Virus record (IMG/VR): IMGVR_UViG_3300049460_000121
Location: 124,001-188,000 of that record
Direction: 5' to 3' (one strand)
Length of the DNA: 64,000 nt
Source: a virus
In this document: positions 1-64,000 of the stretch, piece by piece
How the letters are laid out: each line of letters starts with the position of its first letter
How positions within the stretch are numbered: position 1 is the first letter of the stretch
Program-made: the position numbers and the translations under genes
The notes under the pieces: generated by a model
What the model saw: only the letters and a program-made list of their open reading frames with translations
Databases searched by the model: none
Told to the model about the DNA's origin: nothing

Positions 1-277
1 CCATGATCTTCTTGACCACGTCGCCGACGTAGCCTTGTTTCTGAGCCTGGTAGGTGGTGACGCCTTGTTCGATGTCGATGAGCTTGGACACACGGTAGCT
101 TGCGTTAGCCGCATTGATGGTCAGATGTTCGGTGGTATCGCCCTTGAACAGAACCACGGTGTACGGGAAGACGCCTTCTTGACCACAGACACAACCTTCG
201 ACAGTACGGTCTGCCAGAGAAGCCAGGGTGACCCAGAGGGAGTGAGCTGCGAGAGGATTGCTAACAGTGATTTGCAT
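1..277 (-). CDS. Hypothetical protein, 3' end outside window
   Basis: An open reading frame runs on the minus strand from an ATG at 277 off the left edge, giving at least 92 codons without a stop. It begins MQITVSNPLAAHSLW, has a mixed polar composition, and shows codon use like its neighbours. I do not recognise the family. It lies downstream of the 153-residue gene at 355-816, from which it is separated by a hairpin at 313-333, so it may have its own start signal. The ribosome site is weak (AAGG about 13 bases upstream). It belongs to the row of small minus-strand genes before the head-protease cluster. Confidence is limited because the C-terminus is missing. Confidence 0.6.
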   Translation of the reverse strand, partial: MQITVSNPLAAHSLWVTLASLADRTVEGCVCGQEGVFPYTVVLFKGDTTEHLTINAANASYRVSKLIDIEQGVTTYQAQKQGYVGDVVKKIM

Positions 278-312
278 GTTCGAAAGGAACCTTGTTCAAT
301 TGAGGGCATAAA

Positions 313-333
313 GCCTGGGGAAGAACCCCAGGC
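313..333 (-). terminator. Hairpin terminator after the 355-816 gene
   Basis: GCCTGGGG (313-320) pairs perfectly with CCCCAGGC (326-333) around a five-base loop. On the minus strand it is followed by TTTATGCCC, the flank seen after several other hairpins here. The T-run is weak. Confidence 0.6.
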
Positions 334-354
334 CTGACTTGCGCTGACCGGCGA

Positions 355-816
355 TTACTTGCCGCCGAACACTTTCTCGGCTTCTTCGCCCAGGTAGCTG
401 ACTACGGATTTGTAGTTGCTGGTGCGACGACCGACGCCGATGATTACGTCGGACTTGGCCACGCCGAACTTGTTCCATTCAGCACCGGCAGCGGTACCGG
501 ATTTGTGACGGCTGTACGAAGTATCGATGGCGCTGTGGCCGAGCTTGGTGCGCAGGGTGGTGCGATCCAGGTCTTTGTCGACAACCATAGCGGCTTGCGA
601 CTTGTTACCGAAGGCCAGGGTCTGAGCCGATGCGACGTCGATCAGGAAGCCTTGGCTGTCCTTCAGCTGATCCAGGCTCAGCGACGGCGGCAGGTATTTG
701 GCAACGATGTCTTCGAAACCAGGCATGTCGCCGGTTTTGGTAGCCACGTCGAGAACGGTGATTGCTTCCAGTTCTTGAGCCAGAGTCTTGATGTTGTCCG
801 GGAGTTCTTTACTCAT
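355..816 (-). CDS. Hypothetical protein (153 aa)
   Basis: The product starts MSKELPDNIKTLAQ and has no signal peptide or membrane segment. The first half is acidic and helical in look, and the second half is richer in basic residues. I do not recognise a domain. The start is supported by AAGGAAAA upstream of the ATG at 816. The gene is bounded by its own hairpin (313-333) and by a 206-base upstream gap that holds a TACATTAT element near 930, so it is probably a single-gene unit. The neighbours suggest a virion or early accessory protein, but nothing in the sequence fixes a role. Confidence 0.75.
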   Translation of the reverse strand: MSKELPDNIKTLAQELEAITVLDVATKTGDMPGFEDIVAKYLPPSLSLDQLKDSQGFLIDVASAQTLAFGNKSQAAMVVDKDLDRTTLRTKLGHSAIDTSYSRHKSGTAAGAEWNKFGVAKSDVIIGVGRRTSNYKSVVSYLGEEAEKVFGGK

Positions 817-927
817 GATTCATTTTTCCTTGCAGGTTGTGATTGGGGACGAAATAGTGGTTGTTCACTTCATACCCAGGTTTGGTAAAGTTTTACAGAT
901 GAAGTATCTAGCCCCACTGTGCAAGTC

Positions 928-938
928 GATAATGTAGG
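928..938 (-). promoter_or_regulatory. Candidate promoter element (CTACATTATCG)
   Basis: Read on the minus strand this is CTACATTATCG, about 115 bases upstream of the start at 816. Similar ATACATTA-type sequences lie 40-65 bases upstream of other minus-strand operons (4103, 60451). Between it and the gene there is also an AT-rich inverted sequence, GTAAAGTTTTAC (about 887-898). Inference only. Confidence 0.35.
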
Positions 939-996
939 GCTAAAAAAGCTTTGCCTGAAGATTTACCACTGCATCAAGGCAAAAGAAAAGGTGGAG

Positions 997-1018
997 CTGG
1001 GGAGCCGAAGCTCCCCAG
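997..1018 (-). terminator. Hairpin terminator after the 1023-1271 gene
   Basis: CTGGGGAGC (997-1005) pairs with GCTCCCCAG (1010-1018) around CGAA. On the minus strand it is followed by TCCACCTTTTCTTTTG, a good T-rich tail. It closes the small membrane-protein operon 1697-1023. Confidence 0.75.
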
Positions 1019-1022
1019 TCCT

Positions 1023-1271
1023 TTAGGCTGCTTTAGCCTTCTTGTTCGAGAAGCCTTTGAACAGCTTGTAGCTACCGTAGACAGCTGCGGCTGCGGCAGC
1101 TGCACCAACGAGAGCAGCAGCCACCGGGTGAGCCTTGGCGATGTTAGCGCCAACCTGAGCGTACTTCGCAACTGCTGCACCAGCCAGAGCGGTTTGACTT
1201 GCAGTTGCAGCAGCGTCAGCAGCTACGGAACCAGCTTCAACAACGGTACCAACGATTTCGATAGCGGACAT
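1023..1271 (-). CDS. Small Ala-rich membrane protein (82 aa)
   Basis: The protein is very rich in alanine. It has one strong hydrophobic stretch at about residues 49-66 (PVAAALVGAAAAAAAVYGS), followed by a basic tail, KLFKGFSNKKAKAA, which would favour a cytoplasmic C-terminus. It has no cleavable signal peptide. It is the last gene of a run of three small membrane proteins (1697-1023) and is followed by a hairpin terminator. The segment ending YGSYKLFKGFSNKKAK resembles VVGYKALKRYQQKKAE in the 65-residue protein of the same operon, so the two may be paralogues. The function is unknown; an internal virion or membrane-associated role would fit. Confidence 0.75.
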   Translation of the reverse strand: MSAIEIVGTVVEAGSVAADAAATASQTALAGAAVAKYAQVGANIAKAHPVAAALVGAAAAAAAVYGSYKLFKGFSNKKAKAA

Positions 1272-1341
1272 GGTGAATCTCCTAGAACTTAAATTGGGTC
1301 TTGCGAATTTGGGTTGGGGTATTACGATTTACCAGCGCAAC

Positions 1342-1464
1342 TTACTTCTTGCTGAACTTGGCCTTAACCCGACCAACAACGTTGTGCTTCACGCCGAACT
1401 CATGAATGATGTCGACGGCTACGCAGATCACAGCGACTTTAACGATAGTGTTTACGATGTTCAT
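1342..1464 (-). CDS. Membrane microprotein (40 aa)
   Basis: This short reading frame is easily missed. It runs from ATG at 1464 to TAA at 1342 and encodes 40 residues: a hydrophobic helix beginning MNIVNTIVKVAVICVAVD, then a basic end, VGRVKAKFSKK. It has one of the clearest ribosome sites in the window, GGAGGACAATAGC before the ATG, which lies in a leader sequence shared with three other genes (1470-1484, 53102, 54202, 54921). It sits between two other small membrane-protein genes on the same strand, and the layout is the same in all three: hydrophobic helix, then lysine-rich tail. Its function is unknown. Confidence 0.7.
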   Translation of the reverse strand: MNIVNTIVKVAVICVAVDIIHEFGVKHNVVGRVKAKFSKK

Positions 1465-1469
1465 GCTAT

Positions 1470-1484
1470 TGTCCTCCACGGACT
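1470..1484 (-). promoter_or_regulatory. Conserved RBS leader, copy 1
   Basis: Minus strand AGTCCGTGGAGGACA, six bases before the ATG at 1464. The arms GTCC and GGAC can pair around GTGGA, placing the Shine-Dalgarno GGAGG partly in a small hairpin. Near-identical copies occur at 53102, 54202 and 54921. The flank CAACCCT is shared with the last of these. Confidence 0.6.
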
Positions 1485-1499
1485 AGGGTTGGGTATTGC

Positions 1500-1697
1500 T
1501 TAACTGCGGGTCCAGGTAAAGTTCGTTTCTACCGAATCCTTACCGAAGATCTTTTCCATCTCGTCAGCCAGGTTCTGGAAGGCGTCGATGATTTGTTTCT
1601 CAGCTTTCTTTTGCTGATAACGCTTCAGTGCTTTGTAACCAACGACTACCGCGCCAGTTACTGCCACTGCACCTGCAACTATTTTGAGAGTACTCAT
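1500..1697 (-). CDS. Small membrane protein with charged helix (65 aa)
   Basis: The product has an N-terminal membrane helix at about residues 4-22 (IVAGAVAVTGAVVVGYKAL), then a basic patch, KRYQQKKAEK, then an amphipathic acidic helix and a polar end. I chose the ATG at 1697 because AAGGAA lies upstream at good spacing. An in-frame ATG at 1730 would add eleven residues encoded by a sequence that is conserved as an upstream element at another locus (54952-54986), so it is more likely leader. It is the first gene of the three-gene membrane microprotein operon. The function is not recognised. Confidence 0.75.
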   Translation of the reverse strand: MSTLKIVAGAVAVTGAVVVGYKALKRYQQKKAEKQIIDAFQNLADEMEKIFGKDSVETNFTWTRS

Positions 1698-1711
1698 GGA
1701 CGGTATTCCTT

Positions 1712-1746
1712 GATCAGTGTGATTGTTCATGTCTACTATGTATGAC
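1712..1746 (-). promoter_or_regulatory. Duplicated 35-base upstream element, copy A
   Basis: This 35-base block matches 54952-54986 at 33 positions by eye. On the minus strand it begins GTCATACATAGTAGACATGA. In both places it lies just upstream of the first gene of a minus-strand unit of small genes, so it most likely carries a promoter, here driving 1697-1023. The shared core ATACATAGTAG resembles the TACATTA elements at other operon starts. Confidence 0.55.
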
Positions 1747-1899
1747 TCAAAATATTTAGGATCGTATTCTCTAGGCCCTACAGCGTACCTGTGACAAACG
1801 TTCTCTATTCAGACGGGCGTTTCCTTACCTTTATAGATAGCGCAGCGTATACGTGATCCTAGGGCTATGCGGTGGTAAGGCAAAAAGAAAGGGCATAAG

Positions 1900-1918
1900 G
1901 CCCGGCACGATGCCGGGC
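1900..1918 (-). terminator. Hairpin terminator after the 1925-2494 gene
   Basis: GCCCGGCA (1900-1907) pairs with TGCCGGGC (1911-1918) around CGA. On the minus strand it is followed by CTTATGCCCTTTCTTTTTG, a strong T-rich tail. The gap 1747-1899 upstream of copy A otherwise shows no gene. Confidence 0.8.
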
Positions 1919-1924
1919 TGTACG

Positions 1925-2494
1925 CTATTTACTGGTGTGCCATTCGCTGAAGTCAACAGGTCGTGGTGTCAACATCTCGAGCGTTGGCCAATTGACCACG
2001 TTGTACAGGATCCCCTGAGAGGAAGCCATACCGAACTTGACGCGGATCTCCTTACGCAGGACGCAGCCAGGCGGGAGTGGTAGGTCACCCCGAACAGGAC
2101 CGAAGCTGTACTGAGCCAGAAACGAGAAGTCTTCCAGCTGGAGTACAATGATCTTGTCTTTCAGGCGCACATCGTGAGATGTCCAACGCTGTTCAGGATG
2201 GATACTGTTATAATCCAGACCGTGATTGACCATGACGGAGGTGAATGCAAACCCACGATCCCAGAGTTCCTTCACAGTCGCAGGATCTTCGATCTCTTCT
2301 ACCACGCCATGTTTCTCGATCTCTTTCAACGCCTGGGTGACGACAGCGTTGTCCAGGTAGATCCTGGCGGCAGCCGAGACCTGGAGATCCGCATCGTGCA
2401 TGTCGACCGGCACCAGCCCCTCGAACACTTCGAAGGTTGTGGACATATCCGGTTCAGCAACCCAATCAACCCCGTAGAACTTTTGGAAACACAT
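1925..2494 (-). CDS. Hypothetical protein (189 aa)
   Basis: It starts MCFQKFYGVDWV. I chose the ATG at 2494 because TAGGAGTG precedes it. A longer frame to 2539 would read through the terminator hairpin of the next gene upstream. The protein is mixed alpha/beta in look, with an acidic middle and a segment GDLPLPPGCVLRKEIRV. It has no membrane helix and no family I recognise. It is a single-gene unit between two terminators, next to the paralogous pair at 2560-4066, so a shared role as head or inner-body component is possible, but this is inference from position only. Confidence 0.75.
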   Translation of the reverse strand: MCFQKFYGVDWVAEPDMSTTFEVFEGLVPVDMHDADLQVSAAARIYLDNAVVTQALKEIEKHGVVEEIEDPATVKELWDRGFAFTSVMVNHGLDYNSIHPEQRWTSHDVRLKDKIIVLQLEDFSFLAQYSFGPVRGDLPLPPGCVLRKEIRVKFGMASSQGILYNVVNWPTLEMLTPRPVDFSEWHTSK

Positions 2495-2523
2495 GCAGCC
2501 CACTCCTAGAAAAAAGAAAGACA

Positions 2524-2547
2524 CAGCAGGGGCCACCACCCCTGCTG
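2524..2547 (-). terminator. Hairpin terminator after the 2560-3483 gene
   Basis: CAGCAGGGG (2524-2532) pairs with CCCCTGCTG (2539-2547). On the minus strand it is followed by TGTCTTTCTTTTTTC. Confidence 0.8.
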
Positions 2548-2559
2548 CGCTTATGACGG

Positions 2560-3483
2560 TTACTGCTTAGGAGTCAGATCCAGGATCTTTTCCATCAGCG
2601 CGTTCGCACGGTCGGTGTCTTCAGCAGACATCGCCACCATGTTCATCACGCCTGGACCGGTGATAGTGATGGTGCCGTTGACGAACAGTTTGATTTCAGT
2701 CTGGCCATCTTTCATGCTGGCTACCAGCGGCTTGGGGTGGTCGGCATCAAAGTGGAATTCGCCGCCCAGCGGGATGGAGCCGAAACCTTCCTTCAGTTTC
2801 AGGATCAAAGAAACCACTTGTTCGGCAGTGCTCGTCTGAGGCTTGCCGTAGTTCCAGAACGGATGACCGTCTTGTAGCACTTCGACCCCGACCTTATCGT
2901 CACGGGTGACTTTCTGGAGGGTGTAGACGCCAGTCTCGATACCTTCGCGAGAAGTCTTGATGGTGAGCGTATCACCAGCTTCGATGTCGCCGAATTCACG
3001 CAGGCTTGCGGCCGCTTCCAGCCAGGACAGAGGATCGTACTGTTGGAAGAAGTGGGCGATGCCAGTACCGTCAAGACCGGTTTCTAGCGCATGTCGCTGT
3101 ACGGCTTCATTCATCACGGTGGCGTAGGGTGCGCCGGTACTCATCAGCGATGGGAGCTTACCCTTATTGTGGGCGCGCAGAGTCATCATCGTGTCGACGA
3201 GCTCTTCAGCCGAGCGCAGGTTGTGCATCGGGTCATTGATCAGAGGCTTACCGCCCAGGTTCACGATCAGGTAGTGGGTTTTGTGGTCATCGAGAGTCGA
3301 CGACTGGATACGCAGCTCGTAGACGTGGTCCGGTTTACCCAGACCACTCACGTCGTATTCGTACGAGTGGGCGATGTCGACGATAGGTTGACCTGACGAC
3401 TCTTGCAGTCGTGCAAACAGTGCTGGCCAGCCTGCGATATTGTTGATTTGGTAGTGGTTGTTCAGTTCGTGGTATTGCGCCAT
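2560..3483 (-). CDS. Probable structural/inner-head protein, paralogue of 3605-4066 (307 aa)
   Basis: The protein is soluble and has no recognised domain. Its N-terminal third and last 60 residues match the neighbouring 153-residue protein: both have an N-terminal helical segment, a NLxxK strand, a KGKLP motif (here about residues 108-112) and a C-terminal (E)IKLFVNGTI / (E)VKLFLDGSI strand. The extra middle section (about 120-240) is missing from the small one. So this looks like a duplicated gene with a domain insertion, or the small one is a deletion form. Proximity to the prohead protease suggests proteins packaged in the head, as inner-body proteins are in phiKZ. That assignment is inference. 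Confidence 0.75.
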   Translation of the reverse strand: MAQYHELNNHYQINNIAGWPALFARLQESSGQPIVDIAHSYEYDVSGLGKPDHVYELRIQSSTLDDHKTHYLIVNLGGKPLINDPMHNLRSAEELVDTMMTLRAHNKGKLPSLMSTGAPYATVMNEAVQRHALETGLDGTGIAHFFQQYDPLSWLEAAASLREFGDIEAGDTLTIKTSREGIETGVYTLQKVTRDDKVGVEVLQDGHPFWNYGKPQTSTAEQVVSLILKLKEGFGSIPLGGEFHFDADHPKPLVASMKDGQTEIKLFVNGTITITGPGVMNMVAMSAEDTDRANALMEKILDLTPKQ

Positions 3484-3513
3484 GGTGACTCTCCTGTGAG
3501 GTCATAAAGGTAA

Positions 3514-3537
3514 ATGTGCTGCAATATTGCAGCACAT
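3514..3537. promoter_or_regulatory. Perfect 24-bp palindrome
   Basis: ATGTGCTGCAAT followed directly by its exact reverse complement. It lies 31-54 bases upstream of the start at 3483, in the 5' leader or promoter of that gene. It has no loop and no T-run, so it resembles a dimeric operator or cruciform site more than a terminator. What binds it is unknown. Confidence 0.55.
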
Positions 3538-3582
3538 GAGCTAACGCTGAGTGCGGGGGTGCTCAAAGAGATTACGATGTTC

Positions 3583-3596
3583 TGTAAAATTTTACA
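3583..3596. promoter_or_regulatory. AT-rich palindrome TGTAAAATTTTACA
   Basis: A perfect 14-base palindrome just downstream of the 3605-4066 gene. Imperfect relatives occur in other intergenic gaps: GTAAAGTTTTAC near 890, TGTAAAATGTTAC near 34563 and TGTAAAAAATTAC near 60622. Possible protein-binding site or promoter part; the role is unknown. Confidence 0.35.
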
Positions 3597-3604
3597 TAAA
3601 ACGT

Positions 3605-4066
3605 TTAGACAACCGAGGTCAAGATATTCTCAAGAGACTTGGTTACCATATCCGGATGACGCTCAGCCATCTCAGCCAGATGGCCGCCACGTTCGGACTT
3701 GATCACGATGGAACCGTCGAGGAACAGCTTAACCTCATCAGTCGCATCCTTGACCATCATCACGAAAGGCAACTTACCTTTGTGGTTACCTTCGTACAGA
3801 TGGATCATCGACTCCATCACGTCTTCAGCCGAGATGGTCCACTTGGAACCAGGTTGGTCGAAAGACTTATCGTTGAGGTTGATGCGGTAACCCTGGACAT
3901 CTTGCTCCGTGGTTACGTACAGATTGTAGGTCGCCTCGCCAGTGTTAAAGGTAAGGTCAGGCATCGCCTTACCGTTGACAGCCGCTCCAAGCTCAAGCAA
4001 ACGACTATAGGCAGTCATGGCTTTGAAGACGTTGACGATTGGGTGGAAGTTCGTTACTTGCGACAT
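3605..4066 (-). CDS. Probable structural/inner-head protein, short paralogue (153 aa)
   Basis: It starts MSQVTNFHPIVNVF. The ATG at 4066 has GGAG eight bases upstream; an upstream in-frame ATG at 4099 lacks one and lies against a probable promoter element. It shares with the 307-residue neighbour the HKGKLP motif (about residues 102-107) and the EVKLFLDGSIVI strand (about 115-126), followed by an acidic C-terminal helix. No catalytic motif is visible. Because of the pairing and the neighbouring head genes, I infer a virion or inner-body component. An early accessory role cannot be excluded. Confidence 0.75.
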   Translation of the reverse strand: MSQVTNFHPIVNVFKAMTAYSRLLELGAAVNGKAMPDLTFNTGEATYNLYVTTEQDVQGYRINLNDKSFDQPGSKWTISAEDVMESMIHLYEGNHKGKLPFVMMVKDATDEVKLFLDGSIVIKSERGGHLAEMAERHPDMVTKSLENILTSVV

Positions 4067-4102
4067 TTCGCATCTCCAACTATGGGTGGGGTGATTCATG
4101 AC

Positions 4103-4116
4103 GGTAATGTATTACC
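4103..4116 (-). promoter_or_regulatory. Candidate promoter element (GGTAATACATTACC)
   Basis: On the minus strand GGTAATACATTACC lies 37-50 bases upstream of the ATG at 4066. Its core ATACATTA matches the elements upstream of 60418 and 816. Confidence 0.4.
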
Positions 4117-4138
4117 TAGATTCTGTTAACAGCATAAA

Positions 4139-4168
4139 GACATCAGCCGGCGCAAACCGGCTGATGTC
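4139..4168 (-). terminator. Hairpin terminator after the 4186-5541 gene
   Basis: GACATCAGCCGG (4139-4150) pairs with CCGGCTGATGTC (4157-4168), a 12-bp stem. It is followed on the minus strand by TTTATGCTGTTAACAG. Confidence 0.75.
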
Positions 4169-4185
4169 CTGTAACGCTAGAGGCC

Positions 4186-5541
4186 TTAGGCCTTGGCGGC
4201 AGCAGCCGATACCAGTTGAGCCGCTTTCACGGTCAGGTATACAGCGTGCTCGTAAACGGTGTCAGCCAGTTTGGAAACGGCGGACAGCGCTTTCTTGCCA
4301 GCAGCTTTCACGTCGGCAGGAGCGCCTTCGAACTTCTCGCCAGCAGCTTCGACGTTGCCGTCCATGCTGAAGTCGGTAGCGCTCGACAGAGCAACCAGGT
4401 CCTTGATGATCGCTTGCAGGTCGCCCATGCCAGCCAGGGACTTGGCGTCGGACGCTTGGTCCTTCGCTTGCAGTTCAGCGTGCTTGGCGTTGGTGTTGGC
4501 CTGAGCCTTGATCGAACCAGCAGCCAAACCACCAACGCCACCAACTGCGGCGCCAGCAATACCGCCGACAGCAGCACCGACAACGGCGCCAACAGCAGTA
4601 CCGCCGACCATGACAGCGAAGTTCTTCGGCAGGGTTTTGAAGTTCGCGATCTGGTAGTTGATGTACCAGTTAACGCCGCCCTTCTCGCCGCCGGAACGCT
4701 TGGCACCGGTAACTTCGTGGTTACCCAACAGGTGAGCTTCCAGACCGGTAGTCAGGCCAGCGCCGATACCTTGCAGCTTGGTCACAACAGCGCTGTGATC
4801 GCCTTCGCCGTGAGCGGAAGCCAGGGCAGCACCGATTTCGCTTGCAGCCTTGTTCACCGCGCCAGCAGCTTTGTGCAGCCACTGAATGTCGGATTCGATG
4901 GCAGCCTTGGCGTTGTGAACCGGTTCGCCTTTGACGATCAGGAATTTCTTCAGGCCGTCGTGGTGAATCAGAACTGGAGTCTTGGCCAGGTCGCCTTTCT
5001 TGGCGGTCAGTTCAGCACCGGCCGATTGCAGGGCGGTACGAGCTTTGGCCAGACGGGCTTTGTCCTGACGCAGGAATTGCATGATCGCGCCTTCGGTGGA
5101 CAGGTCGCGGATGTTGTCGGCGAAACCAGTCACTACCTTGGAGGTAGCGCGGGCATCTTTGGCCAGACCAACCAGTTGACCGTTGACGTCTTCGGCAGCT
5201 TCGAAGGAAGCGGCTTTCAGTTCCAGGTTGTTGGCGGACATGATGGTCGCGAATTCGCGGTGCATGCTTTCGGCAGAAACCTGAGCAACGGCAGCGCTGA
5301 CTTCGGTTTGGTCAACAGCAGCTTGCTCTTCAGCGCGATCTGCCAGAACGTCGAGTTGTTCGGCAATGGCTTCGGCTTTGTCAGCGTGTTCCAGTTTGGC
5401 GGACAGACCAGGCTCGCGAGCGATTTCCAGCTCGTCGTTCATCACTTCAGCCAACGCATCGCCGGAGCTCATTTCGACCGGCAGTACCAGTTCACCGGAC
5501 TCGATGGCGTAGTCGCGCAGGAGGGAGTTCAAATCAGTCAT
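4186..5541 (-). CDS. Probable internal head protein with glycine-zipper segment (451 aa)
   Basis: This helical protein is rich in Ala, Glu and Lys. Between about residues 305 and 340 it has a long Gly/Ala/Val zipper (for example VGAVVGAAVGGIAGAAVGG), able to insert in or pass a membrane. The rest looks like long helices. Near the N-terminus, S/A-x-E tripeptides such as QVSAE (about residue 90) and AASFE (about 114) are candidate sites for the prohead protease encoded next door, whose phiKZ relative cuts after similar motifs. I infer a head-packaged protein with a processed propeptide that may be ejected with the DNA. The family itself is not recognised. Confidence 0.75.
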   Translation of the reverse strand: MTDLNSLLRDYAIESGELVLPVEMSSGDALAEVMNDELEIAREPGLSAKLEHADKAEAIAEQLDVLADRAEEQAAVDQTEVSAAVAQVSAESMHREFATIMSANNLELKAASFEAAEDVNGQLVGLAKDARATSKVVTGFADNIRDLSTEGAIMQFLRQDKARLAKARTALQSAGAELTAKKGDLAKTPVLIHHDGLKKFLIVKGEPVHNAKAAIESDIQWLHKAAGAVNKAASEIGAALASAHGEGDHSAVVTKLQGIGAGLTTGLEAHLLGNHEVTGAKRSGGEKGGVNWYINYQIANFKTLPKNFAVMVGGTAVGAVVGAAVGGIAGAAVGGVGGLAAGSIKAQANTNAKHAELQAKDQASDAKSLAGMGDLQAIIKDLVALSSATDFSMDGNVEAAGEKFEGAPADVKAAGKKALSAVSKLADTVYEHAVYLTVKAAQLVSAAAAKA

Positions 5542-5570
5542 GGGGTTTCATCCATTCAATTGTGGAGTGT

Positions 5571-6359
5571 TTACCAACCGAAGCTCTTCGGTACGGCGAT
5601 AACGGAGGGGTTTTCTACATAAGCTAAGCTGTCCAGAATCTGGACAAACGGGGCCACCGATTCGAAGCTATCTTCGTTCGCGTTTTCGGTCATACCATGG
5701 CGCAAACGGTCGATATTGAATTCGGCGTAATCCAGCATCCGGCAAACGTCGGACTTGGATTCCATGCTCGGTGTGTTGTACTTGGTCGCTACACCGATGC
5801 CAGGCTCGAACACGTTGTCCCAGGTGATAATCCGGTTGATGTGTTTTCGCATGTTGACGAAGTTCTTCGCTGCAAAGCAACGAATGGAGTAGTTCACGTC
5901 TTCGTACGGGTTTTCCAGCTGACGCCGGAATGCCTCTTCATGAGGACCCGAAGGACGGACTTCACCAATGATCGCAACGACCTTCCGACCCTTCTCATCG
6001 ATCACCGTGTCCATGGACGTACGGATGCGACGAATGTGGGACGAGGTGTTGCTCTCCATGATCTCGTTGATCCGGATGAACCACTCCTGATCAGACATCC
6101 CTGGAAGCCGGCGTGGGTGACCCCACTCGCTACGGCATCGGCCCTTCTGCATCATGTCGATGAATTGGGGATTGCGTTCGATATACGCCATGGCCGTAGC
6201 CGTGTCGTACAACCAACCGCCGTTACCGAATGCGCCGAAAGCCCCGAGAATGATCTCGAAGTAATCGTTATCCAGTTTCTTGAGGATGCCCTTCTTGCCG
6301 CTACCCGCCAAAGCAATGTTGCTGTAGCTGGTAACCTGATTTGTCGCGATGGCAGCCAT
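5571..6359 (-). CDS. Prohead core protease, T4 gp21-like (262 aa)
   Basis: This serine protease should mature the prohead by cleaving scaffold and inner proteins. Three blocks line up with T4 gp21: EWGHPRR (gp21 has ELNHPPR), giving His81; NYSIRCF (gp21 GVSSRG), giving Ser158; and ITWDNVFEPGIG (gp21 VDAVWGPSAP), giving Asp181. Spacing is close to that family. The start has AAGGA upstream. It lies eleven bases downstream of the 240-residue gene, in one run with the RNAP subunit genes, which matches the position of the protease (gp175) relative to the virion RNAP genes in phiKZ. Its likely substrates include the 451-residue neighbour. The assignment is from motifs and synteny, with good confidence. 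Confidence 0.75.
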   Translation of the reverse strand: MAAIATNQVTSYSNIALAGSGKKGILKKLDNDYFEIILGAFGAFGNGGWLYDTATAMAYIERNPQFIDMMQKGRCRSEWGHPRRLPGMSDQEWFIRINEIMESNTSSHIRRIRTSMDTVIDEKGRKVVAIIGEVRPSGPHEEAFRRQLENPYEDVNYSIRCFAAKNFVNMRKHINRIITWDNVFEPGIGVATKYNTPSMESKSDVCRMLDYAEFNIDRLRHGMTENANEDSFESVAPFVQILDSLAYVENPSVIAVPKSFGW

Positions 6360-6370
6360 TGCTGTTGTCC

Positions 6371-7093
6371 TTATTGACGAAGCAACGTCTCAATTTTCTC
6401 AGGTCGATCCGAAGGATTCACCAATGCCGCAGTGATGCCATCGTTTGTATACGAGCCGCCTAATTTGGCTGTGACGTTGGTAGCGCCGACACTCACGTTC
6501 CGAAGAGGAATGTAAAGCGGTGTGAGGGACTCGGTATCCTTCTTCGCTTCAGGCCTTTGTCGGAAGTACTTCGATGGATCTGCTGGATCCCGACAGAGGG
6601 CCGCTGAGACGTATTCCCAGATAGCAAAGTCAGCACCGATTGTCACACCGTTATACTTCTTGGTGTCGACAAACATTTTGGGGATATCTTCGTACCCGTA
6701 ATACCAAGGGATACGACCTTTACCCAACATTTCGGTGTAGATGCGGTGGGGGAGGTTGTCGTTGACCACCACATCGGTACTCGCGATAACAGCCGAACCT
6801 TTCTCGTAGAAAAGCTCGATATACGCCACATCATCAACGACGACCTTACCAATACGGTCCGGTTCAGTCCGGATCATAGCGGTCAACGTCGACGATGCGT
6901 AGTAGTTATCCTCCGTGATGATGGCCATGAAGCCGAGGATGTACGAGACATCCTCGATCTCAGCCAAGCCACGCTCAGAGAACCGTTCCGGGATATGAAT
7001 CCGAAGCGGCTCCTGAGCGATGAGCTTGGTACCCACCTTCTTTAGAGCGCTATCAACGCGAGCCTTGGAACGTGTAAATTCCTTAGACTGCAT
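6371..7093 (-). CDS. Hypothetical protein in head/RNAP cluster (240 aa)
   Basis: The product is a soluble alpha/beta protein beginning MQSKEFTRSKARVD. It has a segment of alternating strands (about residues 45-110) and no membrane helix or catalytic signature I recognise. It is tightly spaced between the prohead protease (eleven bases) and the 464-residue gene (twelve bases), so it is in the same operon. By position it corresponds to a gene between the protease and the RNAP beta subunit in phiKZ (the gp176/177 region), where structural proteins are encoded. I infer a virion or head-assembly role with low certainty. Confidence 0.75.
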   Translation of the reverse strand: MQSKEFTRSKARVDSALKKVGTKLIAQEPLRIHIPERFSERGLAEIEDVSYILGFMAIITEDNYYASSTLTAMIRTEPDRIGKVVVDDVAYIELFYEKGSAVIASTDVVVNDNLPHRIYTEMLGKGRIPWYYGYEDIPKMFVDTKKYNGVTIGADFAIWEYVSAALCRDPADPSKYFRQRPEAKKDTESLTPLYIPLRNVSVGATNVTAKLGGSYTNDGITAALVNPSDRPEKIETLLRQ

Positions 7094-7105
7094 CAGGACC
7101 TACCT

Positions 7106-8500
7106 TTATTCGGTGGTGGTGTCAACAACTGCGATCTGGCTGGCGACCCAATCGGAGATGTAACGCAGAGTGGCCAGGGTGCCGATCTCGCGTTGATCCA
7201 GACCAGGGTTCGCCTTCTCAACCGCCAGCATGGCAGCAACAACGCGACCCACGTCAGTGTGGCCGTACCAAACGTTGCAGACAGCAGCAGCGATGATGAT
7301 CGCAGGCTCAGCGCCTTGGGCAGGGCTTGCGTAGATGGCGTCAACGAATTCACGCAGACGGATCCAGGAACGACCGGCGTCATCGCCAGCCACTTGCAGG
7401 CCATTGCCTTCGCCGCAGACGTAAGCGTGGTCAGAGCGCAGGGATTCCAGAACACCCTTACGGATGACCTGTTGCTTGCGCACTTCATGAGCCTGTTGAC
7501 GGATGTTCTTGTCGCGGTTGTACGCGCCCATCATTTCTTTGATGGCTTCTTCAGTCACCATCAGCTCGCCACGGAACTTACGGCCCAGCAGCTCGTTACC
7601 GATAACCGCTTCAACCGACAGACCACGGGCCAACAGTTTGGCGTAAGCCTCACCGTTAACACGGATGTTGGTTGGGCTGTCGTCGCCAGTGATTGGGTAC
7701 AGTGCCGAGGTGGCAGTGGACTGAGTCACACGGGCTACTTGAGTAGCGGCGATCTTGCCGACGTTGGCAGCGAAGATCTCGCGATCAGCGTTGTACTTGG
7801 AGAGGTTGCTTGCGACACCCTCTTTCGGTACTTCGATGTTCTTGAGAACGATCAGCAGTGGCAGGGCAGCATCAGGCGAAATACGCTTGACGTTCGACAG
7901 ACCTTCCAGCGCAGCGACGACTTCGGTCAGGACCTGGCCGTTGTTTGCCATCAGCAGCTCGTCGAGCAGTTCGTTGAACTCGCCGTCATTGGTGACACGA
8001 ACCAGTTCGCGCACTTCGTCAGGAGAGAACTTGCCGAAGAACGGGTTGCCGTCAACCGACTGAGGGATGATCGAACCGTAGCCGCTCAGCAGACGCTCAG
8101 CAGTATCGGTCTTGAACACGTCCGGCAGGTACACCGGCAGAACGTTGTACGGGGAACGTGCCTGCGCTTCCGCAGCAACGTATTCGTCGAACAGACCGAT
8201 CACGCGGCGGATGTGCGGCATGGTGGAGTTGCGGGCGAGGTCCAGAGTACGACGCACGGATTCGGCGGCCATGGTGACCACGGTACCCAACACACCGGCG
8301 TGTTCTTCGCCACGGGTCAGGTTGACCATTTCTTCGGCAGCAGCCGACAGGGTGTCAGAAGTGCGGTCGGTCAGTTCCAGAGGAGACTGGCGGCACAGCA
8401 AGGCCAACGGGGTATCGGGGATGGCAGCGAGCATCATGCCTTTGCTGGACGTATCCAGGGTCAGGTCAATAGCTGTCTTGGCGGATTGAGTGTCAAGCAT
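7106..8500 (-). CDS. Probable virion structural protein (464 aa)
   Basis: This mostly helical protein has alanine-rich stretches and no transmembrane helix or known catalytic motif. It starts MLDTQSAKTAID; the ATG at 8500 overlaps the end of the upstream 63-residue gene (8493-8684) by eight bases, which implies translational coupling. It lies between the prohead protease and the RNAP beta gene, the place of a structural gene (gp177) in phiKZ. I see no similarity to RNAP subunits in it. Its role is inferred from position: a head or internal virion protein. Confidence 0.75.
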   Translation of the reverse strand: MLDTQSAKTAIDLTLDTSSKGMMLAAIPDTPLALLCRQSPLELTDRTSDTLSAAAEEMVNLTRGEEHAGVLGTVVTMAAESVRRTLDLARNSTMPHIRRVIGLFDEYVAAEAQARSPYNVLPVYLPDVFKTDTAERLLSGYGSIIPQSVDGNPFFGKFSPDEVRELVRVTNDGEFNELLDELLMANNGQVLTEVVAALEGLSNVKRISPDAALPLLIVLKNIEVPKEGVASNLSKYNADREIFAANVGKIAATQVARVTQSTATSALYPITGDDSPTNIRVNGEAYAKLLARGLSVEAVIGNELLGRKFRGELMVTEEAIKEMMGAYNRDKNIRQQAHEVRKQQVIRKGVLESLRSDHAYVCGEGNGLQVAGDDAGRSWIRLREFVDAIYASPAQGAEPAIIIAAAVCNVWYGHTDVGRVVAAMLAVEKANPGLDQREIGTLATLRYISDWVASQIAVVDTTTE

Positions 8501-8684
8501 TGCCCTTCTCCATGATCGCTTTGGTCAGGCTGGCAGCTGCCAGGAGTTTGACGGACGACTGAGTGATCTTCACCCCGTCCACCTCAGCGGCAATGTCGTT
8601 GCCAATAACTTCCAGCGCGATATCGCTGATCAGCTGAATGGCGTTCGCAAGTACCGGCAAATTCTTTGCTTCGTTCGGAGACAT
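8493..8684 (-). CDS. Small helical protein, coupled to 7106-8500 (63 aa)
   Basis: It starts MSPNEAKNLPVLAN, with GAGGTAAGT directly upstream of the ATG at 8684. A longer open frame to 8843 is antisense-like sequence running over a terminator hairpin and into the RNAP gene, so I reject it. The protein is predicted helical with a mild hydrophobic middle (about residues 10-30), and its end overlaps the start of the 464-residue gene. The function is unknown; it may be a chaperone or small partner of that protein. Confidence 0.7.
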   Translation of the reverse strand: MSPNEAKNLPVLANAIQLISDIALEVIGNDIAAEVDGVKITQSSVKLLAAASLTKAIMEKGNA

Positions 8685-8706
8685 ACTTACCTCGTAAATG
8701 AACATA

Positions 8707-8732
8707 CCTCCAGCCCCGCAAGGAGCTGGAGG
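8707..8732 (-). terminator. Hairpin after the RNAP beta gene
   Basis: CCTCCAGC (8707-8714) pairs with GCTGGAGG (8725-8732). The minus-strand flank TATGTTCATTTACG is only moderately T-rich, so it may attenuate rather than fully stop transcription into 8684-5571. Confidence 0.55.
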
Positions 8733-8739
8733 GGTTACG

Positions 8740-11700
8740 TTACTCGTCTGACCCGAAATACATCTCGTAGGCCAGTTCGCCGATGTAACGCAGGGTCGTG
8801 TTGGTGGTACCAATGATGAACGGACTGGTAATGATCCGGTCAATGAACGACTTGCATCCGAAGATCATGTCGATCACTTCGCCTTCAACAGTCCGGTTGT
8901 CGCCGAACAGGATTTCCCCGACCGTAGACTTACCTTGGTTGCCCACAACGAGTTTGTCACCAACACCCATGCCAACTGGGTTGCTGATGTAAATCCGGAT
9001 CAGAGCCTGATGCTCCTCCAGGTTATACCCGTCGATACGGACATTGCGATCGACCTCACCGGTTGTGTAGGTGTGGCCAAGACGCTTCGCTTCACGACGC
9101 CGACGTTTCTCGGACTCACTCACAATAATCTGCAAGCTTTCCGACATGTCCTCGTAACCACCGTTGTAGAAGACTTCGATCTTGGCGATCGTACCCACTA
9201 CCGCAGCGCGAGGCGATTTGTCTGTCCAACGGCGCAGCGTCTCACGAGTGTCATCGTCAAACAACGAGGCGTCGCCGACAAGGTCGTCTTCAATGGTGCA
9301 TAGAATTGTGTCTAAATCGACCGAATCCCCGACTTTGAGCAAGCCACTGATGTTTTGCTCGTAGTTGATGGAGATCGATTTCGGCTTGGACACAACCGTA
9401 CCCATCCGCTCAGCGAACGCTACCGACAGAGACGAGGAGTCTTCTACGGTGTACGTGGCTTCACGCAATGCGATACGTCCCAGGCAACCCACCATGTAGT
9501 CCACACGGTGTTTGTCGAACGGAGACTCTTTGAAGAACCCGGTGTTGTAGGTAATGACGTCAAACTTCTTGACGGTATCGCCTTCCTTGAACTTCGAGAC
9601 GAGTTGGTTCGGGTAGTAGGAACCTTCAGCCGTGGTGTGAACCAGACCGATGGGGTACCGTACCACGCTGTCCTTATACTCGACCGCGATGTGGGTATCG
9701 CTCAGCTCAATGACCTTGCCGGTGTCCGATGCAGTCGATGCAAACTCAGGACCCATACGGGACACCAGAGCACGCTCCATGCCAGTACGAATGCCTTGGG
9801 TTTCATAACCCACAGCCTGGATACCATGACCGTGTTGCACCGTGATGAAGTTGACCCGTTTAGGGTCGTCACCATCCGCTGCCGGAGACAGCAGTGCCGC
9901 TGTGGACATGATGCTCGCAGCACCATCGCGCTTCTTGTCGAAGAGACGAACAGTACCACGCACCGAAGTGATGTTGGAGTTAGGGGAGAGGTAGGTAATG
10001 ATGCCCACGTCACCGGAGTCCACCGAACCTTCGGAGATGAAGCCCATGTCTTCGTCGGTGAACAGACGAGCCTTCGCCGTCATGGCACGACGACTCCGAC
10101 CACCTTTACCGCCAAACGTAATTACTTCACGTTCCCGCAGTTGGTGAATCGGGTTGATGTTGTTCACTGGCGCTGTGGTTGGGTCCTTGATGATCTCATT
10201 CATGATCTCATTAGGGTTCACCACAATCGACGAGTTACCCGTAGCCGCCCGAGCGCTGTAAGCACGCACCGAACGACTCAAGGTTTCGTAGATGTTACCA
10301 GCCACACGCTCGTAACCACGGACGCGCTCAAGCGATTCGACTTGCTGGTCCTTGTCCTTACGACGGGAAGGGACGTATTCGTCCGTAAGCAGGCTCACAG
10401 CACGGAACAGGAGTCCAGTGAAGGTAGTCGGCTCATTCATCCATTTCAGGATGTCTTCTGTAATAGGGTCAATGAACAGAGTGTTCATCATGTCGAGTTC
10501 GTTCAGGTAACGACGGCCAATGCCAGCACGTTCCAGGACAGCAGCGTAAACGTCTTTCTCATCGAACAAGCCGATGTTGTACTCGCGGATGTGGGCGTGA
10601 TACAAACTAAAGCCGCCCATGATCAACGAAGCGACGCGGTCGGTACGATCGAAGATCAGCGACTCGTTCTTGAAACGGATCGCGTATTCGTTCGGCCGCA
10701 GTTGCAGACGCTCACCAGCACCCACACGACGTGGTTTCAACTTCAGCAGCGACAACAGACCTTCAAGGCCCATCATGTACGCCAAGGCCACACCGATTGG
10801 AATCGACTTCGAGTAGATCTTGACCTCAGCCATGGTGATCGGAGCCTTGTCGACTTCGATACCCAGCATCATCTCGAGCTTACCGAGGTCTTCACCTACA
10901 TGGCCATCAGCGACCTGGTAGATGACTTCCTCAGGGTCCATGATCAGCGCACCTTTACGGTTACGACCAACCAACACCCAACCTTTCTTCTCAAGCTTCA
11001 GATCAGATTCAGTGAACCCGAACTTCTGCACGCGGTGCTTGTAATCGAAACCGAACTTGTTCTGTCCGATGTCGAAGTACGAGATCTCAGTGGCCAACGT
11101 CGTGTAGATCGTCGGAACCTGGATCTTGTAATCCACGCACTTGGAGATGACCGCGTTCTTGATGTCAGGGTCCGCAGGGTTCTGGCACTTGTCCTTGATG
11201 ATGTTCAGCACCCAAGCCGAGTAATCGAAACGCTTACGAGCGGAACGATCAACGAACACCTTGGCGTAGTAGCTGGTCAGAGCAACACGGGTAGGTCCGA
11301 TCTTACGGAACGGCAAGTCAGCACGCTGCTTACGCATGCGGTAGCTGGTGCCATTATAAAGGAACGTCCCATCATCACGCAGACGAGGGATAGAGAACTT
11401 GACCGTGGAAGGCTTACCCACTGCCGGTACGAATCGAACCGTGTGGATCTCACGGTCGTTCATCGCGTCCTTTTCTTCCTCGATGCGGTAGTCGGTGATC
11501 GCCACTGGCGCCCGCTGCATCGACATCACAACGCGCAGGATGTCTTTCTTCATGACCTTCTGAATGTACTGACGCTCCATGGCGTCAACACGACTCAGGC
11601 ACAGAGACTTGTCGACCACGACAGCATCGTCAGTCAACACATCCGGCTCAACGATCACATCCGCTTCAGTCATGGTCATCGCTTCTTCAAGCGACTGACT

Positions 11701-12981
11701 GGAGTTGTACGGGTTGGTCAGCGACTTGAAGCTATCACTCACCCGGAACAGACGACGGTGTTCAGCCACCGACAACACGCCTTTAGAGGCGAGCTCATCC
11801 GCTTTGTTACGGATAGCCTCACCTTCTTTAGGCGTCTCAGCGACTCGTGACAACATGTTGATGTCGAGGCTGGTATTCGACTTCACCAGTTCGTCATCTT
11901 CGTTGGTCGACTCAACCCCTGACTCGGCATCTTTCAGCCTGTCCAATTCATTGAGTTCGTCTTCCAGACGCTTCATCTGCTCGGCATCAGTATCGTCGTT
12001 GCCAGAGATGAGTGCATCGTCTTCCGCATCCATCGCCTTGATCGTGGCTTCTGGATCTTCGTGGATGGTGTCTTCGTTGACTTCAGGTTCTGCCACCACT
12101 TCTTCAGCAATAGCCGAAGCCACAGGCGCAGCGGCCTGATGGATGATGGACATCAACTTCAATACACGCAGTTCGAACAGGGTAGGATCCATCCCACCTT
12201 TCTTACCTTCGCCTGCACGGAAGCCATCTAGCCAACTCAGGTTAATAGCAACCCAGGAGTCGTTACGACGAACGATGAAGTTGACCTTGCTGTACAACTC
12301 AGGAGAGAGCTTGGACAGCAGGGACTTCTCACGATGCTTACCGGCCCAGACAAACAGGTCAGCCAACATCTTCAGTTCTGGCGAGTTCAGCTTCTTCAGG
12401 TTCGACGGCGCAGGGTTAGCCGCAAACTCACGCAGGACCGTCAGGGCAGGCATGATAGCCGGCAAGTCGATCTCGATGAAGTGGGACCGTTTCGAATCAG
12501 GCCCAATCTCGTTGATCTTCTTCCACACCTGACTGTAGACGTTGTACCACTCGAAGTAACTCGCGCGGAAACTGATCGGGTAACGAACAAGGTGAGGAAG
12601 GAACGCGTAGTTGATGCAGACGAGACTGCGGGTGTCGTCCTCCAAGCGGACCATGTTCTTGAGCGGTCGGATCTGACGGTTCAGTCGACGGTACTCGGTC
12701 AGCAGAGTGTTAGGGTTGGCACCAGGTTTCGGGATTGGACCCCCGATGGCGTTCTCCATCTTGCTGACGTTATCGACGTAGACGATACCAGGCACAACGC
12801 GCAGCAGTTCGTCGTTCATCCGAGGACCGAGACGAACCGCATCCGTTGTAACGAAGTGGAAGATCGACTGCCGCGGCAGTTGCATCCGAGCGATCGGATA
12901 CACCACCGGGGTATCGAAATGCGATCGACGGAAAAGCGTAAACCGCTTCTCATAAATCGCAGGTTGTAACATGTCAGACAT
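8740..12981 (-). CDS. Phage multisubunit RNA polymerase, beta subunit N-terminal part (1413 aa)
   Basis: This is the main part of a beta-like subunit. About residues 940-1000 match the bacterial RpoB rifampicin-region block: NPIHQLREREVITFGGKGG against NPLSEITHKRRISALGPGG, then GDVGIITYLS against GPNIGLINSLS. Around 1335-1353, GMGVGDKLVVGNQGKS corresponds to RpoB VGDKMAGRHGNKG, whose two lysines line the active site. The protein ends about where RpoB residue 1130 would be, and the missing C-terminal clamp segment is encoded separately at 29018-29773. The N-terminal half is longer than in bacteria and carries an acidic insertion at about 285-385. Gene order (protease, unknowns, beta, beta-prime, transglycosylase) fits the virion-packaged polymerase of phiKZ-like phages. 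The start has GGGAGT upstream. Confidence 0.85.
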   Translation of the reverse strand: MSDMLQPAIYEKRFTLFRRSHFDTPVVYPIARMQLPRQSIFHFVTTDAVRLGPRMNDELLRVVPGIVYVDNVSKMENAIGGPIPKPGANPNTLLTEYRRLNRQIRPLKNMVRLEDDTRSLVCINYAFLPHLVRYPISFRASYFEWYNVYSQVWKKINEIGPDSKRSHFIEIDLPAIMPALTVLREFAANPAPSNLKKLNSPELKMLADLFVWAGKHREKSLLSKLSPELYSKVNFIVRRNDSWVAINLSWLDGFRAGEGKKGGMDPTLFELRVLKLMSIIHQAAAPVASAIAEEVVAEPEVNEDTIHEDPEATIKAMDAEDDALISGNDDTDAEQMKRLEDELNELDRLKDAESGVESTNEDDELVKSNTSLDINMLSRVAETPKEGEAIRNKADELASKGVLSVAEHRRLFRVSDSFKSLTNPYNSSQSLEEAMTMTEADVIVEPDVLTDDAVVVDKSLCLSRVDAMERQYIQKVMKKDILRVVMSMQRAPVAITDYRIEEEKDAMNDREIHTVRFVPAVGKPSTVKFSIPRLRDDGTFLYNGTSYRMRKQRADLPFRKIGPTRVALTSYYAKVFVDRSARKRFDYSAWVLNIIKDKCQNPADPDIKNAVISKCVDYKIQVPTIYTTLATEISYFDIGQNKFGFDYKHRVQKFGFTESDLKLEKKGWVLVGRNRKGALIMDPEEVIYQVADGHVGEDLGKLEMMLGIEVDKAPITMAEVKIYSKSIPIGVALAYMMGLEGLLSLLKLKPRRVGAGERLQLRPNEYAIRFKNESLIFDRTDRVASLIMGGFSLYHAHIREYNIGLFDEKDVYAAVLERAGIGRRYLNELDMMNTLFIDPITEDILKWMNEPTTFTGLLFRAVSLLTDEYVPSRRKDKDQQVESLERVRGYERVAGNIYETLSRSVRAYSARAATGNSSIVVNPNEIMNEIIKDPTTAPVNNINPIHQLREREVITFGGKGGRSRRAMTAKARLFTDEDMGFISEGSVDSGDVGIITYLSPNSNITSVRGTVRLFDKKRDGAASIMSTAALLSPAADGDDPKRVNFITVQHGHGIQAVGYETQGIRTGMERALVSRMGPEFASTASDTGKVIELSDTHIAVEYKDSVVRYPIGLVHTTAEGSYYPNQLVSKFKEGDTVKKFDVITYNTGFFKESPFDKHRVDYMVGCLGRIALREATYTVEDSSSLSVAFAERMGTVVSKPKSISINYEQNISGLLKVGDSVDLDTILCTIEDDLVGDASLFDDDTRETLRRWTDKSPRAAVVGTIAKIEVFYNGGYEDMSESLQIIVSESEKRRRREAKRLGHTYTTGEVDRNVRIDGYNLEEHQALIRIYISNPVGMGVGDKLVVGNQGKSTVGEILFGDNRTVEGEVIDMIFGCKSFIDRIITSPFIIGTTNTTLRYIGELAYEMYFGSDE

Positions 12982-12994
12982 GGGGTGTTACTCC

Positions 12995-14707
12995 CTACGG
13001 AAGTTGGAGGCTATCAAGTACGGTAGAGAACTCACCTTCGATTGGCTTCGCGACGTGTTCGAAACGACCGGTCAGGTTACGCACCACGAGGTCCGAGGTG
13101 TCGTAGCTCACAGATGCTCGTACCCGACCGTCTGGTTTGACCCATGCGTTACGCGTACCCAGATAGCCCTCGATCTCCTCCAGGGAGTCTTTGAGCATCA
13201 GGGTGGTCGCACTACCGGTGTCACCGTCGAAGTCAGCCCCAAGGCCTGCTAGGCGGCTTGGGTGTGGGGACTCAGAGTCGTGGTAGGTGGTCAAGCCTGG
13301 TTTCGGGTATTCCACAGCCAGGAAGTCATCGCCTTCCATCGCAGTCCACGTACTGTCGAGCTCTCTGCGCACTTCACCAATAGTAGTGGAACGGACATAG
13401 AGTCGGGACGGGTAGGTGGAGTCATCACCGGCAATTGGGTAACGTGTGATGGTGGTGAAGTGCTTCGCCCATTTGCTATAACCCGACAGGTAGATCAACT
13501 CCATCAGTGTGATGGGGTGAACGTCTTTTCTGTCGAAGCCTGGTGGGAGTTCGCTGATGTCGTGGAAGATACGGAAGGTGTCTTCGCCCAGATACACTAG
13601 AGCGAGGTAGCAACCCATGATCTCCACAGGACGATGGCGTGCTTCTACGTCGACGAGACTTTGGATCAATTCCCGCAGGCCGTCTTCGGTGGTCCACTTG
13701 TCCCGTTCATACGGAGGCAGACCCACCCAAGTGGTCGACAAGGTTTTCTTATCGATCAGAGGGATGTCACCTTCCATACCGCCCGAGACTTTCTCGAGCA
13801 CACCGACGCGCAACCAGTGGATGACCAACGGCGCCATGGAACTGGCTGCCTGATAGACGCCCAACACGGTGGAGTCGAAAGAAGGAACGTTCGGCGATTC
13901 CAGGTTTTGGCCCGAGGTGTTCATCGAGGTCAGTACGTTACGAGTACCGTCACGGACACGACGCGACATGAACTTGTCTTTAAAGAAGCCATCCTTGCCG
14001 CTGATGATCCCTTCAATATAAGCGTAGACTTCGTTCACGTTCATCTGGATGGAGCGGCGCACTGCGTCGTACGCAGAGGACTCCATGTCGGACGATTCGG
14101 TGATCGTGGAGGCGCTGGCAAGAATCCTGTAGTAGAAGTCATTGATTTCGTGTTTGGTTACGCGACCATCTTCACCGGCTTCAACGTCGCGAAGACCAGC
14201 AGGCATGACAATGAACTGCTTCAAGGTCATGCGGTGACGCCACCGCTCAATAAAAGCAATACGACCGTTACGCGCTGGGGAACTGTTCTTGTTAAAGCGC
14301 AGTTGATCCAGATGCTGCATAAAGAATGAGTAGCCTGTCGAAGCATCATCACTGATACTCGCGACAAAGTCACCAGAGTCTTTATCGAACTTCGCCGTGC
14401 GTTTGCCGTCGAGGATCTCACGATAGAGTTCCTTGAGTTGGCAGAGTTCGCGGTAGATCTTTGGATGGAGCACACGTACTTTCAGGTTGATCTTGCCGTA
14501 GAGTTCATCGCGCTCTTTCGACCCAACCAGTCCGAAGATCCGGGTGGAGAACAAACCATCATCGTGGAAATCGGTACTGGCACCGTCGAAGATGTCGAGA
14601 CGCGTGATCTCCGGAATCTGACGCAAGTCCTGAGGCTCTGCGTGGAGAATCCACAACATCACCGGGAGCATGTTCGTATTCATGCCGGGGAGTACATTTG
14701 TATTCAC
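12995..14707 (-). CDS. Phage multisubunit RNA polymerase, beta-prime N-terminal part (570 aa)
   Basis: The product contains the catalytic beta-prime signature at about residues 487-500, LGADFDGDTGSA, with all three metal-binding aspartates of NADFDGDQM kept. The upstream block FMSRRVRDGTRNVLTS (about 246-261) corresponds to LLGKRVDYSGRSVI in bacterial RpoC. The protein ends soon after the catalytic loop, so bridge helix and trigger loop must come from another gene, which I do not find in this window. The start is probably GTG at 14707 (GGAG upstream); an ATG at 14683 has no ribosome site. The first 16 codons are two imperfect copies of an eight-codon unit, (V/M)NTN(V/M)LP. It lies thirteen bases upstream of the beta gene, in one operon. 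Confidence 0.85.
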   Translation of the reverse strand: MNTNVLPGMNTNMLPVMLWILHAEPQDLRQIPEITRLDIFDGASTDFHDDGLFSTRIFGLVGSKERDELYGKINLKVRVLHPKIYRELCQLKELYREILDGKRTAKFDKDSGDFVASISDDASTGYSFFMQHLDQLRFNKNSSPARNGRIAFIERWRHRMTLKQFIVMPAGLRDVEAGEDGRVTKHEINDFYYRILASASTITESSDMESSAYDAVRRSIQMNVNEVYAYIEGIISGKDGFFKDKFMSRRVRDGTRNVLTSMNTSGQNLESPNVPSFDSTVLGVYQAASSMAPLVIHWLRVGVLEKVSGGMEGDIPLIDKKTLSTTWVGLPPYERDKWTTEDGLRELIQSLVDVEARHRPVEIMGCYLALVYLGEDTFRIFHDISELPPGFDRKDVHPITLMELIYLSGYSKWAKHFTTITRYPIAGDDSTYPSRLYVRSTTIGEVRRELDSTWTAMEGDDFLAVEYPKPGLTTYHDSESPHPSRLAGLGADFDGDTGSATTLMLKDSLEEIEGYLGTRNAWVKPDGRVRASVSYDTSDLVVRNLTGRFEHVAKPIEGEFSTVLDSLQLP

Positions 14708-14762
14708 GATACAACGCTCCGTTTAAAGTTTATGGACTAACACCCCATTTTGAGAGGCTGTT

Positions 14763-17700
14763 ATGGCTAAGAAAGAAACAGTCAATTTCGACGATCTAAA
14801 CCTCGACGACATTGACTTTGGGGGCGACTTCGATTTCAACACGGACGGTGAAATCAAGTTTGATGCGGATGATAGCCGCTCTCCAATTGAGTCGTTTACC
14901 ACGTCTGTAAAAGATGGCCTGAAAGACCGAATCATGGACCGTGGTCTGATTCGTCGCCTTATGTCGTTCGCACTTCCGAAGGGCTATAGCCAGGCATTCA
15001 ACGCATACGATTCCTTGTCGAACGGTGTCGCCGACATCTACAAGGATAATGCGGCTGAAATGCAGCCGTACATGGCCAAGACCAGCCGCTTCCTCAAACA
15101 GCAAAATCCGATGTTCAAACGGCTGTTGCCGAAGAATGCTCGGCAGGCGTTGGAGGACAGCGAGAACGAAACCAGTTCGTGGTCAGGTGGTCAGGACGAC
15201 AAGCTCAGCCAGGACATCGGTGGCATTGATAAGTTGCTTGGGATGGAAGCCCGCAACAAACTCGATGACAACATCAGCGATGCTCGTCGTGAGGTTCGTG
15301 CTCGGAAGGAATTCAACACCACCACCGGCATCTCCATCGAGATGGGTAAGGCGATCGGTCGTCTGGTTCAATACCAAGACACCGTACTGATCAACTACCA
15401 CCGGAAGTCGTTGGAACTGAAGTACCGCCACCTCGATGTGTCGATGCGGATGTTCCACGGCGCTGAAGTGTTCCACAACGATTCCCTCGACTTGATGAAG
15501 GCGATCGGTAAGAACACCGCGTTGCCTGACTTCGTGAAGATGCGCAACACGGAGATCATCAAGGAACAACTCCGTCACCGTTTGGCGAACAACGTCATCG
15601 GTTCGGCCAGTAACTTCGCCAAGAAGCATTTGGGTTCGATCAAGGACAACCTGAGTCAATCGCTGGGTGGAGCACTTGGCACCATCAGCATGGCCAACTC
15701 CATGGGCGGTGGGATGTCGCGCTCTGCGATGGCCGGTCAAGCCGCAGGTGGTCTGGTTTCTGATGGCCTGGGTGACTTGCTGGAGTTCGCGATTAAGGAA
15801 GGGTTGACCAAACTCGGCCTTGGCAAACAAGCCGGGATGGTGAAGGACGGTGGTCGTTGGCTGCAAGACAAGCTCTCGGGTACGTCGCAGCGTCTGAACG
15901 ATTATGCTCGTAGCGAAACCAATTCCACCGGTTTGAAAGGTCAGTTCGAAGATTGGGCCAAGCGTCAACTCGACTCTTACTCGATCACGGACAAGATCAA
16001 CGGTGGTGGCGTTTATGCCCTCGATGAATCGGCCAAGTTCGACAACCTGTTCCATAAGACAGTTGTCGAGATCATTCCTGGTCAATTGTCCTCCATGGAG
16101 AAATGGCTTCGTACCATTGCCACGGGTGAGCAGCAAGACGAACATGCGTACAGTCATTACACGGGCGGCTTTGTTACTCGTGATGTGCTGAACCAGCAAC
16201 ACGTCGACATCGGCTTGAAAGCAGGTGCGGGTGACGCGGTTCGTAAGCAGCTCGACTACCAGCTCAAGGACATGGAAGCTGAAAGCCTGAGTCCTAAAGC
16301 GCGCCGTGCTCTGCGTGCCCGTCTCATGACGGACATGTCGAGTAACCGTGACTTCAACCCGAAGACCTACGTCAAACCGGACACCTGGACCAACGCTGCG
16401 CCGGAAGTCGCTGAGGAGCTGGTAGAGTTCTTCGCTGACAAGTACGGCATCAATATCGACGGCGAGTACGACGATAGCGATGAAGTGGCTAAAGACCTAC
16501 GTACCAAGGCGCGTGCTGGGTACTTGGACTTGGCTCCTCGTATCACCGACTACACCAGCCGTATGGCAGGTCTGTCTGAAGTGATCGGTCGTCGCTCCTG
16601 GCGTGAGCTGGGTCTGTCGAAGTATGACGGACGTAACGGCGACACCATCGACACGAACGCGATCTACGACAAGATCGCTAACGAAGGTGGTGACGAGTTC
16701 ATTGATGATCGGAAGGAGGAAGAGAAGCCCGAAGACTTCACTTGGTCGAAACAAGGTCTGAAGGACGGGATCAATGCCCGTGCTGACTTGGCTCGTAAGA
16801 AGCTGGCAGAGAAGGAAGCTGAGCAGAAGCGTCTCGAAGAGAAAGCGGCGAAAGCGGCTGCTGGTCTGCGCGTGGACGTGGATGGAGGCAAGACCACTCC
16901 AGGTGCCAAGGTTGGAGCTGCTCCAGCTCCCGTGATTGTAACCGGTCAGTTCAGTCTGGATCCTATCAGCATTAATCTGCTGACCAGTTCCCTGAGCGAA
17001 GTGTTGACTCAGTCCGGTGCTGGTCAATGGGAAATGACGCTGCCTGAAGTACTGGAAACAGTCGACGGTGGAACTCACGAACGTCTGGACGCTATCCTCG
17101 CCGCGGTGAAGGAGATCGATCCATGTGGTTGTGAAGGTCGTTCCCCTGGCGGACGCGTTGATTTCAACCTCGTTGAGAACGCTGCCTCTGCTCGCGATTA
17201 CGTTACCAAGCGTTATAAAGACGCTAACCTTCCTGCCCGTTGGGACATGGCTCGTGGTTACGTGACTGATCGCTACGATGAGTTCGGGATGCCTGAACGC
17301 ATCGATCAAGCACGGGGTTATGTCGAAGGTAAGTTTGACGAACACAACGTCAGAGGTCGTATCACTGACGCTCGCGATCAGGCGATGAGCAAGTACCATG
17401 GTCTCGACATCCCTGGCCGTATCGCCGATGCCCGTAATAAGGCGCAGGAGCAGTGGGATGGCTTTGACGCACAGGGTCGGCTGGATGCGGCTCGTCAGCG
17501 CGTTGGAGAGTTCGACGCCCAAGGGAAGTTAATAACTCTCGGCGATAAAGCCCGCGCCAGGTACGATGGGTTCGATGCGCAAGGGACGCTCGACAACGTT
17601 CGTGGACAAGCCGGCGAGATGTGGGACCAGATGGATGCTCGCGGCCGTGCTGAGTCTCTACGAGATAAAGCGCTAGGCAAGTGGGATGAGCTCGACGTCA

Positions 17701-20700
17701 AGGGTCGTGCAGAAGGTCTGCGTGATAAGGCGCGTGAGAAGCTGGGTGAGTTTGATCCTAAGGATGCTTTCGAGCGTGCGAAGGAATTCGTCAGCAATGC
17801 GTTCGGTGGCGCAACCGAAGGTAGTAGCGCGTACTGGGACCGCATGCGTGAAGTGTTGGCCGAGGAGCTCCATCGTGCCGGCTATGCAGGCGGTGGTGGA
17901 GAAGAAGGTCCTGAAGGCGAACCATCTCCTACCGGTAAGCGTGGAATCGGTGGTCGTATCTGGGGTGCTGCGAAGAGAGCGCCAGGTCAAGCCATCCGTG
18001 GTCTGGGCAGTTACCTGGGCTGGTCGTACCGCACGATGGGTACGATTGCAGGTACAGTAGGCCGTGGCGCTGTCGGTGGGGCTAAGCTTCCATTCAAGTC
18101 GATCAATGGTCTCGGTGTCTCCGATGTCCATGTGCAGGGTGAAGCTGAACCTGCATTGACTGCGAAGGACATCCGTCGCGGTTACTACTTCGACGTCAAC
18201 AGTAAGAAAGTCATTACCAGCCTTAAAGACATCACCGGACCTGTGAAGAACCGTGAAGGTGAGTTTGTTCTGACTCAGGAAGAGTTCGACAAAGGTCTGA
18301 TGTCTGGTGATGGCGAATCCCTTGCTGGATGGATTGGTCGTAAGGGTCTCGGTGCAGGTGTTGGTCTGATCGGACTCACTGGTCGGTACATGCAGAACAC
18401 CTACGGCTTGCTGGGCAAAGCGGTGAAAGGCGCCTTTAACTTGGCGTTCGATCAGTTCGTGCAATTCGATGCCTACTTCCCAGGTGATGAAGAACCCCGC
18501 ATCCGCTCGTCTCTGCTGAAGAAAGGTTTCTACCGCGACAAAGACGGCGCTCCGCTGAAGTCCCTCAAAGACATCACGGGTCCAGTGTTCGACATCGATG
18601 ACAATGAAGTCATCTCGCAAGAGGAGCTCGACAAGTACAAGTCGCTCTACACGCGCAACGGTTCGCTGTTGTTCACTGTGGGTCGTGGCTTGGTCTCGGC
18701 AACGGCGTGGGCCGGTGACCTGGCATTGAGAGGTGCTAAAGGTTACGCTCGCATGGCCGGTAAGTTCTACAAGGGATTGTGGAAAGGCGCTAAGGCCGTG
18801 GGTCGTGGTGTCAAGGGCATGGCCATGGGTCTGGCTGGTAAGCTGGGCTTCAAGTCCGGTACTCCTGAAGCGTCCGCTGCCGGTGGCATGTACGGTGGTG
18901 ACGAGGAACTCCATACCGCGTTGTTTGAAGTGGGTATCGAGCAACTCAAGATGCAACGGAGCATCTACGAGCTCCTCCGTAACAAGTTCAAGATGGAACA
19001 GAACGACAAGTGGGACCTCGATGGTGATGGTGACCGCGACAACTCTTGGGCGGACATCCTGAAACGTCGTAAGGCGAAGAAGGACGGTAAGGACGCACGA
19101 GGGACCGGTAACAACGCAGACGTAGTCGCAGCGATCGACAAGCTCGGTAAGAACTTGGACGGTGCTATCGATGAGCTCGGTGACCGTGTCGAAGAGGCTG
19201 GTGAAGACGGCATGTTGGATCAGGCCTCTGACCTGGCTGAAATCTCCGACAGTTGGGGTGGTGGCGAGGGTGAAGGTCGCCGCCGTCGTGGTCGGCGTGG
19301 TAGTCGAGGCGGCAGAGGTCGTGGTCGGTTGGGTCGTATTGGTGGTCGTCTCGGCGGGATGGGTTCTCGCATCGCGGGTTCTCGTGCAGCTGGCATGGCT
19401 GTCCGTGGCGGTACCATGGCCGTCGAAGGTGCGATGGCAGCCGGTAGTGCTTTGATGGGTACGGCGGCCATGGGTTCGATCATGGCGTCGGCTACGTCAG
19501 GTCTGATGGCTGCTGGTACTTTGGCCGCCGGCGCAGCTGCAACTGTGGGTGGTTGGCTTGCCGCAGGTGCAACGGCGGTAGGTGCGGTCTTGTCCGCTCC
19601 AGTGGTGTTGGCCATCGCAGCTGTGGCGGCTATCGGTTACGTCGGCTACCGTTGGTACAAATCCTCGCAAGCCAAGGACAACCCGATCTTCTATCTGCGG
19701 ATGACGCAGTACGGTGTTGCGCCTACAGACGAGACGCGGGTTAAGCAGATGTTGGCCTTGGAAGAGTTGCTCCTTCCGGGCGTGTCCTTCTCCGGTGAGA
19801 AAGCCAGCATCGATGCTTCGAAGGTTAGCATTCCAAAACTCATGGAGATCCTTGAGATCGAAGAGGGTGAGGACAAGCGCCTGAAGTGGGCATTGAAATG
19901 GTTGGCTCAACGTTTCCGTCCCGTGTTCCTCGCACACGTTGGCGGTATGAAGAAAACAGTGAAGTCCACTAAGCTCAGCGAAGCGGACCAACTGATCGAC
20001 GGGTCGGTGATCAAAGAGTTCCTCGAGATCGTTGACCTGAAGAACTTCGAGAAGATCTACAACGCCATCCTAGAGTCTCCGTTCGATTCGACGATGGGCT
20101 TTGGCGGTTCGTTGGACTGCGGCGCTAGCGACGTTGAGGACGCGTTCGCTCTGGTACGGGATCGGATCAAGGAGACCGAGAAGAAACCTGAAGACGCAGC
20201 TGCGGCTAAGGCTCAGGAGAAACCGAAGGACCTGGCCGATTCTGATGATCCAGCCGGTGAGTTGGGTAAAGCGGTAGCCGGCATTGCGGGCTCTGCGACG
20301 GCCATCATGGCAGCGCAAGCTGGGAAGACCAAGCGGGATGAAGGAGAACCGCTGGACATTGGCGGGATGATTCGCAGTGGGGTCGATCCTACTACGGCAT
20401 TACCTCCTACGGCTGCGGGTGCTGGGTTACTGATGACAGCCTTGCCATTACCTCCAGGTGGTCCGGTGTCGAAGGAAGTGGATGGGGCTACGGTCTCTAC
20501 TGCGGCTGCTTCTCCGGATGACCCTGCGGCGATGATGCGTTGGACGAACGAACCATTGAAAGCGGCAGATCCAATGTCGGTGGTAGGTAGTGCGGTTGGT
20601 AGTTTGTTGCAGAACTACTACCAAGTCCAGGCGAGTAAGGTGAAAGCCTACAATTCGTCGCTGGACATTCCGACGGCGGTGCGTTACCTGGCATACGGTG

Positions 20701-22739
20701 TGACCAGCTTCGAAGACGAGAAGTGCAAACAACTGCAACGAGTCGAAGAGCTCTATTGGGACTTCCTGAAATTCAACGGCTACGACAACGCGTTGATTGA
20801 TGGCGATCTCGCTGGTCTGGAAGACACGGTGGTCAGCATCTTCGCTCCGACTGGGGGTAATCCTCGGAACGTGGTGACTTGGCTGCGCTATCGTTTCATG
20901 CCAGCGTACCTGCAATACGCGATCTCTGTCCGTCGTCGTCTACCTGGTGATGTACGCCAAGCTCCTCGGAACCTGACCAGTGCGCTGATGCGCGACGTAT
21001 TACTGGAAACGGCTCAGGCGGTAGACAGTGAGTCCGGTCAATCGGTCTGGTTGAGTATGACTAGTCCTTGGCCTGACTACGTGTTGGGTAAAGACGCTGG
21101 CGAGGCGACTCCTTACATCGATGCATTACCTCAGTCCCTGAAGACGCTTACCGTCGATGGTCTGAAGAACCTCATCGGTAAGGCCGCTGGTTCGAAAGCT
21201 GAAGAAGCCGATCCTGAGATTGAAGGCAGTAACCTGAACCAAGGTTCGCCTAACCAAGAGAAGGAAGAAGGTGGTCTCTTCAGTAACGCCGTGAGTTCGG
21301 TGAAGAAATTCTTCGGCTTCGGTGGCGATCCAGCAGGTACAGCCGCAGGTGCTAACTCTAGTGCAGGTGGTCAGTACGGTCCTCAGGGCGGTGGTCCTGG
21401 TTATACACCTATCCCAGGCATGGGTGGCGGTAGTGGCGGAGGTGGCGGTGCTACTGGTTCTCCAGCAGCTCCTGGTGGCGTGGAGGTTACTCACCCAGGC
21501 GGTGGTTCGGGTGGCGACATCAACTCGCTTCCGCAATCTAACGGCAGTGGCTGGGAGGCGATGAAAGGAATCATCATCGGTGCTGCGAAGATGGCGGGTT
21601 TCGATCCGTTCATTGCAGCGAACGTGGCCGCTGTGGAATCTCGGTTCCTACCACGGGCAGGCGCAGGTACTTCGTCGGCGAAAGGTCTCTACCAATTCGT
21701 CAACGGTACATGGAAGGACATGCTGCGTAAGTACGGCAAGAAGTACGGTATCGCGCCGAACACCCACCAGTTTGACCCACGGGCGAACGCATTGATGGGG
21801 ATGGAATACCTGAAAGAGAACTACGCCTACTTGAAAAGTAAGGTGAAAGGCCCTATCACGGATACCGCCCTCTACAGTGCTCACTTCCTCGGGGCGGGTG
21901 GTGCGCGTAAGTTCTTGACAGCTCCAGGTTCGGCTAACGCAGAGGACGTGGTAGGCAGTTCAGCAGTTAAGGCTAACGCATCGGTGTTCCGCGAACCAAC
22001 TGGGCAGAAGGGTGTTTATGGTCGTGTTCGGACTGTGGCAGAGACCATGGCTGAGCTCGACAAACGCATGAAGAACATGCAGAAAGTGCATGACCTCAAG
22101 CCCGGTGAGAAACCTGTCGTTGCAGAAGGTACTGAAGCCAAAGGTGTCGATAACGCTCCTCAGAACAGCGAGGGCGAATCCGGCGGCGCGGCTCCTGAGA
22201 CCGGGATGGATACCACAGCAGCACAAGGAGGTGGAGGCAATACTCAGGCTCAGGATGTTGGCGCTACTGCCAATGGCGCAGCTTCTGGCTCGTCTGCGGC
22301 TGTCAACACCCAGCAGGCCCCTGAAGGTGGATCCGCAGCGCCTACCGGTTCTGTTGACTCCCCATCCTCAGCTCCGTCTACTCCAACGATCTCGCAATCC
22401 ACTACGTCTCAAAACCAGAACACCACGGCTGCTTCTACCGCGGAAATGGCAGCGAGCGTGGGTCCGTTGCTGCAACAGCAACTGGAAGTGCAGAAGTCGA
22501 TGGATGGTAGCCTGAAGGAAATCCGGGAATACCTGAAAGCCATGTCAGCGCAGTCACCAGCCCCAGCGGCATCGGGTAGTGAGTCACCGCTACCTCAGCC
22601 AGGAAGTAAGGGTGGGCAGCGTCAGTGGGCAGCTGAGGACGATCCATCCGTGGTATCCACTCAGTCCCGTTCCACACCGCCGAGCACCGGTAGCGGTCGT
22701 AACCCGATCAACACCCGTCGCACCAACGCCGTAACGTAA
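14763..22739 (+). CDS. Giant virion protein with lytic transglycosylase domain, phiKZ gp181-like (2658 aa)
   Basis: It should act in the particle to open peptidoglycan during entry. Order of parts: acidic N-terminus (FDDLNLDDIDFG); helical region; about ten tandem 22-residue repeats (810-1013); two copies of a module with SLKDITGPV (about 1119-1230 and 1235-1340); a DxDxDG loop, DLDGDGDRDN (about 1419); an Arg/Gly-rich patch (about 1500-1540); a long Ala/Gly hydrophobic block (about 1540-1635); two related modules (about 1640-1740 and 1970-2070); Gly/Ser linkers; then an SLT domain (about 2270-2410) with AAVESRF giving catalytic Glu2292, and GLYQF. The C-terminus is low-complexity Ser/Thr/Ala/Gln with a short helix. 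It is divergent from the RNAP operon; the start has GAGAGG upstream. Size, domain and position match phiKZ gp181. Confidence 0.8.
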   Translation: MAKKETVNFDDLNLDDIDFGGDFDFNTDGEIKFDADDSRSPIESFTTSVKDGLKDRIMDRGLIRRLMSFALPKGYSQAFNAYDSLSNGVADIYKDNAAEMQPYMAKTSRFLKQQNPMFKRLLPKNARQALEDSENETSSWSGGQDDKLSQDIGGIDKLLGMEARNKLDDNISDARREVRARKEFNTTTGISIEMGKAIGRLVQYQDTVLINYHRKSLELKYRHLDVSMRMFHGAEVFHNDSLDLMKAIGKNTALPDFVKMRNTEIIKEQLRHRLANNVIGSASNFAKKHLGSIKDNLSQSLGGALGTISMANSMGGGMSRSAMAGQAAGGLVSDGLGDLLEFAIKEGLTKLGLGKQAGMVKDGGRWLQDKLSGTSQRLNDYARSETNSTGLKGQFEDWAKRQLDSYSITDKINGGGVYALDESAKFDNLFHKTVVEIIPGQLSSMEKWLRTIATGEQQDEHAYSHYTGGFVTRDVLNQQHVDIGLKAGAGDAVRKQLDYQLKDMEAESLSPKARRALRARLMTDMSSNRDFNPKTYVKPDTWTNAAPEVAEELVEFFADKYGINIDGEYDDSDEVAKDLRTKARAGYLDLAPRITDYTSRMAGLSEVIGRRSWRELGLSKYDGRNGDTIDTNAIYDKIANEGGDEFIDDRKEEEKPEDFTWSKQGLKDGINARADLARKKLAEKEAEQKRLEEKAAKAAAGLRVDVDGGKTTPGAKVGAAPAPVIVTGQFSLDPISINLLTSSLSEVLTQSGAGQWEMTLPEVLETVDGGTHERLDAILAAVKEIDPCGCEGRSPGGRVDFNLVENAASARDYVTKRYKDANLPARWDMARGYVTDRYDEFGMPERIDQARGYVEGKFDEHNVRGRITDARDQAMSKYHGLDIPGRIADARNKAQEQWDGFDAQGRLDAARQRVGEFDAQGKLITLGDKARARYDGFDAQGTLDNVRGQAGEMWDQMDARGRAESLRDKALGKWDELDVKGRAEGLRDKAREKLGEFDPKDAFERAKEFVSNAFGGATEGSSAYWDRMREVLAEELHRAGYAGGGGEEGPEGEPSPTGKRGIGGRIWGAAKRAPGQAIRGLGSYLGWSYRTMGTIAGTVGRGAVGGAKLPFKSINGLGVSDVHVQGEAEPALTAKDIRRGYYFDVNSKKVITSLKDITGPVKNREGEFVLTQEEFDKGLMSGDGESLAGWIGRKGLGAGVGLIGLTGRYMQNTYGLLGKAVKGAFNLAFDQFVQFDAYFPGDEEPRIRSSLLKKGFYRDKDGAPLKSLKDITGPVFDIDDNEVISQEELDKYKSLYTRNGSLLFTVGRGLVSATAWAGDLALRGAKGYARMAGKFYKGLWKGAKAVGRGVKGMAMGLAGKLGFKSGTPEASAAGGMYGGDEELHTALFEVGIEQLKMQRSIYELLRNKFKMEQNDKWDLDGDGDRDNSWADILKRRKAKKDGKDARGTGNNADVVAAIDKLGKNLDGAIDELGDRVEEAGEDGMLDQASDLAEISDSWGGGEGEGRRRRGRRGSRGGRGRGRLGRIGGRLGGMGSRIAGSRAAGMAVRGGTMAVEGAMAAGSALMGTAAMGSIMASATSGLMAAGTLAAGAAATVGGWLAAGATAVGAVLSAPVVLAIAAVAAIGYVGYRWYKSSQAKDNPIFYLRMTQYGVAPTDETRVKQMLALEELLLPGVSFSGEKASIDASKVSIPKLMEILEIEEGEDKRLKWALKWLAQRFRPVFLAHVGGMKKTVKSTKLSEADQLIDGSVIKEFLEIVDLKNFEKIYNAILESPFDSTMGFGGSLDCGASDVEDAFALVRDRIKETEKKPEDAAAAKAQEKPKDLADSDDPAGELGKAVAGIAGSATAIMAAQAGKTKRDEGEPLDIGGMIRSGVDPTTALPPTAAGAGLLMTALPLPPGGPVSKEVDGATVSTAAASPDDPAAMMRWTNEPLKAADPMSVVGSAVGSLLQNYYQVQASKVKAYNSSLDIPTAVRYLAYGVTSFEDEKCKQLQRVEELYWDFLKFNGYDNALIDGDLAGLEDTVVSIFAPTGGNPRNVVTWLRYRFMPAYLQYAISVRRRLPGDVRQAPRNLTSALMRDVLLETAQAVDSESGQSVWLSMTSPWPDYVLGKDAGEATPYIDALPQSLKTLTVDGLKNLIGKAAGSKAEEADPEIEGSNLNQGSPNQEKEEGGLFSNAVSSVKKFFGFGGDPAGTAAGANSSAGGQYGPQGGGPGYTPIPGMGGGSGGGGGATGSPAAPGGVEVTHPGGGSGGDINSLPQSNGSGWEAMKGIIIGAAKMAGFDPFIAANVAAVESRFLPRAGAGTSSAKGLYQFVNGTWKDMLRKYGKKYGIAPNTHQFDPRANALMGMEYLKENYAYLKSKVKGPITDTALYSAHFLGAGGARKFLTAPGSANAEDVVGSSAVKANASVFREPTGQKGVYGRVRTVAETMAELDKRMKNMQKVHDLKPGEKPVVAEGTEAKGVDNAPQNSEGESGGAAPETGMDTTAAQGGGGNTQAQDVGATANGAASGSSAAVNTQQAPEGGSAAPTGSVDSPSSAPSTPTISQSTTSQNQNTTAASTAEMAASVGPLLQQQLEVQKSMDGSLKEIREYLKAMSAQSPAPAASGSESPLPQPGSKGGQRQWAAEDDPSVVSTQSRSTPPSTGSGRNPINTRRTNAVT
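17190..17800 (+). repeat. Tandem 66-base repeats encoding 22-residue units
   Basis: Within the giant virion protein, about ten degenerate units follow the pattern GRxxxARxxAxxKYDxFDxx. Examples are FDAQGRLDAARQRVGE, MDARGRAESLRDKALGKW and LDVKGRAEGLRDKAREKL. They would form a long amphipathic charged helix or helical-repeat rod. Confidence 0.75.
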
Positions 22740-22745
22740 ACCCTT

Positions 22746-22765
22746 GGGGGAGGTCACACTCCCCC
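22746..22765 (+). terminator. Weak hairpin after the giant gene
   Basis: GGGGGAG (22746-22752) pairs with CTCCCCC (22759-22765). The following ATTCACCAACGG is not T-rich, so it is probably leaky and the 649-residue gene may be cotranscribed. Confidence 0.45.
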
Positions 22766-22787
22766 ATTCACCAACGGAGGTCTCCTC

Positions 22788-24737
22788 ATGGCAAGGACAA
22801 CCCTGCTCGATAAAGCATGGGCCGGTCGTGCATTCCTTGTACCGCCTTCGTCACTTTCCGATACGCTGAACGATCGTCGGCGTTATTACAGTACCGCCTC
22901 TCGGAAGTTCACGGACACCAGTCTTGGTGGACACTTCGCACTTAACCCGTTGTCCCAGTTCACTGAGAACTGCGACTTCCCGCACAAGTCGGTATTCAGT
23001 GCGAGTAACGGGATGGGTCGCTGGTACAGTGAAGTGATTGACGACAACTCGCAGCTGGTTCACATCCGTTGCGGGGTGCCTAAGTTCAACTCCATGACCA
23101 ACTTCTTCGGTAACTTCTACAACGTCCATGCGGGCGCTGTGGCACGAACAGGTCGTGGTCCAGACGTATGGTTCCAAATCGGTAAGGCTGCCGGTATCAT
23201 CGGTACCCTACCCCTGCAACCGTTTATCATGATCGGGTCTGCGATTAAGTTCGCGCTCGGCATGCCGCGGTCTAAGTTCTACTACCTCAAGCCAACCATG
23301 TACCCGTATTGGTACGCCGTGAACAACATGGTGAACGGGATCATGGTGAACTTGGGTCTGACGCCGAACTTCTTGGCTGAAGACACCAAGCGGTTCTACG
23401 ATCCGGTGCAGACTCCCACCGAAGCTGACCAGAGTGCTAACGCTCGGGTCTACGGCGAGATGATCAACTCGGAAGGTGGGTTGGACTTCTTCGCCCTATC
23501 GACCAAGGCCCAGCGGCTGGCTGACCGTTATCGCAAGATGATGGATGCACAGCTGGACCAGTTGACGGGTAACCCTGAAACCCGTGCTGATGAATTGCGG
23601 ACTATCCTGTTGGATGGTGCGATGGCCGGGACACGGAAGCTGGTGGATCGATCGTACTCACTCACCGACTACGAGAAGGCCTACTTGGCTGCCTCCGGTG
23701 AATGGAACGACGCGTACCAGTATTCGTCGGAACAGGATACAACGGAAGATGAAGCATGGCTGACACGTCTCTGGAAGGAATCGGTATCGAACGCCCGCAT
23801 GGGTGCAGACTTCGTGACCTTCCGCTGCAACCACACCGGTACGCAGTCTGAGTCGTTCAGCAACAGCATGACTCAACCGACGCTACAGTCTGAGATCAAC
23901 GGGATCAGTTCCCGTGCTCGGATGGCTCGATTCAACATCGCGGACGGGAACATCGCAGGACCCATCGGTTGGATGGCAGACAAGATCAAGTCTGTCGTGG
24001 CGGGTACCTTCGAAGCGTTCCAGATCGAAGGCTTCTTGGCATTGGCGGGTAACGCATTCGCCGACATCCAGAAGACCTACGAAGCGTCCTCGGCTGACCT
24101 CAACCGAACCACACTCACGATCCCGCTGCGCTGTTGGGCTGCGGATGACTGGCTGCGGTTGAAGAACTTGTTCATCCCACTGTGTGGCATCTTGGCATTG
24201 GGTCTCCCACGAGCAACAGGTCGTGCTTCCTACGACGGTCCGTTCTTGCTGGAGGTCTTTAACCAAGGTCGGACACAAATCCGCGAAGGGATGATTGAAT
24301 CCATCTCGGTAGAACGTGGTGTGGGTGACATCGGTTGGACCAAGACGGGCAAACCACTGGGTATCGATGTGACGATTACGATCGTTGACCTCTCGACCAT
24401 CCTGTCGATGCCTATCAACCCAGGCTTCAGTAACCTCCAGGGCGCTGCTACCTTGGCTGCTGAAGCATTGGCCGGTGATACAGGTGTTACAGCGGTGACT
24501 GCGTTGTCCAAAGCCACTTACGGTGAGGATAACAAATACACCGACTACCTGGCTACATTGGCCAGCCTTCCGTTCGAAGATCAGATCAGCACCAAACGCC
24601 GGTGGAAACTGGCAATGGCGCGTGGTCGGGCTGAGTACGGAGCGTGGAAGTCTCCAGCACGGATCGCATCGGGTGTTCTCGATACGTTCCCAGGCGACAT
24701 CATCAAGATGTTGTCTCTGCCGACAGCCCGAGGGTAA
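22788..24737 (+). CDS. Virion structural protein, probably tail/baseplate (649 aa)
   Basis: It follows the giant protein by 48 bases with GGAGG near its ATG. Hydrophobic stretches at about residues 130-160 (IIGTLPLQPFIMIGSAIKF) and 395-420 are not typical signal peptides. About residues 475-540 read FLLEVFNQGRTQIREGMIES...GVGDIGWTKTGKPLGIDVTIT, a layout seen in phage tail/baseplate assembly proteins (a short strand, a surface loop, then a G-x-P-hydrophobic-D-V-T-I strand). I therefore infer a tail tube- or baseplate-associated role. I cannot name the family. Terminated by the perfect hairpin at 24741-24775. Confidence 0.75.
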   Translation: MARTTLLDKAWAGRAFLVPPSSLSDTLNDRRRYYSTASRKFTDTSLGGHFALNPLSQFTENCDFPHKSVFSASNGMGRWYSEVIDDNSQLVHIRCGVPKFNSMTNFFGNFYNVHAGAVARTGRGPDVWFQIGKAAGIIGTLPLQPFIMIGSAIKFALGMPRSKFYYLKPTMYPYWYAVNNMVNGIMVNLGLTPNFLAEDTKRFYDPVQTPTEADQSANARVYGEMINSEGGLDFFALSTKAQRLADRYRKMMDAQLDQLTGNPETRADELRTILLDGAMAGTRKLVDRSYSLTDYEKAYLAASGEWNDAYQYSSEQDTTEDEAWLTRLWKESVSNARMGADFVTFRCNHTGTQSESFSNSMTQPTLQSEINGISSRARMARFNIADGNIAGPIGWMADKIKSVVAGTFEAFQIEGFLALAGNAFADIQKTYEASSADLNRTTLTIPLRCWAADDWLRLKNLFIPLCGILALGLPRATGRASYDGPFLLEVFNQGRTQIREGMIESISVERGVGDIGWTKTGKPLGIDVTITIVDLSTILSMPINPGFSNLQGAATLAAEALAGDTGVTAVTALSKATYGEDNKYTDYLATLASLPFEDQISTKRRWKLAMARGRAEYGAWKSPARIASGVLDTFPGDIIKMLSLPTARG

Positions 24738-24740
24738 ACA

Positions 24741-24775
24741 GCATAGAGGCAGGGCTACGCGCCCTGCCTCTATGC
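24741..24775. terminator. Bidirectional terminator, perfect 15-bp stem
   Basis: GCATAGAGGCAGGGC pairs perfectly with its complement around TACGC, between two convergent genes ending at 24737 and 24777. An element with identical arms and a different loop lies at 37481-37515, also between convergent genes. Confidence 0.75.
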
Positions 24776-24776
24776 C

Positions 24777-25802
24777 CTATGCGCCAGTCTTGTTAACGAC
24801 GTACCCGGCTGGGTACAGTTCAGCCTGCACACCACCGACGGTGTTCTGGCGAATGCCTCCACAGCTGATAGCCATGGTGCGTTCTGGATCAGCCATCATC
24901 ATCAGCGTCTTGGCATCACTCCCCAAGGCTACCCAGTTCTTGTAATCCGGGATAGGGACACCGTTACGCAGTTTGGTGGTCCAGTACTGACTGATACGAG
25001 TCAGCGTGGCAATCAAGTAAGCGCGTTCGGCTCCTGAGTTGCGCATGTCGAAGTCTTCTGGGAACTTGTAGCCTGCCAGGATCTCCGCGATGGCGTTAGG
25101 GCGCTCGGACAACAGACCGTCAGCCCCCAGCTTGTCGAGTGCCTTATTGATCGACTTGAGGTCAGAGGTGTTGATGGCGTTTTCGATGATGCCGCGGAAG
25201 ATAGCTTCTTTGACAGATTCATCGTGAGCCATCTCAGCGATGTCGTCGACCAAGTCACCAATGCCGTAACGCACCAGCTGTTTGGCGATACCACTCAGGA
25301 TGCCAGCCTCGGCTCCCAAGTTGAAGAAGTTCATCAGCTCTGACTTGCCGGTGAGTTCGCCTACGATCCTGAGGAGACCATCAGTGTCATCAACGTCAGC
25401 GCCCTTCACAAAGAGCGGTGCAGCACCGTAGAGGAGTTTACCTAAGTCAGCTACGTTACCGAAGCCAGCGTCTGCCAGCGTCTCTCCCAGGACGTTCTGG
25501 AGGGTACCGCCCACTTGACCAATCAGACTGGGTAGAGTAGACCCCATGGCGCTCAGGGCTTTGTCCACCATCTCCATCTTGGTCAGGTTACCGGCCTTAG
25601 CTCCCATGACCAGTTCAGCCAGTTCCCGTGGAGAACTGGTGTTACCTTTCAAACCATCGATAGCGTCCGACCAGATACCTTTGCTGGTCTCGAATACGCT
25701 GTTACGGGTTTCCCCGGTGGTGACTTCGTACGTGTCTTTCACCAAGAGCTTGTCGGATGGACGCCCTTGGAACATCGAATTTGCTAAGCGACCAGTTGTC
25801 AT
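24777..25802 (-). CDS. Probable virion structural protein (341 aa)
   Basis: This helical protein is rich in Leu, Ala and Gly and starts MTTGRLANSMFQG, with GAGGTTTATC before the ATG. Short hydrophobic stretches (about residues 80-115) may be buried helices rather than membrane segments. It has no catalytic motif. It is convergent with the 649-residue tail gene and separated from the next minus-strand genes by a terminator (25856-25877), so it forms its own unit. I infer a tail or baseplate part from the neighbourhood; the family is not recognised. Confidence 0.75.
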   Translation of the reverse strand: MTTGRLANSMFQGRPSDKLLVKDTYEVTTGETRNSVFETSKGIWSDAIDGLKGNTSSPRELAELVMGAKAGNLTKMEMVDKALSAMGSTLPSLIGQVGGTLQNVLGETLADAGFGNVADLGKLLYGAAPLFVKGADVDDTDGLLRIVGELTGKSELMNFFNLGAEAGILSGIAKQLVRYGIGDLVDDIAEMAHDESVKEAIFRGIIENAINTSDLKSINKALDKLGADGLLSERPNAIAEILAGYKFPEDFDMRNSGAERAYLIATLTRISQYWTTKLRNGVPIPDYKNWVALGSDAKTLMMMADPERTMAISCGGIRQNTVGGVQAELYPAGYVVNKTGA

Positions 25803-25855
25803 GATAAACCTCGCGTTGTCTACACAAGATCAACACAAAAAAAGAAAGGGCATAA

Positions 25856-25877
25856 AGCGGAGGGTTTCCCCTCCGCT
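25856..25877 (-). terminator. Hairpin terminator after the 25882-26367 gene
   Basis: AGCGGAGGG (25856-25864) pairs with CCCTCCGCT (25869-25877). It is followed on the minus strand by TTATGCCCTTTCTTTTTTTG, a strong T-tail. Confidence 0.85.
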
Positions 25878-25881
25878 CTGT

Positions 25882-26367
25882 TTACGCTACTTGTTTCAGT
25901 TCTCTACGGAGCTCTTCGAAGAACTCCATTTGCCAATCACTGTCACGAGGACAGATGACTTTAGGCGGCTTATCCGCATATGGCGAACCGAAATAGTAGT
26001 AATGGACGAAGGGCATGTCGGAACCACGCAACAGTTCTTTCAGTTCCTCGTTGTCCATCACCTTGGCGCGAACGCCAATGAGGAACTGTTCCTTGAAGTC
26101 CTGGTTCCACACCACTTCGAGCGTGTTGCCGAACTTCTTTGCATCGAAGCCGGACATGGCTCTGAGCGATTCATGCTTACAACCAGTCTTCAGGTAATAC
26201 CACAGACCTTCAGCCGTGCGGAACATCCCGTAGACCGGATGATTTACCGGTAAATCAGACAGGTTGGTCAACAGCCTACCCAAGCGTGTGCGGCCCTTGG
26301 TGTAAACGTTGATTTCAGTCATCCCATCGTCCAGAGGGTTGTGAGTTTTATCGACTGCGTTACTCAT
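25882..26367 (-). CDS. NADAR/YbiA-like (DUF1768) protein, tentative (161 aa)
   Basis: Enzymes of the NADAR family act on ADP-ribose-linked or N-glycosidic substrates, and some remove ADP-ribose from guanine. The central part (residues about 25-95) fits the family layout: LGRLLTNLSDLPV, then FRTAEGLWYYLKTG (family: TxEHxYQxxK), then AKKFGN (family: AKxLGR), then a helix FKEQFLIGVRAKVM and an Asp-rich end. The family histidine after the glutamate is replaced by glycine, so activity is uncertain. It overlaps the 152-residue gene by eight bases and shares its operon (27370-25882). Alternative: an unrelated small fold with a chance pattern match. Confidence 0.5.
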   Translation of the reverse strand: MSNAVDKTHNPLDDGMTEINVYTKGRTRLGRLLTNLSDLPVNHPVYGMFRTAEGLWYYLKTGCKHESLRAMSGFDAKKFGNTLEVVWNQDFKEQFLIGVRAKVMDNEELKELLRGSDMPFVHYYYFGSPYADKPPKVICPRDSDWQMEFFEELRRELKQVA

Positions 26368-26818
26368 CGCTGGGTTCCTCTGGTTCAGGAGTTTCAGGTT
26401 TCGGTGTCGCTGGACGGCGACGCTTGCGGGTATTCTCTGCTACGTGTTGCAACCGGCGATCGGAATAGCGGTTCCGAACTTCGATCTCGCTCGTGTAGAC
26501 TTTGTCACCGTAGTGCATGTCGATGCGCACCACGTACTTGTCACAGCCTAGCAGTTGGATCAGAGTCTCCAACCGTTCCCACGAGATTGAGGGTCTCGTT
26601 AACGCACGGGAGAGGTTGTTCTTCTCTTGAGCGACTAATCGCTTATCACCCCCATACACCTTTTGGTAATAGCGTTCCATCTTACGATCGAGGCTATCAA
26701 CATTAGGGGAATGGGCCATGAGGATATCTCGAAACATTAGGGCGAGTAGGTTCTCTACATCGTCCTTACCTGTTTCTGGATTGTTCACAATACTGCGAAA
26801 CGTTTTAGCGCTCATCAT
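26360..26818 (-). CDS. Hypothetical basic protein (152 aa)
   Basis: It starts MMSAKTFRSIVNNP with AGGATACG upstream. The middle holds many charged residues (RKMERYYQKVYGGDKR), and the end has a basic patch, RKRRRPATPKPETPEPEEP, followed by an acidic proline-rich tail. That could bind nucleic acid or protein. I recognise no domain. The end overlaps the start of the NADAR-like gene, so the two are translationally coupled. Confidence 0.7.
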   Translation of the reverse strand: MMSAKTFRSIVNNPETGKDDVENLLALMFRDILMAHSPNVDSLDRKMERYYQKVYGGDKRLVAQEKNNLSRALTRPSISWERLETLIQLLGCDKYVVRIDMHYGDKVYTSEIEVRNRYSDRRLQHVAENTRKRRRPATPKPETPEPEEPSDE

Positions 26819-26869
26819 CGTATCCTGTTGCAGGTCCCACTTACTTTCGATGGAGGGACAGAGGATGTT

Positions 26870-27370
26870 TTAGGTGTTGCGGATTGTAATGGATGTTTCG
26901 AGCACAGAGAGTACGTCACTCACCACCCCTGAGAAGTTCTTTCTCATGTAGATAGAGTATGAATGCAGTGGATCGGTGTACTTGTCTACATATTCGTAAT
27001 GTATGACTGACAGCTTTTGCAGCAATAGCTCTAGAACGTCCTGTGGTGACCTGTAACCGCTGCGGACGTCGTAATAGTAGTCCACAATGGTTACTTCACT
27101 CATGTTCCTTCTACGGGCTCTCCAGGAGTTCGGAGTGTCTGTTTCGGAATGCATGCAGGAGTACAACGTATCTAACCTGAAGAACAGGTCATTCACGGTG
27201 TCTGTGTACGTCATCAAACTGACGTCGAAGTGTTTGCTCCCAAGTTCCGGTAATTTTATAGACGTGGCGACTTCCGCCAACAGGAACATACGTTCCCAAT
27301 CGTCATCTGGTAATCGTTCGGGCAGGAAGAGTTTATCCACGCCCAGCAGACGGTAAATAAAATCTAGCAT
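26870..27370 (-). CDS. Hypothetical helical protein (166 aa)
   Basis: It starts MLDFIYRLLGVDKLF; the ATG at 27370 has no clear ribosome site, and a longer start at 27394 would overlap the divergent gene at 27382. The product is helical and acidic, with a segment of tyrosines, DYYYDVRSGYRS. Only eleven bases separate it from the divergent plus-strand gene, whose AGGAG site occupies the gap, so the promoters of the two units must lie inside the opposite gene. Function unknown. Confidence 0.65.
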   Translation of the reverse strand: MLDFIYRLLGVDKLFLPERLPDDDWERMFLLAEVATSIKLPELGSKHFDVSLMTYTDTVNDLFFRLDTLYSCMHSETDTPNSWRARRRNMSEVTIVDYYYDVRSGYRSPQDVLELLLQKLSVIHYEYVDKYTDPLHSYSIYMRKNFSGVVSDVLSVLETSITIRNT

Positions 27371-27381
27371 AGGAGACAGCC

Positions 27382-27810
27382 ATGTCTGGTGCATTGGAAG
27401 GGGAAGTATTCGTCGCCCAACAGGGTGACGTTGATCCCAGCGAAGTTGTAAAGTTTACTCAACGCTTGCGCTACCAAATGGTCGGCGATCTGACCGACCA
27501 TGGTGGTAACGTCCGGGGCGACAACAAAGAACTGGCCAGCCTGCTGCGTGACATGGACCGTTCGGCCCTGACGCAACGTGAGCTGAACATTCAGGAAGAC
27601 AGCCGTCAAGACGGCCGCCTTGCCATTGAAGCCTACAAGGAATTCCGTGGGATGCTTGGACAAGACCCATTCTCGCAAGGTGGGACTATCCAACGTCGTC
27701 GCGATCCTACGGAAGGACTGGTTCTCCCGCCGGCTGAGTTGGTTCCGGGTGAGGACCATCAGGGGGAGCAGTCCCTGAATATTGACGATTATGTATCGCC
27801 TGAAACATAG
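27382..27810 (+). CDS. Hypothetical acidic protein (142 aa)
   Basis: A lone plus-strand gene in a minus-strand region, with AGGAG eight bases before the ATG. The protein is polar, with helices about residues 20-100 and an acidic tail ending LNIDDYVSPET. The last 104 bases overlap the 3' end of the convergent minus-strand gene (27707-28522), an unusual antiparallel overlap. Of the two reading frames there, this one looks more protein-like. No family recognised; a small virion or DNA-packaging protein is possible. Confidence 0.7.
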   Translation: MSGALEGEVFVAQQGDVDPSEVVKFTQRLRYQMVGDLTDHGGNVRGDNKELASLLRDMDRSALTQRELNIQEDSRQDGRLAIEAYKEFRGMLGQDPFSQGGTIQRRRDPTEGLVLPPAELVPGEDHQGEQSLNIDDYVSPET

Positions 27811-28522
27811 CCTTGTTGTAGCAGACCCAGGCCGTAGGAACGTGGATCAGGGATACCCATTCTTGGAGTACCCCGGAGCGACACGCAAACGGGTCATTGA
27901 CCCCTTTCTCCGGTGCAGGGTCTTTCCCCAGTGGCGAGATGCGAGAGGTCATGATCACGTTTTCAGGGATCTTGTTCTTGAGCAACTCGTCCTGGTGGTG
28001 CTTCAACCAATCTTCGACGTCATACAGCGCGATCATCTCGAACTGATGCTCGAAGCGTTTCACCGTCAAATCCTTCCAGGGCACGTACGCCCCAAAGACA
28101 CGCGTTGGCAGCGGCATGTAATGCTGCATGCACTTAACGACGATGTCCCGCTCAGCCTGCGACAGATCGGAATACGGATAGAAGTTGATGTAGATGTCCA
28201 ATGCATCGAACTCCACACCACGCTCCAATGCTGGCAGCTCCTTCTTAATGTCCATTCGAATCTGGTAGACAAAGTCTGTCATCTTCGCATAGGCAATAGT
28301 ATCCCCGTTCCGTTCAGCGAACGCTTTCTGATACGCATCCCACTCGACCATGCCGTCTGTAGCTTTTTCGAAGTTGTCGTGTTGCCGGAAACGGTAGTAC
28401 TCAGTCGAGGCCAGCACTTCTGCCAGCCCATCCTTTTCCTCTTCGCCCATCATGCGGACGACCGTGGCGTGGCGAACATCAAGCAACATCTCGATATCGA
28501 TCAGTGCTCTCTGATTAGCCAT
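27707..28522 (-). CDS. Hypothetical protein in RNAP beta C-terminal operon (271 aa)
   Basis: It begins MANQRALIDIEMLL. The start is directly after the stop of the 161-residue gene (GTGTAAATGG), with AAGG upstream. The protein is soluble and rich in aromatic residues in its centre (DIYINFYPYSDL; DWLKHHQDEL). The final 25 residues are Pro/Gly-rich and are encoded by sequence also used by the opposite gene. It is the last gene of a minus-strand operon that begins with the RNAP beta C-terminal piece (29773). By order it would sit near phiKZ 147/148. The function is unknown. Confidence 0.7.
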   Translation of the reverse strand: MANQRALIDIEMLLDVRHATVVRMMGEEEKDGLAEVLASTEYYRFRQHDNFEKATDGMVEWDAYQKAFAERNGDTIAYAKMTDFVYQIRMDIKKELPALERGVEFDALDIYINFYPYSDLSQAERDIVVKCMQHYMPLPTRVFGAYVPWKDLTVKRFEHQFEMIALYDVEDWLKHHQDELLKNKIPENVIMTSRISPLGKDPAPEKGVNDPFACRSGVLQEWVSLIHVPTAWVCYNKAMFQAIHNRQYSGTAPPDGPHPEPTQPAGEPVLP

Positions 28523-29008
28523 TTACACCTTCCCTGGTTTCTTCCCAGCCATCAGACGATCGATGCCGAGATCAGCCAGTCGCTTGTTGTACTGACCCAT
28601 CGACAGCGAGTAGAGGAACATCAGGAGTGGGTTCTTACCCAGCCCCGATTGAATCTCTTCAGCCGTTTGGCTCATCTGTTTGTTCTCAGATGGAATGCCT
28701 TGAGCGTTCTTCAACCACGACATGGATTCCGCTTGGCGTCTGGCTACATCGTTCTGGAGGGTGGTCAGACCGAGCAGGTAAACGTATTCGTTCACCATCT
28801 CGATGATCCACTCCATGTCGAACTGTTCGGCGGAGAGTTTCTTCCACACACGCAGCCCACCGGTTTCAGTGGTGATCGAGTTACGCCAAACGATACTGCG
28901 GGCCAGCAACAACAGCTTGGAGGCGCGAATGTACGCCTCGTTGCCGAAGGGTTCAGTGAAGCGGGAGATAATGGAATCGGCCACTTCGATGTCATTAGGC
29001 TTTTGCAT
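28523..29008 (-). CDS. Hypothetical helical protein (161 aa)
   Basis: It starts MQKPNDIEVADSII, with AAAGGACGTCT before the ATG. It is helical throughout, with a run MLLFxYSL-like segment near the C-terminus (NPLLMFLYSLSMGQ) that is amphipathic rather than clearly membrane-spanning. It lies ten bases after the RNAP beta C-terminal gene and abuts the 271-residue gene, so all three form one operon. Possible RNAP- or virion-associated partner; no family recognised. Confidence 0.75.
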   Translation of the reverse strand: MQKPNDIEVADSIISRFTEPFGNEAYIRASKLLLLARSIVWRNSITTETGGLRVWKKLSAEQFDMEWIIEMVNEYVYLLGLTTLQNDVARRQAESMSWLKNAQGIPSENKQMSQTAEEIQSGLGKNPLLMFLYSLSMGQYNKRLADLGIDRLMAGKKPGKV

Positions 29009-29017
29009 AGACGTCCT

Positions 29018-29773
29018 TTAAGGTCGTTCAGCGCCCACGGTGCCAGGAGCAAAGGCATCGTTAGGAACTGGTGTCCCAGGTTTCAGGTTGTTGCCCAGGT
29101 GCATGCAGTTGAAGAACACGGACATGGTGTCGATGGATTTGGCATTACCCAAGCCAGACACTTGTTCCAGCGTACATTCGCCGTTCTCAACCAGTTGACG
29201 ACGCATCTCACGATAAGCCGCTTCGTCACCACCCCGTACCTTGATCTTCTCCATGATGGTCCGGTCAAGGCCACGAGAAGACAACGAGCTGAGTTCAGGT
29301 GCCGATACACGACTACCCTTCGATTGGCTCGTAGGTTGGTTGGTGAGGTCATCGATACGCTGGTTGTGTTCAGGGATCGAACGCTTCTTGACAACTGTCT
29401 GCGCTTGACGACGCACGGGCAGGTCCAGCACCGGGTAAGGGTGAGGTGTCACGTATTGCAGACCGGTGGCACCGTCCGTCATGACCAAGCGGTGGGTGAG
29501 CGACTTGCCGAGGCTACGCACCAGTTGGAAGTTACGGGCGATGGAGATCCGTGCCTTGCCGAGGTTAGGAACATAAAACGGGAGCATCTCCCGGTTCTTG
29601 ATCTCTTCCGGGGTAGAGGCTGGAGCCAGACGTTTAAGGTACGTCTCGAACTCCTTGTCAGACATGGCAGCGAACTTAGCCGCTAGCAGGTCTGGGTTTG
29701 TCTTATCGCCAGGAATAATCTTGGCGACGTTGTCCAAGATGAACTTGGTTACCTTCTCACGTTTAGCGTTCAC
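29018..29773 (-). CDS. Phage RNA polymerase beta subunit, C-terminal part (251 aa)
   Basis: This gene encodes the clamp end missing from the beta gene at 8740-12981. About residues 90-105, HRLVMTDGATGLQYVTP matches RpoB KMHARSTGPYSLVTQQP. Then a segment with SRVSAPELSSLSSRGL and TIMEKIKVRGGDEAAYREM corresponds to RpoB QRFGEMEVWALEAYGA and TLQEMLTVKSDDVNGRTKM. The start is probably GTG at 29773, since AAAGGG lies at good spacing; a GTG at 29794 is possible. In phiKZ the virion polymerase has the same split (gp178 with gp149). Which polymerase of the phage it belongs to is inferred from the presence of the matching N part. Confidence 0.75.
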   Translation of the reverse strand: MNAKREKVTKFILDNVAKIIPGDKTNPDLLAAKFAAMSDKEFETYLKRLAPASTPEEIKNREMLPFYVPNLGKARISIARNFQLVRSLGKSLTHRLVMTDGATGLQYVTPHPYPVLDLPVRRQAQTVVKKRSIPEHNQRIDDLTNQPTSQSKGSRVSAPELSSLSSRGLDRTIMEKIKVRGGDEAAYREMRRQLVENGECTLEQVSGLGNAKSIDTMSVFFNCMHLGNNLKPGTPVPNDAFAPGTVGAERP

Positions 29774-29806
29774 GGGATCACCCTTTGGTTGCACTTACAG
29801 CATATA

Positions 29807-29830
29807 CGTGGCTGACATTGGCCAGCCACG
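29807..29830 (-). terminator. Hairpin after the 29851-30120 gene
   Basis: CGTGGCT (29807-29813) pairs with AGCCACG (29824-29830). The minus-strand flank TATATGCTGTAAG is only weakly T-rich. It separates two operons. Confidence 0.55.
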
Positions 29831-29850
29831 ATACGTCACGATGCAACGGC

Positions 29851-30120
29851 TTACGCCGAAGGGAGATTGAAGCGAACCAGGGTCGGAAGGACATGACCAC
29901 GGAAGTACTTCAACCACTGTTCCGGTTGGAGATCATCGATCAAGCATTCACGCTCGTCGAGGGTAGGAACTGGCGCCTTACTCAACTGGATACGGAAGTA
30001 CTTGTTGAGGGAGACCATCTCGTCCCCGTGAGTGTTCTTGTAGGTGGAACGGAACACATCGCCGAGCACTTGCTTCTGCTCGCTGAGCAGGTCTTCAACA
30101 TCTTGGGATAGGTGGGTCAT
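29851..30120 (-). CDS. Hypothetical protein (89 aa)
   Basis: A small protein starting MTHLSQDVEDLLSEQ, with AAGGAATTGCTGTC before the ATG. It looks like two helices with a strand-like middle. It lies 37 bases downstream of the UvsX-like gene and before a hairpin, so it is probably in the UvsX operon, where an accessory role in recombination would be plausible. No family recognised. Confidence 0.7.
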   Translation of the reverse strand: MTHLSQDVEDLLSEQKQVLGDVFRSTYKNTHGDEMVSLNKYFRIQLSKAPVPTLDERECLIDDLQPEQWLKYFRGHVLPTLVRFNLPSA

Positions 30121-30157
30121 GACAGCAATTCCTTGTGGGATGACTCACCTACACCGC

Positions 30158-31624
30158 TTAGTCAGCGATGATTTCAGGCAAGCCCATTTCTTTACGTGAT
30201 TTTGGATACCAGTACGGGTGATACTTACCAACCCGCATACGGAGAATGTCCAGGGTCGACAGGAACGGAACCGCAGCACCTTCTTCAATGGTCGTGTGCC
30301 AGAAGCGGGTGTTCAAGAGCAGATCCCAATCGTAGCCCATGGCCTTGATTTCGTTGTACAGTGCTTCTGGTTCGCAGTGGTAGGAATCATCGATGTCCGT
30401 GCGGTACGTGAAAGTCCAGTGCATCTCCATAAGGATTTGCGCGGCGCGTTGAGCAGCGAACGATTCGCGCAGCTTCTTACGGACGTTGGTACGACGGATG
30501 GACATCTCAGGAACCAACGCCAAGGCGTAGCTCTGAAGGTTACCCACCAAACCGTAACGACCCGCTTCACGCAACAGATAGATGAAGTTGGACATGTACG
30601 GCAGCCAGCCTTCCTTCTGACTGACGATGATCGGCAATGGGATACCCGACGGACCGTACTTCCCACGCATGTTGGTGAGTTTCAGTTCGATGAGATCCGC
30701 TTGCTTGGTTTCATCACCAGGCTCGTACGGGAATTCGGCTACACCCTTCTCCTGCATCTGCGTGAAGTGGGTGATTGCATAACAGTTGCCGGTCTGGAAG
30801 CTCAGGTTCTCAGGCACGCGTTTGAGTTTCACGTCGCCTTTGAGGTGGTTGAGCGTCTTGATGTTCGGCTTGCGCGGATCAAGCTGGTACTGTTGACCAA
30901 CATGCGCCGTGCTCAATAGATAGATACCGTGCTTCGCCGTGAGGTCTGGCGCTTGCTCGACGATCTGCGATTTACCGCTGTTGACACGCATGGCCAACAT
31001 GTTCAGTTCGGATGTACCGACGCTGCCTGTGTCCAGCATTTCGACGGCCGATTCAGCCTTGAGGCCTGACAGGGAATCCCAGAACTCGAGCAACGGTACG
31101 AAGTATTCGTACGGCTTGCCGGTGCCAGTATCCATCAGTTCCAGCTGGACGCGAGGTTCTTCCTTCAAACGCTTCTTGGCGTATTCTTTGAGGACGTTGA
31201 ACAGCTCGGTGCCGTTGTAGTCCACCGACGAGGTGAAGAACATCCGGTCTTTAGCGATCAGCGACTCCGGTACTGGGAAGCCGGGCAGGGGCAGACCCAT
31301 GGACAGGCGTGTGATGCGCTCTACACGTTCCTGGACGATCGTCGTCTCAGTGTCGTGGACATGCATAACTGAGGCTGAGAAAGCGCGCAACATAGCACCG
31401 CCGAAACCGGCAGCGATGGTGGACTTAAACATGTTCGGCAAAGCAGCGATGCAGGAGAATGGAGCCAGCCCGCCGTTCAGGATCATTTGCCCTTTATGAC
31501 CCTTGACCCAGTTACCGGCCGAGACGTCCAGGATGGTTCCTGTGTTCGGCATGGGGTAGAACGGTGCAGCAGGTTTCTTCCATGCGGCTTTAAACATATA
31601 TTGCTCCGGTTTGATATGTAGCAC
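30158..31624 (-). CDS. UvsX/RecA-like recombinase (488 aa)
   Basis: This RecA-fold ATPase would act in phage DNA recombination and replication. It has a Walker A-like loop, AALPNMFKST (about residues 60-69; T4 UvsX has GPSKSFKSN), an acidic residue in DTETT (93), a Walker B-like strand LEFWDSLSGL (Asp183; UvsX FIDSLGNL), and LLSTAHV, which resembles UvsX IAINHTY. A later strand, IELKLTNMRGKYG, fits the ATPase core end. It is longer than UvsX (about 390), with about 150 C-terminal residues of unknown role. Position next to RNase H recalls phiKZ gp152. A DnaB-like helicase is the main alternative, but I see no primase or helicase signature. Confidence 0.6.
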   Translation of the reverse strand: MLHIKPEQYMFKAAWKKPAAPFYPMPNTGTILDVSAGNWVKGHKGQMILNGGLAPFSCIAALPNMFKSTIAAGFGGAMLRAFSASVMHVHDTETTIVQERVERITRLSMGLPLPGFPVPESLIAKDRMFFTSSVDYNGTELFNVLKEYAKKRLKEEPRVQLELMDTGTGKPYEYFVPLLEFWDSLSGLKAESAVEMLDTGSVGTSELNMLAMRVNSGKSQIVEQAPDLTAKHGIYLLSTAHVGQQYQLDPRKPNIKTLNHLKGDVKLKRVPENLSFQTGNCYAITHFTQMQEKGVAEFPYEPGDETKQADLIELKLTNMRGKYGPSGIPLPIIVSQKEGWLPYMSNFIYLLREAGRYGLVGNLQSYALALVPEMSIRRTNVRKKLRESFAAQRAAQILMEMHWTFTYRTDIDDSYHCEPEALYNEIKAMGYDWDLLLNTRFWHTTIEEGAAVPFLSTLDILRMRVGKYHPYWYPKSRKEMGLPEIIAD

Positions 31625-31632
31625 GATAAGCG

Positions 31633-31645
31633 GACCGTGCAGAAC
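31633..31645 (-). promoter_or_regulatory. Candidate promoter element near UvsX-like gene
   Basis: Minus-strand GCTACATATCAAA, within about 10-25 bases of the ATG at 31624. It resembles the TACATTA elements elsewhere but sits unusually close to the start. Weak. Confidence 0.25.
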
Positions 31646-31682
31646 TTATACACCCTACCCAATCAACCGAGGGGACGAAAAC

Positions 31683-32534
31683 GTGTCCAAAGAAAACGCC
31701 TTTCTAAAAGAACTCGTTAGCAGTGAGATGCACAGTAATGTTGACTATCTCATGTCGACCGCCAGTAACTTTTCACAAGAAAGTAAAGTGATGACTTTCG
31801 TCGACGACATCCGTTCGCAGTTCGGTGCGTTCATTGGTCGTGCGGCGACGTTCTTCAACAGCTCGAAAGTGGGTAACTTTAAGCCGTCCACTGTAATTCC
31901 AGGGAAACTAACCGAGTTCGCTAATGCTGATGGCTATCGCAGCATCGGGCAAAAAGTGATCTCGATTCCTCTCGGATTTCAAGGTAAGTACATAGACTAT
32001 ATCCAGGCTCTGTCTTCTGCCTTGGCCTACGTGGAAACGTTGGAGAAGACCATCGGCGCCACGAGTCAACAACTCGCCACCGTAGCCAGCGAACCGGATC
32101 GCATGAAGGCTCAGAGCGCTCTGCGTAATCTGGAATCCTTGATCAAACCGATGCCAGCATCGGAGTTCAATGCCCTGCGTGCGTTCTGCGGCAACCACGG
32201 CAAGACTCAGGCTCGTCTGTCTGACGTAGTGGACAATGGCGCCGACATCGGCGCTATCTACCGTGAAGTCAACAACCTCAACCAGCGCTGCTCTCGCGTT
32301 GACTGGGCAGGCATCGATCGCAAGACTTCCCGTCTGGCTGAACTGATCGTCCACGTCCAGAAAGAGATCGAGGCAGCAGGTGATGGTGGTACCTCCGGTG
32401 CAGCAGCTAGTGCACTGTCTACCATGGTCTATGGCTTGGCCACTTCGGTGTCCGCAGCAGCCGTTGTATTGTCCGGTGTGATGGAACTGACCCATTGCCT
32501 CGCTCAGAACGTTGGCGAAGTAGTCGGCGCGTAA
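31683..32534 (+). CDS. Probable virion protein (283 aa)
   Basis: The best start is GTG at 31683 with GAGGGGACGAAAAC before it; there is no ATG near the conserved-looking N-terminus (VSKENAFLKELVSS). The protein is helical, with a long charged central part and a hydrophobic C-terminal segment (about residues 245-270, MVYGLATSVSAAAVVLSGVM) that may enter a membrane. It is a lone plus-strand gene between the UvsX-like gene and the RNase H unit, the place of phiKZ gp153, a virion protein. A structural role is inferred from position. It ends before a perfect 11-bp hairpin. Confidence 0.7.
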   Translation: MSKENAFLKELVSSEMHSNVDYLMSTASNFSQESKVMTFVDDIRSQFGAFIGRAATFFNSSKVGNFKPSTVIPGKLTEFANADGYRSIGQKVISIPLGFQGKYIDYIQALSSALAYVETLEKTIGATSQQLATVASEPDRMKAQSALRNLESLIKPMPASEFNALRAFCGNHGKTQARLSDVVDNGADIGAIYREVNNLNQRCSRVDWAGIDRKTSRLAELIVHVQKEIEAAGDGGTSGAAASALSTMVYGLATSVSAAAVVLSGVMELTHCLAQNVGEVVGA

Positions 32535-32543
32535 GCAGCACAA

Positions 32544-32572
32544 ACCACCTGGGGTTTCACGCCCCAGGTGGT
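32544..32572. terminator. Bidirectional hairpin terminator
   Basis: ACCACCTGGGG (32544-32554) pairs with CCCCAGGTGGT (32562-32572). It is followed on the plus strand by CTCATTCCTTTATGC. It lies between the convergent genes ending at 32534 and 32582. Confidence 0.75.
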
Positions 32573-32581
32573 CTCATTCCT

Positions 32582-33004
32582 TTATGCTGTCCGCAAACAG
32601 TCGAGTACTGTTCTCACATCCATCGTAAACGTGGATCCGTCACCGTACTGGAACCAGCGAGGTAACATTGAGGTCAGCTCATTAGACAGCGTGCTGAGAT
32701 CGACCTGGCCCGTCTGGAATCGCTCCAGCATGAGTTGGGGATCGACCTTTTTCCACATCCACCCGGATATGGCAGCTGGAAGCATCAGCGCACTTGCAGA
32801 GCATGCCAAGTGTAACTGAGTATTCACGTTGTCCATTTCTGTTGCAGATGGATTCTTGACACCCTTCAGCTTGAAATACAACGACGCTACGACAATCAGT
32901 CGACGAATACGGCAGTGGACCTTATTCTTGTCACAGACAGTATTTCTTGCGTGTGGGCAAGCTGGCAGGGATTCTTGCGATGACGCAATAACATTGCCGG
33001 ACAT
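32582..33004 (-). CDS. Hypothetical protein (140 aa)
   Basis: It starts MSGNVIASSQESLPAC, with GTAGGTATTCCC before the ATG. It has several cysteines near the N-terminus (CPHARNTVC, then HC), perhaps metal-binding, then a basic region and a mildly hydrophobic stretch about residues 70-85 (ACSASALMLPAAISGW). It is downstream of RNase H by 31 bases in one operon. No family recognised. Confidence 0.65.
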   Translation of the reverse strand: MSGNVIASSQESLPACPHARNTVCDKNKVHCRIRRLIVVASLYFKLKGVKNPSATEMDNVNTQLHLACSASALMLPAAISGWMWKKVDPQLMLERFQTGQVDLSTLSNELTSMLPRWFQYGDGSTFTMDVRTVLDCLRTA

Positions 33005-33035
33005 ATGGGAATACCTACGGGTTATCGGGTTTCAG

Positions 33036-34511
33036 TTATGCCCGATCAATCGCGTAGTGGATGTTGGATTCGAAGCGCGCCCACAGACCCACGTCTCCGT
33101 TCTCCAATTCCACCATGGTAGCATACCGCCCAACCTTGTCCGACTCGCGCCATGTCACGACCTTCACGCTCTTCACGTCAGGACCGAGTGCCGCCAGCTG
33201 GTTTCGGGAGATAATGTCGCTACCGAGGATTAATCGAACCTTGGCTTCGTACGGTTTTGGTTCAGCATTCTCTTTCTCGAGGTTGAAAACGGGCTTCACA
33301 TCGATGTACTTCGTGATTTGCGTCACGAGGGGTTTCAGTTTACGGTTGCCCTTAGTGTCCTTATCCTCATAGATTAGGTCGGTAATCTCGGTGAGGACAA
33401 AGTACTTGTCGCCATTCCGTATATTTTTCAACGTCTTACGGAGTGACTGCCAAACACTGGCTTTCCGGAAACCAAGACCCACTGGAGTTTGCTCAACCAT
33501 TACCGGTGTCTTGTCGCTATTGACAGTGTCGAGCCGTTCCTGTCCCTCGAACAAGAAGGTGGTCCCGTAGGTCCGAACTTCGTTGTAGATCCGTGCAGAG
33601 AAGATCGTGTCAAGGTGGCCGATCATCAGACGACCACGCTTGACAGAATCACGCTTGATTGCGCTTTTGCGCAATGCTTCCATGATCGGGTCGGGCTCAG
33701 TCACCAAGCATACACCTAGGAAGTTGTCCGCATACCGCTTGCCCGGTAGGTCATCTTCCTTATCCTTGGTGCCGTGCGTCCCCACGTAGTAAACGTGATG
33801 ACCAGTATCTTCCACGAAATCCTCTTCCGTGGTGGAGAAGTACCAACGAGGCGCTTGAAGGATACGCGGCACTTCCGACTTCTGATTCCAGTAGCCAGCA
33901 GCGTCACGTTCTTCGCGGATGTCCCCGAGCTTCTTCTGAGACAGCGCCAGACCACGAGTGGCCAAGGTGTCTGCACGATCGTTCCCCGGATGGCCGTTGT
34001 GGCCCTTGATCCATTCCAGGGTCAGCACATCGCAATGTGCCGTCATCTTCTCGAAGATCGCCTTGACCTTCTCCCAAGTAGGGCGGTACTTGATCGGTTC
34101 GCCGGTGGAACCAACCCAGCCGCGCTTAGCCCACTTGTCTACCCACTGAGTCGTGCCTTGCACCACAAAGCGGGAGTCAGAGAAGATCTTGACGGTCTTC
34201 AGTTCAGGATGTTCTTCAAGCCACTTGAGGGCTTCGTACAACGCCCACAGTTCAGCTTCGTTGTTGCTGCCCATGACCATGTTGCCGCCAGTCAGGTCGT
34301 GGTAGTTCGTGACGGTCACTTTACTGGCAACCGTGCCTTCGAACTGATAACCCAGTGCCGTCGGAACAACCTTCGGATTACCGGTACCACGCTTTGGCTC
34401 CTCATTGAGGAAAGTGTAAGCGTGAACGCCCCAACCAGCGTGCCGCGTATGCATCAGGTACCCAGCATCGCAATAGACGATGGCACTGATCGCCATTGTT
34501 TCAGTAGTCAT
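33036..34511 (-). CDS. RNase HI-type protein with long C-terminal extension (491 aa)
   Basis: The N-terminal about 190 residues are a type 1 RNase H, which cuts RNA in RNA-DNA hybrids, for example to remove replication primers. All key residues are visible: Asp15 (VYCDAG), Glu85 (SNNEAEL), Asp112 (FSDSRFVV), His171 (IKGHNGHPGN) and Asp181 (DRAD). Bacterial RNase HI is about 155 residues; here about 300 more follow, with a mixed alpha/beta composition and no motif I know. The start has GGATA upstream. Together with the UvsX-like gene and Rad50-like gene it suggests a recombination-replication module; phiKZ has an RNase H in a similar position. Confidence 0.85.
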   Translation of the reverse strand: MTTETMAISAIVYCDAGYLMHTRHAGWGVHAYTFLNEEPKRGTGNPKVVPTALGYQFEGTVASKVTVTNYHDLTGGNMVMGSNNEAELWALYEALKWLEEHPELKTVKIFSDSRFVVQGTTQWVDKWAKRGWVGSTGEPIKYRPTWEKVKAIFEKMTAHCDVLTLEWIKGHNGHPGNDRADTLATRGLALSQKKLGDIREERDAAGYWNQKSEVPRILQAPRWYFSTTEEDFVEDTGHHVYYVGTHGTKDKEDDLPGKRYADNFLGVCLVTEPDPIMEALRKSAIKRDSVKRGRLMIGHLDTIFSARIYNEVRTYGTTFLFEGQERLDTVNSDKTPVMVEQTPVGLGFRKASVWQSLRKTLKNIRNGDKYFVLTEITDLIYEDKDTKGNRKLKPLVTQITKYIDVKPVFNLEKENAEPKPYEAKVRLILGSDIISRNQLAALGPDVKSVKVVTWRESDKVGRYATMVELENGDVGLWARFESNIHYAIDRA

Positions 34512-34571
34512 GCACTATATCCAGTAGGTTAGCAGTATAATTCCTACACAATGAGAAGCCCCTGTAAAATG

Positions 34572-34874
34572 TTACTTCGTGCAGGTCTGCTTCCGTGCCA
34601 GCTTCTTCAAGTCAGCTCGTAGGAGGTCGATGTGTGCGTTAAGGCGATCAACCACGCCCTGGTCGTCGCCCTCCACTAAGTCATCCAAAGATGGCTTGTC
34701 TGGGATGATGTAGGTACCACCCGAATGGCAGGTCACCACCTTAGGGGTCTTGACGACTCTCTTCGGCCTTTCGATCTGGTTATAGATCGTTATCGAAGTA
34801 GGTTGGGGCGTGAGTAGTTGGCACGACCCCAACATGAGTGTCGTGCAAAGCAATAACAGTTTTGGGCGGATCAT
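34572..34874 (-). CDS. Lipoprotein, candidate outer-membrane spanin (100 aa)
   Basis: A signal peptide with lipobox is clear: MIRPKLLLLCTTLMLGSC, predicting lipidation at Cys18 and anchoring in the outer membrane. A polar periplasmic part follows, ending in a helical segment (about residues 75-95). It directly follows (nine bases) a gene for an inner-membrane protein with a coiled-coil and Pro-rich end (34884-35291). That pair resembles Rz/Rz1-type spanins, which fuse inner and outer membranes at lysis. The endolysin lies 16 kb away, which is unusual for small phages but not for jumbo phages. A generic phage lipoprotein is the alternative. Confidence 0.55.
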   Translation of the reverse strand: MIRPKLLLLCTTLMLGSCQLLTPQPTSITIYNQIERPKRVVKTPKVVTCHSGGTYIIPDKPSLDDLVEGDDQGVVDRLNAHIDLLRADLKKLARKQTCTK

Positions 34875-34883
34875 ATCGTGGCC

Positions 34884-35291
34884 TTAATCTGTCGCCTTCA
34901 GTCTTCCGATGGCATACTCTTTTAGAGACTGTTTCTTCGGAGGCTGGCCAGCGGTTGGACGGTCAGGTGGTGGCGGTGAAGGTGTTGTGGGGACAGTGGG
35001 ACGCGCTTTAAGGCGGCCTTCTAATACGCTGATCAAGAGTTTCTGATCATCGTTTGCTTTCTTGATTTCTACCATCTCTGTTGTCAGTTTGGTGTTTCTG
35101 GCGTGCGTGAGGTCGGCCACGACTTTGACATAGTAGAAAAGAATGAACATTACCAGCAAGCAGGCTGCCAGTCCTGTAGCAGCCTTATTAGAGAGCAGTA
35201 ACTCCTTAACACCTTTATCCCGCAACACGATCTCTTTCAGAAACGGAAAGAGTGATTTTAAAACAAGCAGTATCGTGTAGAGAAGGGACAC
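34884..35291 (-). CDS. Inner-membrane protein, candidate inner spanin (135 aa)
   Basis: There is one strong membrane helix at about residues 37-58 (ATGLAACLLVMFILFYYVKV) and a weaker N-terminal hydrophobic segment (about 3-20). The helix is followed by a charged coiled-coil-like region (about 60-95) and a proline-rich stretch, TTPSPPPPDRP, then a short helix. An inner-membrane anchor with a periplasmic coiled coil beside a lipoprotein gene is the layout of an i-spanin/o-spanin pair. Two membrane segments would be odd for a spanin; a holin-like or envelope protein remains possible. Confidence 0.5.
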   Translation of the reverse strand: MSLLYTILLVLKSLFPFLKEIVLRDKGVKELLLSNKAATGLAACLLVMFILFYYVKVVADLTHARNTKLTTEMVEIKKANDDQKLLISVLEGRLKARPTVPTTPSPPPPDRPTAGQPPKKQSLKEYAIGRLKATD

Positions 35292-35331
35292 ATCAGGACT
35301 CCTTTTGGGTGCCTAAAAAATACTATGTCTT

Positions 35332-35345
35332 CTTGGTAAATGTAC
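35332..35345 (-). promoter_or_regulatory. Candidate promoter element near 35291 operon
   Basis: Minus-strand ACGTACATTTACCA lies about 40-55 bases upstream of the ATG at 35291. It resembles the TACATTA elements at other operons. The intergenic gap 35292-35401 also holds the divergent plus-strand start region. Confidence 0.35.
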
Positions 35346-35401
35346 GTGTTTCAAACACGTTCCTGGTTCATACCTTTCGCCGTAGCGCTTAGAGGTGATT
35401 C

Positions 35402-36718
35402 GTGAAGAGTTTTAAAGGGTTCGCCCACATCGGCGCTCAAGCCGACAACAGAGATCATCTAGACGCACCGGTGGGTGAGCTGTCAGCACTCTCCCACACG
35501 TTTACGCGTGATCAAACCAAACACACCAGCGGTGTCAACCCAGGCTACATGCTGCGTGGTTTCTCCTATTACATTGACGACGTAAAGAATCAGATTCCTG
35601 ATACCGACGCGTTGAAGATGTTGGCCGTTATCGACTGGGTCTACACCAAAGCACGCCTGGGTACGTTGACCTCCGACGTCCTGTCTGTATCGACCGCCTG
35701 GATCACGGATCAGGCTGCAACGTACGACCTGAAAGAAACTGGCCAGATGGCCATGTTCGACACCAACAAGTGGGCACCGTCATTTTTGGTGTTCGCGCCG
35801 AAAGACGATCTGAACACACGTTGGAAGATCTGGTTCACTGAAGCGGCGTTCTTCAACCAGTTCGACGAATACCAGTTCAATCACATCAAGCCGTTGCTTA
35901 ACCTCGACGACTTCTTCCTGGACTACGTGAACCTCAAGCCTCTGCTTGCGGCCCGTACGCTCAGCGATTCGATCAACCAGGTAGACACCCTGCGTGGTGT
36001 GGATCCTGAGACGCGTCTGCGTGTGGACCCGTTTGACTGGATCGATCCCATCGACCGTGACCTCAAGATCCCTGTGGACTGGATGTCCCTGCTCTGGGGT
36101 GAGGCTGGCAACAACCTCGACGCCACCAAGGAATCCCTCGCTGCCTGGATCTTGGCCAACAGTACCCACACTCGTGAAGAGTGGGCTGTGATCTTCCCGG
36201 ACATCTTCACCTCGACGGAGTTGATCTTCGTTCCGATGTGGGATGAGTTCGCTGTTCCGGAACGTCCTCGCGAGTCGGGCATCTATCGTGGCGCTGGCAG
36301 CATGTTGGGTGGTATCGAGAAAGCAAAGCTGGTTTGCAAGGGCGTTAAGTACACCCCTCTGCACATCGCTACTGTGGCCAACGATTGCCCTACGCAATTC
36401 AAGTCCGTGCGCTGCGTCGTAGTGGGTGGTCCTGAGAACCGCGACGGCAAGACTGAGCTGATCGATCAACACCCGGATTGGCTGAACGTCCCTACCACAC
36501 ACGTCGACTTCATGCGGATGACTGAACTCACCCGTGGGGCTGTCATGTTGATCATGGAGATGTTGCAGTACGCCGAAGAGATGACGGCTACCACAGCGCC
36601 ACCTACCGGCTTCAACCGCACCATCCGCGATGGCGTGATGTACCTCTCCAAGACCTACCAGAAGTTTCTGTACCTGGTCGTGTGCAAAGAGAGCTTCGAC
36701 GAAACCATGGCGGGGTAA
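35402..36718 (+). CDS. Virion structural protein, probably tail/baseplate (438 aa)
   Basis: The start is GTG at 35402 with AGAGGTGATTC upstream (KSFKGFAHIGAQ follows). The protein is rich in aromatic and acidic residues (LDDFFLDYVNLK, DPFDWIDPIDRD) and has no membrane helix or catalytic signature. It is followed after three bases by the 251-residue coiled-coil protein gene, and the pair ends at a terminator. Neighbouring late genes on the plus strand are tail proteins, so I infer a baseplate or tail role. Family not recognised. Confidence 0.75.
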   Translation: MKSFKGFAHIGAQADNRDHLDAPVGELSALSHTFTRDQTKHTSGVNPGYMLRGFSYYIDDVKNQIPDTDALKMLAVIDWVYTKARLGTLTSDVLSVSTAWITDQAATYDLKETGQMAMFDTNKWAPSFLVFAPKDDLNTRWKIWFTEAAFFNQFDEYQFNHIKPLLNLDDFFLDYVNLKPLLAARTLSDSINQVDTLRGVDPETRLRVDPFDWIDPIDRDLKIPVDWMSLLWGEAGNNLDATKESLAAWILANSTHTREEWAVIFPDIFTSTELIFVPMWDEFAVPERPRESGIYRGAGSMLGGIEKAKLVCKGVKYTPLHIATVANDCPTQFKSVRCVVVGGPENRDGKTELIDQHPDWLNVPTTHVDFMRMTELTRGAVMLIMEMLQYAEEMTATTAPPTGFNRTIRDGVMYLSKTYQKFLYLVVCKESFDETMAG

Positions 36719-36721
36719 TCC

Positions 36722-37477
36722 ATGTCCAGAGTAACTCCACCTATTGGAGCGAAAGGACTCTTCAAGGTTCGTTCACCTTACGTGGTATCGGCTGCGGCTG
36801 TTTACTGGGTAGGTGCTGTTCGGACCTTTGAGGAACTGATCGCTGCCAAGATCGATCCGCTTGCTCAGGTATACGCTCCTGTCGGGATGGGTCAGCAGGA
36901 TTACAACTCGGACATCGTTGAAGGTGCACAGGTCATCACCCTGTTGTCCTTCGTCCGGCCACCGCTCCACATTCCAGATACGTACATTCTGGAATATCCG
37001 AACATGTCCATCGTTCCACACTCGTGGATCGTGTGTACAGTCAGCTGTGGGATCCTTCCGGACACCTACGACCTGACTCGGATGCAACAGACGGTAGCGA
37101 TTGCTGTGTCGGAATACACAGGCGTTCAATCGACTGTGACTATCACGACCGCGCCGACGACTGACTCGGTAACGGAAGCAGCTTACCTCGAGGCGAAAGC
37201 TGTACGGGACGCTGCACTCGTGAACAAGTCTACTGACTTCGCTGATAAGCTGTTGCTTCAAGAACAGCTGGATAAGGCCAACAGCTACATCGCTGACCTG
37301 ACCACTATCATCGATCAGCAAGAAGTGACCATCGCGCAGCAGGCTCAAGATATCTCTGACCGGGATGCTACGATCCTGTCGCTACAACAGCAGGTTGCGA
37401 CGCAGGTGCAAACCATCGCGGACCGTGACGCTGAGATCATTGATCTACTACAACAGATCGAAGACCTGACACCGTAA
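36722..37477 (+). CDS. Virion protein with C-terminal coiled coil (251 aa)
   Basis: The first about 150 residues look like a beta-rich globular domain (strands LLSFVRPPLHIP, SWIVCTVSCGIL). From about residue 165 to the end there is a coiled coil with heptads of Leu/Ile (QQEVTIAQQAQDISDRDATI), suggesting a trimeric or dimeric stalk. It is coupled to the 438-residue gene. Such a layout is common in tail or baseplate proteins. Terminated at 37481-37515. Confidence 0.75.
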   Translation: MSRVTPPIGAKGLFKVRSPYVVSAAAVYWVGAVRTFEELIAAKIDPLAQVYAPVGMGQQDYNSDIVEGAQVITLLSFVRPPLHIPDTYILEYPNMSIVPHSWIVCTVSCGILPDTYDLTRMQQTVAIAVSEYTGVQSTVTITTAPTTDSVTEAAYLEAKAVRDAALVNKSTDFADKLLLQEQLDKANSYIADLTTIIDQQEVTIAQQAQDISDRDATILSLQQQVATQVQTIADRDAEIIDLLQQIEDLTP

Positions 37478-37480
37478 ACG

Positions 37481-37515
37481 GCATAGAGGCAGGGCACTAC
37501 GCCCTGCCTCTATGC
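37481..37515. terminator. Bidirectional terminator, perfect 15-bp stem, second copy
   Basis: The arms are identical to those at 24741-24775 (GCATAGAGGCAGGGC); the loop is ACTAC instead of TACGC. It lies between the convergent genes ending at 37477 and 37522. Confidence 0.75.
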
Positions 37516-37521
37516 TGCGAC

Positions 37522-37941
37522 TTAGGAGTATCCGAACTCGGCGAAGTTCATGGAGTGGTGATGAGGAATACCCCACACGCTACGCTCACCACTGAACAGG
37601 TTTGGCGATTCACCGTAAGCCACCATACCGCGGTAGACTCGATGCCAGTGCGCCAGCTTGTGCTTCAATGGATTGACCGTCCCGATCTTGCAGGTGGACT
37701 TCTCGATACAGAAGAGTACAGGCTGACCTTTCATCAGGAACGCACTCTCAACTTCTTCGATCGGACAGGTGAACACCGGCACCAGACCACATGCCAAGCA
37801 CGTACGTACCTGATCGAGATCCTTGGCATGGACGTAGTTACGGTCGCAAGCCTCAGCGTATTCCTGAACCGCTCTGTCCACGTCTACTTGAGTTTCCATC
37901 CACACTGGAATGGTCTTACCTTCAATGGTTAGTTTCTTCAT
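37522..37941 (-). CDS. Hypothetical cysteine-containing protein (139 aa)
   Basis: The likely start is ATG at 37941 (MKKLTIEGKTIPVW), inside the last codons of the Rad50-like gene, with GGAATTCGAG upstream; a longer frame to 37998 is possible. Residues about 45-58 hold CLACGLVPVFTC, then further Cys/His residues (FCIEKSTC, HKLAHWH), so zinc binding is plausible. The overlap with the Rad50-like gene (20 bases) implies coupled expression and perhaps a shared role in DNA repair. Family not recognised. Confidence 0.65.
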   Translation of the reverse strand: MKKLTIEGKTIPVWMETQVDVDRAVQEYAEACDRNYVHAKDLDQVRTCLACGLVPVFTCPIEEVESAFLMKGQPVLFCIEKSTCKIGTVNPLKHKLAHWHRVYRGMVAYGESPNLFSGERSVWGIPHHHSMNFAEFGYS

Positions 37942-40354
37942 ACTCGAATTCCACATGTTCGTTGTAAGGGTGAGGGTACTTGATGTTCCTGTCATCAATG
38001 ATGATGGTTTCAGAATCAGGGAAGGCCCGCTGGTTGTTCTGGTCGTGACTGATGATCAAGATCTGACTGAACCGATCACTGTCCACCAAGTCTTTCACCA
38101 GAGGGATGAGGTTGTGTGCGTGCGTCTCATCAAACGTCCGACCAGGCTCGTCCAAGAAGAGTGGGTACCCTGTCATGTTCAAGCAATAGTAGAGCGTCAA
38201 CACGAATGCACGGTTCACGATCTCAAGCATGGAGTCCGAACCATCGGCGATGTCCTTGCGGGGACGGTTCTCGTCAATGATCGGGAACTTGTAGTCGAGG
38301 TCTGCCCCTTCACGCTCAGGCATCTGGATGAACAACGGATGTTGCCACACACGTTTGATCATCTGGTTCACACCACCGACGATAGCACCGATTTGTGCGG
38401 TGATCTGTTCGGCAATCAAACCAGTCTTCGGCGACATTGCATCAGTCAGGTGTTTGTACGCCTGCTGCTCAATGAGCTTCTTCTCCAGTTGCTGCTCGAG
38501 GTCCTTCACGATCGTCATTACCAGATCGTCTTCAGCCAACGCCGTTTCGTTGATGGCTAGGGTCGTCTGGAGTTTGGCAATCTCCTCATCCGCCATGACC
38601 TCAGCTTCGCGATCCAAGTAAGCGATCAGCTTGAGCTTCCAGTCTTCTACCTTCTCCTCGATATCACCGTACCACTGAGCAAAGAGAGTGTCGTACTGAC
38701 GATCCTCTTTGACGTCCCGCAGTTCCAGGTCAACCTTCGTACGATCTTCAAACGTCGTGCGGTAGCTCTTGAACAACGCATCACGCTGAGTAGTCAGGTC
38801 ATTGAACCCAGCCCCCTCACGCTCGTAGCTTTCCAACGCGTTCTTGATCTCAGTGATCCGCTTGTTCAATGCAGTCGACTTCTCGTGCAGGGTTACTGCA
38901 CGCTCGTACATTGCCAGCTTCTCGTAGAGACCACGCCCCAGATCGAAACCACCCACGCTATCCAAGTAAGCGAACAAACCAGGATGTTGTTGGATGTATC
39001 GACGACGCACATCTTCCAAACCTTCAAACGCTTTGAAGTTACTGTCAGCATCAGCCAGCTCGTCAGCCAGTGTTGCTACTTCAACCGAGACGGTCTTGAT
39101 GAAGTCATCACCCTTCTGTTGGCGTTCACGCAGTTCACCAACTTCGGTAGGGTTGATCCCAGGCTTGAAACCATGCTGACACGAAGGACAGGTCACGGTG
39201 TCGCACCGTTCGATCTGGTGCAGTCGTTCACCAATGGTGTTCAACAGATTGTCGGCTTTGCTGAAAGCGATCTGACGCGATGTCAGGCGGTCAGAGATGG
39301 CCATCAGTGTATTGTGCGTCATCCGAGTAGCCGGAAGTTCAGCACACGCAAAACGCAACGCTTGAATCACAGCGTCACAGCGTACAATCAGCGAAGGATT
39401 GATGTCGATGGTGAACATCGGCAAACTGTCCAGTTGATCGGTCAGGGCTTTGTGTTCATCGGTCAAGGCATCGGGGTCAACCGACATCAGACTCTTGATA
39501 CGTTCCAGCCGCTGATTCAAATCGGCGAGGTTAGATCCCCGCTCTTCTTGTACGGCTTTCAAGGCAGTCGAACGAGCGGTCAAGTCTTCAACCAAATCGT
39601 CGTAGGTCTTACCGCCTTGCAATAGACGCGGGTATTCCATCCGACTGAACACGTCGAACCCATTGAACAGAGCGTTGTACTCGTCCTGTAGGTCAGCCAT
39701 GCTGATGTAGTCACCCTCACTGCGAGGGATAGCCATCAATGAACGGATCTCAGCTTTCAGGGTAACGGCTCGAGCACGCATCTCGATAGCGTCATCCGGT
39801 TCCAGCAAGCGTTTACGCTCATCGTTGAGACGACCACGCAAGAACACCACCACGGAAGAGGCAGCTGAGTAGCCTTTACGGAAGCGTTCGAACTGACGGA
39901 AGGCAAAGCTGAAGTCCGACTCAGACATCCGAGCAATCCAATCCCGACGCTGCAATGCATTCAGCTCGGTGAACTTGGTCTTGCCGATCACGAAGTCGTG
40001 GATATCGCGAGTGTAGTTGAAATACTCCTTACAGAGCTCCAACTGAACGGTGATCGTATGACCCTCGTTCTTTTCTTCCCCGTCCACGATGAAGGAGTAA
40101 TACATCTTCTGGTCGTAGCGCTCGATAATGACAAACTTACGACCGCGATCGTGGATGTGAACCTCACGGCTACCGCCTGGGTTGAAGTCATGCTTCAAGT
40201 CAGCAGGCAGTGGAGAGAAGCCGATAGACAACAGACTACTCTTTCCGGAACCATTCGTCCCCAGCACCATTTGAATGCGCTTGGTTGGACGGATAACAAT
40301 AGTAGGCTTAGTGAGCCGGTGGCATTTGTGAATGCGAATGTAATCGTAAAACAT
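37922..40354 (-). CDS. SbcC/Rad50-like recombination ATPase, T4 gp46-type (810 aa)
   Basis: This SMC-like ATPase works with an Mre11/SbcD-type nuclease to process DNA ends. Visible parts: Walker A GTNGSGKSS (residues 32-40); long coiled-coil arms from about 170 to 640, interrupted by a zinc hook TCPSCQH (about 386-392); then the C-terminal ATPase half with a signature-like DGSDSMLEIVNRA and Walker B PLFLDEPGRTFD (about 730-742). Length is between T4 gp46 (560) and SbcC (about 1050). No nuclease partner gene is in this window. The gene is divergent from the spike operon; the 46-base gap holds both start regions. Confidence 0.85.
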   Translation of the reverse strand: MFYDYIRIHKCHRLTKPTIVIRPTKRIQMVLGTNGSGKSSLLSIGFSPLPADLKHDFNPGGSREVHIHDRGRKFVIIERYDQKMYYSFIVDGEEKNEGHTITVQLELCKEYFNYTRDIHDFVIGKTKFTELNALQRRDWIARMSESDFSFAFRQFERFRKGYSAASSVVVFLRGRLNDERKRLLEPDDAIEMRARAVTLKAEIRSLMAIPRSEGDYISMADLQDEYNALFNGFDVFSRMEYPRLLQGGKTYDDLVEDLTARSTALKAVQEERGSNLADLNQRLERIKSLMSVDPDALTDEHKALTDQLDSLPMFTIDINPSLIVRCDAVIQALRFACAELPATRMTHNTLMAISDRLTSRQIAFSKADNLLNTIGERLHQIERCDTVTCPSCQHGFKPGINPTEVGELRERQQKGDDFIKTVSVEVATLADELADADSNFKAFEGLEDVRRRYIQQHPGLFAYLDSVGGFDLGRGLYEKLAMYERAVTLHEKSTALNKRITEIKNALESYEREGAGFNDLTTQRDALFKSYRTTFEDRTKVDLELRDVKEDRQYDTLFAQWYGDIEEKVEDWKLKLIAYLDREAEVMADEEIAKLQTTLAINETALAEDDLVMTIVKDLEQQLEKKLIEQQAYKHLTDAMSPKTGLIAEQITAQIGAIVGGVNQMIKRVWQHPLFIQMPEREGADLDYKFPIIDENRPRKDIADGSDSMLEIVNRAFVLTLYYCLNMTGYPLFLDEPGRTFDETHAHNLIPLVKDLVDSDRFSQILIISHDQNNQRAFPDSETIIIDDRNIKYPHPYNEHVEFEYEETNH

Positions 40355-40420
40355 GATTTCTCAGCTCCGGGCCTTTCTTCTGTACAATAATCGCAGTGTG
40401 TGAAACTTTACGAGGTATTC

Positions 40421-41290
40421 ATGGCCAAGGCTTCAGTATTTAAGATGGTGGGCGTTGGCGTCGTCGCTAACAACAAAGAACTCATGTCGAAAGAGATCGA
40501 AGTTACACCGACCGAATGGCTGCCGATGCACGATGGAGAGATGGCTTCCAACGGCGCACAAATGAAACACAAAGCCAAAGACATCGACGGGAACGAATCT
40601 CAAGGCATGATCTTGACCGATCAGGTGGTGAAGGCTACGTGGCTGCCTGGCGGGTCTAACCGTCTAAGCGCCCCTGACGTACGTCGTGGTGTCCATGTCG
40701 AGCTGTGGGCCACCGCAGACGCCGACAAGTACTACTGGAAGACCATGGGGCTGGACGACAACCTCCATAAGCTCGAAACCATCATTATCGGCATCAGTAA
40801 CACCACCGATGAGAGCGTTAAAGACCTCACGCCAGAGAACATGTACTGGATCGAGTTCTCGACGCACACCAAGCGACTGGCCTTCTGCTCGAGCAAGTCC
40901 AACGGTGAAGCGTACCAGCACGAACTCTGGATCGACACCGACGCCAATGAGTTCATGTACACCGATGACATCGGTAACCTGGTCAACGTGCAATCTAAGG
41001 TGAATCTGATCCACCTTCAGAACGCCAAGGGTACGTACATCAAGATCGATCAGAAAGACATCAAGATGTTTGCCCCTCAGGACATGTTCGTTGACATCAA
41101 GAGAAACATCGACGTCAAGGCGGGTAAGAACATCACGGTCAAGGCTGGTAACGACATCGACGTCGAGGCGACTCAGAACCTACGCACCAAAGGTGGCGTG
41201 TTGGCCAGTATCGATGGCGGGGGCAGCAAGATGACCTTGACCGCCGCTGGTACTACCCTCAAAACTCCGAAATTCACAGGTAGCCGCTAA
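40421..41290 (+). CDS. Baseplate spike protein, gp5/VgrG-like C-terminus (289 aa)
   Basis: This is the membrane-piercing spike at the tail tip. The first about 200 residues form an OB- and beta-like domain; from about residue 205 short repeats appear (VDIKRNIDVKAGKNITVKAG, then IDVEATQNL), the pattern of the triple-stranded beta-helix in T4 gp5 and VgrG. There is no lysozyme domain. The ATG at 40421 has GAGG upstream; a GTG at 40400 would add seven residues. It overlaps the PAAR gene by one base (TAATG), consistent with an assembled spike and tip. Confidence 0.75.
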   Translation: MAKASVFKMVGVGVVANNKELMSKEIEVTPTEWLPMHDGEMASNGAQMKHKAKDIDGNESQGMILTDQVVKATWLPGGSNRLSAPDVRRGVHVELWATADADKYYWKTMGLDDNLHKLETIIIGISNTTDESVKDLTPENMYWIEFSTHTKRLAFCSSKSNGEAYQHELWIDTDANEFMYTDDIGNLVNVQSKVNLIHLQNAKGTYIKIDQKDIKMFAPQDMFVDIKRNIDVKAGKNITVKAGNDIDVEATQNLRTKGGVLASIDGGGSKMTLTAAGTTLKTPKFTGSR

Positions 41291-41556
41291 TGCCTCTGAT
41301 CTCTCTCGTAGGGCAGTCACAAGCCGGAGGCGTCATCACCGGGCCTGGAGCACCGACTTGGACCGCAGAAGGCCTCCCAATGTCCTTGCTGGGCGATGGG
41401 GTGATGAGTCACGCTCCTGGTATCCACCAAGGACCCGTTATGGTGACGGCAACCTCCTGGATGACCATCGATGGTATCCCAGTCGTTATCCAAGGTTGCG
41501 CTGCCAACTGTGGACACACGGCGAATGGTAATCCATGGTTCGACCTTCCCATGTAG
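41290..41556 (+). CDS. PAAR-repeat tip protein (88 aa)
   Basis: This small PAAR-type protein should cap the spike and sharpen it. It has the usual length and Gly/Pro-rich short strands: GVITGPGAPTW, DGVMSHAPGIHQGPV, IQGCAANCGHTANG. His and Cys residues (His in MSHA and CGHT, two Cys) could hold the tip metal ion. The start codon overlaps the stop of the spike gene. Followed by a perfect 10-bp hairpin. Confidence 0.75.
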   Translation: MPLISLVGQSQAGGVITGPGAPTWTAEGLPMSLLGDGVMSHAPGIHQGPVMVTATSWMTIDGIPVVIQGCAANCGHTANGNPWFDLPM

Positions 41557-41562
41557 GGCATA

Positions 41563-41586
41563 CAGGCTGGGGATGGCCCCAGCCTG
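41563..41586. terminator. Bidirectional hairpin terminator
   Basis: CAGGCTGGGG (41563-41572) pairs with CCCCAGCCTG (41577-41586), flanked by GGCATA and CTTATGC. It lies between the convergent genes ending at 41556 and 41594. Confidence 0.75.
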
Positions 41587-41593
41587 CTTATGC

Positions 41594-42850
41594 TCAATAC
41601 TTCAAGCGTTCGTTGAAGATGTCCAGGAAGTAGGCGCTGGCGTATTCCTTATTAGGGGCGTGGACCATTGCGTCGTTCTGGTACGGGTCTTCTTCCATGA
41701 CGTTGCGGGTGTCGTGCAAGTACTTCGGCATGTTGTTGCTGTCCACAGCCAAGCAGTAGACGCCGTTCTGTCCATGGATGGTGTACGGTGGCAACATGCC
41801 ATTGAACAGCACCAGTGGCTTGACAGGCGGTACGTAGCTGTAGTAGCGACCAGCCAGGCCGGTACGTTCCACAGGGATGTTGTCGAAGAACAGGTTTTCG
41901 GTTTCGATGGTGATGATGAACGTGTTGCTCATCGTCAGGTATGCTTTGATGCATTCATCGCTGCTCATCAAGCCGATGTCAAGAGCGCCGGTGTGTTCGG
42001 TGTTACGATCCATCAAGCTGGTCACTGGAGTCCAGTCAATCAACTTGCGGGTATCGTTATACCTACGATGGATAGGTAGCTTCCACCATTCGAGCAAGAC
42101 CGAGTTGTCACCGACAACTTTGTACTGCTTGCCTCCACAGTGGAGGAAACCACCCACGACCACCATCACGTACTTGTCGCTGAAGTCAGCATCGGGTGCA
42201 GTGATGACCGCCCCTTCTACTAATGGCAACCCTTTACGTCCTGTGATCATCTCAGGGGTGATGGGGAAGCATTCGACCTTACCCACCGACTTGAAGCTGA
42301 TCAAACCCACTTCATTGCGGCCTGAGTGACGAACGCTCTTGCCGCCATCGATGATGCGGAAGCCGTCAGTCCCAGCGTCAGTCAAATGCAGCAACCCGTT
42401 GACATTCGCCAGGCAGTGATCGAACATGTCCATGTAGTCAGTGTCAGGGCGGGTCAGTCGCAGTTGAGTGAGTTCAGACTCAGGGTATTCGTTCCCTTCA
42501 CCAGAGAGTGGGTGTACCCGTTCAATCTTGTACCCGGCAGCGAAAGATTCCGAGGCGATGGCAGAGGCCTTGACCACTTTAGGGACGGTGGTGTCAAACG
42601 GAAGATCACCTTCACCCACAGCCGTCAACCAGGTGAGGACGGTCAGATCAGGGTCGTACTGATAGAAGCTGTCGTTGACTTCAGCGACGTCGAGACTCAC
42701 CTCGTGATCGATGGCTGGGTGCGACAGGATGAGGATGCATCGACTGTACGTGGTCATGAGATCACGCACTAAAGTGTTGCGGATGTCCAGCTCTGCCAAC
42801 CGTTGGTTTGCACCGCGAAGACTCGCCATTGCCCTTACAAACGTAAACAT
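41594..42850 (-). CDS. Probable virion structural protein (418 aa)
   Basis: It starts MFTFVRAMASLRGA, with AGGAGTCGAAC upstream of the ATG. The protein is soluble and beta-rich in its second half (VMVVVGGFLHCGGKQYKVVG), with no catalytic signature I know. It is a lone minus-strand gene embedded in the plus-strand tail cluster, between the spike/PAAR operon and the fibre genes, so a tail or baseplate role is likely. The upstream gap holds GCATATAATTTTTG on the minus strand, a sigma70-like -10. Confidence 0.75.
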   Translation of the reverse strand: MFTFVRAMASLRGANQRLAELDIRNTLVRDLMTTYSRCILILSHPAIDHEVSLDVAEVNDSFYQYDPDLTVLTWLTAVGEGDLPFDTTVPKVVKASAIASESFAAGYKIERVHPLSGEGNEYPESELTQLRLTRPDTDYMDMFDHCLANVNGLLHLTDAGTDGFRIIDGGKSVRHSGRNEVGLISFKSVGKVECFPITPEMITGRKGLPLVEGAVITAPDADFSDKYVMVVVGGFLHCGGKQYKVVGDNSVLLEWWKLPIHRRYNDTRKLIDWTPVTSLMDRNTEHTGALDIGLMSSDECIKAYLTMSNTFIITIETENLFFDNIPVERTGLAGRYYSYVPPVKPLVLFNGMLPPYTIHGQNGVYCLAVDSNNMPKYLHDTRNVMEEDPYQNDAMVHAPNKEYASAYFLDIFNERLKY

Positions 42851-42937
42851 GTTCGACTCCTGTACAGACGATCAAAAATTATATGCGTTACACCCCAGCT
42901 GCGGGTCAATGCCCGCATTAGGACCGGAGAAGTTTAA

Positions 42938-43819
42938 ATGGCAATTACCGATTACTTGTATCCGTTGGATATCACGGGTCAAGCCGTTACGAACAAGGTG
43001 CTCAATGAGCGCCAAACCCTGAATCCTCCAGGCGAACCCCTGGACTACCATTTCATCCTTCCATTCGCCGGTCCGTACTTCCGGGACACCATGAAGTTGG
43101 TGCACATCACCACTGGCCGTGACCTGGTGCGTGGTACGGACTGGATGCCGGGGCATAAGTTCCACAGCGCCAGCTTCGAACTCGAAGGTATCCGCGGTGG
43201 TATCTACAGCTCCATCTTATTCATGGACCGTGGTCTATCGGGTCAGGTGCAGCTCAAAGAGTACCAAACCCTCGGCGGTGAATGGACCCTGAGCGAGCAG
43301 AAGATCCTCGAGATCCTCAGCAACCGTGCAGTGGACCCACGTTCCTTGACTTACGACGAAGTGTCGGGCAAGCCAAACGTGTTCCCACCGATTGAGCACT
43401 CGCACGACGTGAGCGACTTGACCGGTATGTTTGAGTTGATCCAGTCCAACTACGATATCTCGTCTGCGATTCGCGCGCGTGACATTACGGTTGAGCAACT
43501 GCTGGCTGAACTGCTGCAAGCCTTGATCGACGCGAAGCCAAAGTACACGGCTACTCGTATCATCCCGGCCGGGCAGTACATCGAGATCAACCTGGCGACC
43601 ATCCTGGGTTCTCAGGCCAGTGCTTACGACATGCTGAGTTCCGGGATCGATGTTCGAGTGAAGAACTTGGACAACACGTCGCCGACCTTCAACATGTACA
43701 TCAACGCAACTGACATCGCGACCTCTGGCGTGAACGCCGCAGGGCTCGTGCGGATTCAGAACTACTACACGGTAGACCTGGAGTTCCACATCCGCATTGA
43801 CGTTCCGCGATTCGCATAA
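42938..43819 (+). CDS. Tail/baseplate protein, paralogue of 45678-46319 (293 aa)
   Basis: The N-terminal part (about residues 1-190) matches the 213-residue protein two genes downstream. Shared blocks are a TNKVLNE / TNRVLEE segment near the start, then GKPNVFPPIEHSHDVSDLTG against GIPSQFVPAMHLHSAYDLYG, and MFELIQSNYDISSAIRARD against MKYLIESNYDIAAAIREGD. The HSH/HLH residues could bind metal. Here an extra about 100-residue beta-rich C-terminal domain is present, perhaps for interaction with a fibre. The ATG has GGAG at good spacing. I infer a baseplate-to-fibre adaptor. Confidence 0.75.
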   Translation: MAITDYLYPLDITGQAVTNKVLNERQTLNPPGEPLDYHFILPFAGPYFRDTMKLVHITTGRDLVRGTDWMPGHKFHSASFELEGIRGGIYSSILFMDRGLSGQVQLKEYQTLGGEWTLSEQKILEILSNRAVDPRSLTYDEVSGKPNVFPPIEHSHDVSDLTGMFELIQSNYDISSAIRARDITVEQLLAELLQALIDAKPKYTATRIIPAGQYIEINLATILGSQASAYDMLSSGIDVRVKNLDNTSPTFNMYINATDIATSGVNAAGLVRIQNYYTVDLEFHIRIDVPRFA

Positions 43820-43829
43820 GGGGACGTTC

Positions 43830-45629
43830 ATGGCTACGCCCAATATCCAGATGTCGAAACCGGGTGGGCTCTATCGTACTGTGCAAGCGTTGACTTGGCA
43901 GCTGAGTGATCAGGTGGAGCGATTCAGCTTCACCGTCAACGGTGTTCAGCCAACGCTGTCCAAGTACATCGCCTACGACACGTTGAGTCCACCCAACCCG
44001 TTTATCGCGGTAACGCAGGACGGCGCAGGTAACGTGGTATACGACGGGGGCTTCCCGAAGTTCTACAACATGTACGCTCCAGCAGCGAACGCCACCTTCG
44101 CCCAATTGTCCGCCAGCTTCAAGTTCCTTTATAATGCCATCAACTTCTGTGCCAATAAGAAGAAGACGGAGATCGGGAACAAGCGGATTCTGCTGTTAGG
44201 TGATGGTGGTAGCAGTAACAACAACGGTAACTACCGCGTGCTGTACGGTGGCGTTGCTGACTTCCACACCAGCTTCACCAACATCGCCAAGATCGCTGGG
44301 TACAGCATCACGATCAAAGACCGGGTGAACTACGCCGGCGGTTACATCGATGCGCGGTTTGCTGAACTCGATCAGTACTGCATGGTGATCGTGATGTCCT
44401 CGGACTACGGTCACCCTGTTGGTGGCTGGATGACCGATCAGTGCGTAACGGACATGGTGACCTACCGTGAACGCGGTAACGGCATCATCGTCATCACTGA
44501 CCACAGTGGGACCAACTCGCAGGCGGCTGATGCGGCGGGGAATACCCGACCAGGTTTCCATGGCACGGGTCAGAAGCTGGTGCGTAACTTCGGTTCGTAC
44601 TTCACCGGTAACTACGATCGTACTCCGGTTAACGTGGGCTTCCTGCGTGCGACCTACGGAGATCATGCGCTGTATAACGGCATGACCAACGCCGAGAGCA
44701 TCCACGCGGGGTATTCCGAATCTAAGGTGGTGGTGACGCAGTATCCTGAGTACACCGCAGCTAACGCACCAGTGGTCAACCTGACGACAGACGGCAAGTA
44801 TGTCATCTCGATCCTGGCGATCTTGAAGGACGGGACGCCTGAGACTTATCGGTACGTGTTCAACATCGTGCTGGGTGAGTTCCTCTGGTGGAAATCTACC
44901 GTCGATGGACACATCTTGGGTGATACTTACTCCACCAAGAAATCCATCTCGGACTTCCTGCCGTATATCTCGCCTCAGGACAACGGGACGCTGTTCGGCA
45001 GTATCTTGCGGAACGGGAAGAAGATCGGTAGCTTCGTCCATGACGAGGCGACGGGCAGCGTTTATAAGTACCTGTCTGGGTCGAACATCTATCCGGTGAA
45101 CGACAAGGACACCTTCACCATCTCGGTGGAAGAGCCCTTCAGTTACAACAAGACCTTGACTGTGGCCCGTTACCAGCCTCCGGTGAGTGCGATCATTGAT
45201 CACGCCCACACGCTGAAGTTGTTGGGTATCGATGACTACGTGGGAGTTCCTCCGCGTAAGCTGGTGAACAAGATCATCAAGGACATCGCGGTGTTCTATC
45301 CGGAATACCCACTCTTGTTGAACGGGGACGCTGCGCGGGACGTCGCGATCATTCGCCGGTTCACCAGTGAGTTCGTCGGTGATGTCACCACGGCCTACAT
45401 CTACGCCCTCAGTGACGATGCTAAGGAAGGGCGTCGCATCCTCACCACTCAGCCGAACTGCATCATCGATGCGGAGAAGAATGAGGTGTGGGAATATCAG
45501 TACCCGGAATGGTTGCTCATCGACGGCTTGAAGGCTCAGGACTTCCTGGGTGCTCCACGGCGTGTGACGAGCATCACCAACGGTGACAAGTTCCTGTTGC
45601 GTGTGGATGGTTCCATCGTCCAAATCTGA
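43830..45629 (+). CDS. Tail/baseplate structural protein with alpha/beta domain (599 aa)
   Basis: The best start is ATG at 43830, with AGGGGACG upstream; an in-frame ATG at 43797 lies inside the previous gene. About residues 110-240 have a Rossmann-like pattern of strands and helices (KRILLLGDGGSSNNNG, DQYCMVIVMSSDYGH, RGNGIIVITDHSGTN), which resembles glutamine-amidotransferase-like or ThuA-type folds, but I see no catalytic triad. The remainder is beta-rich. It sits between the two paralogous adaptor genes, so it probably binds to one or both in the baseplate. Confidence 0.7.
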   Translation: MATPNIQMSKPGGLYRTVQALTWQLSDQVERFSFTVNGVQPTLSKYIAYDTLSPPNPFIAVTQDGAGNVVYDGGFPKFYNMYAPAANATFAQLSASFKFLYNAINFCANKKKTEIGNKRILLLGDGGSSNNNGNYRVLYGGVADFHTSFTNIAKIAGYSITIKDRVNYAGGYIDARFAELDQYCMVIVMSSDYGHPVGGWMTDQCVTDMVTYRERGNGIIVITDHSGTNSQAADAAGNTRPGFHGTGQKLVRNFGSYFTGNYDRTPVNVGFLRATYGDHALYNGMTNAESIHAGYSESKVVVTQYPEYTAANAPVVNLTTDGKYVISILAILKDGTPETYRYVFNIVLGEFLWWKSTVDGHILGDTYSTKKSISDFLPYISPQDNGTLFGSILRNGKKIGSFVHDEATGSVYKYLSGSNIYPVNDKDTFTISVEEPFSYNKTLTVARYQPPVSAIIDHAHTLKLLGIDDYVGVPPRKLVNKIIKDIAVFYPEYPLLLNGDAARDVAIIRRFTSEFVGDVTTAYIYALSDDAKEGRRILTTQPNCIIDAEKNEVWEYQYPEWLLIDGLKAQDFLGAPRRVTSITNGDKFLLRVDGSIVQI

Positions 45630-45633
45630 TCGG

Positions 45634-45651
45634 TGGTGGCCTAGGCCACCA
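45634..45651 (+). terminator. Hairpin terminator
   Basis: TGGTGGCCTAGGCCACCA is an 18-base perfect palindrome followed by TCTCACTCTTTTG. It may reduce transcription into the next tail genes. Confidence 0.55.
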
Positions 45652-45677
45652 TCTCACTCTTTTGCGAGTAAGTACTC

Positions 45678-46319
45678 ATGGCTGACACTATCTTTAAGTA
45701 CCCATTCGATCCACTGGGTACGAGTCCTACCAACCGGGTGCTCGAAGAAGCGCACACGATCGGCGCGCTGCGTGGTCGTATGTTTGCGGCTGACTACGGT
45801 CCGTTCTTCGGCGCCAGCGTTATTGTCAAGGACATGGTCACTGGTCGGGTCCTGGTACCGGTTCAGGACTACGTGCTGGTCCACTACTATCGTGAAGCAG
45901 GCATGGCCACCGGTCAAGCCGTTTACGCCGCAGTGCGGATCATCAACCCTGACGTTAGCACCGACATCGGCTTCACCGCACAAATGGTTGGGGGTGAGTT
46001 CTCTTACTCTACCTTCGCTATTAAGCAGGCAATCGAAGACCTGATGAACGACGACCGCCCTGTGTTCTGGGGTGATCTGGTGGGTATTCCTTCCCAGTTC
46101 GTTCCGGCGATGCACTTGCACAGCGCGTACGACCTGTACGGTATGAAGTACCTGATCGAATCCAACTATGACATCGCTGCGGCTATCCGTGAAGGTGACG
46201 TGGGTTCTCGGCAACTCTTGCTGGATCAGGTTCGCCAGAAGTTCGGTGACTTGGACAACTTCATGTTGGCTCTGGCTACCAACTACCGCACAGCGGCGGC
46301 TGAACTGTCGTTGATTTAA
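45678..46319 (+). CDS. Tail/baseplate protein, short paralogue of 42938-43819 (213 aa)
   Basis: It shares the N-terminal domain of the 293-residue protein (TNRVLEE; GIPSQFVPAMHLH; LIESNYDIAAAIREGD) but lacks its extra beta-rich C-terminal domain and ends in a helix. Arrangement: paralogue, 599-residue protein, paralogue, then fibres. The ATG is preceded by a modest GAG. Because duplicates flank one protein and precede the fibres, I infer two related collar or adaptor proteins for fibre attachment. Confidence 0.75.
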   Translation: MADTIFKYPFDPLGTSPTNRVLEEAHTIGALRGRMFAADYGPFFGASVIVKDMVTGRVLVPVQDYVLVHYYREAGMATGQAVYAAVRIINPDVSTDIGFTAQMVGGEFSYSTFAIKQAIEDLMNDDRPVFWGDLVGIPSQFVPAMHLHSAYDLYGMKYLIESNYDIAAAIREGDVGSRQLLLDQVRQKFGDLDNFMLALATNYRTAAAELSLI

Positions 46320-46344
46320 ACATGCGATCCTTGGAGTGACGAGA

Positions 46345-49278
46345 ATGTCCCTGACGGAAAAGATGAATGATCTTCTTGACGAGATGAAGGCAGTCAATGC
46401 CGAAATCATCGAGAAGACCGGGGGTCCAGCGGGTAGCGATACCATCGTTGCTCACGCCCCCAACGCTGACAAGCTGGACGGAATGTCGGCAGGTCGTGTC
46501 TCGGATCTACTCCGGGAGCGCATTCGAGCCCACATCGAGACACTGGGTCAGAACGCTCACAACCTTCTGCCTAGTGACCTCGGCACCTACAGCGACACGG
46601 AGTTCAACGGTAAGCTCGATGAATACCTCGACATCAACGGTACTGGTCCGCTGTCGTTCTACGGTGACCGCGAGTACCTGCCGCCTACGGTGACGGGTTC
46701 TTTCGAATCCGGCGTGAACTGGGCGCCATGGGGTTTCGTCGGCATGTTCCTTGAGGACAACGGCACCCTCATGATGTTGCGTACCGGTACGGATGGCGTG
46801 AAGGCAGGTGTGTACTACTCGTACCTGCGTAACGCCCTCAATACCCGGTTGATCTCAGACATCGTGATGACCAACGCCCGTTACCACCCGGCTTACTTCC
46901 CAGCGGGTTCTGTAGCGCGTTCGGTCCTCTGGTCTAACCAAGACCTGATTATCGGTATTCTCCATAATGTCGCCACGCTGCAAATCACCGGCTACTTCAT
47001 CAGTCTGACGAACAACACCTTCGACCAGAGCAAACATACCGGCATCGTGATCCCAGCTGGTACCATCATCAACCCAAGCATCACGGGTGAGGCCACTCTG
47101 CGTGGCATCCCGATGGGTTTCTTGAAAGACGGTACCGTCTACTTACTGGTCAACAAGGATACCGCCAACGTCCGGGCTGCCGGCATGAAGGTGTATTCGA
47201 TACCCAAGCAGAACCTGATCGATAGCAACTACGTTGCACCTACACCGATTACCGGCTGGACCATCAACCGGGGCGTAGCTGGTGTGGTATCCAGGACTGA
47301 CCTGGACTACGCCGACGACAAGTTCGATCTGATTGCCTTGACTGATGGTCGTATGGTGCCACAGGAAATCGATCGGGCCAACCCCCCTCACTACGCCAAG
47401 ACGCTCGACACCGGTGTAATGTGGTTGTCGACTGGTCAATTCATGTCAGTCTGGGACAATTCGCAACAGGCGCAGTACGTTCAGTGGTTGACGAACTTCG
47501 CATTTGTATTTGATCCGGTGAGTAAAGTCGTCGACATGGCGCAGTACTTCAACTCGAAGCCTGTCGTTTCGTTCACCAGTCCGACAACCTGGGACGTCTC
47601 CGACGCTCCGGCAAACCCTTACCTGAAGAACCCTGGCAGTCATGTCGGGCAGTATCAAGGTCAGGATTCGGTGCGGGTGTATTTGACCGAGAACAACGTG
47701 GCCTTCTACTACAGAACGTACGTTCTGTACACCAACCGGGTGTTAGGTCGTGCTACCTATCCGGCTAACGCGGACTTCTCCTCGATCATGCGTGGGTCAG
47801 CCGACTACACCGACATCCTCGCCGATCAATACGAGGGGCGGTTTGCCAGTCCGTGTTCGTTCCTTTATACCTCAGTCTCCAACTTTGGCGACCTCGTCCT
47901 GACCGGTCAGAACACCGGTTGGAACAAATCGAACAAAGTTCAGCGGATGTGGTTCCGGGCCGGGACGTCCAGCACGTTCACGTACCAGTACGGCAGTCTT
48001 CAGGGTTATAACTTCTGGGGTAACCCACCGACCCCCGATCGTGCCTGGTTGGCCGACTATCCTGGTGCGAACAAAGCGGACCTGTACAACTGCGTCAACG
48101 AGACGGATGAGTCTGGGTGGTTAGTCCACCAAGCGCGCTACGACAACTACGTCGATCCCAATCGTCGAAGTGGTTCGGCCAACATCAACACCGCCATGGT
48201 GGGTAGTGGGGCGGTGAGTATCACGCCCGCAGCCTTCAACAGTCTAGAAGCATCGCTTCGTGCTGACCTGGCGGCGAACCTTATTGGTCCATACGGTGGT
48301 GGGCTGAACCTCTGGTACGAAGTTGTCGTTCCGCAGCGTTACACTGACATGCCTGCGTTTGTCTACGGACACTACGTAGGTGTTGATCGGATTACTCGAT
48401 TCTTCGTGTACTCGATCAACGTCAACGTTCGAGGTAATGTGACGTCCGCCTCCCTGCAACCTGGCAGCCGGCGGTTCATCGATTGTCCGCACGGTTACGG
48501 TACCGCTTTTGGCATCAGTATCTCAACCGGCGATTCCGGGCAGGTGGCTATCCGACGTGCCAACGGTGGGTTCTACGTCGGTCTGACCACCCAGGCTCGT
48601 TACACGTTCATCGGTAACAGTGTGGCGAGTTGCATGCTGATGCAGTGGACACCTGGCGGTGGTTGGTCATTCCCCATGGGGTATGACTACGACCAGCAAC
48701 AGATCTCGATCAGCGGCTTCCTCAACATGTCGCACGGTCTGTACCTGACGTTCACCACTGAGAACCACCGTGGCTCGATCGACTGCGGTACGAAGTTGCT
48801 AGGTCAGCTGATCAGTAATGGCGGAGCACCTGAGCTGCCAACGCTGAACCATTATCGGGCTCGAATGAACGATGGTGGTACCACACGGATCTTCCTGTCG
48901 CAACAAACCGTGACGGCGTGGACAGTGTACTTCGCTGACCCAACACCTGTGATGATCGATGGCCTCTACTACGAGTTGGGTGTTTACGCCCATTACCTCA
49001 ACGGTGCGACCGATCAGAACAAAACGTTCTACGTGTGGGCAGTGCGACTGAGTGGGGCGGTATTCTACCACGTCACCACTAACCCGGCCATTCCGACTGG
49101 TTTCGAGGGGCAACTCTACCTCGGTTACTTCACCACCAACTCGGCTGGTCTTGCGGTCGTGGCGATTGAGAAGCGTGTGGCTGTTGGCGGTACGTTGATC
49201 TCGACTACCTCTCGCGGTAAATCCATCCCAGTGACTGCCGGTGTACCAAACACCCCAGGTCGCCTCAGCTGGAAATAA
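46345..49278 (+). CDS. Long tail fibre protein (977 aa)
   Basis: This is a host-binding or structural fibre. I chose ATG at 46345, with GGAG eight bases upstream, over a GTG at 46336. The N-terminus has a short helix and a fibre-type segment NADKLDGMSAGRVSDLL with later HN residues; the body is beta-rich with many Gly/Tyr/Trp/Asn residues. The end (about residues 860-977) carries a domain shared with the next three genes: LYLGYFTTNSAGLAVVAIEK, then TSRGKSIPVTAG. It is followed after two bases by the next fibre gene. Confidence 0.8.
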   Translation: MSLTEKMNDLLDEMKAVNAEIIEKTGGPAGSDTIVAHAPNADKLDGMSAGRVSDLLRERIRAHIETLGQNAHNLLPSDLGTYSDTEFNGKLDEYLDINGTGPLSFYGDREYLPPTVTGSFESGVNWAPWGFVGMFLEDNGTLMMLRTGTDGVKAGVYYSYLRNALNTRLISDIVMTNARYHPAYFPAGSVARSVLWSNQDLIIGILHNVATLQITGYFISLTNNTFDQSKHTGIVIPAGTIINPSITGEATLRGIPMGFLKDGTVYLLVNKDTANVRAAGMKVYSIPKQNLIDSNYVAPTPITGWTINRGVAGVVSRTDLDYADDKFDLIALTDGRMVPQEIDRANPPHYAKTLDTGVMWLSTGQFMSVWDNSQQAQYVQWLTNFAFVFDPVSKVVDMAQYFNSKPVVSFTSPTTWDVSDAPANPYLKNPGSHVGQYQGQDSVRVYLTENNVAFYYRTYVLYTNRVLGRATYPANADFSSIMRGSADYTDILADQYEGRFASPCSFLYTSVSNFGDLVLTGQNTGWNKSNKVQRMWFRAGTSSTFTYQYGSLQGYNFWGNPPTPDRAWLADYPGANKADLYNCVNETDESGWLVHQARYDNYVDPNRRSGSANINTAMVGSGAVSITPAAFNSLEASLRADLAANLIGPYGGGLNLWYEVVVPQRYTDMPAFVYGHYVGVDRITRFFVYSINVNVRGNVTSASLQPGSRRFIDCPHGYGTAFGISISTGDSGQVAIRRANGGFYVGLTTQARYTFIGNSVASCMLMQWTPGGGWSFPMGYDYDQQQISISGFLNMSHGLYLTFTTENHRGSIDCGTKLLGQLISNGGAPELPTLNHYRARMNDGGTTRIFLSQQTVTAWTVYFADPTPVMIDGLYYELGVYAHYLNGATDQNKTFYVWAVRLSGAVFYHVTTNPAIPTGFEGQLYLGYFTTNSAGLAVVAIEKRVAVGGTLISTTSRGKSIPVTAGVPNTPGRLSWK

Positions 49279-49280
49279 AC

Positions 49281-49958
49281 ATGTCTACTACACCAGAAAT
49301 CGTAGAAGAGATCACGGAAGAGTTCATCAAGTGGAAAGACGAAATCCTCCGCCTGCTTGGTAACGACAACGTGTTGCCGGAAACCATCACCAGTAAAGTG
49401 GGTGGACTGACGTACGCTCAGATCGTGGCCATCATTGACCAAGAATTGTTGGCGCACATCAACACTCGCAATGCGCATGGACTGACCCTCACTGGTTTGG
49501 GTGGGATGTCCAAGGGTGCGTTCGATACGATGATGAAGTCGTACTACCCTAAGGCGGGGATGCCATTCACTACGGTGAAGGGTGTTCCATGGTCGGTGGC
49601 TGGCGCTGTGTTGAAAGTGGCTGACATCCCGTTCCTTTGGATGGGACGAACCCTCACCGCTCAAGGTGGGACGTTCACGGCCACTGCGTCTCGTCAGTAC
49701 ATCAAGTTCGTGATCACCACAGCTGCCGGTGGGTATAAGCAGGTGACGGTGCTCATGGCTCCGGATGCTTCGGAAGACGTCAACACCATCATCGTGGGCC
49801 ATGTTCAGTTGGTGGGCGGTGTTGCTCAGGCCGTGTTCACCGACGTGGTTCGTATCGGTTACGCCGCCATCAGCCAGACTCGTCGTGGTCTTGCGATCCC
49901 GGCTACTGCCGGTACACCGACACAGCCGCAGTCCCTCCCAGCGAGCTGGTTCTCGTAA
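49281..49958 (+). CDS. Short tail fibre protein (225 aa)
   Basis: The N-terminus is alpha-helical, then GNDNVLPETITSKVGGLTY and LLAHINTRNAHGL, matching the fibre N-terminal segment of the long fibre. The C-terminal about 110 residues hold the shared domain: strand, VGHVQLVGGVAQAVFTDVV, then SQTRRGLAIPATAG. It is coupled tightly to both neighbours. A small version of the long fibre with the middle removed fits duplication and loss. Receptor-binding role inferred. Confidence 0.75.
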   Translation: MSTTPEIVEEITEEFIKWKDEILRLLGNDNVLPETITSKVGGLTYAQIVAIIDQELLAHINTRNAHGLTLTGLGGMSKGAFDTMMKSYYPKAGMPFTTVKGVPWSVAGAVLKVADIPFLWMGRTLTAQGGTFTATASRQYIKFVITTAAGGYKQVTVLMAPDASEDVNTIIVGHVQLVGGVAQAVFTDVVRIGYAAISQTRRGLAIPATAGTPTQPQSLPASWFS

Positions 49959-49970
49959 TCAGAGGTCATC

Positions 49971-50702
49971 ATGGCAGATACAGACGCCACAAAGCTCCTG
50001 AACTATTACTTTGCGCAGTATCAGGCTAACATCGTCCGATTGTTGAAACGTCCAAAGCGTGCACGCATCATCGCAGGCAATACCGACACCCTCAATAACC
50101 AGACGGTGGCGCAACTGCTCGCGGGGGCAAGGGCTGACCTTGCTGCCCACGCAGCTTTACAGAACAACCCGCACCAGGAAACTATTCGGACCATTGGTTC
50201 GTTTGAAGACTCCTACGTGCGAGGGGAGGCGGTGAAGAAGATCCCTAGTGGAATCTTACCCATCTCGACGTATGGTATTGGCGATGAACTGACTGACGCG
50301 CAAGTGCAGGCAGCCTGGACCAGTTCGGGATGGTTTTTGTCGTGTCAACTCACGATGAATGTCATCATCTCGGGCACGCCGTTCGTGATGCCGGCGGTCA
50401 CCATTGACCTGCGTAGCGTCGACGCGTCACCCGCCAACAAAACCTTTCACGTCTTCGTCCACCTGCGGTTTGGTGTAGCGAGTTACCGTATCCGTGACGA
50501 CAGCCCTCCTGAGGGTAACGCGATCATGTACATCGGTACTATCACCACCAACGCCGCTGGGATTGTCTCGAGGACTTTCAAAACCGTGTTGCGTATCGAC
50601 ACCTTCCGCCTCTCTCAGACGCCTGTTGGCTCTGCGATCCCGGTACAAGGTGGTACGTACGATGCACCAGTGGCGTTCCCAACCTCCTGGAACCCAGCCT
50701 AA
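49971..50702 (+). CDS. Short tail fibre protein (243 aa)
   Basis: It follows the same plan as the two previous genes: N-terminal segment NTDTLNNQTVAQLLAGA with LAAHAALQNNPH; a beta-rich middle; and a C-terminal domain with IMYIGTITTNAAGIVSRTF and SQTPVGSAIPVQGG. It is most similar to the 225-residue protein in its last 50 residues. Tandem related fibres may give more than one receptor specificity. Starts twelve bases after the previous stop. Confidence 0.75.
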   Translation: MADTDATKLLNYYFAQYQANIVRLLKRPKRARIIAGNTDTLNNQTVAQLLAGARADLAAHAALQNNPHQETIRTIGSFEDSYVRGEAVKKIPSGILPISTYGIGDELTDAQVQAAWTSSGWFLSCQLTMNVIISGTPFVMPAVTIDLRSVDASPANKTFHVFVHLRFGVASYRIRDDSPPEGNAIMYIGTITTNAAGIVSRTFKTVLRIDTFRLSQTPVGSAIPVQGGTYDAPVAFPTSWNPA

Positions 50703-50714
50703 TCGGAGAGCAGC

Positions 50715-51350
50715 ATGACTCAACCAGTACCGGAATACCCAACCAACGTACAGGCTTCCAATCCCTACGTCGGCATCGACCGTGGCCTGTTCATGATTCA
50801 GGGTCCGGTTCCTACCTTCGGCCGCGTTCACGCAGCTCGTTGGGAGTCGCACGGTCCGAACGCCGGTATTGGTCGTCTGGAATACCAGATCATGGTGTTC
50901 AGCTCAATGCCGGTCACCCCTGCCCAGTTCATGGGTGGTACGCTGGCAACCGCACCGGACGGTACCAAGTGGTTCGATTGCTTGGTACGTGGCAGTCTAC
51001 TTCCTCCGATTATGGTGGAGTACTGGGCTCGCCACACCTACCTCGGTTACTTCGCCAACCATGAGGTGGCTGACGCTGTTCATCTGTCCGCTTTGGAGAA
51101 GTCCACTGCGGTCGAACAGGCCCAAGCCCTCACCGTGACCATGGGACGTCCTCTGGAGCTCGATACGATCGAATTCGTTGTGACGTACAACCAATCGCTC
51201 GGAAGTCCTCTGACGCGTAGCACAGCCACGCTGACGATCGGTTACGGTCCTGCCAACAGCAAGCAAGAACTTACCCTGACGTCGTTCAGTCAGGAATTCT
51301 TTGATCCGGTGCAATATGCATTGGCTCACTTGAAATCTCTGAGGAGTTGA
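50715..51350 (+). CDS. Fibre-associated structural protein (211 aa)
   Basis: It lacks the N-terminal fibre segment but contains TYLGYFANHEVADAVHL and SALEKSTAV, close to LYLGYFTTNSAGLAVVAIEK in the long fibre, so part of the shared C-terminal domain is present. The last about 80 residues are different and beta-rich. It may be a fibre tip, chaperone or baseplate attachment piece. Coupled within the fibre operon (twelve bases after the previous gene, three before the endolysin). Confidence 0.7.
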   Translation: MTQPVPEYPTNVQASNPYVGIDRGLFMIQGPVPTFGRVHAARWESHGPNAGIGRLEYQIMVFSSMPVTPAQFMGGTLATAPDGTKWFDCLVRGSLLPPIMVEYWARHTYLGYFANHEVADAVHLSALEKSTAVEQAQALTVTMGRPLELDTIEFVVTYNQSLGSPLTRSTATLTIGYGPANSKQELTLTSFSQEFFDPVQYALAHLKSLRS

Positions 51351-51353
51351 TCT

Positions 51354-52025
51354 ATGGCTACGTCCAATAAGACCATTCTCGAGACCCAGACCTGGCTCAA
51401 GCAATTGGGTTACAATCCTGGGACTCCGGATGGGATCTGGGGCAACAACTCCGAGAAAGCCTACCAGGCACTCTTGGCGAACAACATCGAGAACGGTGAT
51501 GTCCTGATGATCCCTTGGGGCGTCAAGTTCACCGAGTTCGAAATTGCCAAGTTGCGTCAGGTGATCCGTAACCTCGGTTTACCACCGCATAACGTCCAGG
51601 ACTTCATGGGCTGCATGGCGTGGGAAACGGGTGAGACCTTCAGTCCATCGGTCAAGTCCCCTGTGTCCTCCGCGACTGGTCTGATCCAGTTCATGAAGAA
51701 CACCGCTATCGGCCTGGGTACTACTGTCGAAGCGTTGGCCAAGATGACTGTGGTCGAACAACTGGCTTACGTTGAGAAGCACTTCCTACCTTACCGTAAG
51801 AAGATCGCTAACCTCGGCGACATTTACCTAGCGATACTTTGGCCGGCCGGTATCGGTAAGCCTGACAGCTTCGTGATGTGGGAAGAAGGCGACGGTCAGT
51901 TCATTCCGAACAAAGGCATTGACTTCAATGCCGATGGCAAGATCACCCGTCTGGAGTGCATTCAAAAAGTGCGCAACAAGTTGGTGAAAGGTTTCCTGCC
52001 TGGCAACGTCCGCAAGGCTGCGTAA
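51354..52025 (+). CDS. Endolysin: peptidoglycan-binding plus transglycosylase domain (223 aa)
   Basis: It should cut the cell wall at lysis. Residues about 8-45 fit an N-terminal peptidoglycan-binding domain (TQTWLKQLGYNPGTPDGIWG). The rest fits a lytic transglycosylase-like domain, with CMAWETGETFSP giving a candidate catalytic Glu91 and SSATGLIQFM as the conserved GLxQF block. An acidic loop near the end, FNADGKITRLE, resembles a calcium loop. phiKZ gp144 and EL gp188 have this order of domains but are longer. No signal peptide is present. It ends the fibre operon; no holin is adjacent. Confidence 0.8.
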   Translation: MATSNKTILETQTWLKQLGYNPGTPDGIWGNNSEKAYQALLANNIENGDVLMIPWGVKFTEFEIAKLRQVIRNLGLPPHNVQDFMGCMAWETGETFSPSVKSPVSSATGLIQFMKNTAIGLGTTVEALAKMTVVEQLAYVEKHFLPYRKKIANLGDIYLAILWPAGIGKPDSFVMWEEGDGQFIPNKGIDFNADGKITRLECIQKVRNKLVKGFLPGNVRKAA

Positions 52026-52041
52026 ACAAAAAAAAGAAAGC

Positions 52042-52071
52042 TAGAGACAGGAGCTTACGCTCCTGTCTCTA
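52042..52071. terminator. Bidirectional hairpin terminator
   Basis: TAGAGACAGGAGC (52042-52054) pairs with its complement (52059-52071). The minus-strand flank CTTTCTTTTTTTTGTTT is strongly T-rich, so it mainly stops the minus-strand operon ending at 52077. Confidence 0.85.
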
Positions 52072-52076
52072 TGCTG

Positions 52077-53096
52077 TTAACGTTTGATTACTTGATCGCG
52101 TACTCGCCAGGTACAGTTGTCAGGCTTGTAGCCATCGAGCTCGACTTTACGAACCAATGAGTGGCCTACCTGATATCCATTATCGAGAGACCACTTCTTG
52201 AATTCCGGAAAATACTTCCACAACTCGTGAAACGGAACAGGGCGCTGTTTGATGTGACACCAGTAGTTGTACAGCTTCCGCTCAATCTCCTCGTCGGCTT
52301 GCGGTGTTAGTAACTGAGTTATTGTCGACTCCTCGACATCAGCCAGTCCTCTCGATCTGAGGTAGTCGTTCATCTCTGCACGGTCGTGTACTTGAGGGTC
52401 CAGAGTGCGGCGGCTGACTTCTTGCCAACTAACATTGCCTGGTACGTAACCGAGTTGAGCATCCTCGCACTGTAGGACATGGAACCGCTTGTAGCCGTTC
52501 TCCATTGCCCACTTCTCGAACACTTTGAAGTCCTGCCAGGCGGGATCGAGGTTAATCCCCGATATTACTATCGATCCCCAGTAGAACGCCAGGATTGATT
52601 GTACTGGGTCCGACGCATCAGCGCCCTCAGGGAACTTGAGATCTGACCAGGGGCCGAAACGAGGCGAACTAACCTCGCTATAGTCGGCACCGACCTTCTC
52701 CAACAGTACGTTGAATTTTGGATCGGCGCAGACCTCCTTACCGCTATGGGTGAAGAACACCGGTTTATTCGATGGTCTCACCGCCTCATCGATATCCATG
52801 TCTGGCCAGGTTGCCACGAGGTATTCGCGCAAGGCCTTGAAATCAATTTGCTCATCGTGAGCGAGATAAATCTCGATGTGCGTGTGCAGTACGTTAGACA
52901 GATGTATCGACTGAGTGACCACACCGTGTTTGCTAAGACTCGCAGCCATGACAGGTGAAGTGACTTGATAGAACCCGATAAGGCGTTTGAGGATATCCTC
53001 AATAGACTCACCAGCAGCTTGTTCTTTATTCAGCTGATCACGCACCATGGTGCAGATGTTGAACATTGCGAGAGCTTCTTTACGTTGGTTCCACAT
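52077..53096 (-). CDS. Putative DNA-associated protein with two NGY...NCxW repeats (339 aa)
   Basis: The start is ATG at 53096; the leader AGTCCGTGGAGGACA precedes it, and the GTG at 53111 lies inside that site. The C-terminal half carries two related units, WAMENGYKRF...GYVPGNVSWQEVSRR (about residues 197-235) and WSLDNGYQVG...GYKPDNCTWRVRDQ (about 300-335). Similar W-x3-NGY...Y-x-P-x-NCxW sequences are found in phage proteins related to HNH and AP2 homing endonuclease DNA-binding parts. No HNH motif is visible. I infer DNA binding; the N-terminal half is not recognised. Confidence 0.65.
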   Translation of the reverse strand: MWNQRKEALAMFNICTMVRDQLNKEQAAGESIEDILKRLIGFYQVTSPVMAASLSKHGVVTQSIHLSNVLHTHIEIYLAHDEQIDFKALREYLVATWPDMDIDEAVRPSNKPVFFTHSGKEVCADPKFNVLLEKVGADYSEVSSPRFGPWSDLKFPEGADASDPVQSILAFYWGSIVISGINLDPAWQDFKVFEKWAMENGYKRFHVLQCEDAQLGYVPGNVSWQEVSRRTLDPQVHDRAEMNDYLRSRGLADVEESTITQLLTPQADEEIERKLYNYWCHIKQRPVPFHELWKYFPEFKKWSLDNGYQVGHSLVRKVELDGYKPDNCTWRVRDQVIKR

Positions 53097-53101
53097 GTTA
53101 C

Positions 53102-53116
53102 TGTCCTCCACGGACT
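53102..53116 (-). promoter_or_regulatory. Conserved RBS leader, copy 2
   Basis: Minus strand AGTCCGTGGAGGACA, five bases before the ATG at 53096. Identical to the core of copies at 1470 and 54202. Shine-Dalgarno GGAGG partly inside a possible GTCC/GGAC stem. Confidence 0.6.
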
Positions 53117-53122
53117 ATTGGA

Positions 53123-53311
53123 TTAGCGGATTGTTACGACAGCGCACAGACGAGCAAGTTTACGGATACGATTCTTCGCACGCATGGACTTGTTGTTGAA
53201 GATCTGCTGTGCCAGTTTGTGCATGGTCTTCTTCGTATATGGACGGTAGATCTTACGCTTGATGATTGGAATGTAGTTCATGGTATCGCCATCAAAGTTA
53301 GCAGTGAACAT
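53123..53311 (-). CDS. Small basic protein (62 aa)
   Basis: The protein is strongly basic (IIKRKIYRPYTKKTMHK, then RAKNRIRKLAR) and could bind nucleic acid. The ATG at 53311 directly follows the stop of the 160-residue gene (CAGTAAATG) and has GAGGG upstream; an internal ATG at 53281 is a possible second start. It is part of a compact set of small genes. Function unknown. Confidence 0.65.
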   Translation of the reverse strand: MFTANFDGDTMNYIPIIKRKIYRPYTKKTMHKLAQQIFNNKSMRAKNRIRKLARLCAVVTIR

Positions 53312-53794
53312 TTACTGACCCTCGACTTCTGGCTTGAGAAACTCTTCAACAGCTTTGAGTAGCTGTATGAAGCTTGCTTCTTCACCTTTGCCGATTGGTG
53401 CAGCGTCGATAAGATCGCAACCAGTGCTACCGGTACCAATCAGCCCGTGGTGTGGGTCGAAGGGTTTCTTGAAGTAGTACCACGCGCCACGGATCGAAGT
53501 ACCCCATTCCAGCCGGTCCTGGAGGAGAGGTAGGTTAACCGTGATGCAGTAATGTAGATGCCGCTGGGGATCGCTGATCAGGGTGAAGTTAGTCTTGTCA
53601 CCGATCGAGATCAGAGTAGGCATCATGATCCTCACCAACGCTTCGTCCATCCCGCTGTCGTAGGTGCTGATACCAAACATACCGGCAACTGTTTCGTAAG
53701 GACCGCGTTCTGGATCGTTCGTGAGTTCCTTCATCTCAGCGTGCATCTTTTCCAGCCACTCGAACCATTGTTCTTTCGTAGTCAACTTTACCAT
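53312..53794 (-). CDS. Hypothetical protein (160 aa)
   Basis: It starts MVKLTTKEQWFEWLEK with AGAGGAATG upstream. The look is alpha/beta, with strands about residues 80-105 (FTLISDPQRHLHYCITVNL) and a helix at the end. No motif recognised. It is directly upstream of the small basic protein, with the stop codon next to that start, and downstream of a terminator, so the two form a short operon. Confidence 0.7.
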   Translation of the reverse strand: MVKLTTKEQWFEWLEKMHAEMKELTNDPERGPYETVAGMFGISTYDSGMDEALVRIMMPTLISIGDKTNFTLISDPQRHLHYCITVNLPLLQDRLEWGTSIRGAWYYFKKPFDPHHGLIGTGSTGCDLIDAAPIGKGEEASFIQLLKAVEEFLKPEVEGQ

Positions 53795-53826
53795 TGCAAC
53801 ATTCCTCTAAAAGAAAATAACAGAAA

Positions 53827-53844
53827 GGGTGGGTTGCCCCACCC
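53827..53844 (-). terminator. Hairpin terminator after the 53852-54196 gene
   Basis: GGGTGGG (53827-53833) pairs with CCCACCC (53838-53844). The minus-strand flank TTTCTGTTATTTTC is T-rich. Confidence 0.7.
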
Positions 53845-53851
53845 CCTCGCA

Positions 53852-54196
53852 TTAGAACACGATCACGTTAGTGATCTCACCGATGCCGCTGTAAGCTTGG
53901 CAGGCGGCGTACATGTCAGCGTGCTTCTTCGGGAAGACGCAGGCGCCGACGCTCGAAGTCTCGAGTACCAGTTTACCTTCATCGTCCAACCCGATCGGAT
54001 TGAGGCAGAAGTACTCGTACTGCTTGAACAACGGAACGACGTGGACACGGTCGCCATTCTTGAATTCGGCAACGCCGGAGACAGTCATGACGTCTTTGCC
54101 ACCGTTGTGGCCGTCACGCAGTTTCAGGTTGTCGTTACGCAGTGCAGCAGCCACGGCGACGATGTCGCGATGGTTCAAACGGGAGATTGCGTTCAT
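53852..54196 (-). CDS. Hypothetical protein (114 aa)
   Basis: The start is ATG at 54196 with the conserved leader AGTCCGTGGAGGACA just upstream; the in-frame GTG at 54211 lies in that site. The product starts MNAISRLNHRDIVAV, then a beta-rich middle (DRVHVVPLFKQYEYF) and a helical end. No domain recognised. It shares its leader with three other genes, suggesting coordinate translation. Confidence 0.7.
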   Translation of the reverse strand: MNAISRLNHRDIVAVAAALRNDNLKLRDGHNGGKDVMTVSGVAEFKNGDRVHVVPLFKQYEYFCLNPIGLDDEGKLVLETSSVGACVFPKKHADMYAACQAYSGIGEITNVIVF

Positions 54197-54201
54197 GCTT
54201 T

Positions 54202-54216
54202 TGTCCTCCACGGACT
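54202..54216 (-). promoter_or_regulatory. Conserved RBS leader, copy 3
   Basis: Minus strand AGTCCGTGGAGGACA, five bases before the ATG at 54196; identical to copies 1 and 2. Confidence 0.6.
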
Positions 54217-54226
54217 GAGTTGTTAC

Positions 54227-54523
54227 TTAATGAGTGCTGTACCAGTTGTCCAGGAATTGGACGTGGTAATCGTAACCTACACTCATCCCGTAGCCTGAGC
54301 CTAGGATGAATGCAATGGTGATAATCCAGTGCATCGCCGGAACCTTCTCACCAGCCTTGTGTGTGATGATGAAGAAGACTGTCGTCATGAACATCACCAT
54401 GAGGCACAGGAAGATCGAAATGTACCCGATGTTGAACGGGACGTCTGGAGTAGGTGGACCTTTGGGTGACTCTGTACTCGACATCACCCAGGTGGCTACT
54501 GCGAAGAAGTAGACCAGATCCAT
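54227..54523 (-). CDS. Small membrane protein, three hydrophobic segments (98 aa)
   Basis: Hydrophobic segments lie at about residues 2-15 (weak), 31-54 (IGYISIFLCLMVMFMTTVFF) and 65-82 (WIITIAFILGSGYGMS). The start ATG overlaps the stop of the upstream gene (TGATG), so it is translated by coupling; no separate ribosome site is seen. A holin is possible from size and topology, but the neighbours are early-looking genes and the endolysin is on the other strand 2 kb away. I leave the role open. Confidence 0.7.
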   Translation of the reverse strand: MDLVYFFAVATWVMSSTESPKGPPTPDVPFNIGYISIFLCLMVMFMTTVFFIITHKAGEKVPAMHWIITIAFILGSGYGMSVGYDYHVQFLDNWYSTH

Positions 54524-54915
54524 CAGACTGCGAACGACTTGGTTTCGTTGAGGATCTTGTTCACCAGGAACACTGGAACCATGAAGCCTGGCGGGATGTC
54601 ATCGGTGCTAAACCGCTCTTCCAGGTCAGCCAGGATGCGCTCGACGTGGGTTTCTTCTTCCAGGTCGAGGTAGCCGTCGGTGAACTTGGTACCGATGGCC
54701 GAATTATGGAAGCGATCGGCTACTACCGATGCGTGATCCAGTTGTTCGTCGTCCAGTTTGGACTCATCGTACTTGCTGATGACGCGGATGCGATCGACGA
54801 TGTGGTTCATCTGCGCCAGGCACTCATCCGACAGGCGAACCATGATGGTGCCGTCGGTGGTGATCTTGTTACGCAGGGAAGCTTCGATTGCAGCGAGGGT
54901 GATTTTAGTAGTCAT
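54523..54915 (-). CDS. Hypothetical acidic protein (130 aa)
   Basis: It starts MTTKITLAAIEASLRN, behind the leader AGTCCGAGGAGGACA and a 35-base upstream element shared with the 1697 operon. The protein is helical and acidic, with FHNSAIGTKF and a C-terminal amphipathic helix. No domain recognised. It opens a two-gene unit with the membrane protein at 54227. Confidence 0.7.
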   Translation of the reverse strand: MTTKITLAAIEASLRNKITTDGTIMVRLSDECLAQMNHIVDRIRVISKYDESKLDDEQLDHASVVADRFHNSAIGTKFTDGYLDLEEETHVERILADLEERFSTDDIPPGFMVPVFLVNKILNETKSFAV

Positions 54916-54920
54916 GGTGC

Positions 54921-54935
54921 TGTCCTCCTCGGACT
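54921..54935 (-). promoter_or_regulatory. Conserved RBS leader, copy 4 (variant)
   Basis: Minus strand AGTCCGAGGAGGACA; one base differs from the other copies (T to A in the loop), while both pairing arms GTCC/GGAC are kept. The upstream flank CAACCCT is also found at copy 1. Confidence 0.6.
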
Positions 54936-54951
54936 AGGGTTGATCCTGATG

Positions 54952-54986
54952 GATCAGTGGGGTTGTTCATGTCTACTATGTATGAC
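54952..54986 (-). promoter_or_regulatory. Duplicated 35-base upstream element, copy B
   Basis: It matches 1712-1746 at 33 of 35 positions. Its minus-strand reading begins GTCATACATAGTAGACATGA. It lies 37-71 bases upstream of the ATG at 54915, after the terminator of the previous operon, as expected of a promoter. Confidence 0.55.
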
Positions 54987-55018
54987 CAAAACAAAGTTAA
55001 CTACACAAAAAAAGAACA

Positions 55019-55049
55019 GATACCAGTAGGCGTAGTGCCTACTGGTATC
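55019..55049 (-). terminator. Hairpin terminator of the 60418-55061 gene array
   Basis: GATACCAGTAGGC (55019-55031) pairs with GCCTACTGGTATC (55037-55049), 13 bp. It is followed on the minus strand by TGTTCTTTTTTTGTG. Confidence 0.85.
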
Positions 55050-55060
55050 CTATTGCGCGA

Positions 55061-55324
55061 TCAATCTACCTGCACTTGAACGTAGACTTTGGTCTTACCT
55101 TGCATGAAGTCATAGTTGCTTACGTACTGCGCTTCATGCAAAGGCTTAGAACTAATCCATACCTGAATGATATCCTGTCCACATTTACGTAGGATCTTAG
55201 ACACACGGTTCTGCATACGTCTACGACCCATAGTTGACATAGTAGGGAACTCGCGTTTCAGCATGATTACCATGCGTTCATGACATTCCTTACCACGCTC
55301 TATTTCTGACGGTGTTCTATACAT
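55061..55324 (-). CDS. Small basic hypothetical protein (87 aa)
   Basis: It starts MYRTPSEIERGKECHER, with GAGGGGTAG upstream. There is a basic helix in the middle (MGRRRMQNRVSKILRKCG), then strands, and the end is KVYVQVQVD. Nucleic-acid binding would be plausible. It is the last gene of the long minus-strand array before the terminator at 55019. Confidence 0.7.
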   Translation of the reverse strand: MYRTPSEIERGKECHERMVIMLKREFPTMSTMGRRRMQNRVSKILRKCGQDIIQVWISSKPLHEAQYVSNYDFMQGKTKVYVQVQVD

Positions 55325-55339
55325 TCGTACACTACCCCT

Positions 55340-55600
55340 CTATGGCGCGATCAAGAACATGATGCGGCCAAAGAACTTGAACGAGATGGCGTCCCACCCA
55401 GCACGCCCGTAGATCTTCTCGATCCAGGCTTCCATCCATTCCTCGGAATCGACGTCCACACGGATATGCTCACCCCAGCCATTGCAGGGATCAGTAGTGA
55501 TGGAGTTTTCTTTTAATGCCAGGTCAATGGCGGTACGGACTTTAGCAAACGCCTCGTCCCGCATCACCACTTCTTCCGGCGTGGTCAATTCCACGTTCAT
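55340..55600 (-). CDS. Hypothetical acidic protein (86 aa)
   Basis: It starts MNVELTTPEEVVMRDE with AAGGAGTAACGC before the ATG. The site AAGGAG is made from the last codons of the upstream gene, a compact arrangement. It looks alpha/beta, with a tryptophan-rich centre (NGWGEHIRV, EWMEAWIEK). Not recognised. Confidence 0.7.
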   Translation of the reverse strand: MNVELTTPEEVVMRDEAFAKVRTAIDLALKENSITTDPCNGWGEHIRVDVDSEEWMEAWIEKIYGRAGWDAISFKFFGRIMFLIAP

Positions 55601-55603
55601 GCG

Positions 55604-56017
55604 TTACTCCTTGAGACTGTGTAGCAGACCAACCAAGTACTTGATCATGCGATCCCCATCCTCGCGGTCATCATTACGAAGACGGCAAGTGAGTGGTGCA
55701 TAGATCTTGCCACGGCTGCGCATTTCGAAGTTGACCAGATGGGCGTGGAAGTTCATCCACCCCTGATTGCAGGTGGTGTGGGCATTGGTATCGATAGTGA
55801 CGATAATGTCGCTACGATGGTGATCCTGCCCGATGAGTGTCCGTACCGACAGGTCCAATTGCATACAACCCATTGGACGTTTAGGACAATCAATCACTTC
55901 CCGCCGGTAGTGTTGGAACATGGCAGGTTCAGGATGACCTTCCACAAAGTGCTTTGGTGCCAACGTCTCGTTGATCTCGAGGATGAGATCTTGAATGCGG
56001 GCGTTGTAATTATTCAT
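55604..56017 (-). CDS. Hypothetical protein (137 aa)
   Basis: I chose ATG at 56017 (MNNYNARIQDLILE), with GGGGGAGTCG upstream, over an ATG at 56047 that would extend into the previous gene. The start overlaps the end of the 116-residue gene by eight bases. The protein has a Cys/His-containing segment (DCPKRPMGCMQLDL, NFHAHLV). No domain recognised. Confidence 0.7.
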   Translation of the reverse strand: MNNYNARIQDLILEINETLAPKHFVEGHPEPAMFQHYRREVIDCPKRPMGCMQLDLSVRTLIGQDHHRSDIIVTIDTNAHTTCNQGWMNFHAHLVNFEMRSRGKIYAPLTCRLRNDDREDGDRMIKYLVGLLHSLKE

Positions 56018-56360
56018 CGACTCCCCCGTTAGCCAGGTAATAACCATGGCTATTGATTTTCAGTTGTTTGACATGCCCAGAGGCGAGGGCGTATTTGAGT
56101 ATCTCATCGTCCACTGACGCGTAGATCATCTCCAGGTAGCGGACATTCCGCCCTCGCACGTCTATCTTGCCGATCAGTGCTGAGATCATCCGGTGCTTGA
56201 ACATGTATGACAGTGCTGCTGGCGGGTCTAAAGAGAGGTCACCCAGCCAGAGATCACTCGTGCCTGACGGATACTCCAACTCTGTTATCCGGTCTAACTC
56301 AGCCACGAGTCTAGGGCAATGCCCTATGAATGCGGCTTGTGTATCGAAGCCGCAGTACAT
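56010..56360 (-). CDS. Hypothetical protein (116 aa)
   Basis: It starts MYCGFDTQAAFIGHCP, with GAGGAATGATCCC upstream that overlaps the end of the previous gene. It is mainly helical, with a segment LSLDPPAALSYMFKHRM. No domain recognised. It is one of a row of overlapping small genes that are probably cotranscribed. Confidence 0.7.
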   Translation of the reverse strand: MYCGFDTQAAFIGHCPRLVAELDRITELEYPSGTSDLWLGDLSLDPPAALSYMFKHRMISALIGKIDVRGRNVRYLEMIYASVDDEILKYALASGHVKQLKINSHGYYLANGGVDE

Positions 56361-56364
56361 GGGA

Positions 56365-56838
56365 TCATTCCTCGTCGAGTTCAGCCTTGACTTGCAGTAG
56401 TCCGTTAGCGCGGATGGCTTTGAACATCAGCAACTTACCGGTGATGATGTCCTGGTTGTACCACACGACCAGATCTTCGATGACCTGATTGTATTCGACC
56501 AGCAAGACCATCGCATCGCCCAACTCTGGGTTCAGCTCTTCAAGCTTATCGCCCAAGTCAGCGAGGTGGTTTAGAGCCTCCTTGGCAGTCCACTTATGGT
56601 AGTGGATTTCGTACAGCGGGAACTGCGCCTGGTAACGGCCATTGCCCGAAGACCAGTTGATAGTCATCGCGATGTAGCCGTCCATATGTTCGCGGGTCCA
56701 AAAGAAGTCCTTGGGCGCTGTACGCCTTTCTGCCATCTCACCCCAACGCTTACGCTCTGACAGTTGGAACCTATCACACTCCTCTTTGTAGAACTTCACG
56801 AAGGCGTCAAACCGCACCTGATCTAATGATTCTGCCAT
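56365..56838 (-). CDS. Hypothetical protein (157 aa), possible paralogue of 56850-57311
   Basis: The start is ATG at 56838 (MAESLDQVRFDAFVKF), with AAGGGGAAAGGT upstream; a longer frame to 56985 is antisense-like. The N-terminus FDAFVKFYKEECDRFQ and following Trp-x-x-M segment are similar to FDSFKEFYAANRDHID in the next gene upstream, suggesting an old duplication. It is helical at the C-terminus with a short acidic end. Function unknown. Confidence 0.7.
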   Translation of the reverse strand: MAESLDQVRFDAFVKFYKEECDRFQLSERKRWGEMAERRTAPKDFFWTREHMDGYIAMTINWSSGNGRYQAQFPLYEIHYHKWTAKEALNHLADLGDKLEELNPELGDAMVLLVEYNQVIEDLVVWYNQDIITGKLLMFKAIRANGLLQVKAELDEE

Positions 56839-56849
56839 ACCTTTCCCCT

Positions 56850-57311
56850 TCAATATTCGATTGTGATCAACCCGTTCCAGGCGATCGCGTAGATTCCAGT
56901 GATCGTGTCGTCCTTCTCTGTCATCGACATGTACAGTTCGGATAACACCCCATCGTCTACTACCCCGAGGAGCGCATTGACGCAAATGGGCAAACGAGCA
57001 TGGGTCTTGGCAATACTGCCGTCATCCAACATCTGCTCAAGCTTATCCACAGCGTCATGACCACGATAGATCAGGTAACGCATCGTCCGATCTATCGCAG
57101 CTGAGTTGACGTACATGTTGAGCCCGTACCCATGCTTGACGCACAGGTGAACACAGGCATCACCTTCGGTTACTTTAAACTCAAACCCTTCCGGCGGATC
57201 CGCCTCTAGCAATCGATCCCACAGCCCCTTCTCTTTGAAGTCGATGTGGTCCCGGTTCGCAGCATAGAACTCCTTAAATGAATCAAAGTTAGTGCTCGTC
57301 TTTGCAGACAT
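56850..57311 (-). CDS. Hypothetical protein (153 aa), possible paralogue of 56365-56838
   Basis: It starts MSAKTSTNFDSFKEFY, with GAGGATTCGACG upstream. The N-terminal about 60 residues resemble the next gene (see there). The rest is alpha/beta with no known motif. Eleven bases separate it from the following gene. The upstream gap 57312-57355 may hold its own promoter but shows no clear element. Confidence 0.7.
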   Translation of the reverse strand: MSAKTSTNFDSFKEFYAANRDHIDFKEKGLWDRLLEADPPEGFEFKVTEGDACVHLCVKHGYGLNMYVNSAAIDRTMRYLIYRGHDAVDKLEQMLDDGSIAKTHARLPICVNALLGVVDDGVLSELYMSMTEKDDTITGIYAIAWNGLITIEY

Positions 57312-57355
57312 CGTCGAATCCTCAGTTTTTATTCTTTGAGATCATTCAACTGCGA

Positions 57356-57727
57356 TTAGCCCTTCTTCACGAGTCCTGAAGCAAACAGGTCATCGAGGGG
57401 GACAGGTGGTTCGTTCCAGTCTTTCGGTGGCACGTACGGAGGAACATCGATCACAGGCTGTGGGATGTATTCCGGGATGCAGGCGGTAGTAGTCACCTGA
57501 CCATCCAACACAGCCAGGATGGTGACCTTACTGCCATCGAATGCCAGGAGGTTAGCGAGGCCACGGTTAGTCGGATGGAACCGCACCATCAGGTAACCCT
57601 TGGCAGCTTTGATGAACGGGACGATTAACAACTCGTCCATCTCAGTAACCTCGCCCGTGGCAGCATCCTCGATACCGCAAGGGCCTGGATGGGTTTCAGC
57701 AGTCATGTGTTGGCTATAACGAATCAT
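57356..57727 (-). CDS. Hypothetical proline-rich protein (123 aa)
   Basis: It starts MIRYSQHMTAETHPG with GGGGAGATTCCC upstream. The C-terminal part is proline-rich (PEYIPQPVIDVPPYVPPKDW), which suggests an extended or protein-binding tail. The first part is beta-like. No domain recognised. Member of the small-gene array. Confidence 0.7.
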   Translation of the reverse strand: MIRYSQHMTAETHPGPCGIEDAATGEVTEMDELLIVPFIKAAKGYLMVRFHPTNRGLANLLAFDGSKVTILAVLDGQVTTTACIPEYIPQPVIDVPPYVPPKDWNEPPVPLDDLFASGLVKKG

Positions 57728-57739
57728 GGGAATCTCCCC

Positions 57740-58099
57740 TTAAATCTTGAAATCATAGCTCGGCAGGTAAACTGGTATCTTCACCCGTCGAGTCGCCTTG
57801 ACCATGTCGGTCGTTCCTCTACCGCCGGGGAAGGCTACAACGCCATCCACACCTTCAATCGCTAACATGACTCTGTTGCGAATAGGTCCAGCGGATTTAG
57901 GGTACGTGTCCCAATCGGCAGGCTCTGTGTGATAAGGCACACCACGGTCAATGGCCCAATCACGCCCTAGCCGATCCACGCCCCGTGCACCACCTTCAAT
58001 CAAGAGGGTGATGACCCGTTCACGATGTACGTGATCGAGTACCATGTAAATGAAGTCACGGTCGATGTAATCACGACCGCCGGAGATTATAATCTTCAT
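57740..58099 (-). CDS. SLOG-superfamily protein, DUF2493/YspA-like (119 aa)
   Basis: SLOG proteins use a Rossmann-like fold to bind nucleotide-derived ligands or act on nucleosides. This one has the family pattern: KIIISGGRDYIDRDF at the N-terminus, then IEGGARGVDRLGRDWA (about residues 34-49), then AGPIRNRVML and VVAFPGGRGTTDMV (about 86-99). The length of 119 is normal for the phage DUF2493 type. The ATG at 58099 is set by the family N-terminus, though the upstream site is weak. It overlaps the previous gene by 29 bases. The exact ligand is unknown; a role in nucleotide or NAD-related signalling is possible. Confidence 0.75.
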   Translation of the reverse strand: MKIIISGGRDYIDRDFIYMVLDHVHRERVITLLIEGGARGVDRLGRDWAIDRGVPYHTEPADWDTYPKSAGPIRNRVMLAIEGVDGVVAFPGGRGTTDMVKATRRVKIPVYLPSYDFKI

Positions 58100-58643
58100 G
58101 GCCTGTCAGCACTGCCTCCACTGCGTAAGGATAACGTTCCCGCCACCGTTGACGCATCTCGATATCCATCGAGTCGTAGGCACGACGCAGTACAGTCGCA
58201 CGATCCCCAGCACGCTTCTTGTCAACCATCCTGGGCAGTAGGTAGGTTTCGATGTTGTACTTTTCGATGGTCGCGCTTTCATGACCCCACCACACGCGGA
58301 CCTTGCCCTTGAAGTCCTTACCGAAGCGTTCCTTGAAGAGCGTGCCAAGGTTACCCGCCTGGATCAACTTAATGCCGAAGCTTCGGCGAGAGTTTTCACT
58401 GACGTGCACTTCACCTGTAGCGATGTCTTCAATGATGAAGATCGTCTTACGTAATGGGGTTGCTGCTGATGCAATCTCCAGGTCTACCGGACTGAATTCA
58501 ATCCCCAGGATACTGGCCCGACCATCACTCAGTTGTAACTCCATCGGTTTCCCGAATCTCCCGTACGGACTCGACAATTGGATCTTGTAGTCTTCCGGAG
58601 AAGGCATCTTCTCTTCAATAGCTTTTATCAGCTGTGGATCCAT
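58071..58643 (-). CDS. Hypothetical protein (190 aa)
   Basis: It starts MDPQLIKAIEEKMPSP with GGGGATGG upstream. The look is alpha/beta in the first half (KTIFIIEDIATGEVHV), and helical and basic in the second (RMVDKKRAGDRATVLRRA). No domain recognised. The last 29 bases overlap the SLOG gene, which suggests coordinate expression and perhaps a shared function. Confidence 0.7.
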   Translation of the reverse strand: MDPQLIKAIEEKMPSPEDYKIQLSSPYGRFGKPMELQLSDGRASILGIEFSPVDLEIASAATPLRKTIFIIEDIATGEVHVSENSRRSFGIKLIQAGNLGTLFKERFGKDFKGKVRVWWGHESATIEKYNIETYLLPRMVDKKRAGDRATVLRRAYDSMDIEMRQRWRERYPYAVEAVLTGHEDYNLRRS

Positions 58644-58658
58644 ATTCCATCCCCTTGA

Positions 58659-58892
58659 TTAACGGTGCACACGGGTAAGTTTACCCGTGGCTATATTCAC
58701 ATGGACTTCTTCACCCGGAGCTAGGTACTTGATGTTCGCATCCTCCACCTTAAAGATGAAGATCACGTTCCCCGCTTTGACGTGGATCTCTTTGCCGATG
58801 CCGTCTATGCAGGTAGCTATCCAAGGACCTAGGTTCATCCGTAAGGCTGTCCCTATCAGTGGTCGCAGTTCTGCGATGTTGCTAGCTCGCAT
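58659..58892 (-). CDS. Small hypothetical protein (77 aa)
   Basis: The start is ATG at 58892 (MRASNIAELRPLIG), with AAAGG upstream in the end of the previous gene; a longer frame to 58988 lies antisense-like within that gene. The protein is beta-rich (KEIHVKAGNVIFIFKVED; EEVHVNIATGKLTRV), perhaps a small barrel. Function unknown. Confidence 0.7.
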   Translation of the reverse strand: MRASNIAELRPLIGTALRMNLGPWIATCIDGIGKEIHVKAGNVIFIFKVEDANIKYLAPGEEVHVNIATGKLTRVHR

Positions 58893-58896
58893 GGCG

Positions 58897-59727
58897 TTAG
58901 CCTTTCTTGCGGTGCTTGCCTTCGACGTAGCCGGTGACGATAGCGAAGAAATCACGCTCGTCATCGTTGAGTGTGAGTGGCTCTGCACGGCTAGTACGAT
59001 TGGAACGATCGCCCTGTTGCTTCAGCCATTCTTGCTCGGTACCGTAGTCGCCGCTGAAGCATGGCTCAACCCCACCAGTGCGCAAGTGGACCATCTCCAC
59101 ATCTTGGGCCTTGGTCAAACCCAGTGTACGTACTTGCCAGGCGGCATTAAGACGATCGCGTTCGTGTAGGTTAAACACGATCTGACCGACGGAGAAACCT
59201 TTGGGCTTCCTGGCTGGATTCACCGAACTCCAGTGATTGCTCATCAGCTCCAACGCTTGATTGCTGATGTTGAAGGTCAGCATGCGTAGGATGTTGAGGT
59301 CGGTGTCGTCCATCACCTTGTCGGCAGGAAGAGCGCGACGGCGAGCTTGCGGTTCTTTCCGAGTATCTTTACCGAAACTCTGCTCAGCGTCCGGTTGGAC
59401 TTCGAGAGGAGGTTGGTGGAACCAGGTGTTGTTCAGGATGAACGATTGCTCGTAACCCAGGTCCAGAACGGATTGGTGCACATCGCCACGGCGCTGACCC
59501 TCGACCTGCTGCATGTAGTAGTCGATCTGAAGATCGCCAGCGCCATTGACACTGAAATCACTCAGACCAATCTCAATCCCATCGGTAATCAGCCGTAGGT
59601 CTGCATTCTGACTGAGGAGCGTACGCCCCAGGGTGAACGTCACGAACAACGCTGGAATATCTTTGATCTCCTCGCTATTCAGACCCATGTGTTGAACGAA
59701 TTCATTAAACGCTACTTGTCGAATCAC
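58897..59727 (-). CDS. Hypothetical protein (276 aa)
   Basis: It starts MIRQVAFNEFVQHMG. The first about 100 residues are alpha/beta; a basic patch KDTRKEPQARRRALPAD follows at about 120-136; the end is basic (GKHRKKG). It could bind nucleic acid. No known domain. It precedes the 77-residue gene by four bases and follows the 224-residue gene by sixteen. Confidence 0.75.
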   Translation of the reverse strand: MIRQVAFNEFVQHMGLNSEEIKDIPALFVTFTLGRTLLSQNADLRLITDGIEIGLSDFSVNGAGDLQIDYYMQQVEGQRRGDVHQSVLDLGYEQSFILNNTWFHQPPLEVQPDAEQSFGKDTRKEPQARRRALPADKVMDDTDLNILRMLTFNISNQALELMSNHWSSVNPARKPKGFSVGQIVFNLHERDRLNAAWQVRTLGLTKAQDVEMVHLRTGGVEPCFSGDYGTEQEWLKQQGDRSNRTSRAEPLTLNDDERDFFAIVTGYVEGKHRKKG

Positions 59728-59743
59728 AGTGAAGCTCCTTGTG

Positions 59744-60418
59744 TTATTTTAGACCCAGGCCTTTATCATGCAAGGTATCAGCCAGTTCATTGAGTTCGAG
59801 GTTGAGGATGTCGTCCGTGGACCGTGGGTCATTAGACTTTGTCTGGAAGTAGACACAGGTAATGCAGCCAGGCACCTTGTACTCACTCTCACCGCGACAG
59901 ATGACTCGACCACTAGGGAGGAGTAGCATCCACACATCGTCCACATCGTCGTAATTCAGCTTACAGCGATGAATCTCGAACGGATGTGTGTTGATGATCT
60001 CTTCAATCATCGAGAACGCCAGATGGATCGCCGCAAACTCAGTACGTTCGAACAGAATCCCAGAGAGGGTCTTCCCTTGGTTCTGCTGGAAGTACGCAGC
60101 CTGTTCGTGACAATGGTTAGCATAACGCAGGTTTTCCATTGTCAGTATAGAAGTCTTGAGTGCAGGGATCGACTCTGGCACCTCACCGTCTAACGGAATC
60201 CCTAGACTGGTCAGGTAGCAATCGATAGCCGCGAATGCGTAATCGGGGAGGTAGATGTAGTGGGTGGAGTTATGAGGTCCCAGGTGTACGGTCAATTGAC
60301 CTGTCCCTTCACCTTGCGCGTTATGAATTCGGATGTGCTCCATCACCAGTTTGGTGTGGCCTGCTGCGACAGCGAGGTCAACTCGCTCTTGCGTAGAGAG
60401 TGCTCTTTTCAAAGACAT
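59744..60418 (-). CDS. Hypothetical protein opening the small-gene array (224 aa)
   Basis: The start is ATG at 60418 (MSLKRALSTQERVDLA), with AGGAGATATGGC upstream; the open frame to 60529 is not supported. The protein is mixed alpha/beta with no membrane helix or motif I know (segment CHEQAAYFQQNQGKTL). It is the first gene after a TACATTAT-type element (60451) and so probably leads the array of about twelve genes that ends at the terminator at 55019. Confidence 0.75.
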   Translation of the reverse strand: MSLKRALSTQERVDLAVAAGHTKLVMEHIRIHNAQGEGTGQLTVHLGPHNSTHYIYLPDYAFAAIDCYLTSLGIPLDGEVPESIPALKTSILTMENLRYANHCHEQAAYFQQNQGKTLSGILFERTEFAAIHLAFSMIEEIINTHPFEIHRCKLNYDDVDDVWMLLLPSGRVICRGESEYKVPGCITCVYFQTKSNDPRSTDDILNLELNELADTLHDKGLGLK

Positions 60419-60450
60419 GCCATATCTCCTAAGCTTAGTGTATTCACTTG

Positions 60451-60459
60451 AATAATGTA
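60451..60459 (-). promoter_or_regulatory. Candidate promoter element (ATACATTATTC)
   Basis: On the minus strand GATACATTATTCAAG lies about 35-45 bases upstream of the ATG at 60418. It is the clearest member of the TACATTA family (also 928, 4103, 35332, and the two 35-base elements). The gap 60419-60686 also shows several TTCGTT runs near 60533-60560 and a TGTAAAAAATTAC sequence near 60622, of unknown role. Confidence 0.4.
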
Positions 60460-60650
60460 TCACCCGGAGAAGTTTGCGTAATAAAAGCTCCCCCTCCTGA
60501 ACACAGTTAAGAGCACTAGGGACACTCACTTCGTTCGTTGTCTATACGTTCGTTTCGTTCGCCCCAGGCTCACTACACTCACTTAGCAAGAATTAAATTA
60601 GTTCATCTGATGACTACAGTTTGTAAAAAATTACGTCAACAAAATAGAGT

Positions 60651-60674
60651 AGGAGTGGGCCGAAACCCACTCCT
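60651..60674 (-). terminator. Hairpin terminator after the portal-like gene
   Basis: AGGAGTGGG (60651-60659) pairs with CCCACTCCT (60666-60674). The minus-strand flank ACTCTATTTTGTTG is T-rich. Confidence 0.75.
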
Positions 60675-60686
60675 CTCCAAAGGGAC

Positions 60687-63600
60687 TTATGACTTCGGTT
60701 TGCCAGGCTCGCCAAGGTCGATCGTCAGATCGTCATCCTTACCGTCCTTCTTACCTTTCTTGTCATCCTTGTCTTTCTCATCGTCCTTCACTGCTGGTGC
60801 TTCGCCCAGATCAAGCTTGAGATCCTCATCCGTTACCTCAGGCTCAGCTTTCTCCTCAGGTACTTCAGGTTCTTCCAAGTTGATGTTGAGATCTTCTTCA
60901 CCTACCGCAGGCTTCTCACCACCCTCTTCCGGAACTTCCTTCCCGTCAACTGGAGGCTCATCCAGATTGATGTTCAGATCAGTATCGGCTTCAGCTGGCT
61001 TGTCACCCTCAGGCGCCGCAGCAGCGTCGTCAGCAGCCGCAGGCACTTCTGGTGCATCAACGGCAGGCTCAGGAGCTTCTGCTGTCTCAGCGCCTGCTGG
61101 AGCGTCCAGGTTGATAGCCAAGTCATCACCGCCAGCTTTAGCCGCAGCGTCATCAGCCGGAGCTTCTGCGTTATCGGCAGTAGCGTCGGTAGTCTCAGCT
61201 GCCGTGTCGGCGGCGGCATCAGTGTTGGTGTCGGTGAGTGCGTCGCCGTTAGTGTTAGCATCAACACCGTCGTTCGCATCCCCCAAGTCCATACTGAGAT
61301 CGTCCTGACCATCGCCGTTTGTATCGCCACCCAACTCGTCAGTCACTTCAGGCACGTTACCGTTAGCCAGATCCTGACCACCGCCGTAGCCGTCCTCAGC
61401 CGCGTTCTCGTCCACAGGCTCTGCGGTGAGTTCTTCCAGCATCTTCTGTGCCTTGTCGATCTCATCCACAGTCTTCGCTGTAGTCTTCTTACGCTTGACC
61501 GCATCCAGAGCCACACGCTTGGCGTAACCGCCCACAGACTTCATTACCGCTTCGACGTGGTTAGACATCTCTTCGGTCAAGTCCATCATCGGGCTACCGT
61601 CTTCAACCGAACTGAAGACATCCAGTTCGCGCAGGATGCCGCGCTTACGCATCCAGGCACGCAGGATGACACCTTTCCAGGCTGCTACGACCGAGGTCAT
61701 GGCTTCCTTGATCTTGTCAGGCGCGTAGCCGTCGAAGAACTCTTCGGTGATGTAAGCAGGCAGAGCCTTGTCCAGAGTTTCGCTGAAGTTGTTGAACAGT
61801 TCCATCTGCTTGGTCAGGTTGTCGTTCTCAGGAGCCGGCAACTTAACAGTCAGGTTGTTCAGGAACTCTTCCAGGAAACCTTCTGGATCGGACTTGTACT
61901 CATCAGGCAGGTACTTAGCGTTCTGCTCGATGATGTCCATCAGCTCACCGATGAGGATGCCCGAGTTGTACGTGAAGATACGTACGTAGTCGGTCAGCAT
62001 CGGGTTGGTCTTAGCCTGGATCACCATCACCCGCTTTTGCAGCATCAGGCTGTTCTGCACAGCTGTGGTTGCAAACTCAGGCTGGTTGACGTTGTCCACC
62101 ATTTCAGGCGTCAGACCGAATACCCGCGTCAGGTCATCGCGCAGCTGCTGTTGCAGCTCGTTGTCGATCTGGGCGAAGGTGGACTCACGCGGCGAGATGG
62201 AAGTCTTCACTTCAGGGAACCGAGGGTTACCCGTTACGTTGACCGAGAAGGACGACATCTGGAGTTGCTCAGCCAGACCCACAGTCGAACTGATCGCCAT
62301 CGGGAACTGGTGATACGCCAGACCCAACGCTTCGTTCGCCATGAAGGTCGCAGTGCCCAGTGGGTCACCGTCATCTTCAGGCAGCTCGATGTTGATGTCT
62401 TTACCAGGGATCGCGTTCTTGGTCGAACCAATTACGTTGGCCACGGTAACAGCAGCACGCATTGCAGCGAGCGACTTGGCATCTTCCAGGATCGACTTAC
62501 CGATACCAAACTCGTTGTACTCGTAAGCCATGTAGATCATGAGCTCAGCAGGTACGTAAAGCATGGTGGTCAGTTGGTTCTTCATTGTCCGTGCAAACAT
62601 CAGACGGTCAATGTGTTCAGTGTGAGACAACTCGAAGTCGCCACCCATCATGCCGGTACGGAACCGAGCCACGATGTCAGCATCGACCAATTCAGCGTGC
62701 AGGTCAGCCAGACGATCGATCTGGGAGTTCGAGGCGTTGGCAATGCCACCAACGATCGCTTCCTTCGACATCTGGATGAGTTCACCAGCCACACCACCCG
62801 AGTTACCGGCGTTGTCACTACCGCCACTACCGCGACGAATGTCATCGTAGTAGTTCAAGCGGCGAGAGTAGCTGATCGGATAACCGTTAGCGTCGAGTAG
62901 GATAATGTACCCAACGTGGTTGGATTCATCACCCGGTACGCAGACCGGCATTACCGCTTCGGTGGAGAGGTGATACTCGAGCGGGTGACCACAGTTACCG
63001 CCACCAGCTTGCTTGCCGCTAGGCACCACCTGGAGGCGGCTACGGCGCACTTGTTGCGGCTGGCGGTAGAACTTGTTGTAGATCTCGGAGTTACCCGGAG
63101 CATCTTTCTGGTTGTCTGCCCGACGTTGACGCTTACGTGCTTCAAGCGATGGAGTGCCATAAGCATTTTCCATCACACGGCTACGTTTCATCTTCTGCAC
63201 TGCCGGAGTACGGAGCACAGCCATGTTGTCAGTCACACGAATCGGCAGAGAGACCTTCTTCTCGCCGTTCTTTGTCTTGATTGTATGATATTCAGCCATG
63301 GAGCTTTGGTTGATGCGACCGCTGGCGGACTCCAACGAAACGTAGGCGTCGCCGTTAGCAGTCGGCACGCTGAGGCCGAAAATACCTTTGGGTTTGTACC
63401 ACCCATCGACAAACTCACCACCGTACGAGCTGATGGATTCCATCGAGGCGTCGTTGTCACCCAAGACCAATCGGTCGAGTGTGGCTTCTGGAATGATGAG
63501 AATCGGGTGAGCACCAGACCAGATAAGGGCGTCGTCTACCCACTCGGCAACCTTGGTATCTGTCTTCTTCGTTGTAATGAAGAAGTTCTCGAGGTTCTGA

Positions 63601-63938
63601 ACCAGAGGCGACGTGAGGGCGGTATCACAGCCTTTCATGTCGTTGCCGAAGATCAGGGTTTGTTGCGAGAGATCCCCTGGTGACATGATGGCACTGATGA
63701 GGATTTCACGCGGAAGGTGAAGGTCCGGCATCGTCTGGAAGATGTTGCGGATGTCAGTAGCGTCCCGCAACGTACGGCGAAACACGCCAGACAACGGCGA
63801 CAGGTCCAGACGATCGGTGCCCCCACCTTTCTTATTGGCTCGGTCAACGGTAAGACGTTTAATAACGTTCTTGTCCGTTTCCGATAAGTCGCGGAACTGC
63901 TCGACACGAGACTGTCCGCTAACTTCGTTAGTGTCCAT
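60687..63938 (-). CDS. Probable portal protein with acidic repeat tail (1083 aa)
   Basis: The head-tail portal role is inferred. The central part (about residues 455-700) has a portal-like series of helices (FGIGKSILEDAKSLAAMRAA; QLRDDLTRVFGLTPEMVDNV; TAVQNSLMLQKRVMVIQAK) with an intervening strand region, and the length of this core fits large phage portals. From about residue 860 on, the protein is Asp/Glu/Ala-rich, with six copies of an (E/D)DLxIxLxEP motif, for example EEDLNINLEEPE. The ATG has GGAGAGGAG upstream. I see no catalytic residues. Alternatives are a head scaffold or another large virion protein; I put the portal at a little over even odds. Confidence 0.6.
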   Translation of the reverse strand: MDTNEVSGQSRVEQFRDLSETDKNVIKRLTVDRANKKGGGTDRLDLSPLSGVFRRTLRDATDIRNIFQTMPDLHLPREILISAIMSPGDLSQQTLIFGNDMKGCDTALTSPLVQNLENFFITTKKTDTKVAEWVDDALIWSGAHPILIIPEATLDRLVLGDNDASMESISSYGGEFVDGWYKPKGIFGLSVPTANGDAYVSLESASGRINQSSMAEYHTIKTKNGEKKVSLPIRVTDNMAVLRTPAVQKMKRSRVMENAYGTPSLEARKRQRRADNQKDAPGNSEIYNKFYRQPQQVRRSRLQVVPSGKQAGGGNCGHPLEYHLSTEAVMPVCVPGDESNHVGYIILLDANGYPISYSRRLNYYDDIRRGSGGSDNAGNSGGVAGELIQMSKEAIVGGIANASNSQIDRLADLHAELVDADIVARFRTGMMGGDFELSHTEHIDRLMFARTMKNQLTTMLYVPAELMIYMAYEYNEFGIGKSILEDAKSLAAMRAAVTVANVIGSTKNAIPGKDINIELPEDDGDPLGTATFMANEALGLAYHQFPMAISSTVGLAEQLQMSSFSVNVTGNPRFPEVKTSISPRESTFAQIDNELQQQLRDDLTRVFGLTPEMVDNVNQPEFATTAVQNSLMLQKRVMVIQAKTNPMLTDYVRIFTYNSGILIGELMDIIEQNAKYLPDEYKSDPEGFLEEFLNNLTVKLPAPENDNLTKQMELFNNFSETLDKALPAYITEEFFDGYAPDKIKEAMTSVVAAWKGVILRAWMRKRGILRELDVFSSVEDGSPMMDLTEEMSNHVEAVMKSVGGYAKRVALDAVKRKKTTAKTVDEIDKAQKMLEELTAEPVDENAAEDGYGGGQDLANGNVPEVTDELGGDTNGDGQDDLSMDLGDANDGVDANTNGDALTDTNTDAAADTAAETTDATADNAEAPADDAAAKAGGDDLAINLDAPAGAETAEAPEPAVDAPEVPAAADDAAAAPEGDKPAEADTDLNINLDEPPVDGKEVPEEGGEKPAVGEEDLNINLEEPEVPEEKAEPEVTDEDLKLDLGEAPAVKDDEKDKDDKKGKKDGKDDDLTIDLGEPGKPKS
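60715..61307 (-). repeat. Six-copy acidic DLxIxL motif in the portal-like protein
   Basis: Copies at about 61282-61307, 61101-61126, 60961-60987, 60874-60900, 60807-60830 and 60715-60737 encode DDLSMDLGD, DDLAINLDAP, DTDLNINLDEP, EEDLNINLEEP, DEDLKLDLGEAP and DDDLTIDLGEPG. They are spaced by Ala/Asp/Glu/Pro-rich linkers. Confidence 0.75.
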
Positions 63939-64000
63939 TACTCCTCTCCTAATCAGATCGGGGTTATAAAGAAATGAATGCCCATTACCGGCTCTATATC
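63939..64000 (-). promoter_or_regulatory. Upstream region of the portal-like gene, reaching the window end
   Basis: The 62 bases before the ATG at 63938 hold the ribosome site and, on the minus strand, TTCATTTCTTTATAACCCC, an AT-rich stretch that may be the promoter. No gene is visible in this remnant. Confidence 0.3.

Follow-up and report, generated by a model that had tools for sequence, protein, structure and literature searches.

A separately encoded C-terminal chain of the virion RNA polymerase beta subunit in a phiKZ-type jumbo phage

The window analysed here is the whole stretch of 64,000 nucleotides, corresponding to bases 124001-188000 of a virus record of 267,467 bases. The features considered, both within the window and elsewhere in the genome, are collected in Table 1. 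We use betaN and betaC for the N-terminal and C-terminal chains of the beta subunit of the virion RNA polymerase (vRNAP).

Table 1. Genes of the virion polymerase, their neighbours and other marker genes. Positions are those of the window unless marked G000.
Feature	Position	Strand	Assignment and remarks
Head maturation protease	5571..6359	-	PHROG 3014, E 1.1e-60; placed as gp175 is in the phiKZ gene order
vRNAP beta-prime C-terminal chain, 240 aa, phiKZ gp176 family	6371..7093	-	PHROG 2926 ('virion structural protein'), E 5.5e-72
vRNAP beta N-terminal chain (betaN), 1413 aa, phiKZ gp178 orthologue	8740..12981	-	PHROG 3148, gp178 identity, hhalign, fold
vRNAP beta-prime N-terminal chain, 570 aa, phiKZ gp180 family	12995..14707	-	PHROG 2986, E 1.7e-183; DFDGD at residue 492
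2658-aa tail protein, part of the unrelated block between the beta genes	14763..22739	+	PHROG 3201 tail fiber protein, E 6.9e-280
271-aa protein, phiKZ gp147 family	27707..28522	-	PHROG 3328, E 4.4e-34; alignment A6; 0 nt after the 161-aa gene
161-aa protein, phiKZ gp148 positional counterpart	28523..29008	-	begins 9 nt past betaC; in one cluster with 18 further downstream ORFs
vRNAP beta C-terminal chain (betaC), 251 aa, phiKZ gp149 orthologue	29018..29773	-	PHROG 3233, gp149 identity, hhalign
89-aa protein upstream of betaC, 77 nt away	29851..30120	-	PHROG 6181, E 0.0014 at best
UvsX-like recombinase, 488 aa, phiKZ gp152 positional counterpart	30158..31624	-	PHROG 97, E 3.6e-20
Middle beta-prime chain (fifth vRNAP chain)	G000:69106-70389, outside the window		PHROG 2962, E 2.5e-102
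Non-virion beta C-terminal gene, one uninterrupted frame	G000:77801-79933		PHROG 3295, 10-688 of 698
Chimallin	G000:92236-94095		PHROG 4795, E 7.8e-43

The betaC open reading frame has 251 codons and begins with GTG at 29773. An in-frame GTG at 29794 is an alternative start and would give a protein of 258 amino acids. The start at 29773 is supported by a AAGGGTGAT-like ribosome-binding site just upstream and by the presence of ATG at this position in two relatives (L010 and L013). The 77-nt gap upstream of the gene (29774-29850) contains a hairpin with a perfect 8-bp stem (CGTGGCTG/CAGCCACG) and, after it, TATATG, and this hairpin region is near-identical in L007-L009 and different in L010 and L013. 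Repeats around betaC are only short and imperfect. Scans for sigma-70 promoters (2 sites, 4.3 expected) and for terminators (6, 5.5 expected) stayed at chance level, and a search of the window with Rfam gave no match at the gathering score.

betaC matches PHROG 3233, 'RNA polymerase beta subunit', with an E-value of 2.3e-69, residues 1-231 being aligned to positions 1-223 of the 225 in the profile. In a tblastn search of phage records, phiKZ gp149 was 36% identical to it (2e-38). A check for a profile match to some other family, proposed in the preliminary description, returned RNA polymerase beta. No match of betaC to PHROG 3295, the non-virion beta C-terminal family, was seen within E 1, and Pfam gave neither betaC nor betaN a match concerning RNA polymerase within the same limit. 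Single sequences found nothing relevant among PDB chains using phmmer, and a profile search of the PDB sequences with betaC reached RpoB only at E 0.46, behind five matches to designed proteins. The C-terminal part of PHROG 23439 ('hydrolase') matches phiKZ gp149 (E 8.9e-8), which fits the fusion of an HD domain to betaC reported for Bacillus jumbo phages in the available part of a review (PMC7598289).

betaN matches PHROG 3148 with an E-value of 0, and phiKZ gp178 is 35% identical to it by tblastn. Three alignments were used. Alignment A2 holds 19 gp149-type proteins, i.e. the window protein and 18 from at least 24 betaC loci, where the near-copies L007, L009, L012, L015 and L025 and the short L030 were left out. 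Alignment A4 holds the C-terminal approximately 965 residues of 19 gp178-type proteins (the window protein and 18 of 45 betaN loci), and A5 covers residues 442-1341 of 14 bacterial RpoB sequences, with E. coli first, followed by 13 of the best 80 of at least 595 loci.

Using hhalign, betaC residues 10-196 align to E. coli RpoB 1139-1310 (E 1.6e-5) and betaN residues 936-1410 to RpoB 512-1134 (E 7.7e-10). The two matches do not overlap on RpoB and leave four residues in between, the local alignment ends behind this 1134/1139 junction being uncertain by some residues. As betaN aligns to RpoB only up to 1134, it is without the C-terminal part. From the alignments we estimate that the two chains tile beta with a junction near RpoB 1134/1139. 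It had been proposed in the preliminary description that the 251-residue protein carries the RpoB C-terminal part without which the 1413-residue protein ends, and that the junction lies at RpoB 1130-1200; the alignments bear out the former, and the guessed range contains the measured junction.

Control runs of hhalign were carried out locally, with slightly different settings. The gp149-type profile scored 47.3 against RpoB, compared with at most 25.0 in 100 column-permuted targets, 21.5 with the target reversed and 20.8 with the query reversed. The betaC-RpoB match is therefore not a chance result, since all controls remain far below the true score. For the gp178-type profile the score was 91.0, compared with at most 25.6 in 30 permuted runs and 19.8 and 17.5 in the reversed ones. 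When E. coli RpoB was scanned against the PHROGs, residues 1159-1309 matched PHROG 3233 (3e-6), and the best stretch for PHROG 3148 was 653-838 (6.4e-12). With the last 343 residues of RpoB alone, 1008-1134 matched PHROG 3148 (E 0.0037), ending at profile position 1422 of 1424. In the alignment, phiKZ gp178 and the corresponding protein of Pseudomonas phage pPa_SNUABM_DT01 (DT01) end at the same place as betaN. Lysines K1065 and K1073 of E. coli RpoB have a catalytic role, and hhalign aligns K1343 and K1351 of betaN with them. Two conserved lysines have been described in the non-virion chain gp71-73 as well (PMC8287921, in the part available).

The AlphaFold2 model of betaN residues 451-1413 had a pLDDT of 81.9 and a pTM of 0.79. 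Model residues 1-937 were placed on residues 5-966 of S. aureus beta (Z 17.4, 675 aligned, rmsd 6.0), and Foldseek matched the model to E. coli RpoB with an E-value of 1.8e-27. All matches listed, i.e. the top 50 by Z and 50 by Foldseek, are RNA polymerase (RpoB) entries of bacterial or plastid origin according to their titles. Because the 451-1413 model covers RpoB from near its start, the first approximately 450 residues of betaN would lie ahead of the beta body. This region (residues 1-450) has an acidic stretch around 290-370. In phage 201phi2-1 the betaN homologue undergoes cleavage at TFE-275, for which the prohead protease is presumably responsible (PMC5694885, in the part available).

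The betaC model was poor (pLDDT 56.8, mostly low confidence), for which reason the reading of betaC rests on the profile alignment. Perhaps the chain folds around its partners. Foldseek gave no match under E 0.001 for this model (best 0.11); the 23 best PDB matches are all RNA polymerase or RpoB entries, none of them significant. When the Foldseek candidates were re-aligned, the non-virion beta of AR9 came out best (7s01 chain C 436-649, Z 6.1, rmsd 21.8 over 171; 7s00 chain C 435-528, Z 6.0, rmsd 3.7 over 94), followed by E. coli RpoB 1134-1342 (8sy7, Z 3.7, rmsd 22.6 over 175). These Z values (3.7-6.1) are low, within the middling range of the tool, and can be taken as supportive only.

All five vRNAP chain families are found in the genome (PHROGs 3233, 3148, 2986, 2926 and 2962). 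For the product of 6371..7093, the role as C-terminal part of beta-prime was taken from PMC5105663, where, in the part available, SPN3US gp244 is given as the phiKZ gp176 homologue and the missing beta-prime C-terminus. Furthermore, four families of the non-virion polymerase are present (PHROGs 2987, 3295, 3015 and 3209). None of 14 control genomes matched the chimallin family, PHROG 4795. The genome thus holds what characterises Chimalliviridae, a chimallin gene together with both virion and non-virion multisubunit polymerase families. Because of this gene content we assign the virus to the phiKZ-type jumbo phages with both polymerases, and it should form a nucleus.

Two observations concern further polymerase-like sequences. 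Outside the window, a 94-aa open frame at G000:C1:233581-233706 (-) has a short match to PHROG 2987 (beta-prime, E 1.3e-5) and is perhaps a polymerase gene fragment. Within the window, positions 52077-53111 (-) encode a 344-aa HNH endonuclease-like protein (PHROG 3377, E 8.2e-14). Over residues 23-155 this protein is similar to the non-virion chain gp73 family (PHROG 23982, E 1.5e-5). Its similarity to the phage's own non-virion chain is weak by blastp (best E 0.003), and it may be a homing endonuclease with captured exon sequence.

We consider it almost certain that the 251-aa protein is betaC of the virion polymerase in a phiKZ-type, chimallin-encoding jumbo phage, completing betaN at approximately RpoB 1134. 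betaN would then consist of an extra N-terminal region of about 450 residues, followed by the beta body through the two conserved active-site lysines and a stop at about RpoB 1134, and betaC would provide the rest of beta, from RpoB 1139 onward, as a separate polypeptide. In cellular enzymes this part closes beta against the beta-prime clamp. Going by experiments on phiKZ and SPN3US, betaN, betaC and the three beta-prime pieces would make up one enzyme, and the assembled vRNAP would be packaged into the head and, once injected together with the DNA, transcribe the early genes. At the level of sequence, we regard the homology of the two beta chains, their complementarity and the presence of the five chain families as demonstrated.

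Directly downstream of betaC follow the 161-aa and 271-aa genes. The preliminary description saw these two unknown genes and betaC as an operon of their own. Their tight packing (9 nt and 0 nt) agrees with this; the isolation does not, since they are part of a longer minus strand run, 24777-31624. The 161-aa protein had no PHROG match, and tblastn of the phage collection found nothing relevant for it (the best match, at E 0.04, being to the portal protein of a Gordonia phage). The profiles of the two neighbour families were also compared with PDB sequences; one was without a match within E 1, and the best match of the other (E 0.11) was unrelated.

A first downstream ORF, of at least 100 aa and overlapping betaC or lying at most 16 nt after it, is present at 26 of the 30 betaC loci. 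Nineteen of these 26 ORFs, including the 161-aa protein, form one cluster by phmmer single linkage. The second downstream ORF is present at 21 of the 30 loci, and all 21 belong to one cluster. The first ORF is different and longer in L018, L021, L024, L025 and L029, that of L006 and L028 clusters with none, and L011, L012, L027 and L030 have no downstream ORF of this definition. The E-values derive from tiny databases and serve for clustering only, and starts were set to the first start codon of each frame. Alignment A6 was made from 16 of the 21 members of the second-ORF cluster and A7 from 15 of the 19 in the first-ORF cluster.

In phiKZ and DT01 the order is RNase H, a small gene, an opposite-strand gene, UvsX, one or two small genes, betaC, gp148 and gp147, so that the place of UvsX relative to betaC is the same as in the window; the phiKZ gene in the position of UvsX, gp152, is annotated without a function. 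LucasX has the order from RNase H to gp147 with one extra gene, and the end of it (betaC, gp148, gp147) is also found in SA002 and pVp-JHP1101. The linkage of betaC, gp148 and gp147 is conserved, and linkage itself shows no function.

The 161-aa and 271-aa genes could encode dedicated partners of vRNAP, for example assembly or packaging factors made together with betaC, and the frequency with which members of the two clusters follow betaC is in favour of this. However, a pull-down with mCherry-gp180 in phiKZ recovered gp178, gp80 and gp149 and, in the part of the paper available, names gp219 as the extra associated protein, not gp147 or gp148 (PMC10612078). Likewise, the SPN3US betaC mutant misses, besides the vRNAP chains, only proteins of unknown function that are not named as gp147 or gp148 homologues in the available part of PMC5694885. 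Additionally, the linkage could equally come from the conservation of a gene block, with UvsX and RNase H close by, and the first ORF is different, unclustered or absent at 11 betaC loci (those named above). A dedicated partner role is thus rather unlikely. The literature search, covering a part of the matching papers, found no treatment of gp147 and gp148, and PHIKZ147-149 are absent from the main text of PMC10449902.

The assignment of betaC to the virion enzyme has to be weighed against its being part of the second, non-virion polymerase. Neither enzyme can do without a beta C-terminal region, and the best structural match of betaC is a chain of the AR9 non-virion polymerase. However, the genome has a non-virion beta C-terminal gene of its own (PHROG 3295, Table 1), and the 251-aa protein matches PHROG 3233, not 3295. 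In phiKZ, the orthologue gp149 carries the annotation of a structural head protein and, in the pull-down cited above, comes down with gp180 (PMC10612078). We therefore find a non-virion role very improbable. The non-virion beta (phiKZ gp123 and gp71-73; AR9) also consists of at least two chains with a homologous C-terminal region, but it is split elsewhere: the best stretch for PHROG 3295 is RpoB 1031-1292, so this family runs across the 1134 junction. According to the available part of the review, the beta of the vRNAP comprises an N-beta and a C-beta chain, and beta is divided at different places in the two phage enzymes, in neither of them where the archaeal subunit is divided (PMC7598289).

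The coding regions of the two virion beta chains, betaN and betaC, are 16,039 nt apart. The preliminary description gave 17 kb, slightly too much, and was right about the separation as such, as well as about an unrelated block and strand switches in between, where plus strand frames occupy 14763-22739 and 22788-24737. Its comparison with phiKZ gp178 and gp149 is correct to the level of orthology.

Matches by tblastn were found in 271 phage records for betaC and in 288 for betaN; at least 17 records thus have a gp178 match and are without a gp149 match. The organism tallies show that these gp178-only records include Staphylococcus phages. For AR9, gp189 and gp078 are listed as two virion beta pieces in the part of PMC5312081 available. 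The gene distances were compared in the window and in 19 phage records picked from the matching ones; LucasX was excluded, as the start of its record falls between betaN and betaC. In all 19 records the genes are separate, on one strand and 14.3-29.6 kb apart. Read in the direction of transcription, betaC lies ahead of betaN in 11 of the 20 cases (19 records and window), with gaps of 14.3-18.5 kb, and behind it in the other nine, with gaps of 26.9-29.6 kb. From this we infer that the beta split predates the rearrangement of the two gene blocks. A betaC match within the flanks (at most 10 kb on each side) was found at just one of 45 IMG/VR betaN loci (L055), at the far end and on the other strand. 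The genes are also apart in IMG/VR contig 3300044878_000136, whose two proteins are 95-96% identical to those of the window. The chance that one beta gene was broken by a frameshift, an assembly rearrangement or a lost exon is negligible, even though such errors do occur in viral metagenome contigs and the beta gene of the relative L060 is spread over overlapping frames, as the consistent separation in these records and the common end of betaN, phiKZ gp178 and the DT01 protein speak against it.

The virion polymerase with a separate betaC can be compared with three described systems. phiKZ has the same five chain families (gp178 and gp149, gp180, gp80, gp176), with gp148-like and gp147-like genes after betaC and a gene at the UvsX place (gp152) upstream. 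It differs in that its chains are only 35-36% identical to those of the window, that betaN precedes betaC with 26.9 kb between them, whereas in the window betaC comes first at 16.0 kb, and that gp179 lies between gp180 and gp178, whereas those two genes are 13 nt apart here. In the available parts of the respective papers, the phiKZ vRNAP is described as at least gp178, gp149, gp180 and gp80 (PMC8287921), present in 7-30 molecules per virion (PMC10612078). The genes for the phiKZ polymerases are spread over separate operons, with distances of up to 112.8 kb (PMC10449902).

The top-ranked named relative for both chains is DT01 (43.2% and 41.5%), with the same order of betaC and betaN and a similar distance (15.0 kb). 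Its gp093 and gp082 have been identified as vbetaN and vbetaC (PMC8541153, in the part available). SPN3US, which has a different host, shows the same division of beta and beta-prime according to its published description, in the parts available, with gp241 (betaN), gp218 (betaC), gp240, gp42 and gp244. A gp218 amber mutant yields non-viable, virion-like particles in which none of the five vRNAP chains is present (PMC5694885), betaC thus being essential there and required for packaging of the enzyme, and knock-out of gp218, gp244 or gp241 leaves no vRNAP chain in the particles (PMC5694885, PMC5105663). No solved structure of this type of vRNAP was found among the PDB sequence matches or the partly surveyed paper titles; the only vRNAP structure among those titles belongs to coliphage N4, whose enzyme is of a different kind.

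Interruptions of betaN between conserved codons were observed at 11 of 45 loci, some of which hold only a partial gene (L052, L053, L057, L059, L062, L064, L066, L070, L071, L072 and L073). In window-protein numbering the sites are at approximately 1039 in ten loci, 555 in three and 1342 in one (L072), the last of which adjoins the lysine of the GVGDK motif. The 1039 site is the known site of PhiPA3 gp210 (PMC11620839, in the part available). A twelfth locus, L060, has the appearance of a frameshift. Rfam group I intron matches were found for nine of the ten interruptions at 1039 (two in tandem in L071), for two of the three at 555 and for that at 1342 in L072. At the end of betaN, neither an interruption nor a group I intron was seen in the 45 loci. 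More group I introns are located just upstream of betaN (L053 9385-9713, L064 9428-9761, L066 9466-9782, L071 9431-9760), where the beta-prime N-terminal gene is expected, possibly near the DFDGD codons.

The split of beta and the wide spacing of its genes are already known, the former from phiKZ, SPN3US, DT01 and a review and the latter from phiKZ; the arrangement is general in this phage group and has been in print for years. The beta split found here will by itself not change views in the field and will hardly surprise specialists. The betaN introns may merit more attention than the split. A wider reading, in which betaC and the gp148-like and gp147-like genes would form a conserved unit with dedicated factors for making or packaging the polymerase, and the betaN introns would represent ongoing gene fragmentation, is distinctly unlikely; if true, the polymerase would be built around a co-produced C-terminal beta chain. 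With betaC as a chain of the virion enzyme, the record takes its place among the jumbo phages that form a nucleus, and the two beta chains are a further, diverged pair of sequences, at about 43% and 41.5% identity to the top-ranked named phage. The estimated 1134/1139 junction, together with the two opposite gene orders, constrains how the beta split arose.

Follow-up and report, generated by a model that had tools for sequence, protein, structure and literature searches.

In SPN3US, phiKZ and 201phi2-1, the portal is shortened by removal of a long N-terminal propeptide, 254 aa in the case of SPN3US, and the known cleavage rule is (A/S/G)-X-E (PMC5694885, PMC10052503). Anchoring of ejection or core proteins by a portal extension was suggested by the SPN3US authors, but the extension they meant was the N-terminal propeptide (PMC5694885). 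In P22, the C-terminal domains of the portal are placed as pointing into the head (PMC4992974), and in phiKZ the inner body assembles ahead of packaging and is anchored within the capsid (PMC13282480). The portals phiKZ gp129, PhiPA3 gp148 and SPN3US gp81 have a homologous core, an acidic low-complexity C-terminal tail and a divergent gp128-type neighbour, as does the locus described here. Their tails, however, are about 100 aa long and lack the six-copy DLxIxL array found at this locus, with a single DLDLDL in the SPN3US tail and DxFGG-type words prevailing in phiKZ relatives. No description of an array of such kind on a portal was found in the searchable literature.

A phiKZ-type portal with a long acidic tail

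The window, that is, the whole 64,000-nucleotide stretch analysed, belongs to a virus record of 267,467 bases and contains a 1083-aa ORF that matched 9xpe_M (PHIKZ129, the solved phiKZ portal) with an E value of 7e-90 in phmmer, as well as two further chains of the same kind as 9xpe, one of them named portal. PHROG 3004 (head and packaging) matched aa 30-930 (E 2e-175), and the sequence matches included phiKZ-like phage proteins of structural or portal type. 9xpe_M was also the first Foldseek match to the predicted model (E 1.6e-17), with T4 gp20 far lower; since the AlphaFold2 model is of only modest confidence (mean pLDDT 50.6, pTM 0.30), the sequence match carries the weight of the assignment. 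A phiKZ gp128 homolog, 33% identical to PHIKZ128 over 618 aa (E 1e-110), adjoins the gene on the opposite strand, an arrangement as in phiKZ. Based on these matches and this neighbour, the protein that a sequence-only reading had called portal-like belongs to a phiKZ-like phage and is its portal, the ring protein used for DNA packaging; both sequence and fold search give 9xpe as its nearest match.

S-L-E or a close variant occupies the position of SLE266 in most of 45 aligned portals, and the phiKZ and PhiPA3 portals have a conserved (A/S/G)-X-E near residue 260, so that SLE266 would fit a propeptide cut of this type. At the other end, the ORF finishes in a real stop codon followed by a terminator-like hairpin (Table 1). 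A small TTCG-repeat cluster, TTCGTTCGTTGTCTATACGTTCGTTTCGTTC, lies at window 60530-60560, past the portal terminator and before the following gene, and is present in a single copy in the window and genome.

Table 1. Features of the portal gene and its C-terminal tail (window positions; residues of the portal in brackets).
Feature	Position	Strand	Basis
phiKZ-type portal protein, 1083 aa	60687..63938	-	phmmer, PHROG, fold search, gp128 neighbour
Conserved S-L-E (aa 264-266), putative prohead-protease site closing a long N-terminal propeptide	63141..63149	-	alignment and (A/S/G)-X-E rule
Last long helix before the tail (aa 787-838), putative crown position	61425..61580	-	AlphaFold2 secondary structure, modest confidence; crown by analogy
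Acidic disordered C-terminal tail (aa 839-1083)	60690..61424	-	charge, pLDDT
Motif copy 1, DLSMDL (aa 880-885)	61284..61301	-	conserved in L001, L002
Motif copy 2, DLAINL (aa 939-944)	61107..61124	-	conserved in L001, L002
Motif copy 3, DLNINL (aa 987-992)	60963..60980	-	conserved in L001, L002
Motif copy 4, DLNINL (aa 1016-1021)	60876..60893	-	conserved in L001, L002
Motif copy 5, DLKLDL (aa 1039-1044)	60807..60824	-	copy-specific KL kept in 3/3 phages
Motif copy 6, DLTIDL, C-terminal copy (aa 1070-1075)	60714..60731	-	counterpart of DDLDLDLPTPPKA ending the DT01 portal
Intrinsic-terminator-like hairpin directly 3' of the portal stop	60651..60674	-	10-bp stem AGGAGTGGG..CCACTCCT and T-rich tail; consensus match only

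The tail of about 245 residues is predicted by AlphaFold2 as all coil, with pLDDT <50, from about aa 839 to the end, which is DDDLTIDLGEPGKPKS. The acidic character ascribed earlier to positions 60687-61310 therefore holds, but the tail starts slightly upstream of that interval. Its last 234 residues contain 71 D/E against 16 K/R (net charge -55), Ala, Gly and Pro are abundant, and the motifs account for at least 12 of this segment's 16 leucines. The six motifs announced from the sequence are all in place (Table 1) and have in common the core D-L-x-(I/L/M)-(D/N)-L, whereas the longer consensus (E/D)DLxIxLxEP stood in part: xEP is found in copies 3, 4 and 6, but copies 1, 2 and 5 read DLSMDLGDA, DLAINLDAP and DLKLDLGEA, and T takes the place of (E/D) before copy 3.

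Short motifs with alternating hydrophobics in a disordered segment, as in the array, are also known from plant EAR (LxLxL) repression and bacterial sliding-clamp-binding hexapeptides; the clamp-type Gln (Q-L-x-L-x-L/F) is missing from the portal array, where Asp leads 6/6 copies in three phages. The C-terminal tip of SSB (DDDIPF type) is likewise a short hydrophobic-acidic end of an acidic disordered tail that docks partners. It is alike in principle to the portal tail but not homologous, having one tip per tail and no DLxIxL repeats, and the portal lacks the acidic -PF end. The window phage has a separate SSB-like ORF outside the window (G000 85026-85859, minus strand) that ends in the classical acidic tip FDDDIPF, and the same tip is found in the record G001. 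In the record G003, a 199-aa ORF (123080-123676, minus strand) ends in the SSB-tip-like EFDDDDFEPL, and another ORF about 2 kb away ends in FDDDVPL.

Constraint on the six-copy array

In 20,000 composition-preserving shuffles, 19,804 gave no copy and 196 gave one, as compared with the six observed. The portals of two IMG/VR contigs, L001 and L002 (91% and 87% identical to that of the window phage), carry all six copies at matching places. Across the three phages, 24/24 anchor positions are invariant versus 95/191 linker positions (Fisher p 2e-7), and the hydrophobic anchors are invariant at 18/18 positions versus 5/15 for linker hydrophobics (p 3e-5), these p-values covering one small clade because the three phages are close relatives. 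Synonymous divergence is 0.35-0.51 and about equal in motifs and linkers, while pN/pS is 0.08-0.29 in the motifs against 0.40-0.42 in the linkers; the linkers also gained or lost stretches of 20-35 alignment columns, and the copies stayed. Since the anchors are invariant despite a synonymous divergence of 35-50%, the array motifs are under selection and are not random acidic sequence; chance or composition as their source is ruled out by the shuffles together with the invariant anchors.

The copies differ in their codons, and several retain residues of their own at variable positions in all three phages, such as the KL of copy 5. This rules out a recent duplication and indicates a stable array that is old in relation to these three phages.

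The strong negative charge, the one feature common to nearly all tails examined, would suit a tail that is no more than an acidic brush, fending packaged DNA off the portal mouth or drawing in basic proteins, with motifs that are incidental. Charge alone, however, leaves the 18/18 invariant hydrophobic anchors and the C-terminal peptide described below unexplained, and we disfavour this explanation as very improbable. The tail could also be a removable assembly device that binds the scaffold or the prohead protease and is cut off at maturation. Extensive processing after (A/S/G)-X-E is known for phiKZ-like head proteins (PMC5694885, PMC10052503), and 3/3 array phages have retained one APE-G site that lies between copies 2 and 3; but the tail holds 9 (A/S/G)-X-E sites versus 8.9 in shuffles and is thus not enriched, and only the N-terminal propeptide was found removed from the SPN3US portal (PMC10052503), which makes such a device just as doubtful as the brush.

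The C-terminal peptide in related portals

A profile search of IMG/VR yielded 34 loci, and a tree of 45 portal cores placed the window phage in a 13-row clade beside an 18-row clade containing the Pseudomonas phage pPa_SNUABM_DT01. The array was found only in the window phage, L001 and L002, and portals at 51-64% identity have acidic tails of about 100 aa without it; the array is therefore not essential to a phiKZ-type portal. This distribution also speaks against the peptides folding back on the portal or its neighbours, as a crown lid or plug or as a latch between subunits, because portals with 51-64% core identity either lost the array or never acquired it. Weak self-binding would become effective with twelve copies in close proximity, and the 9xpe phiKZ portal is listed with 633 residues of an 896-residue chain, close to the 634 expected if cut after E262, so that part of the phiKZ tail could be ordered; AlphaFold2, however, places no segment of the present tail confidently (monomer, shallow alignment), and we regard self-docking as quite improbable.

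Many relatives have a single acidic-hydrophobic peptide at the extreme C-terminus, among them EDDLELPDIEPPKLK, HDDLELPDIDLPKL, QDDLDLPDIEVPKL, LDDLDLDAPKV, SDDLSPPKL, EDDLDIPPAP and the DDLDLDLPTPPKA of DT01. The DT01 portal (QTH80236.1) is about 36% identical overall and has a long acidic tail with DLDLD repeats, that is, with another repeated word, and its last copy alone lines up with the array. Of 33 dereplicated portals, 11 have a strict peptide pattern within their last 18 aa, versus 1.1 on average and 7 at most for shuffled tails (2000 rounds), a figure somewhat optimistic because the pattern was chosen after the ends had been seen and related phages are not independent; 5% of internal 18-mers have the pattern. 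In the phiKZ, PhiPA3, Noxifer, L060, L061 and L069 portals, the terminal peptide is absent or unrecognisable.

Other lineages have repeated words of their own, only some of them significant: DLDLD in DT01 (8 acidic-hydrophobic words versus 1.1 expected), DLDMDF-like in pVa-21, DDLPP in LAh10, and DxFGG, read by eye, in Noxifer and kin. Words similar to the array are also repeated in the pVa-21, SPN3US and LAh10 tails. The portal tails of L048, L049 and L051 present a different low-complexity solution, being 436-457 aa long and mostly made of DPVDP/DADPNADP repeats ending in LPDNPxPKV.

It had been proposed that relatives with merely random acidic sequence would speak against the motifs. The array is indeed gone at 51-64% identity, but many of those portals and many in the more distant clade keep the terminal acidic-hydrophobic peptide, and the copy-number comparison gave six copies persisting in L001 and L002 and one terminal copy in many others. 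Ancestrally there was probably just one copy, located at the extreme C-terminus, which the window lineage multiplied into the six-copy array. Invariant anchors, fast-changing linkers and a C-terminal copy traceable through the clade all support the multivalent docking-type tail first suspected from the sequence, and a docking role of the array is well supported as a class of explanation.

Candidate partners of the array

The proposed search for the motif in other virion proteins came out negative in the same genome, where matches were scattered and single and no repeated form was found in another likely virion protein. The C-terminal form of the motif is on the portal only in G003, and in G001 it is on no other protein among the ORFs lying whole within the scanned pieces. 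A DNA-pattern scan of IMG/VR for the motif recovered the L001 and L002 portals, one very short frame (L020/L022) and an unrelated acidic protein (L019/L023); with the copy-5 pattern, L001 and L002 alone were recovered. The unrelated protein is a 652-aa phage product (L019 9162-11117) that contains EDLGLDLEEP and has no PHROG match. No relatives were found in bacterial and archaeal genomes, and a gene-content approach to the partner, taking genes of G001 that G002 and G003 lack, left too many candidates to be informative.

The 2658-aa giant protein, which bears a transglycosylase, had been noted for an N-terminus weakly similar to the array. The peptide there, FDDLNLDDIDF at window 14787-14819, is real and deeply conserved: across eight compared sequences, the window's own included, it is kept as an IDLDxLxLDDFDF-like peptide in homologs with identities down to about 27-30% over the first 400 residues (e.g. 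IDLDNLGLDDFDFDIPEW), and it is more widely conserved than the portal array. Because it lacks D-L-x-h-(D/N)-L, however, it is a different motif and is kept apart from that of the portal. Its conservation suggests a docking peptide of its own, and a partner common to both is possible.

The phage nucleus offers another docking site, since the tail might bring the portal to the ChmA shell or a ChmB-like shell protein before or during head assembly. PhiPA3 portal gp148 binds ChmB directly and reaches the shell by itself before capsids are made (PMC10643120), and the window phage encodes a divergent ChmA homolog outside the window (G000 92554-93846, minus strand; E 2e-10, 25% identical to PhiPA3 gp53) and is therefore probably nucleus-forming. 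However, the PhiPA3 portal binds ChmB yet lacks this motif, no statement was found on which portal region binds ChmB, and docking for packaging is expected on the outward, clip side of the portal. ChmB (PhiPA3 gp2) had no match in seven records, those of the window phage and six relatives, in a search run without a positive control. On balance, we consider docking to the nucleus unlikely.

We therefore favour, at somewhat short of an even chance, that the array tethers an internal head protein at the portal vertex during prohead formation. The portal C-terminus would emerge from the crown, which is the end that faces into the head, and continue as an acidic disordered tail, in which the six peptides would serve as docking sites and the flexible charged spacers would keep them extended and soluble. 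A twelve-subunit ring, as suggested by the 12 chains of the 9xpe phiKZ entry, would offer about 72 weak sites. The peptides may dock into a hydrophobic groove of some internal head protein (a core or scaffold, inner-body or ejection protein), which would thus be recruited or anchored at the portal vertex while the prohead forms. The scaffold, packaged polymerase or inner-body protein suggested from the sequence alone stay candidates for this role. From the P22 portal, phiKZ inner-body, propeptide and ChmB papers together with SLE266, we infer that the tail lies within the head and that its peptides, as many as 72 per ring, would hold a protein of core or inner-body type.

A wider generalization, to which we give a rather low probability, is that phiKZ-like portals as a group have multivalent sticker-and-spacer tails, in which the motif is swapped between lineages (DxFGG, DLDLD, DLDMDF, DDLPP, DLxIxL) and co-evolves with its partner, recruiting the head core via weak multivalent, possibly condensate-like contacts with no folded interface.

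How inner-body, ejection and polymerase proteins are placed in jumbo-phage heads, and how the portal vertex is defined in so large a capsid, are poorly understood. A short selected peptide that can be fused to another protein and used as bait offers a direct route to the partner, and the array would show a conserved assembly function carried on a disordered tail despite sequence drift.
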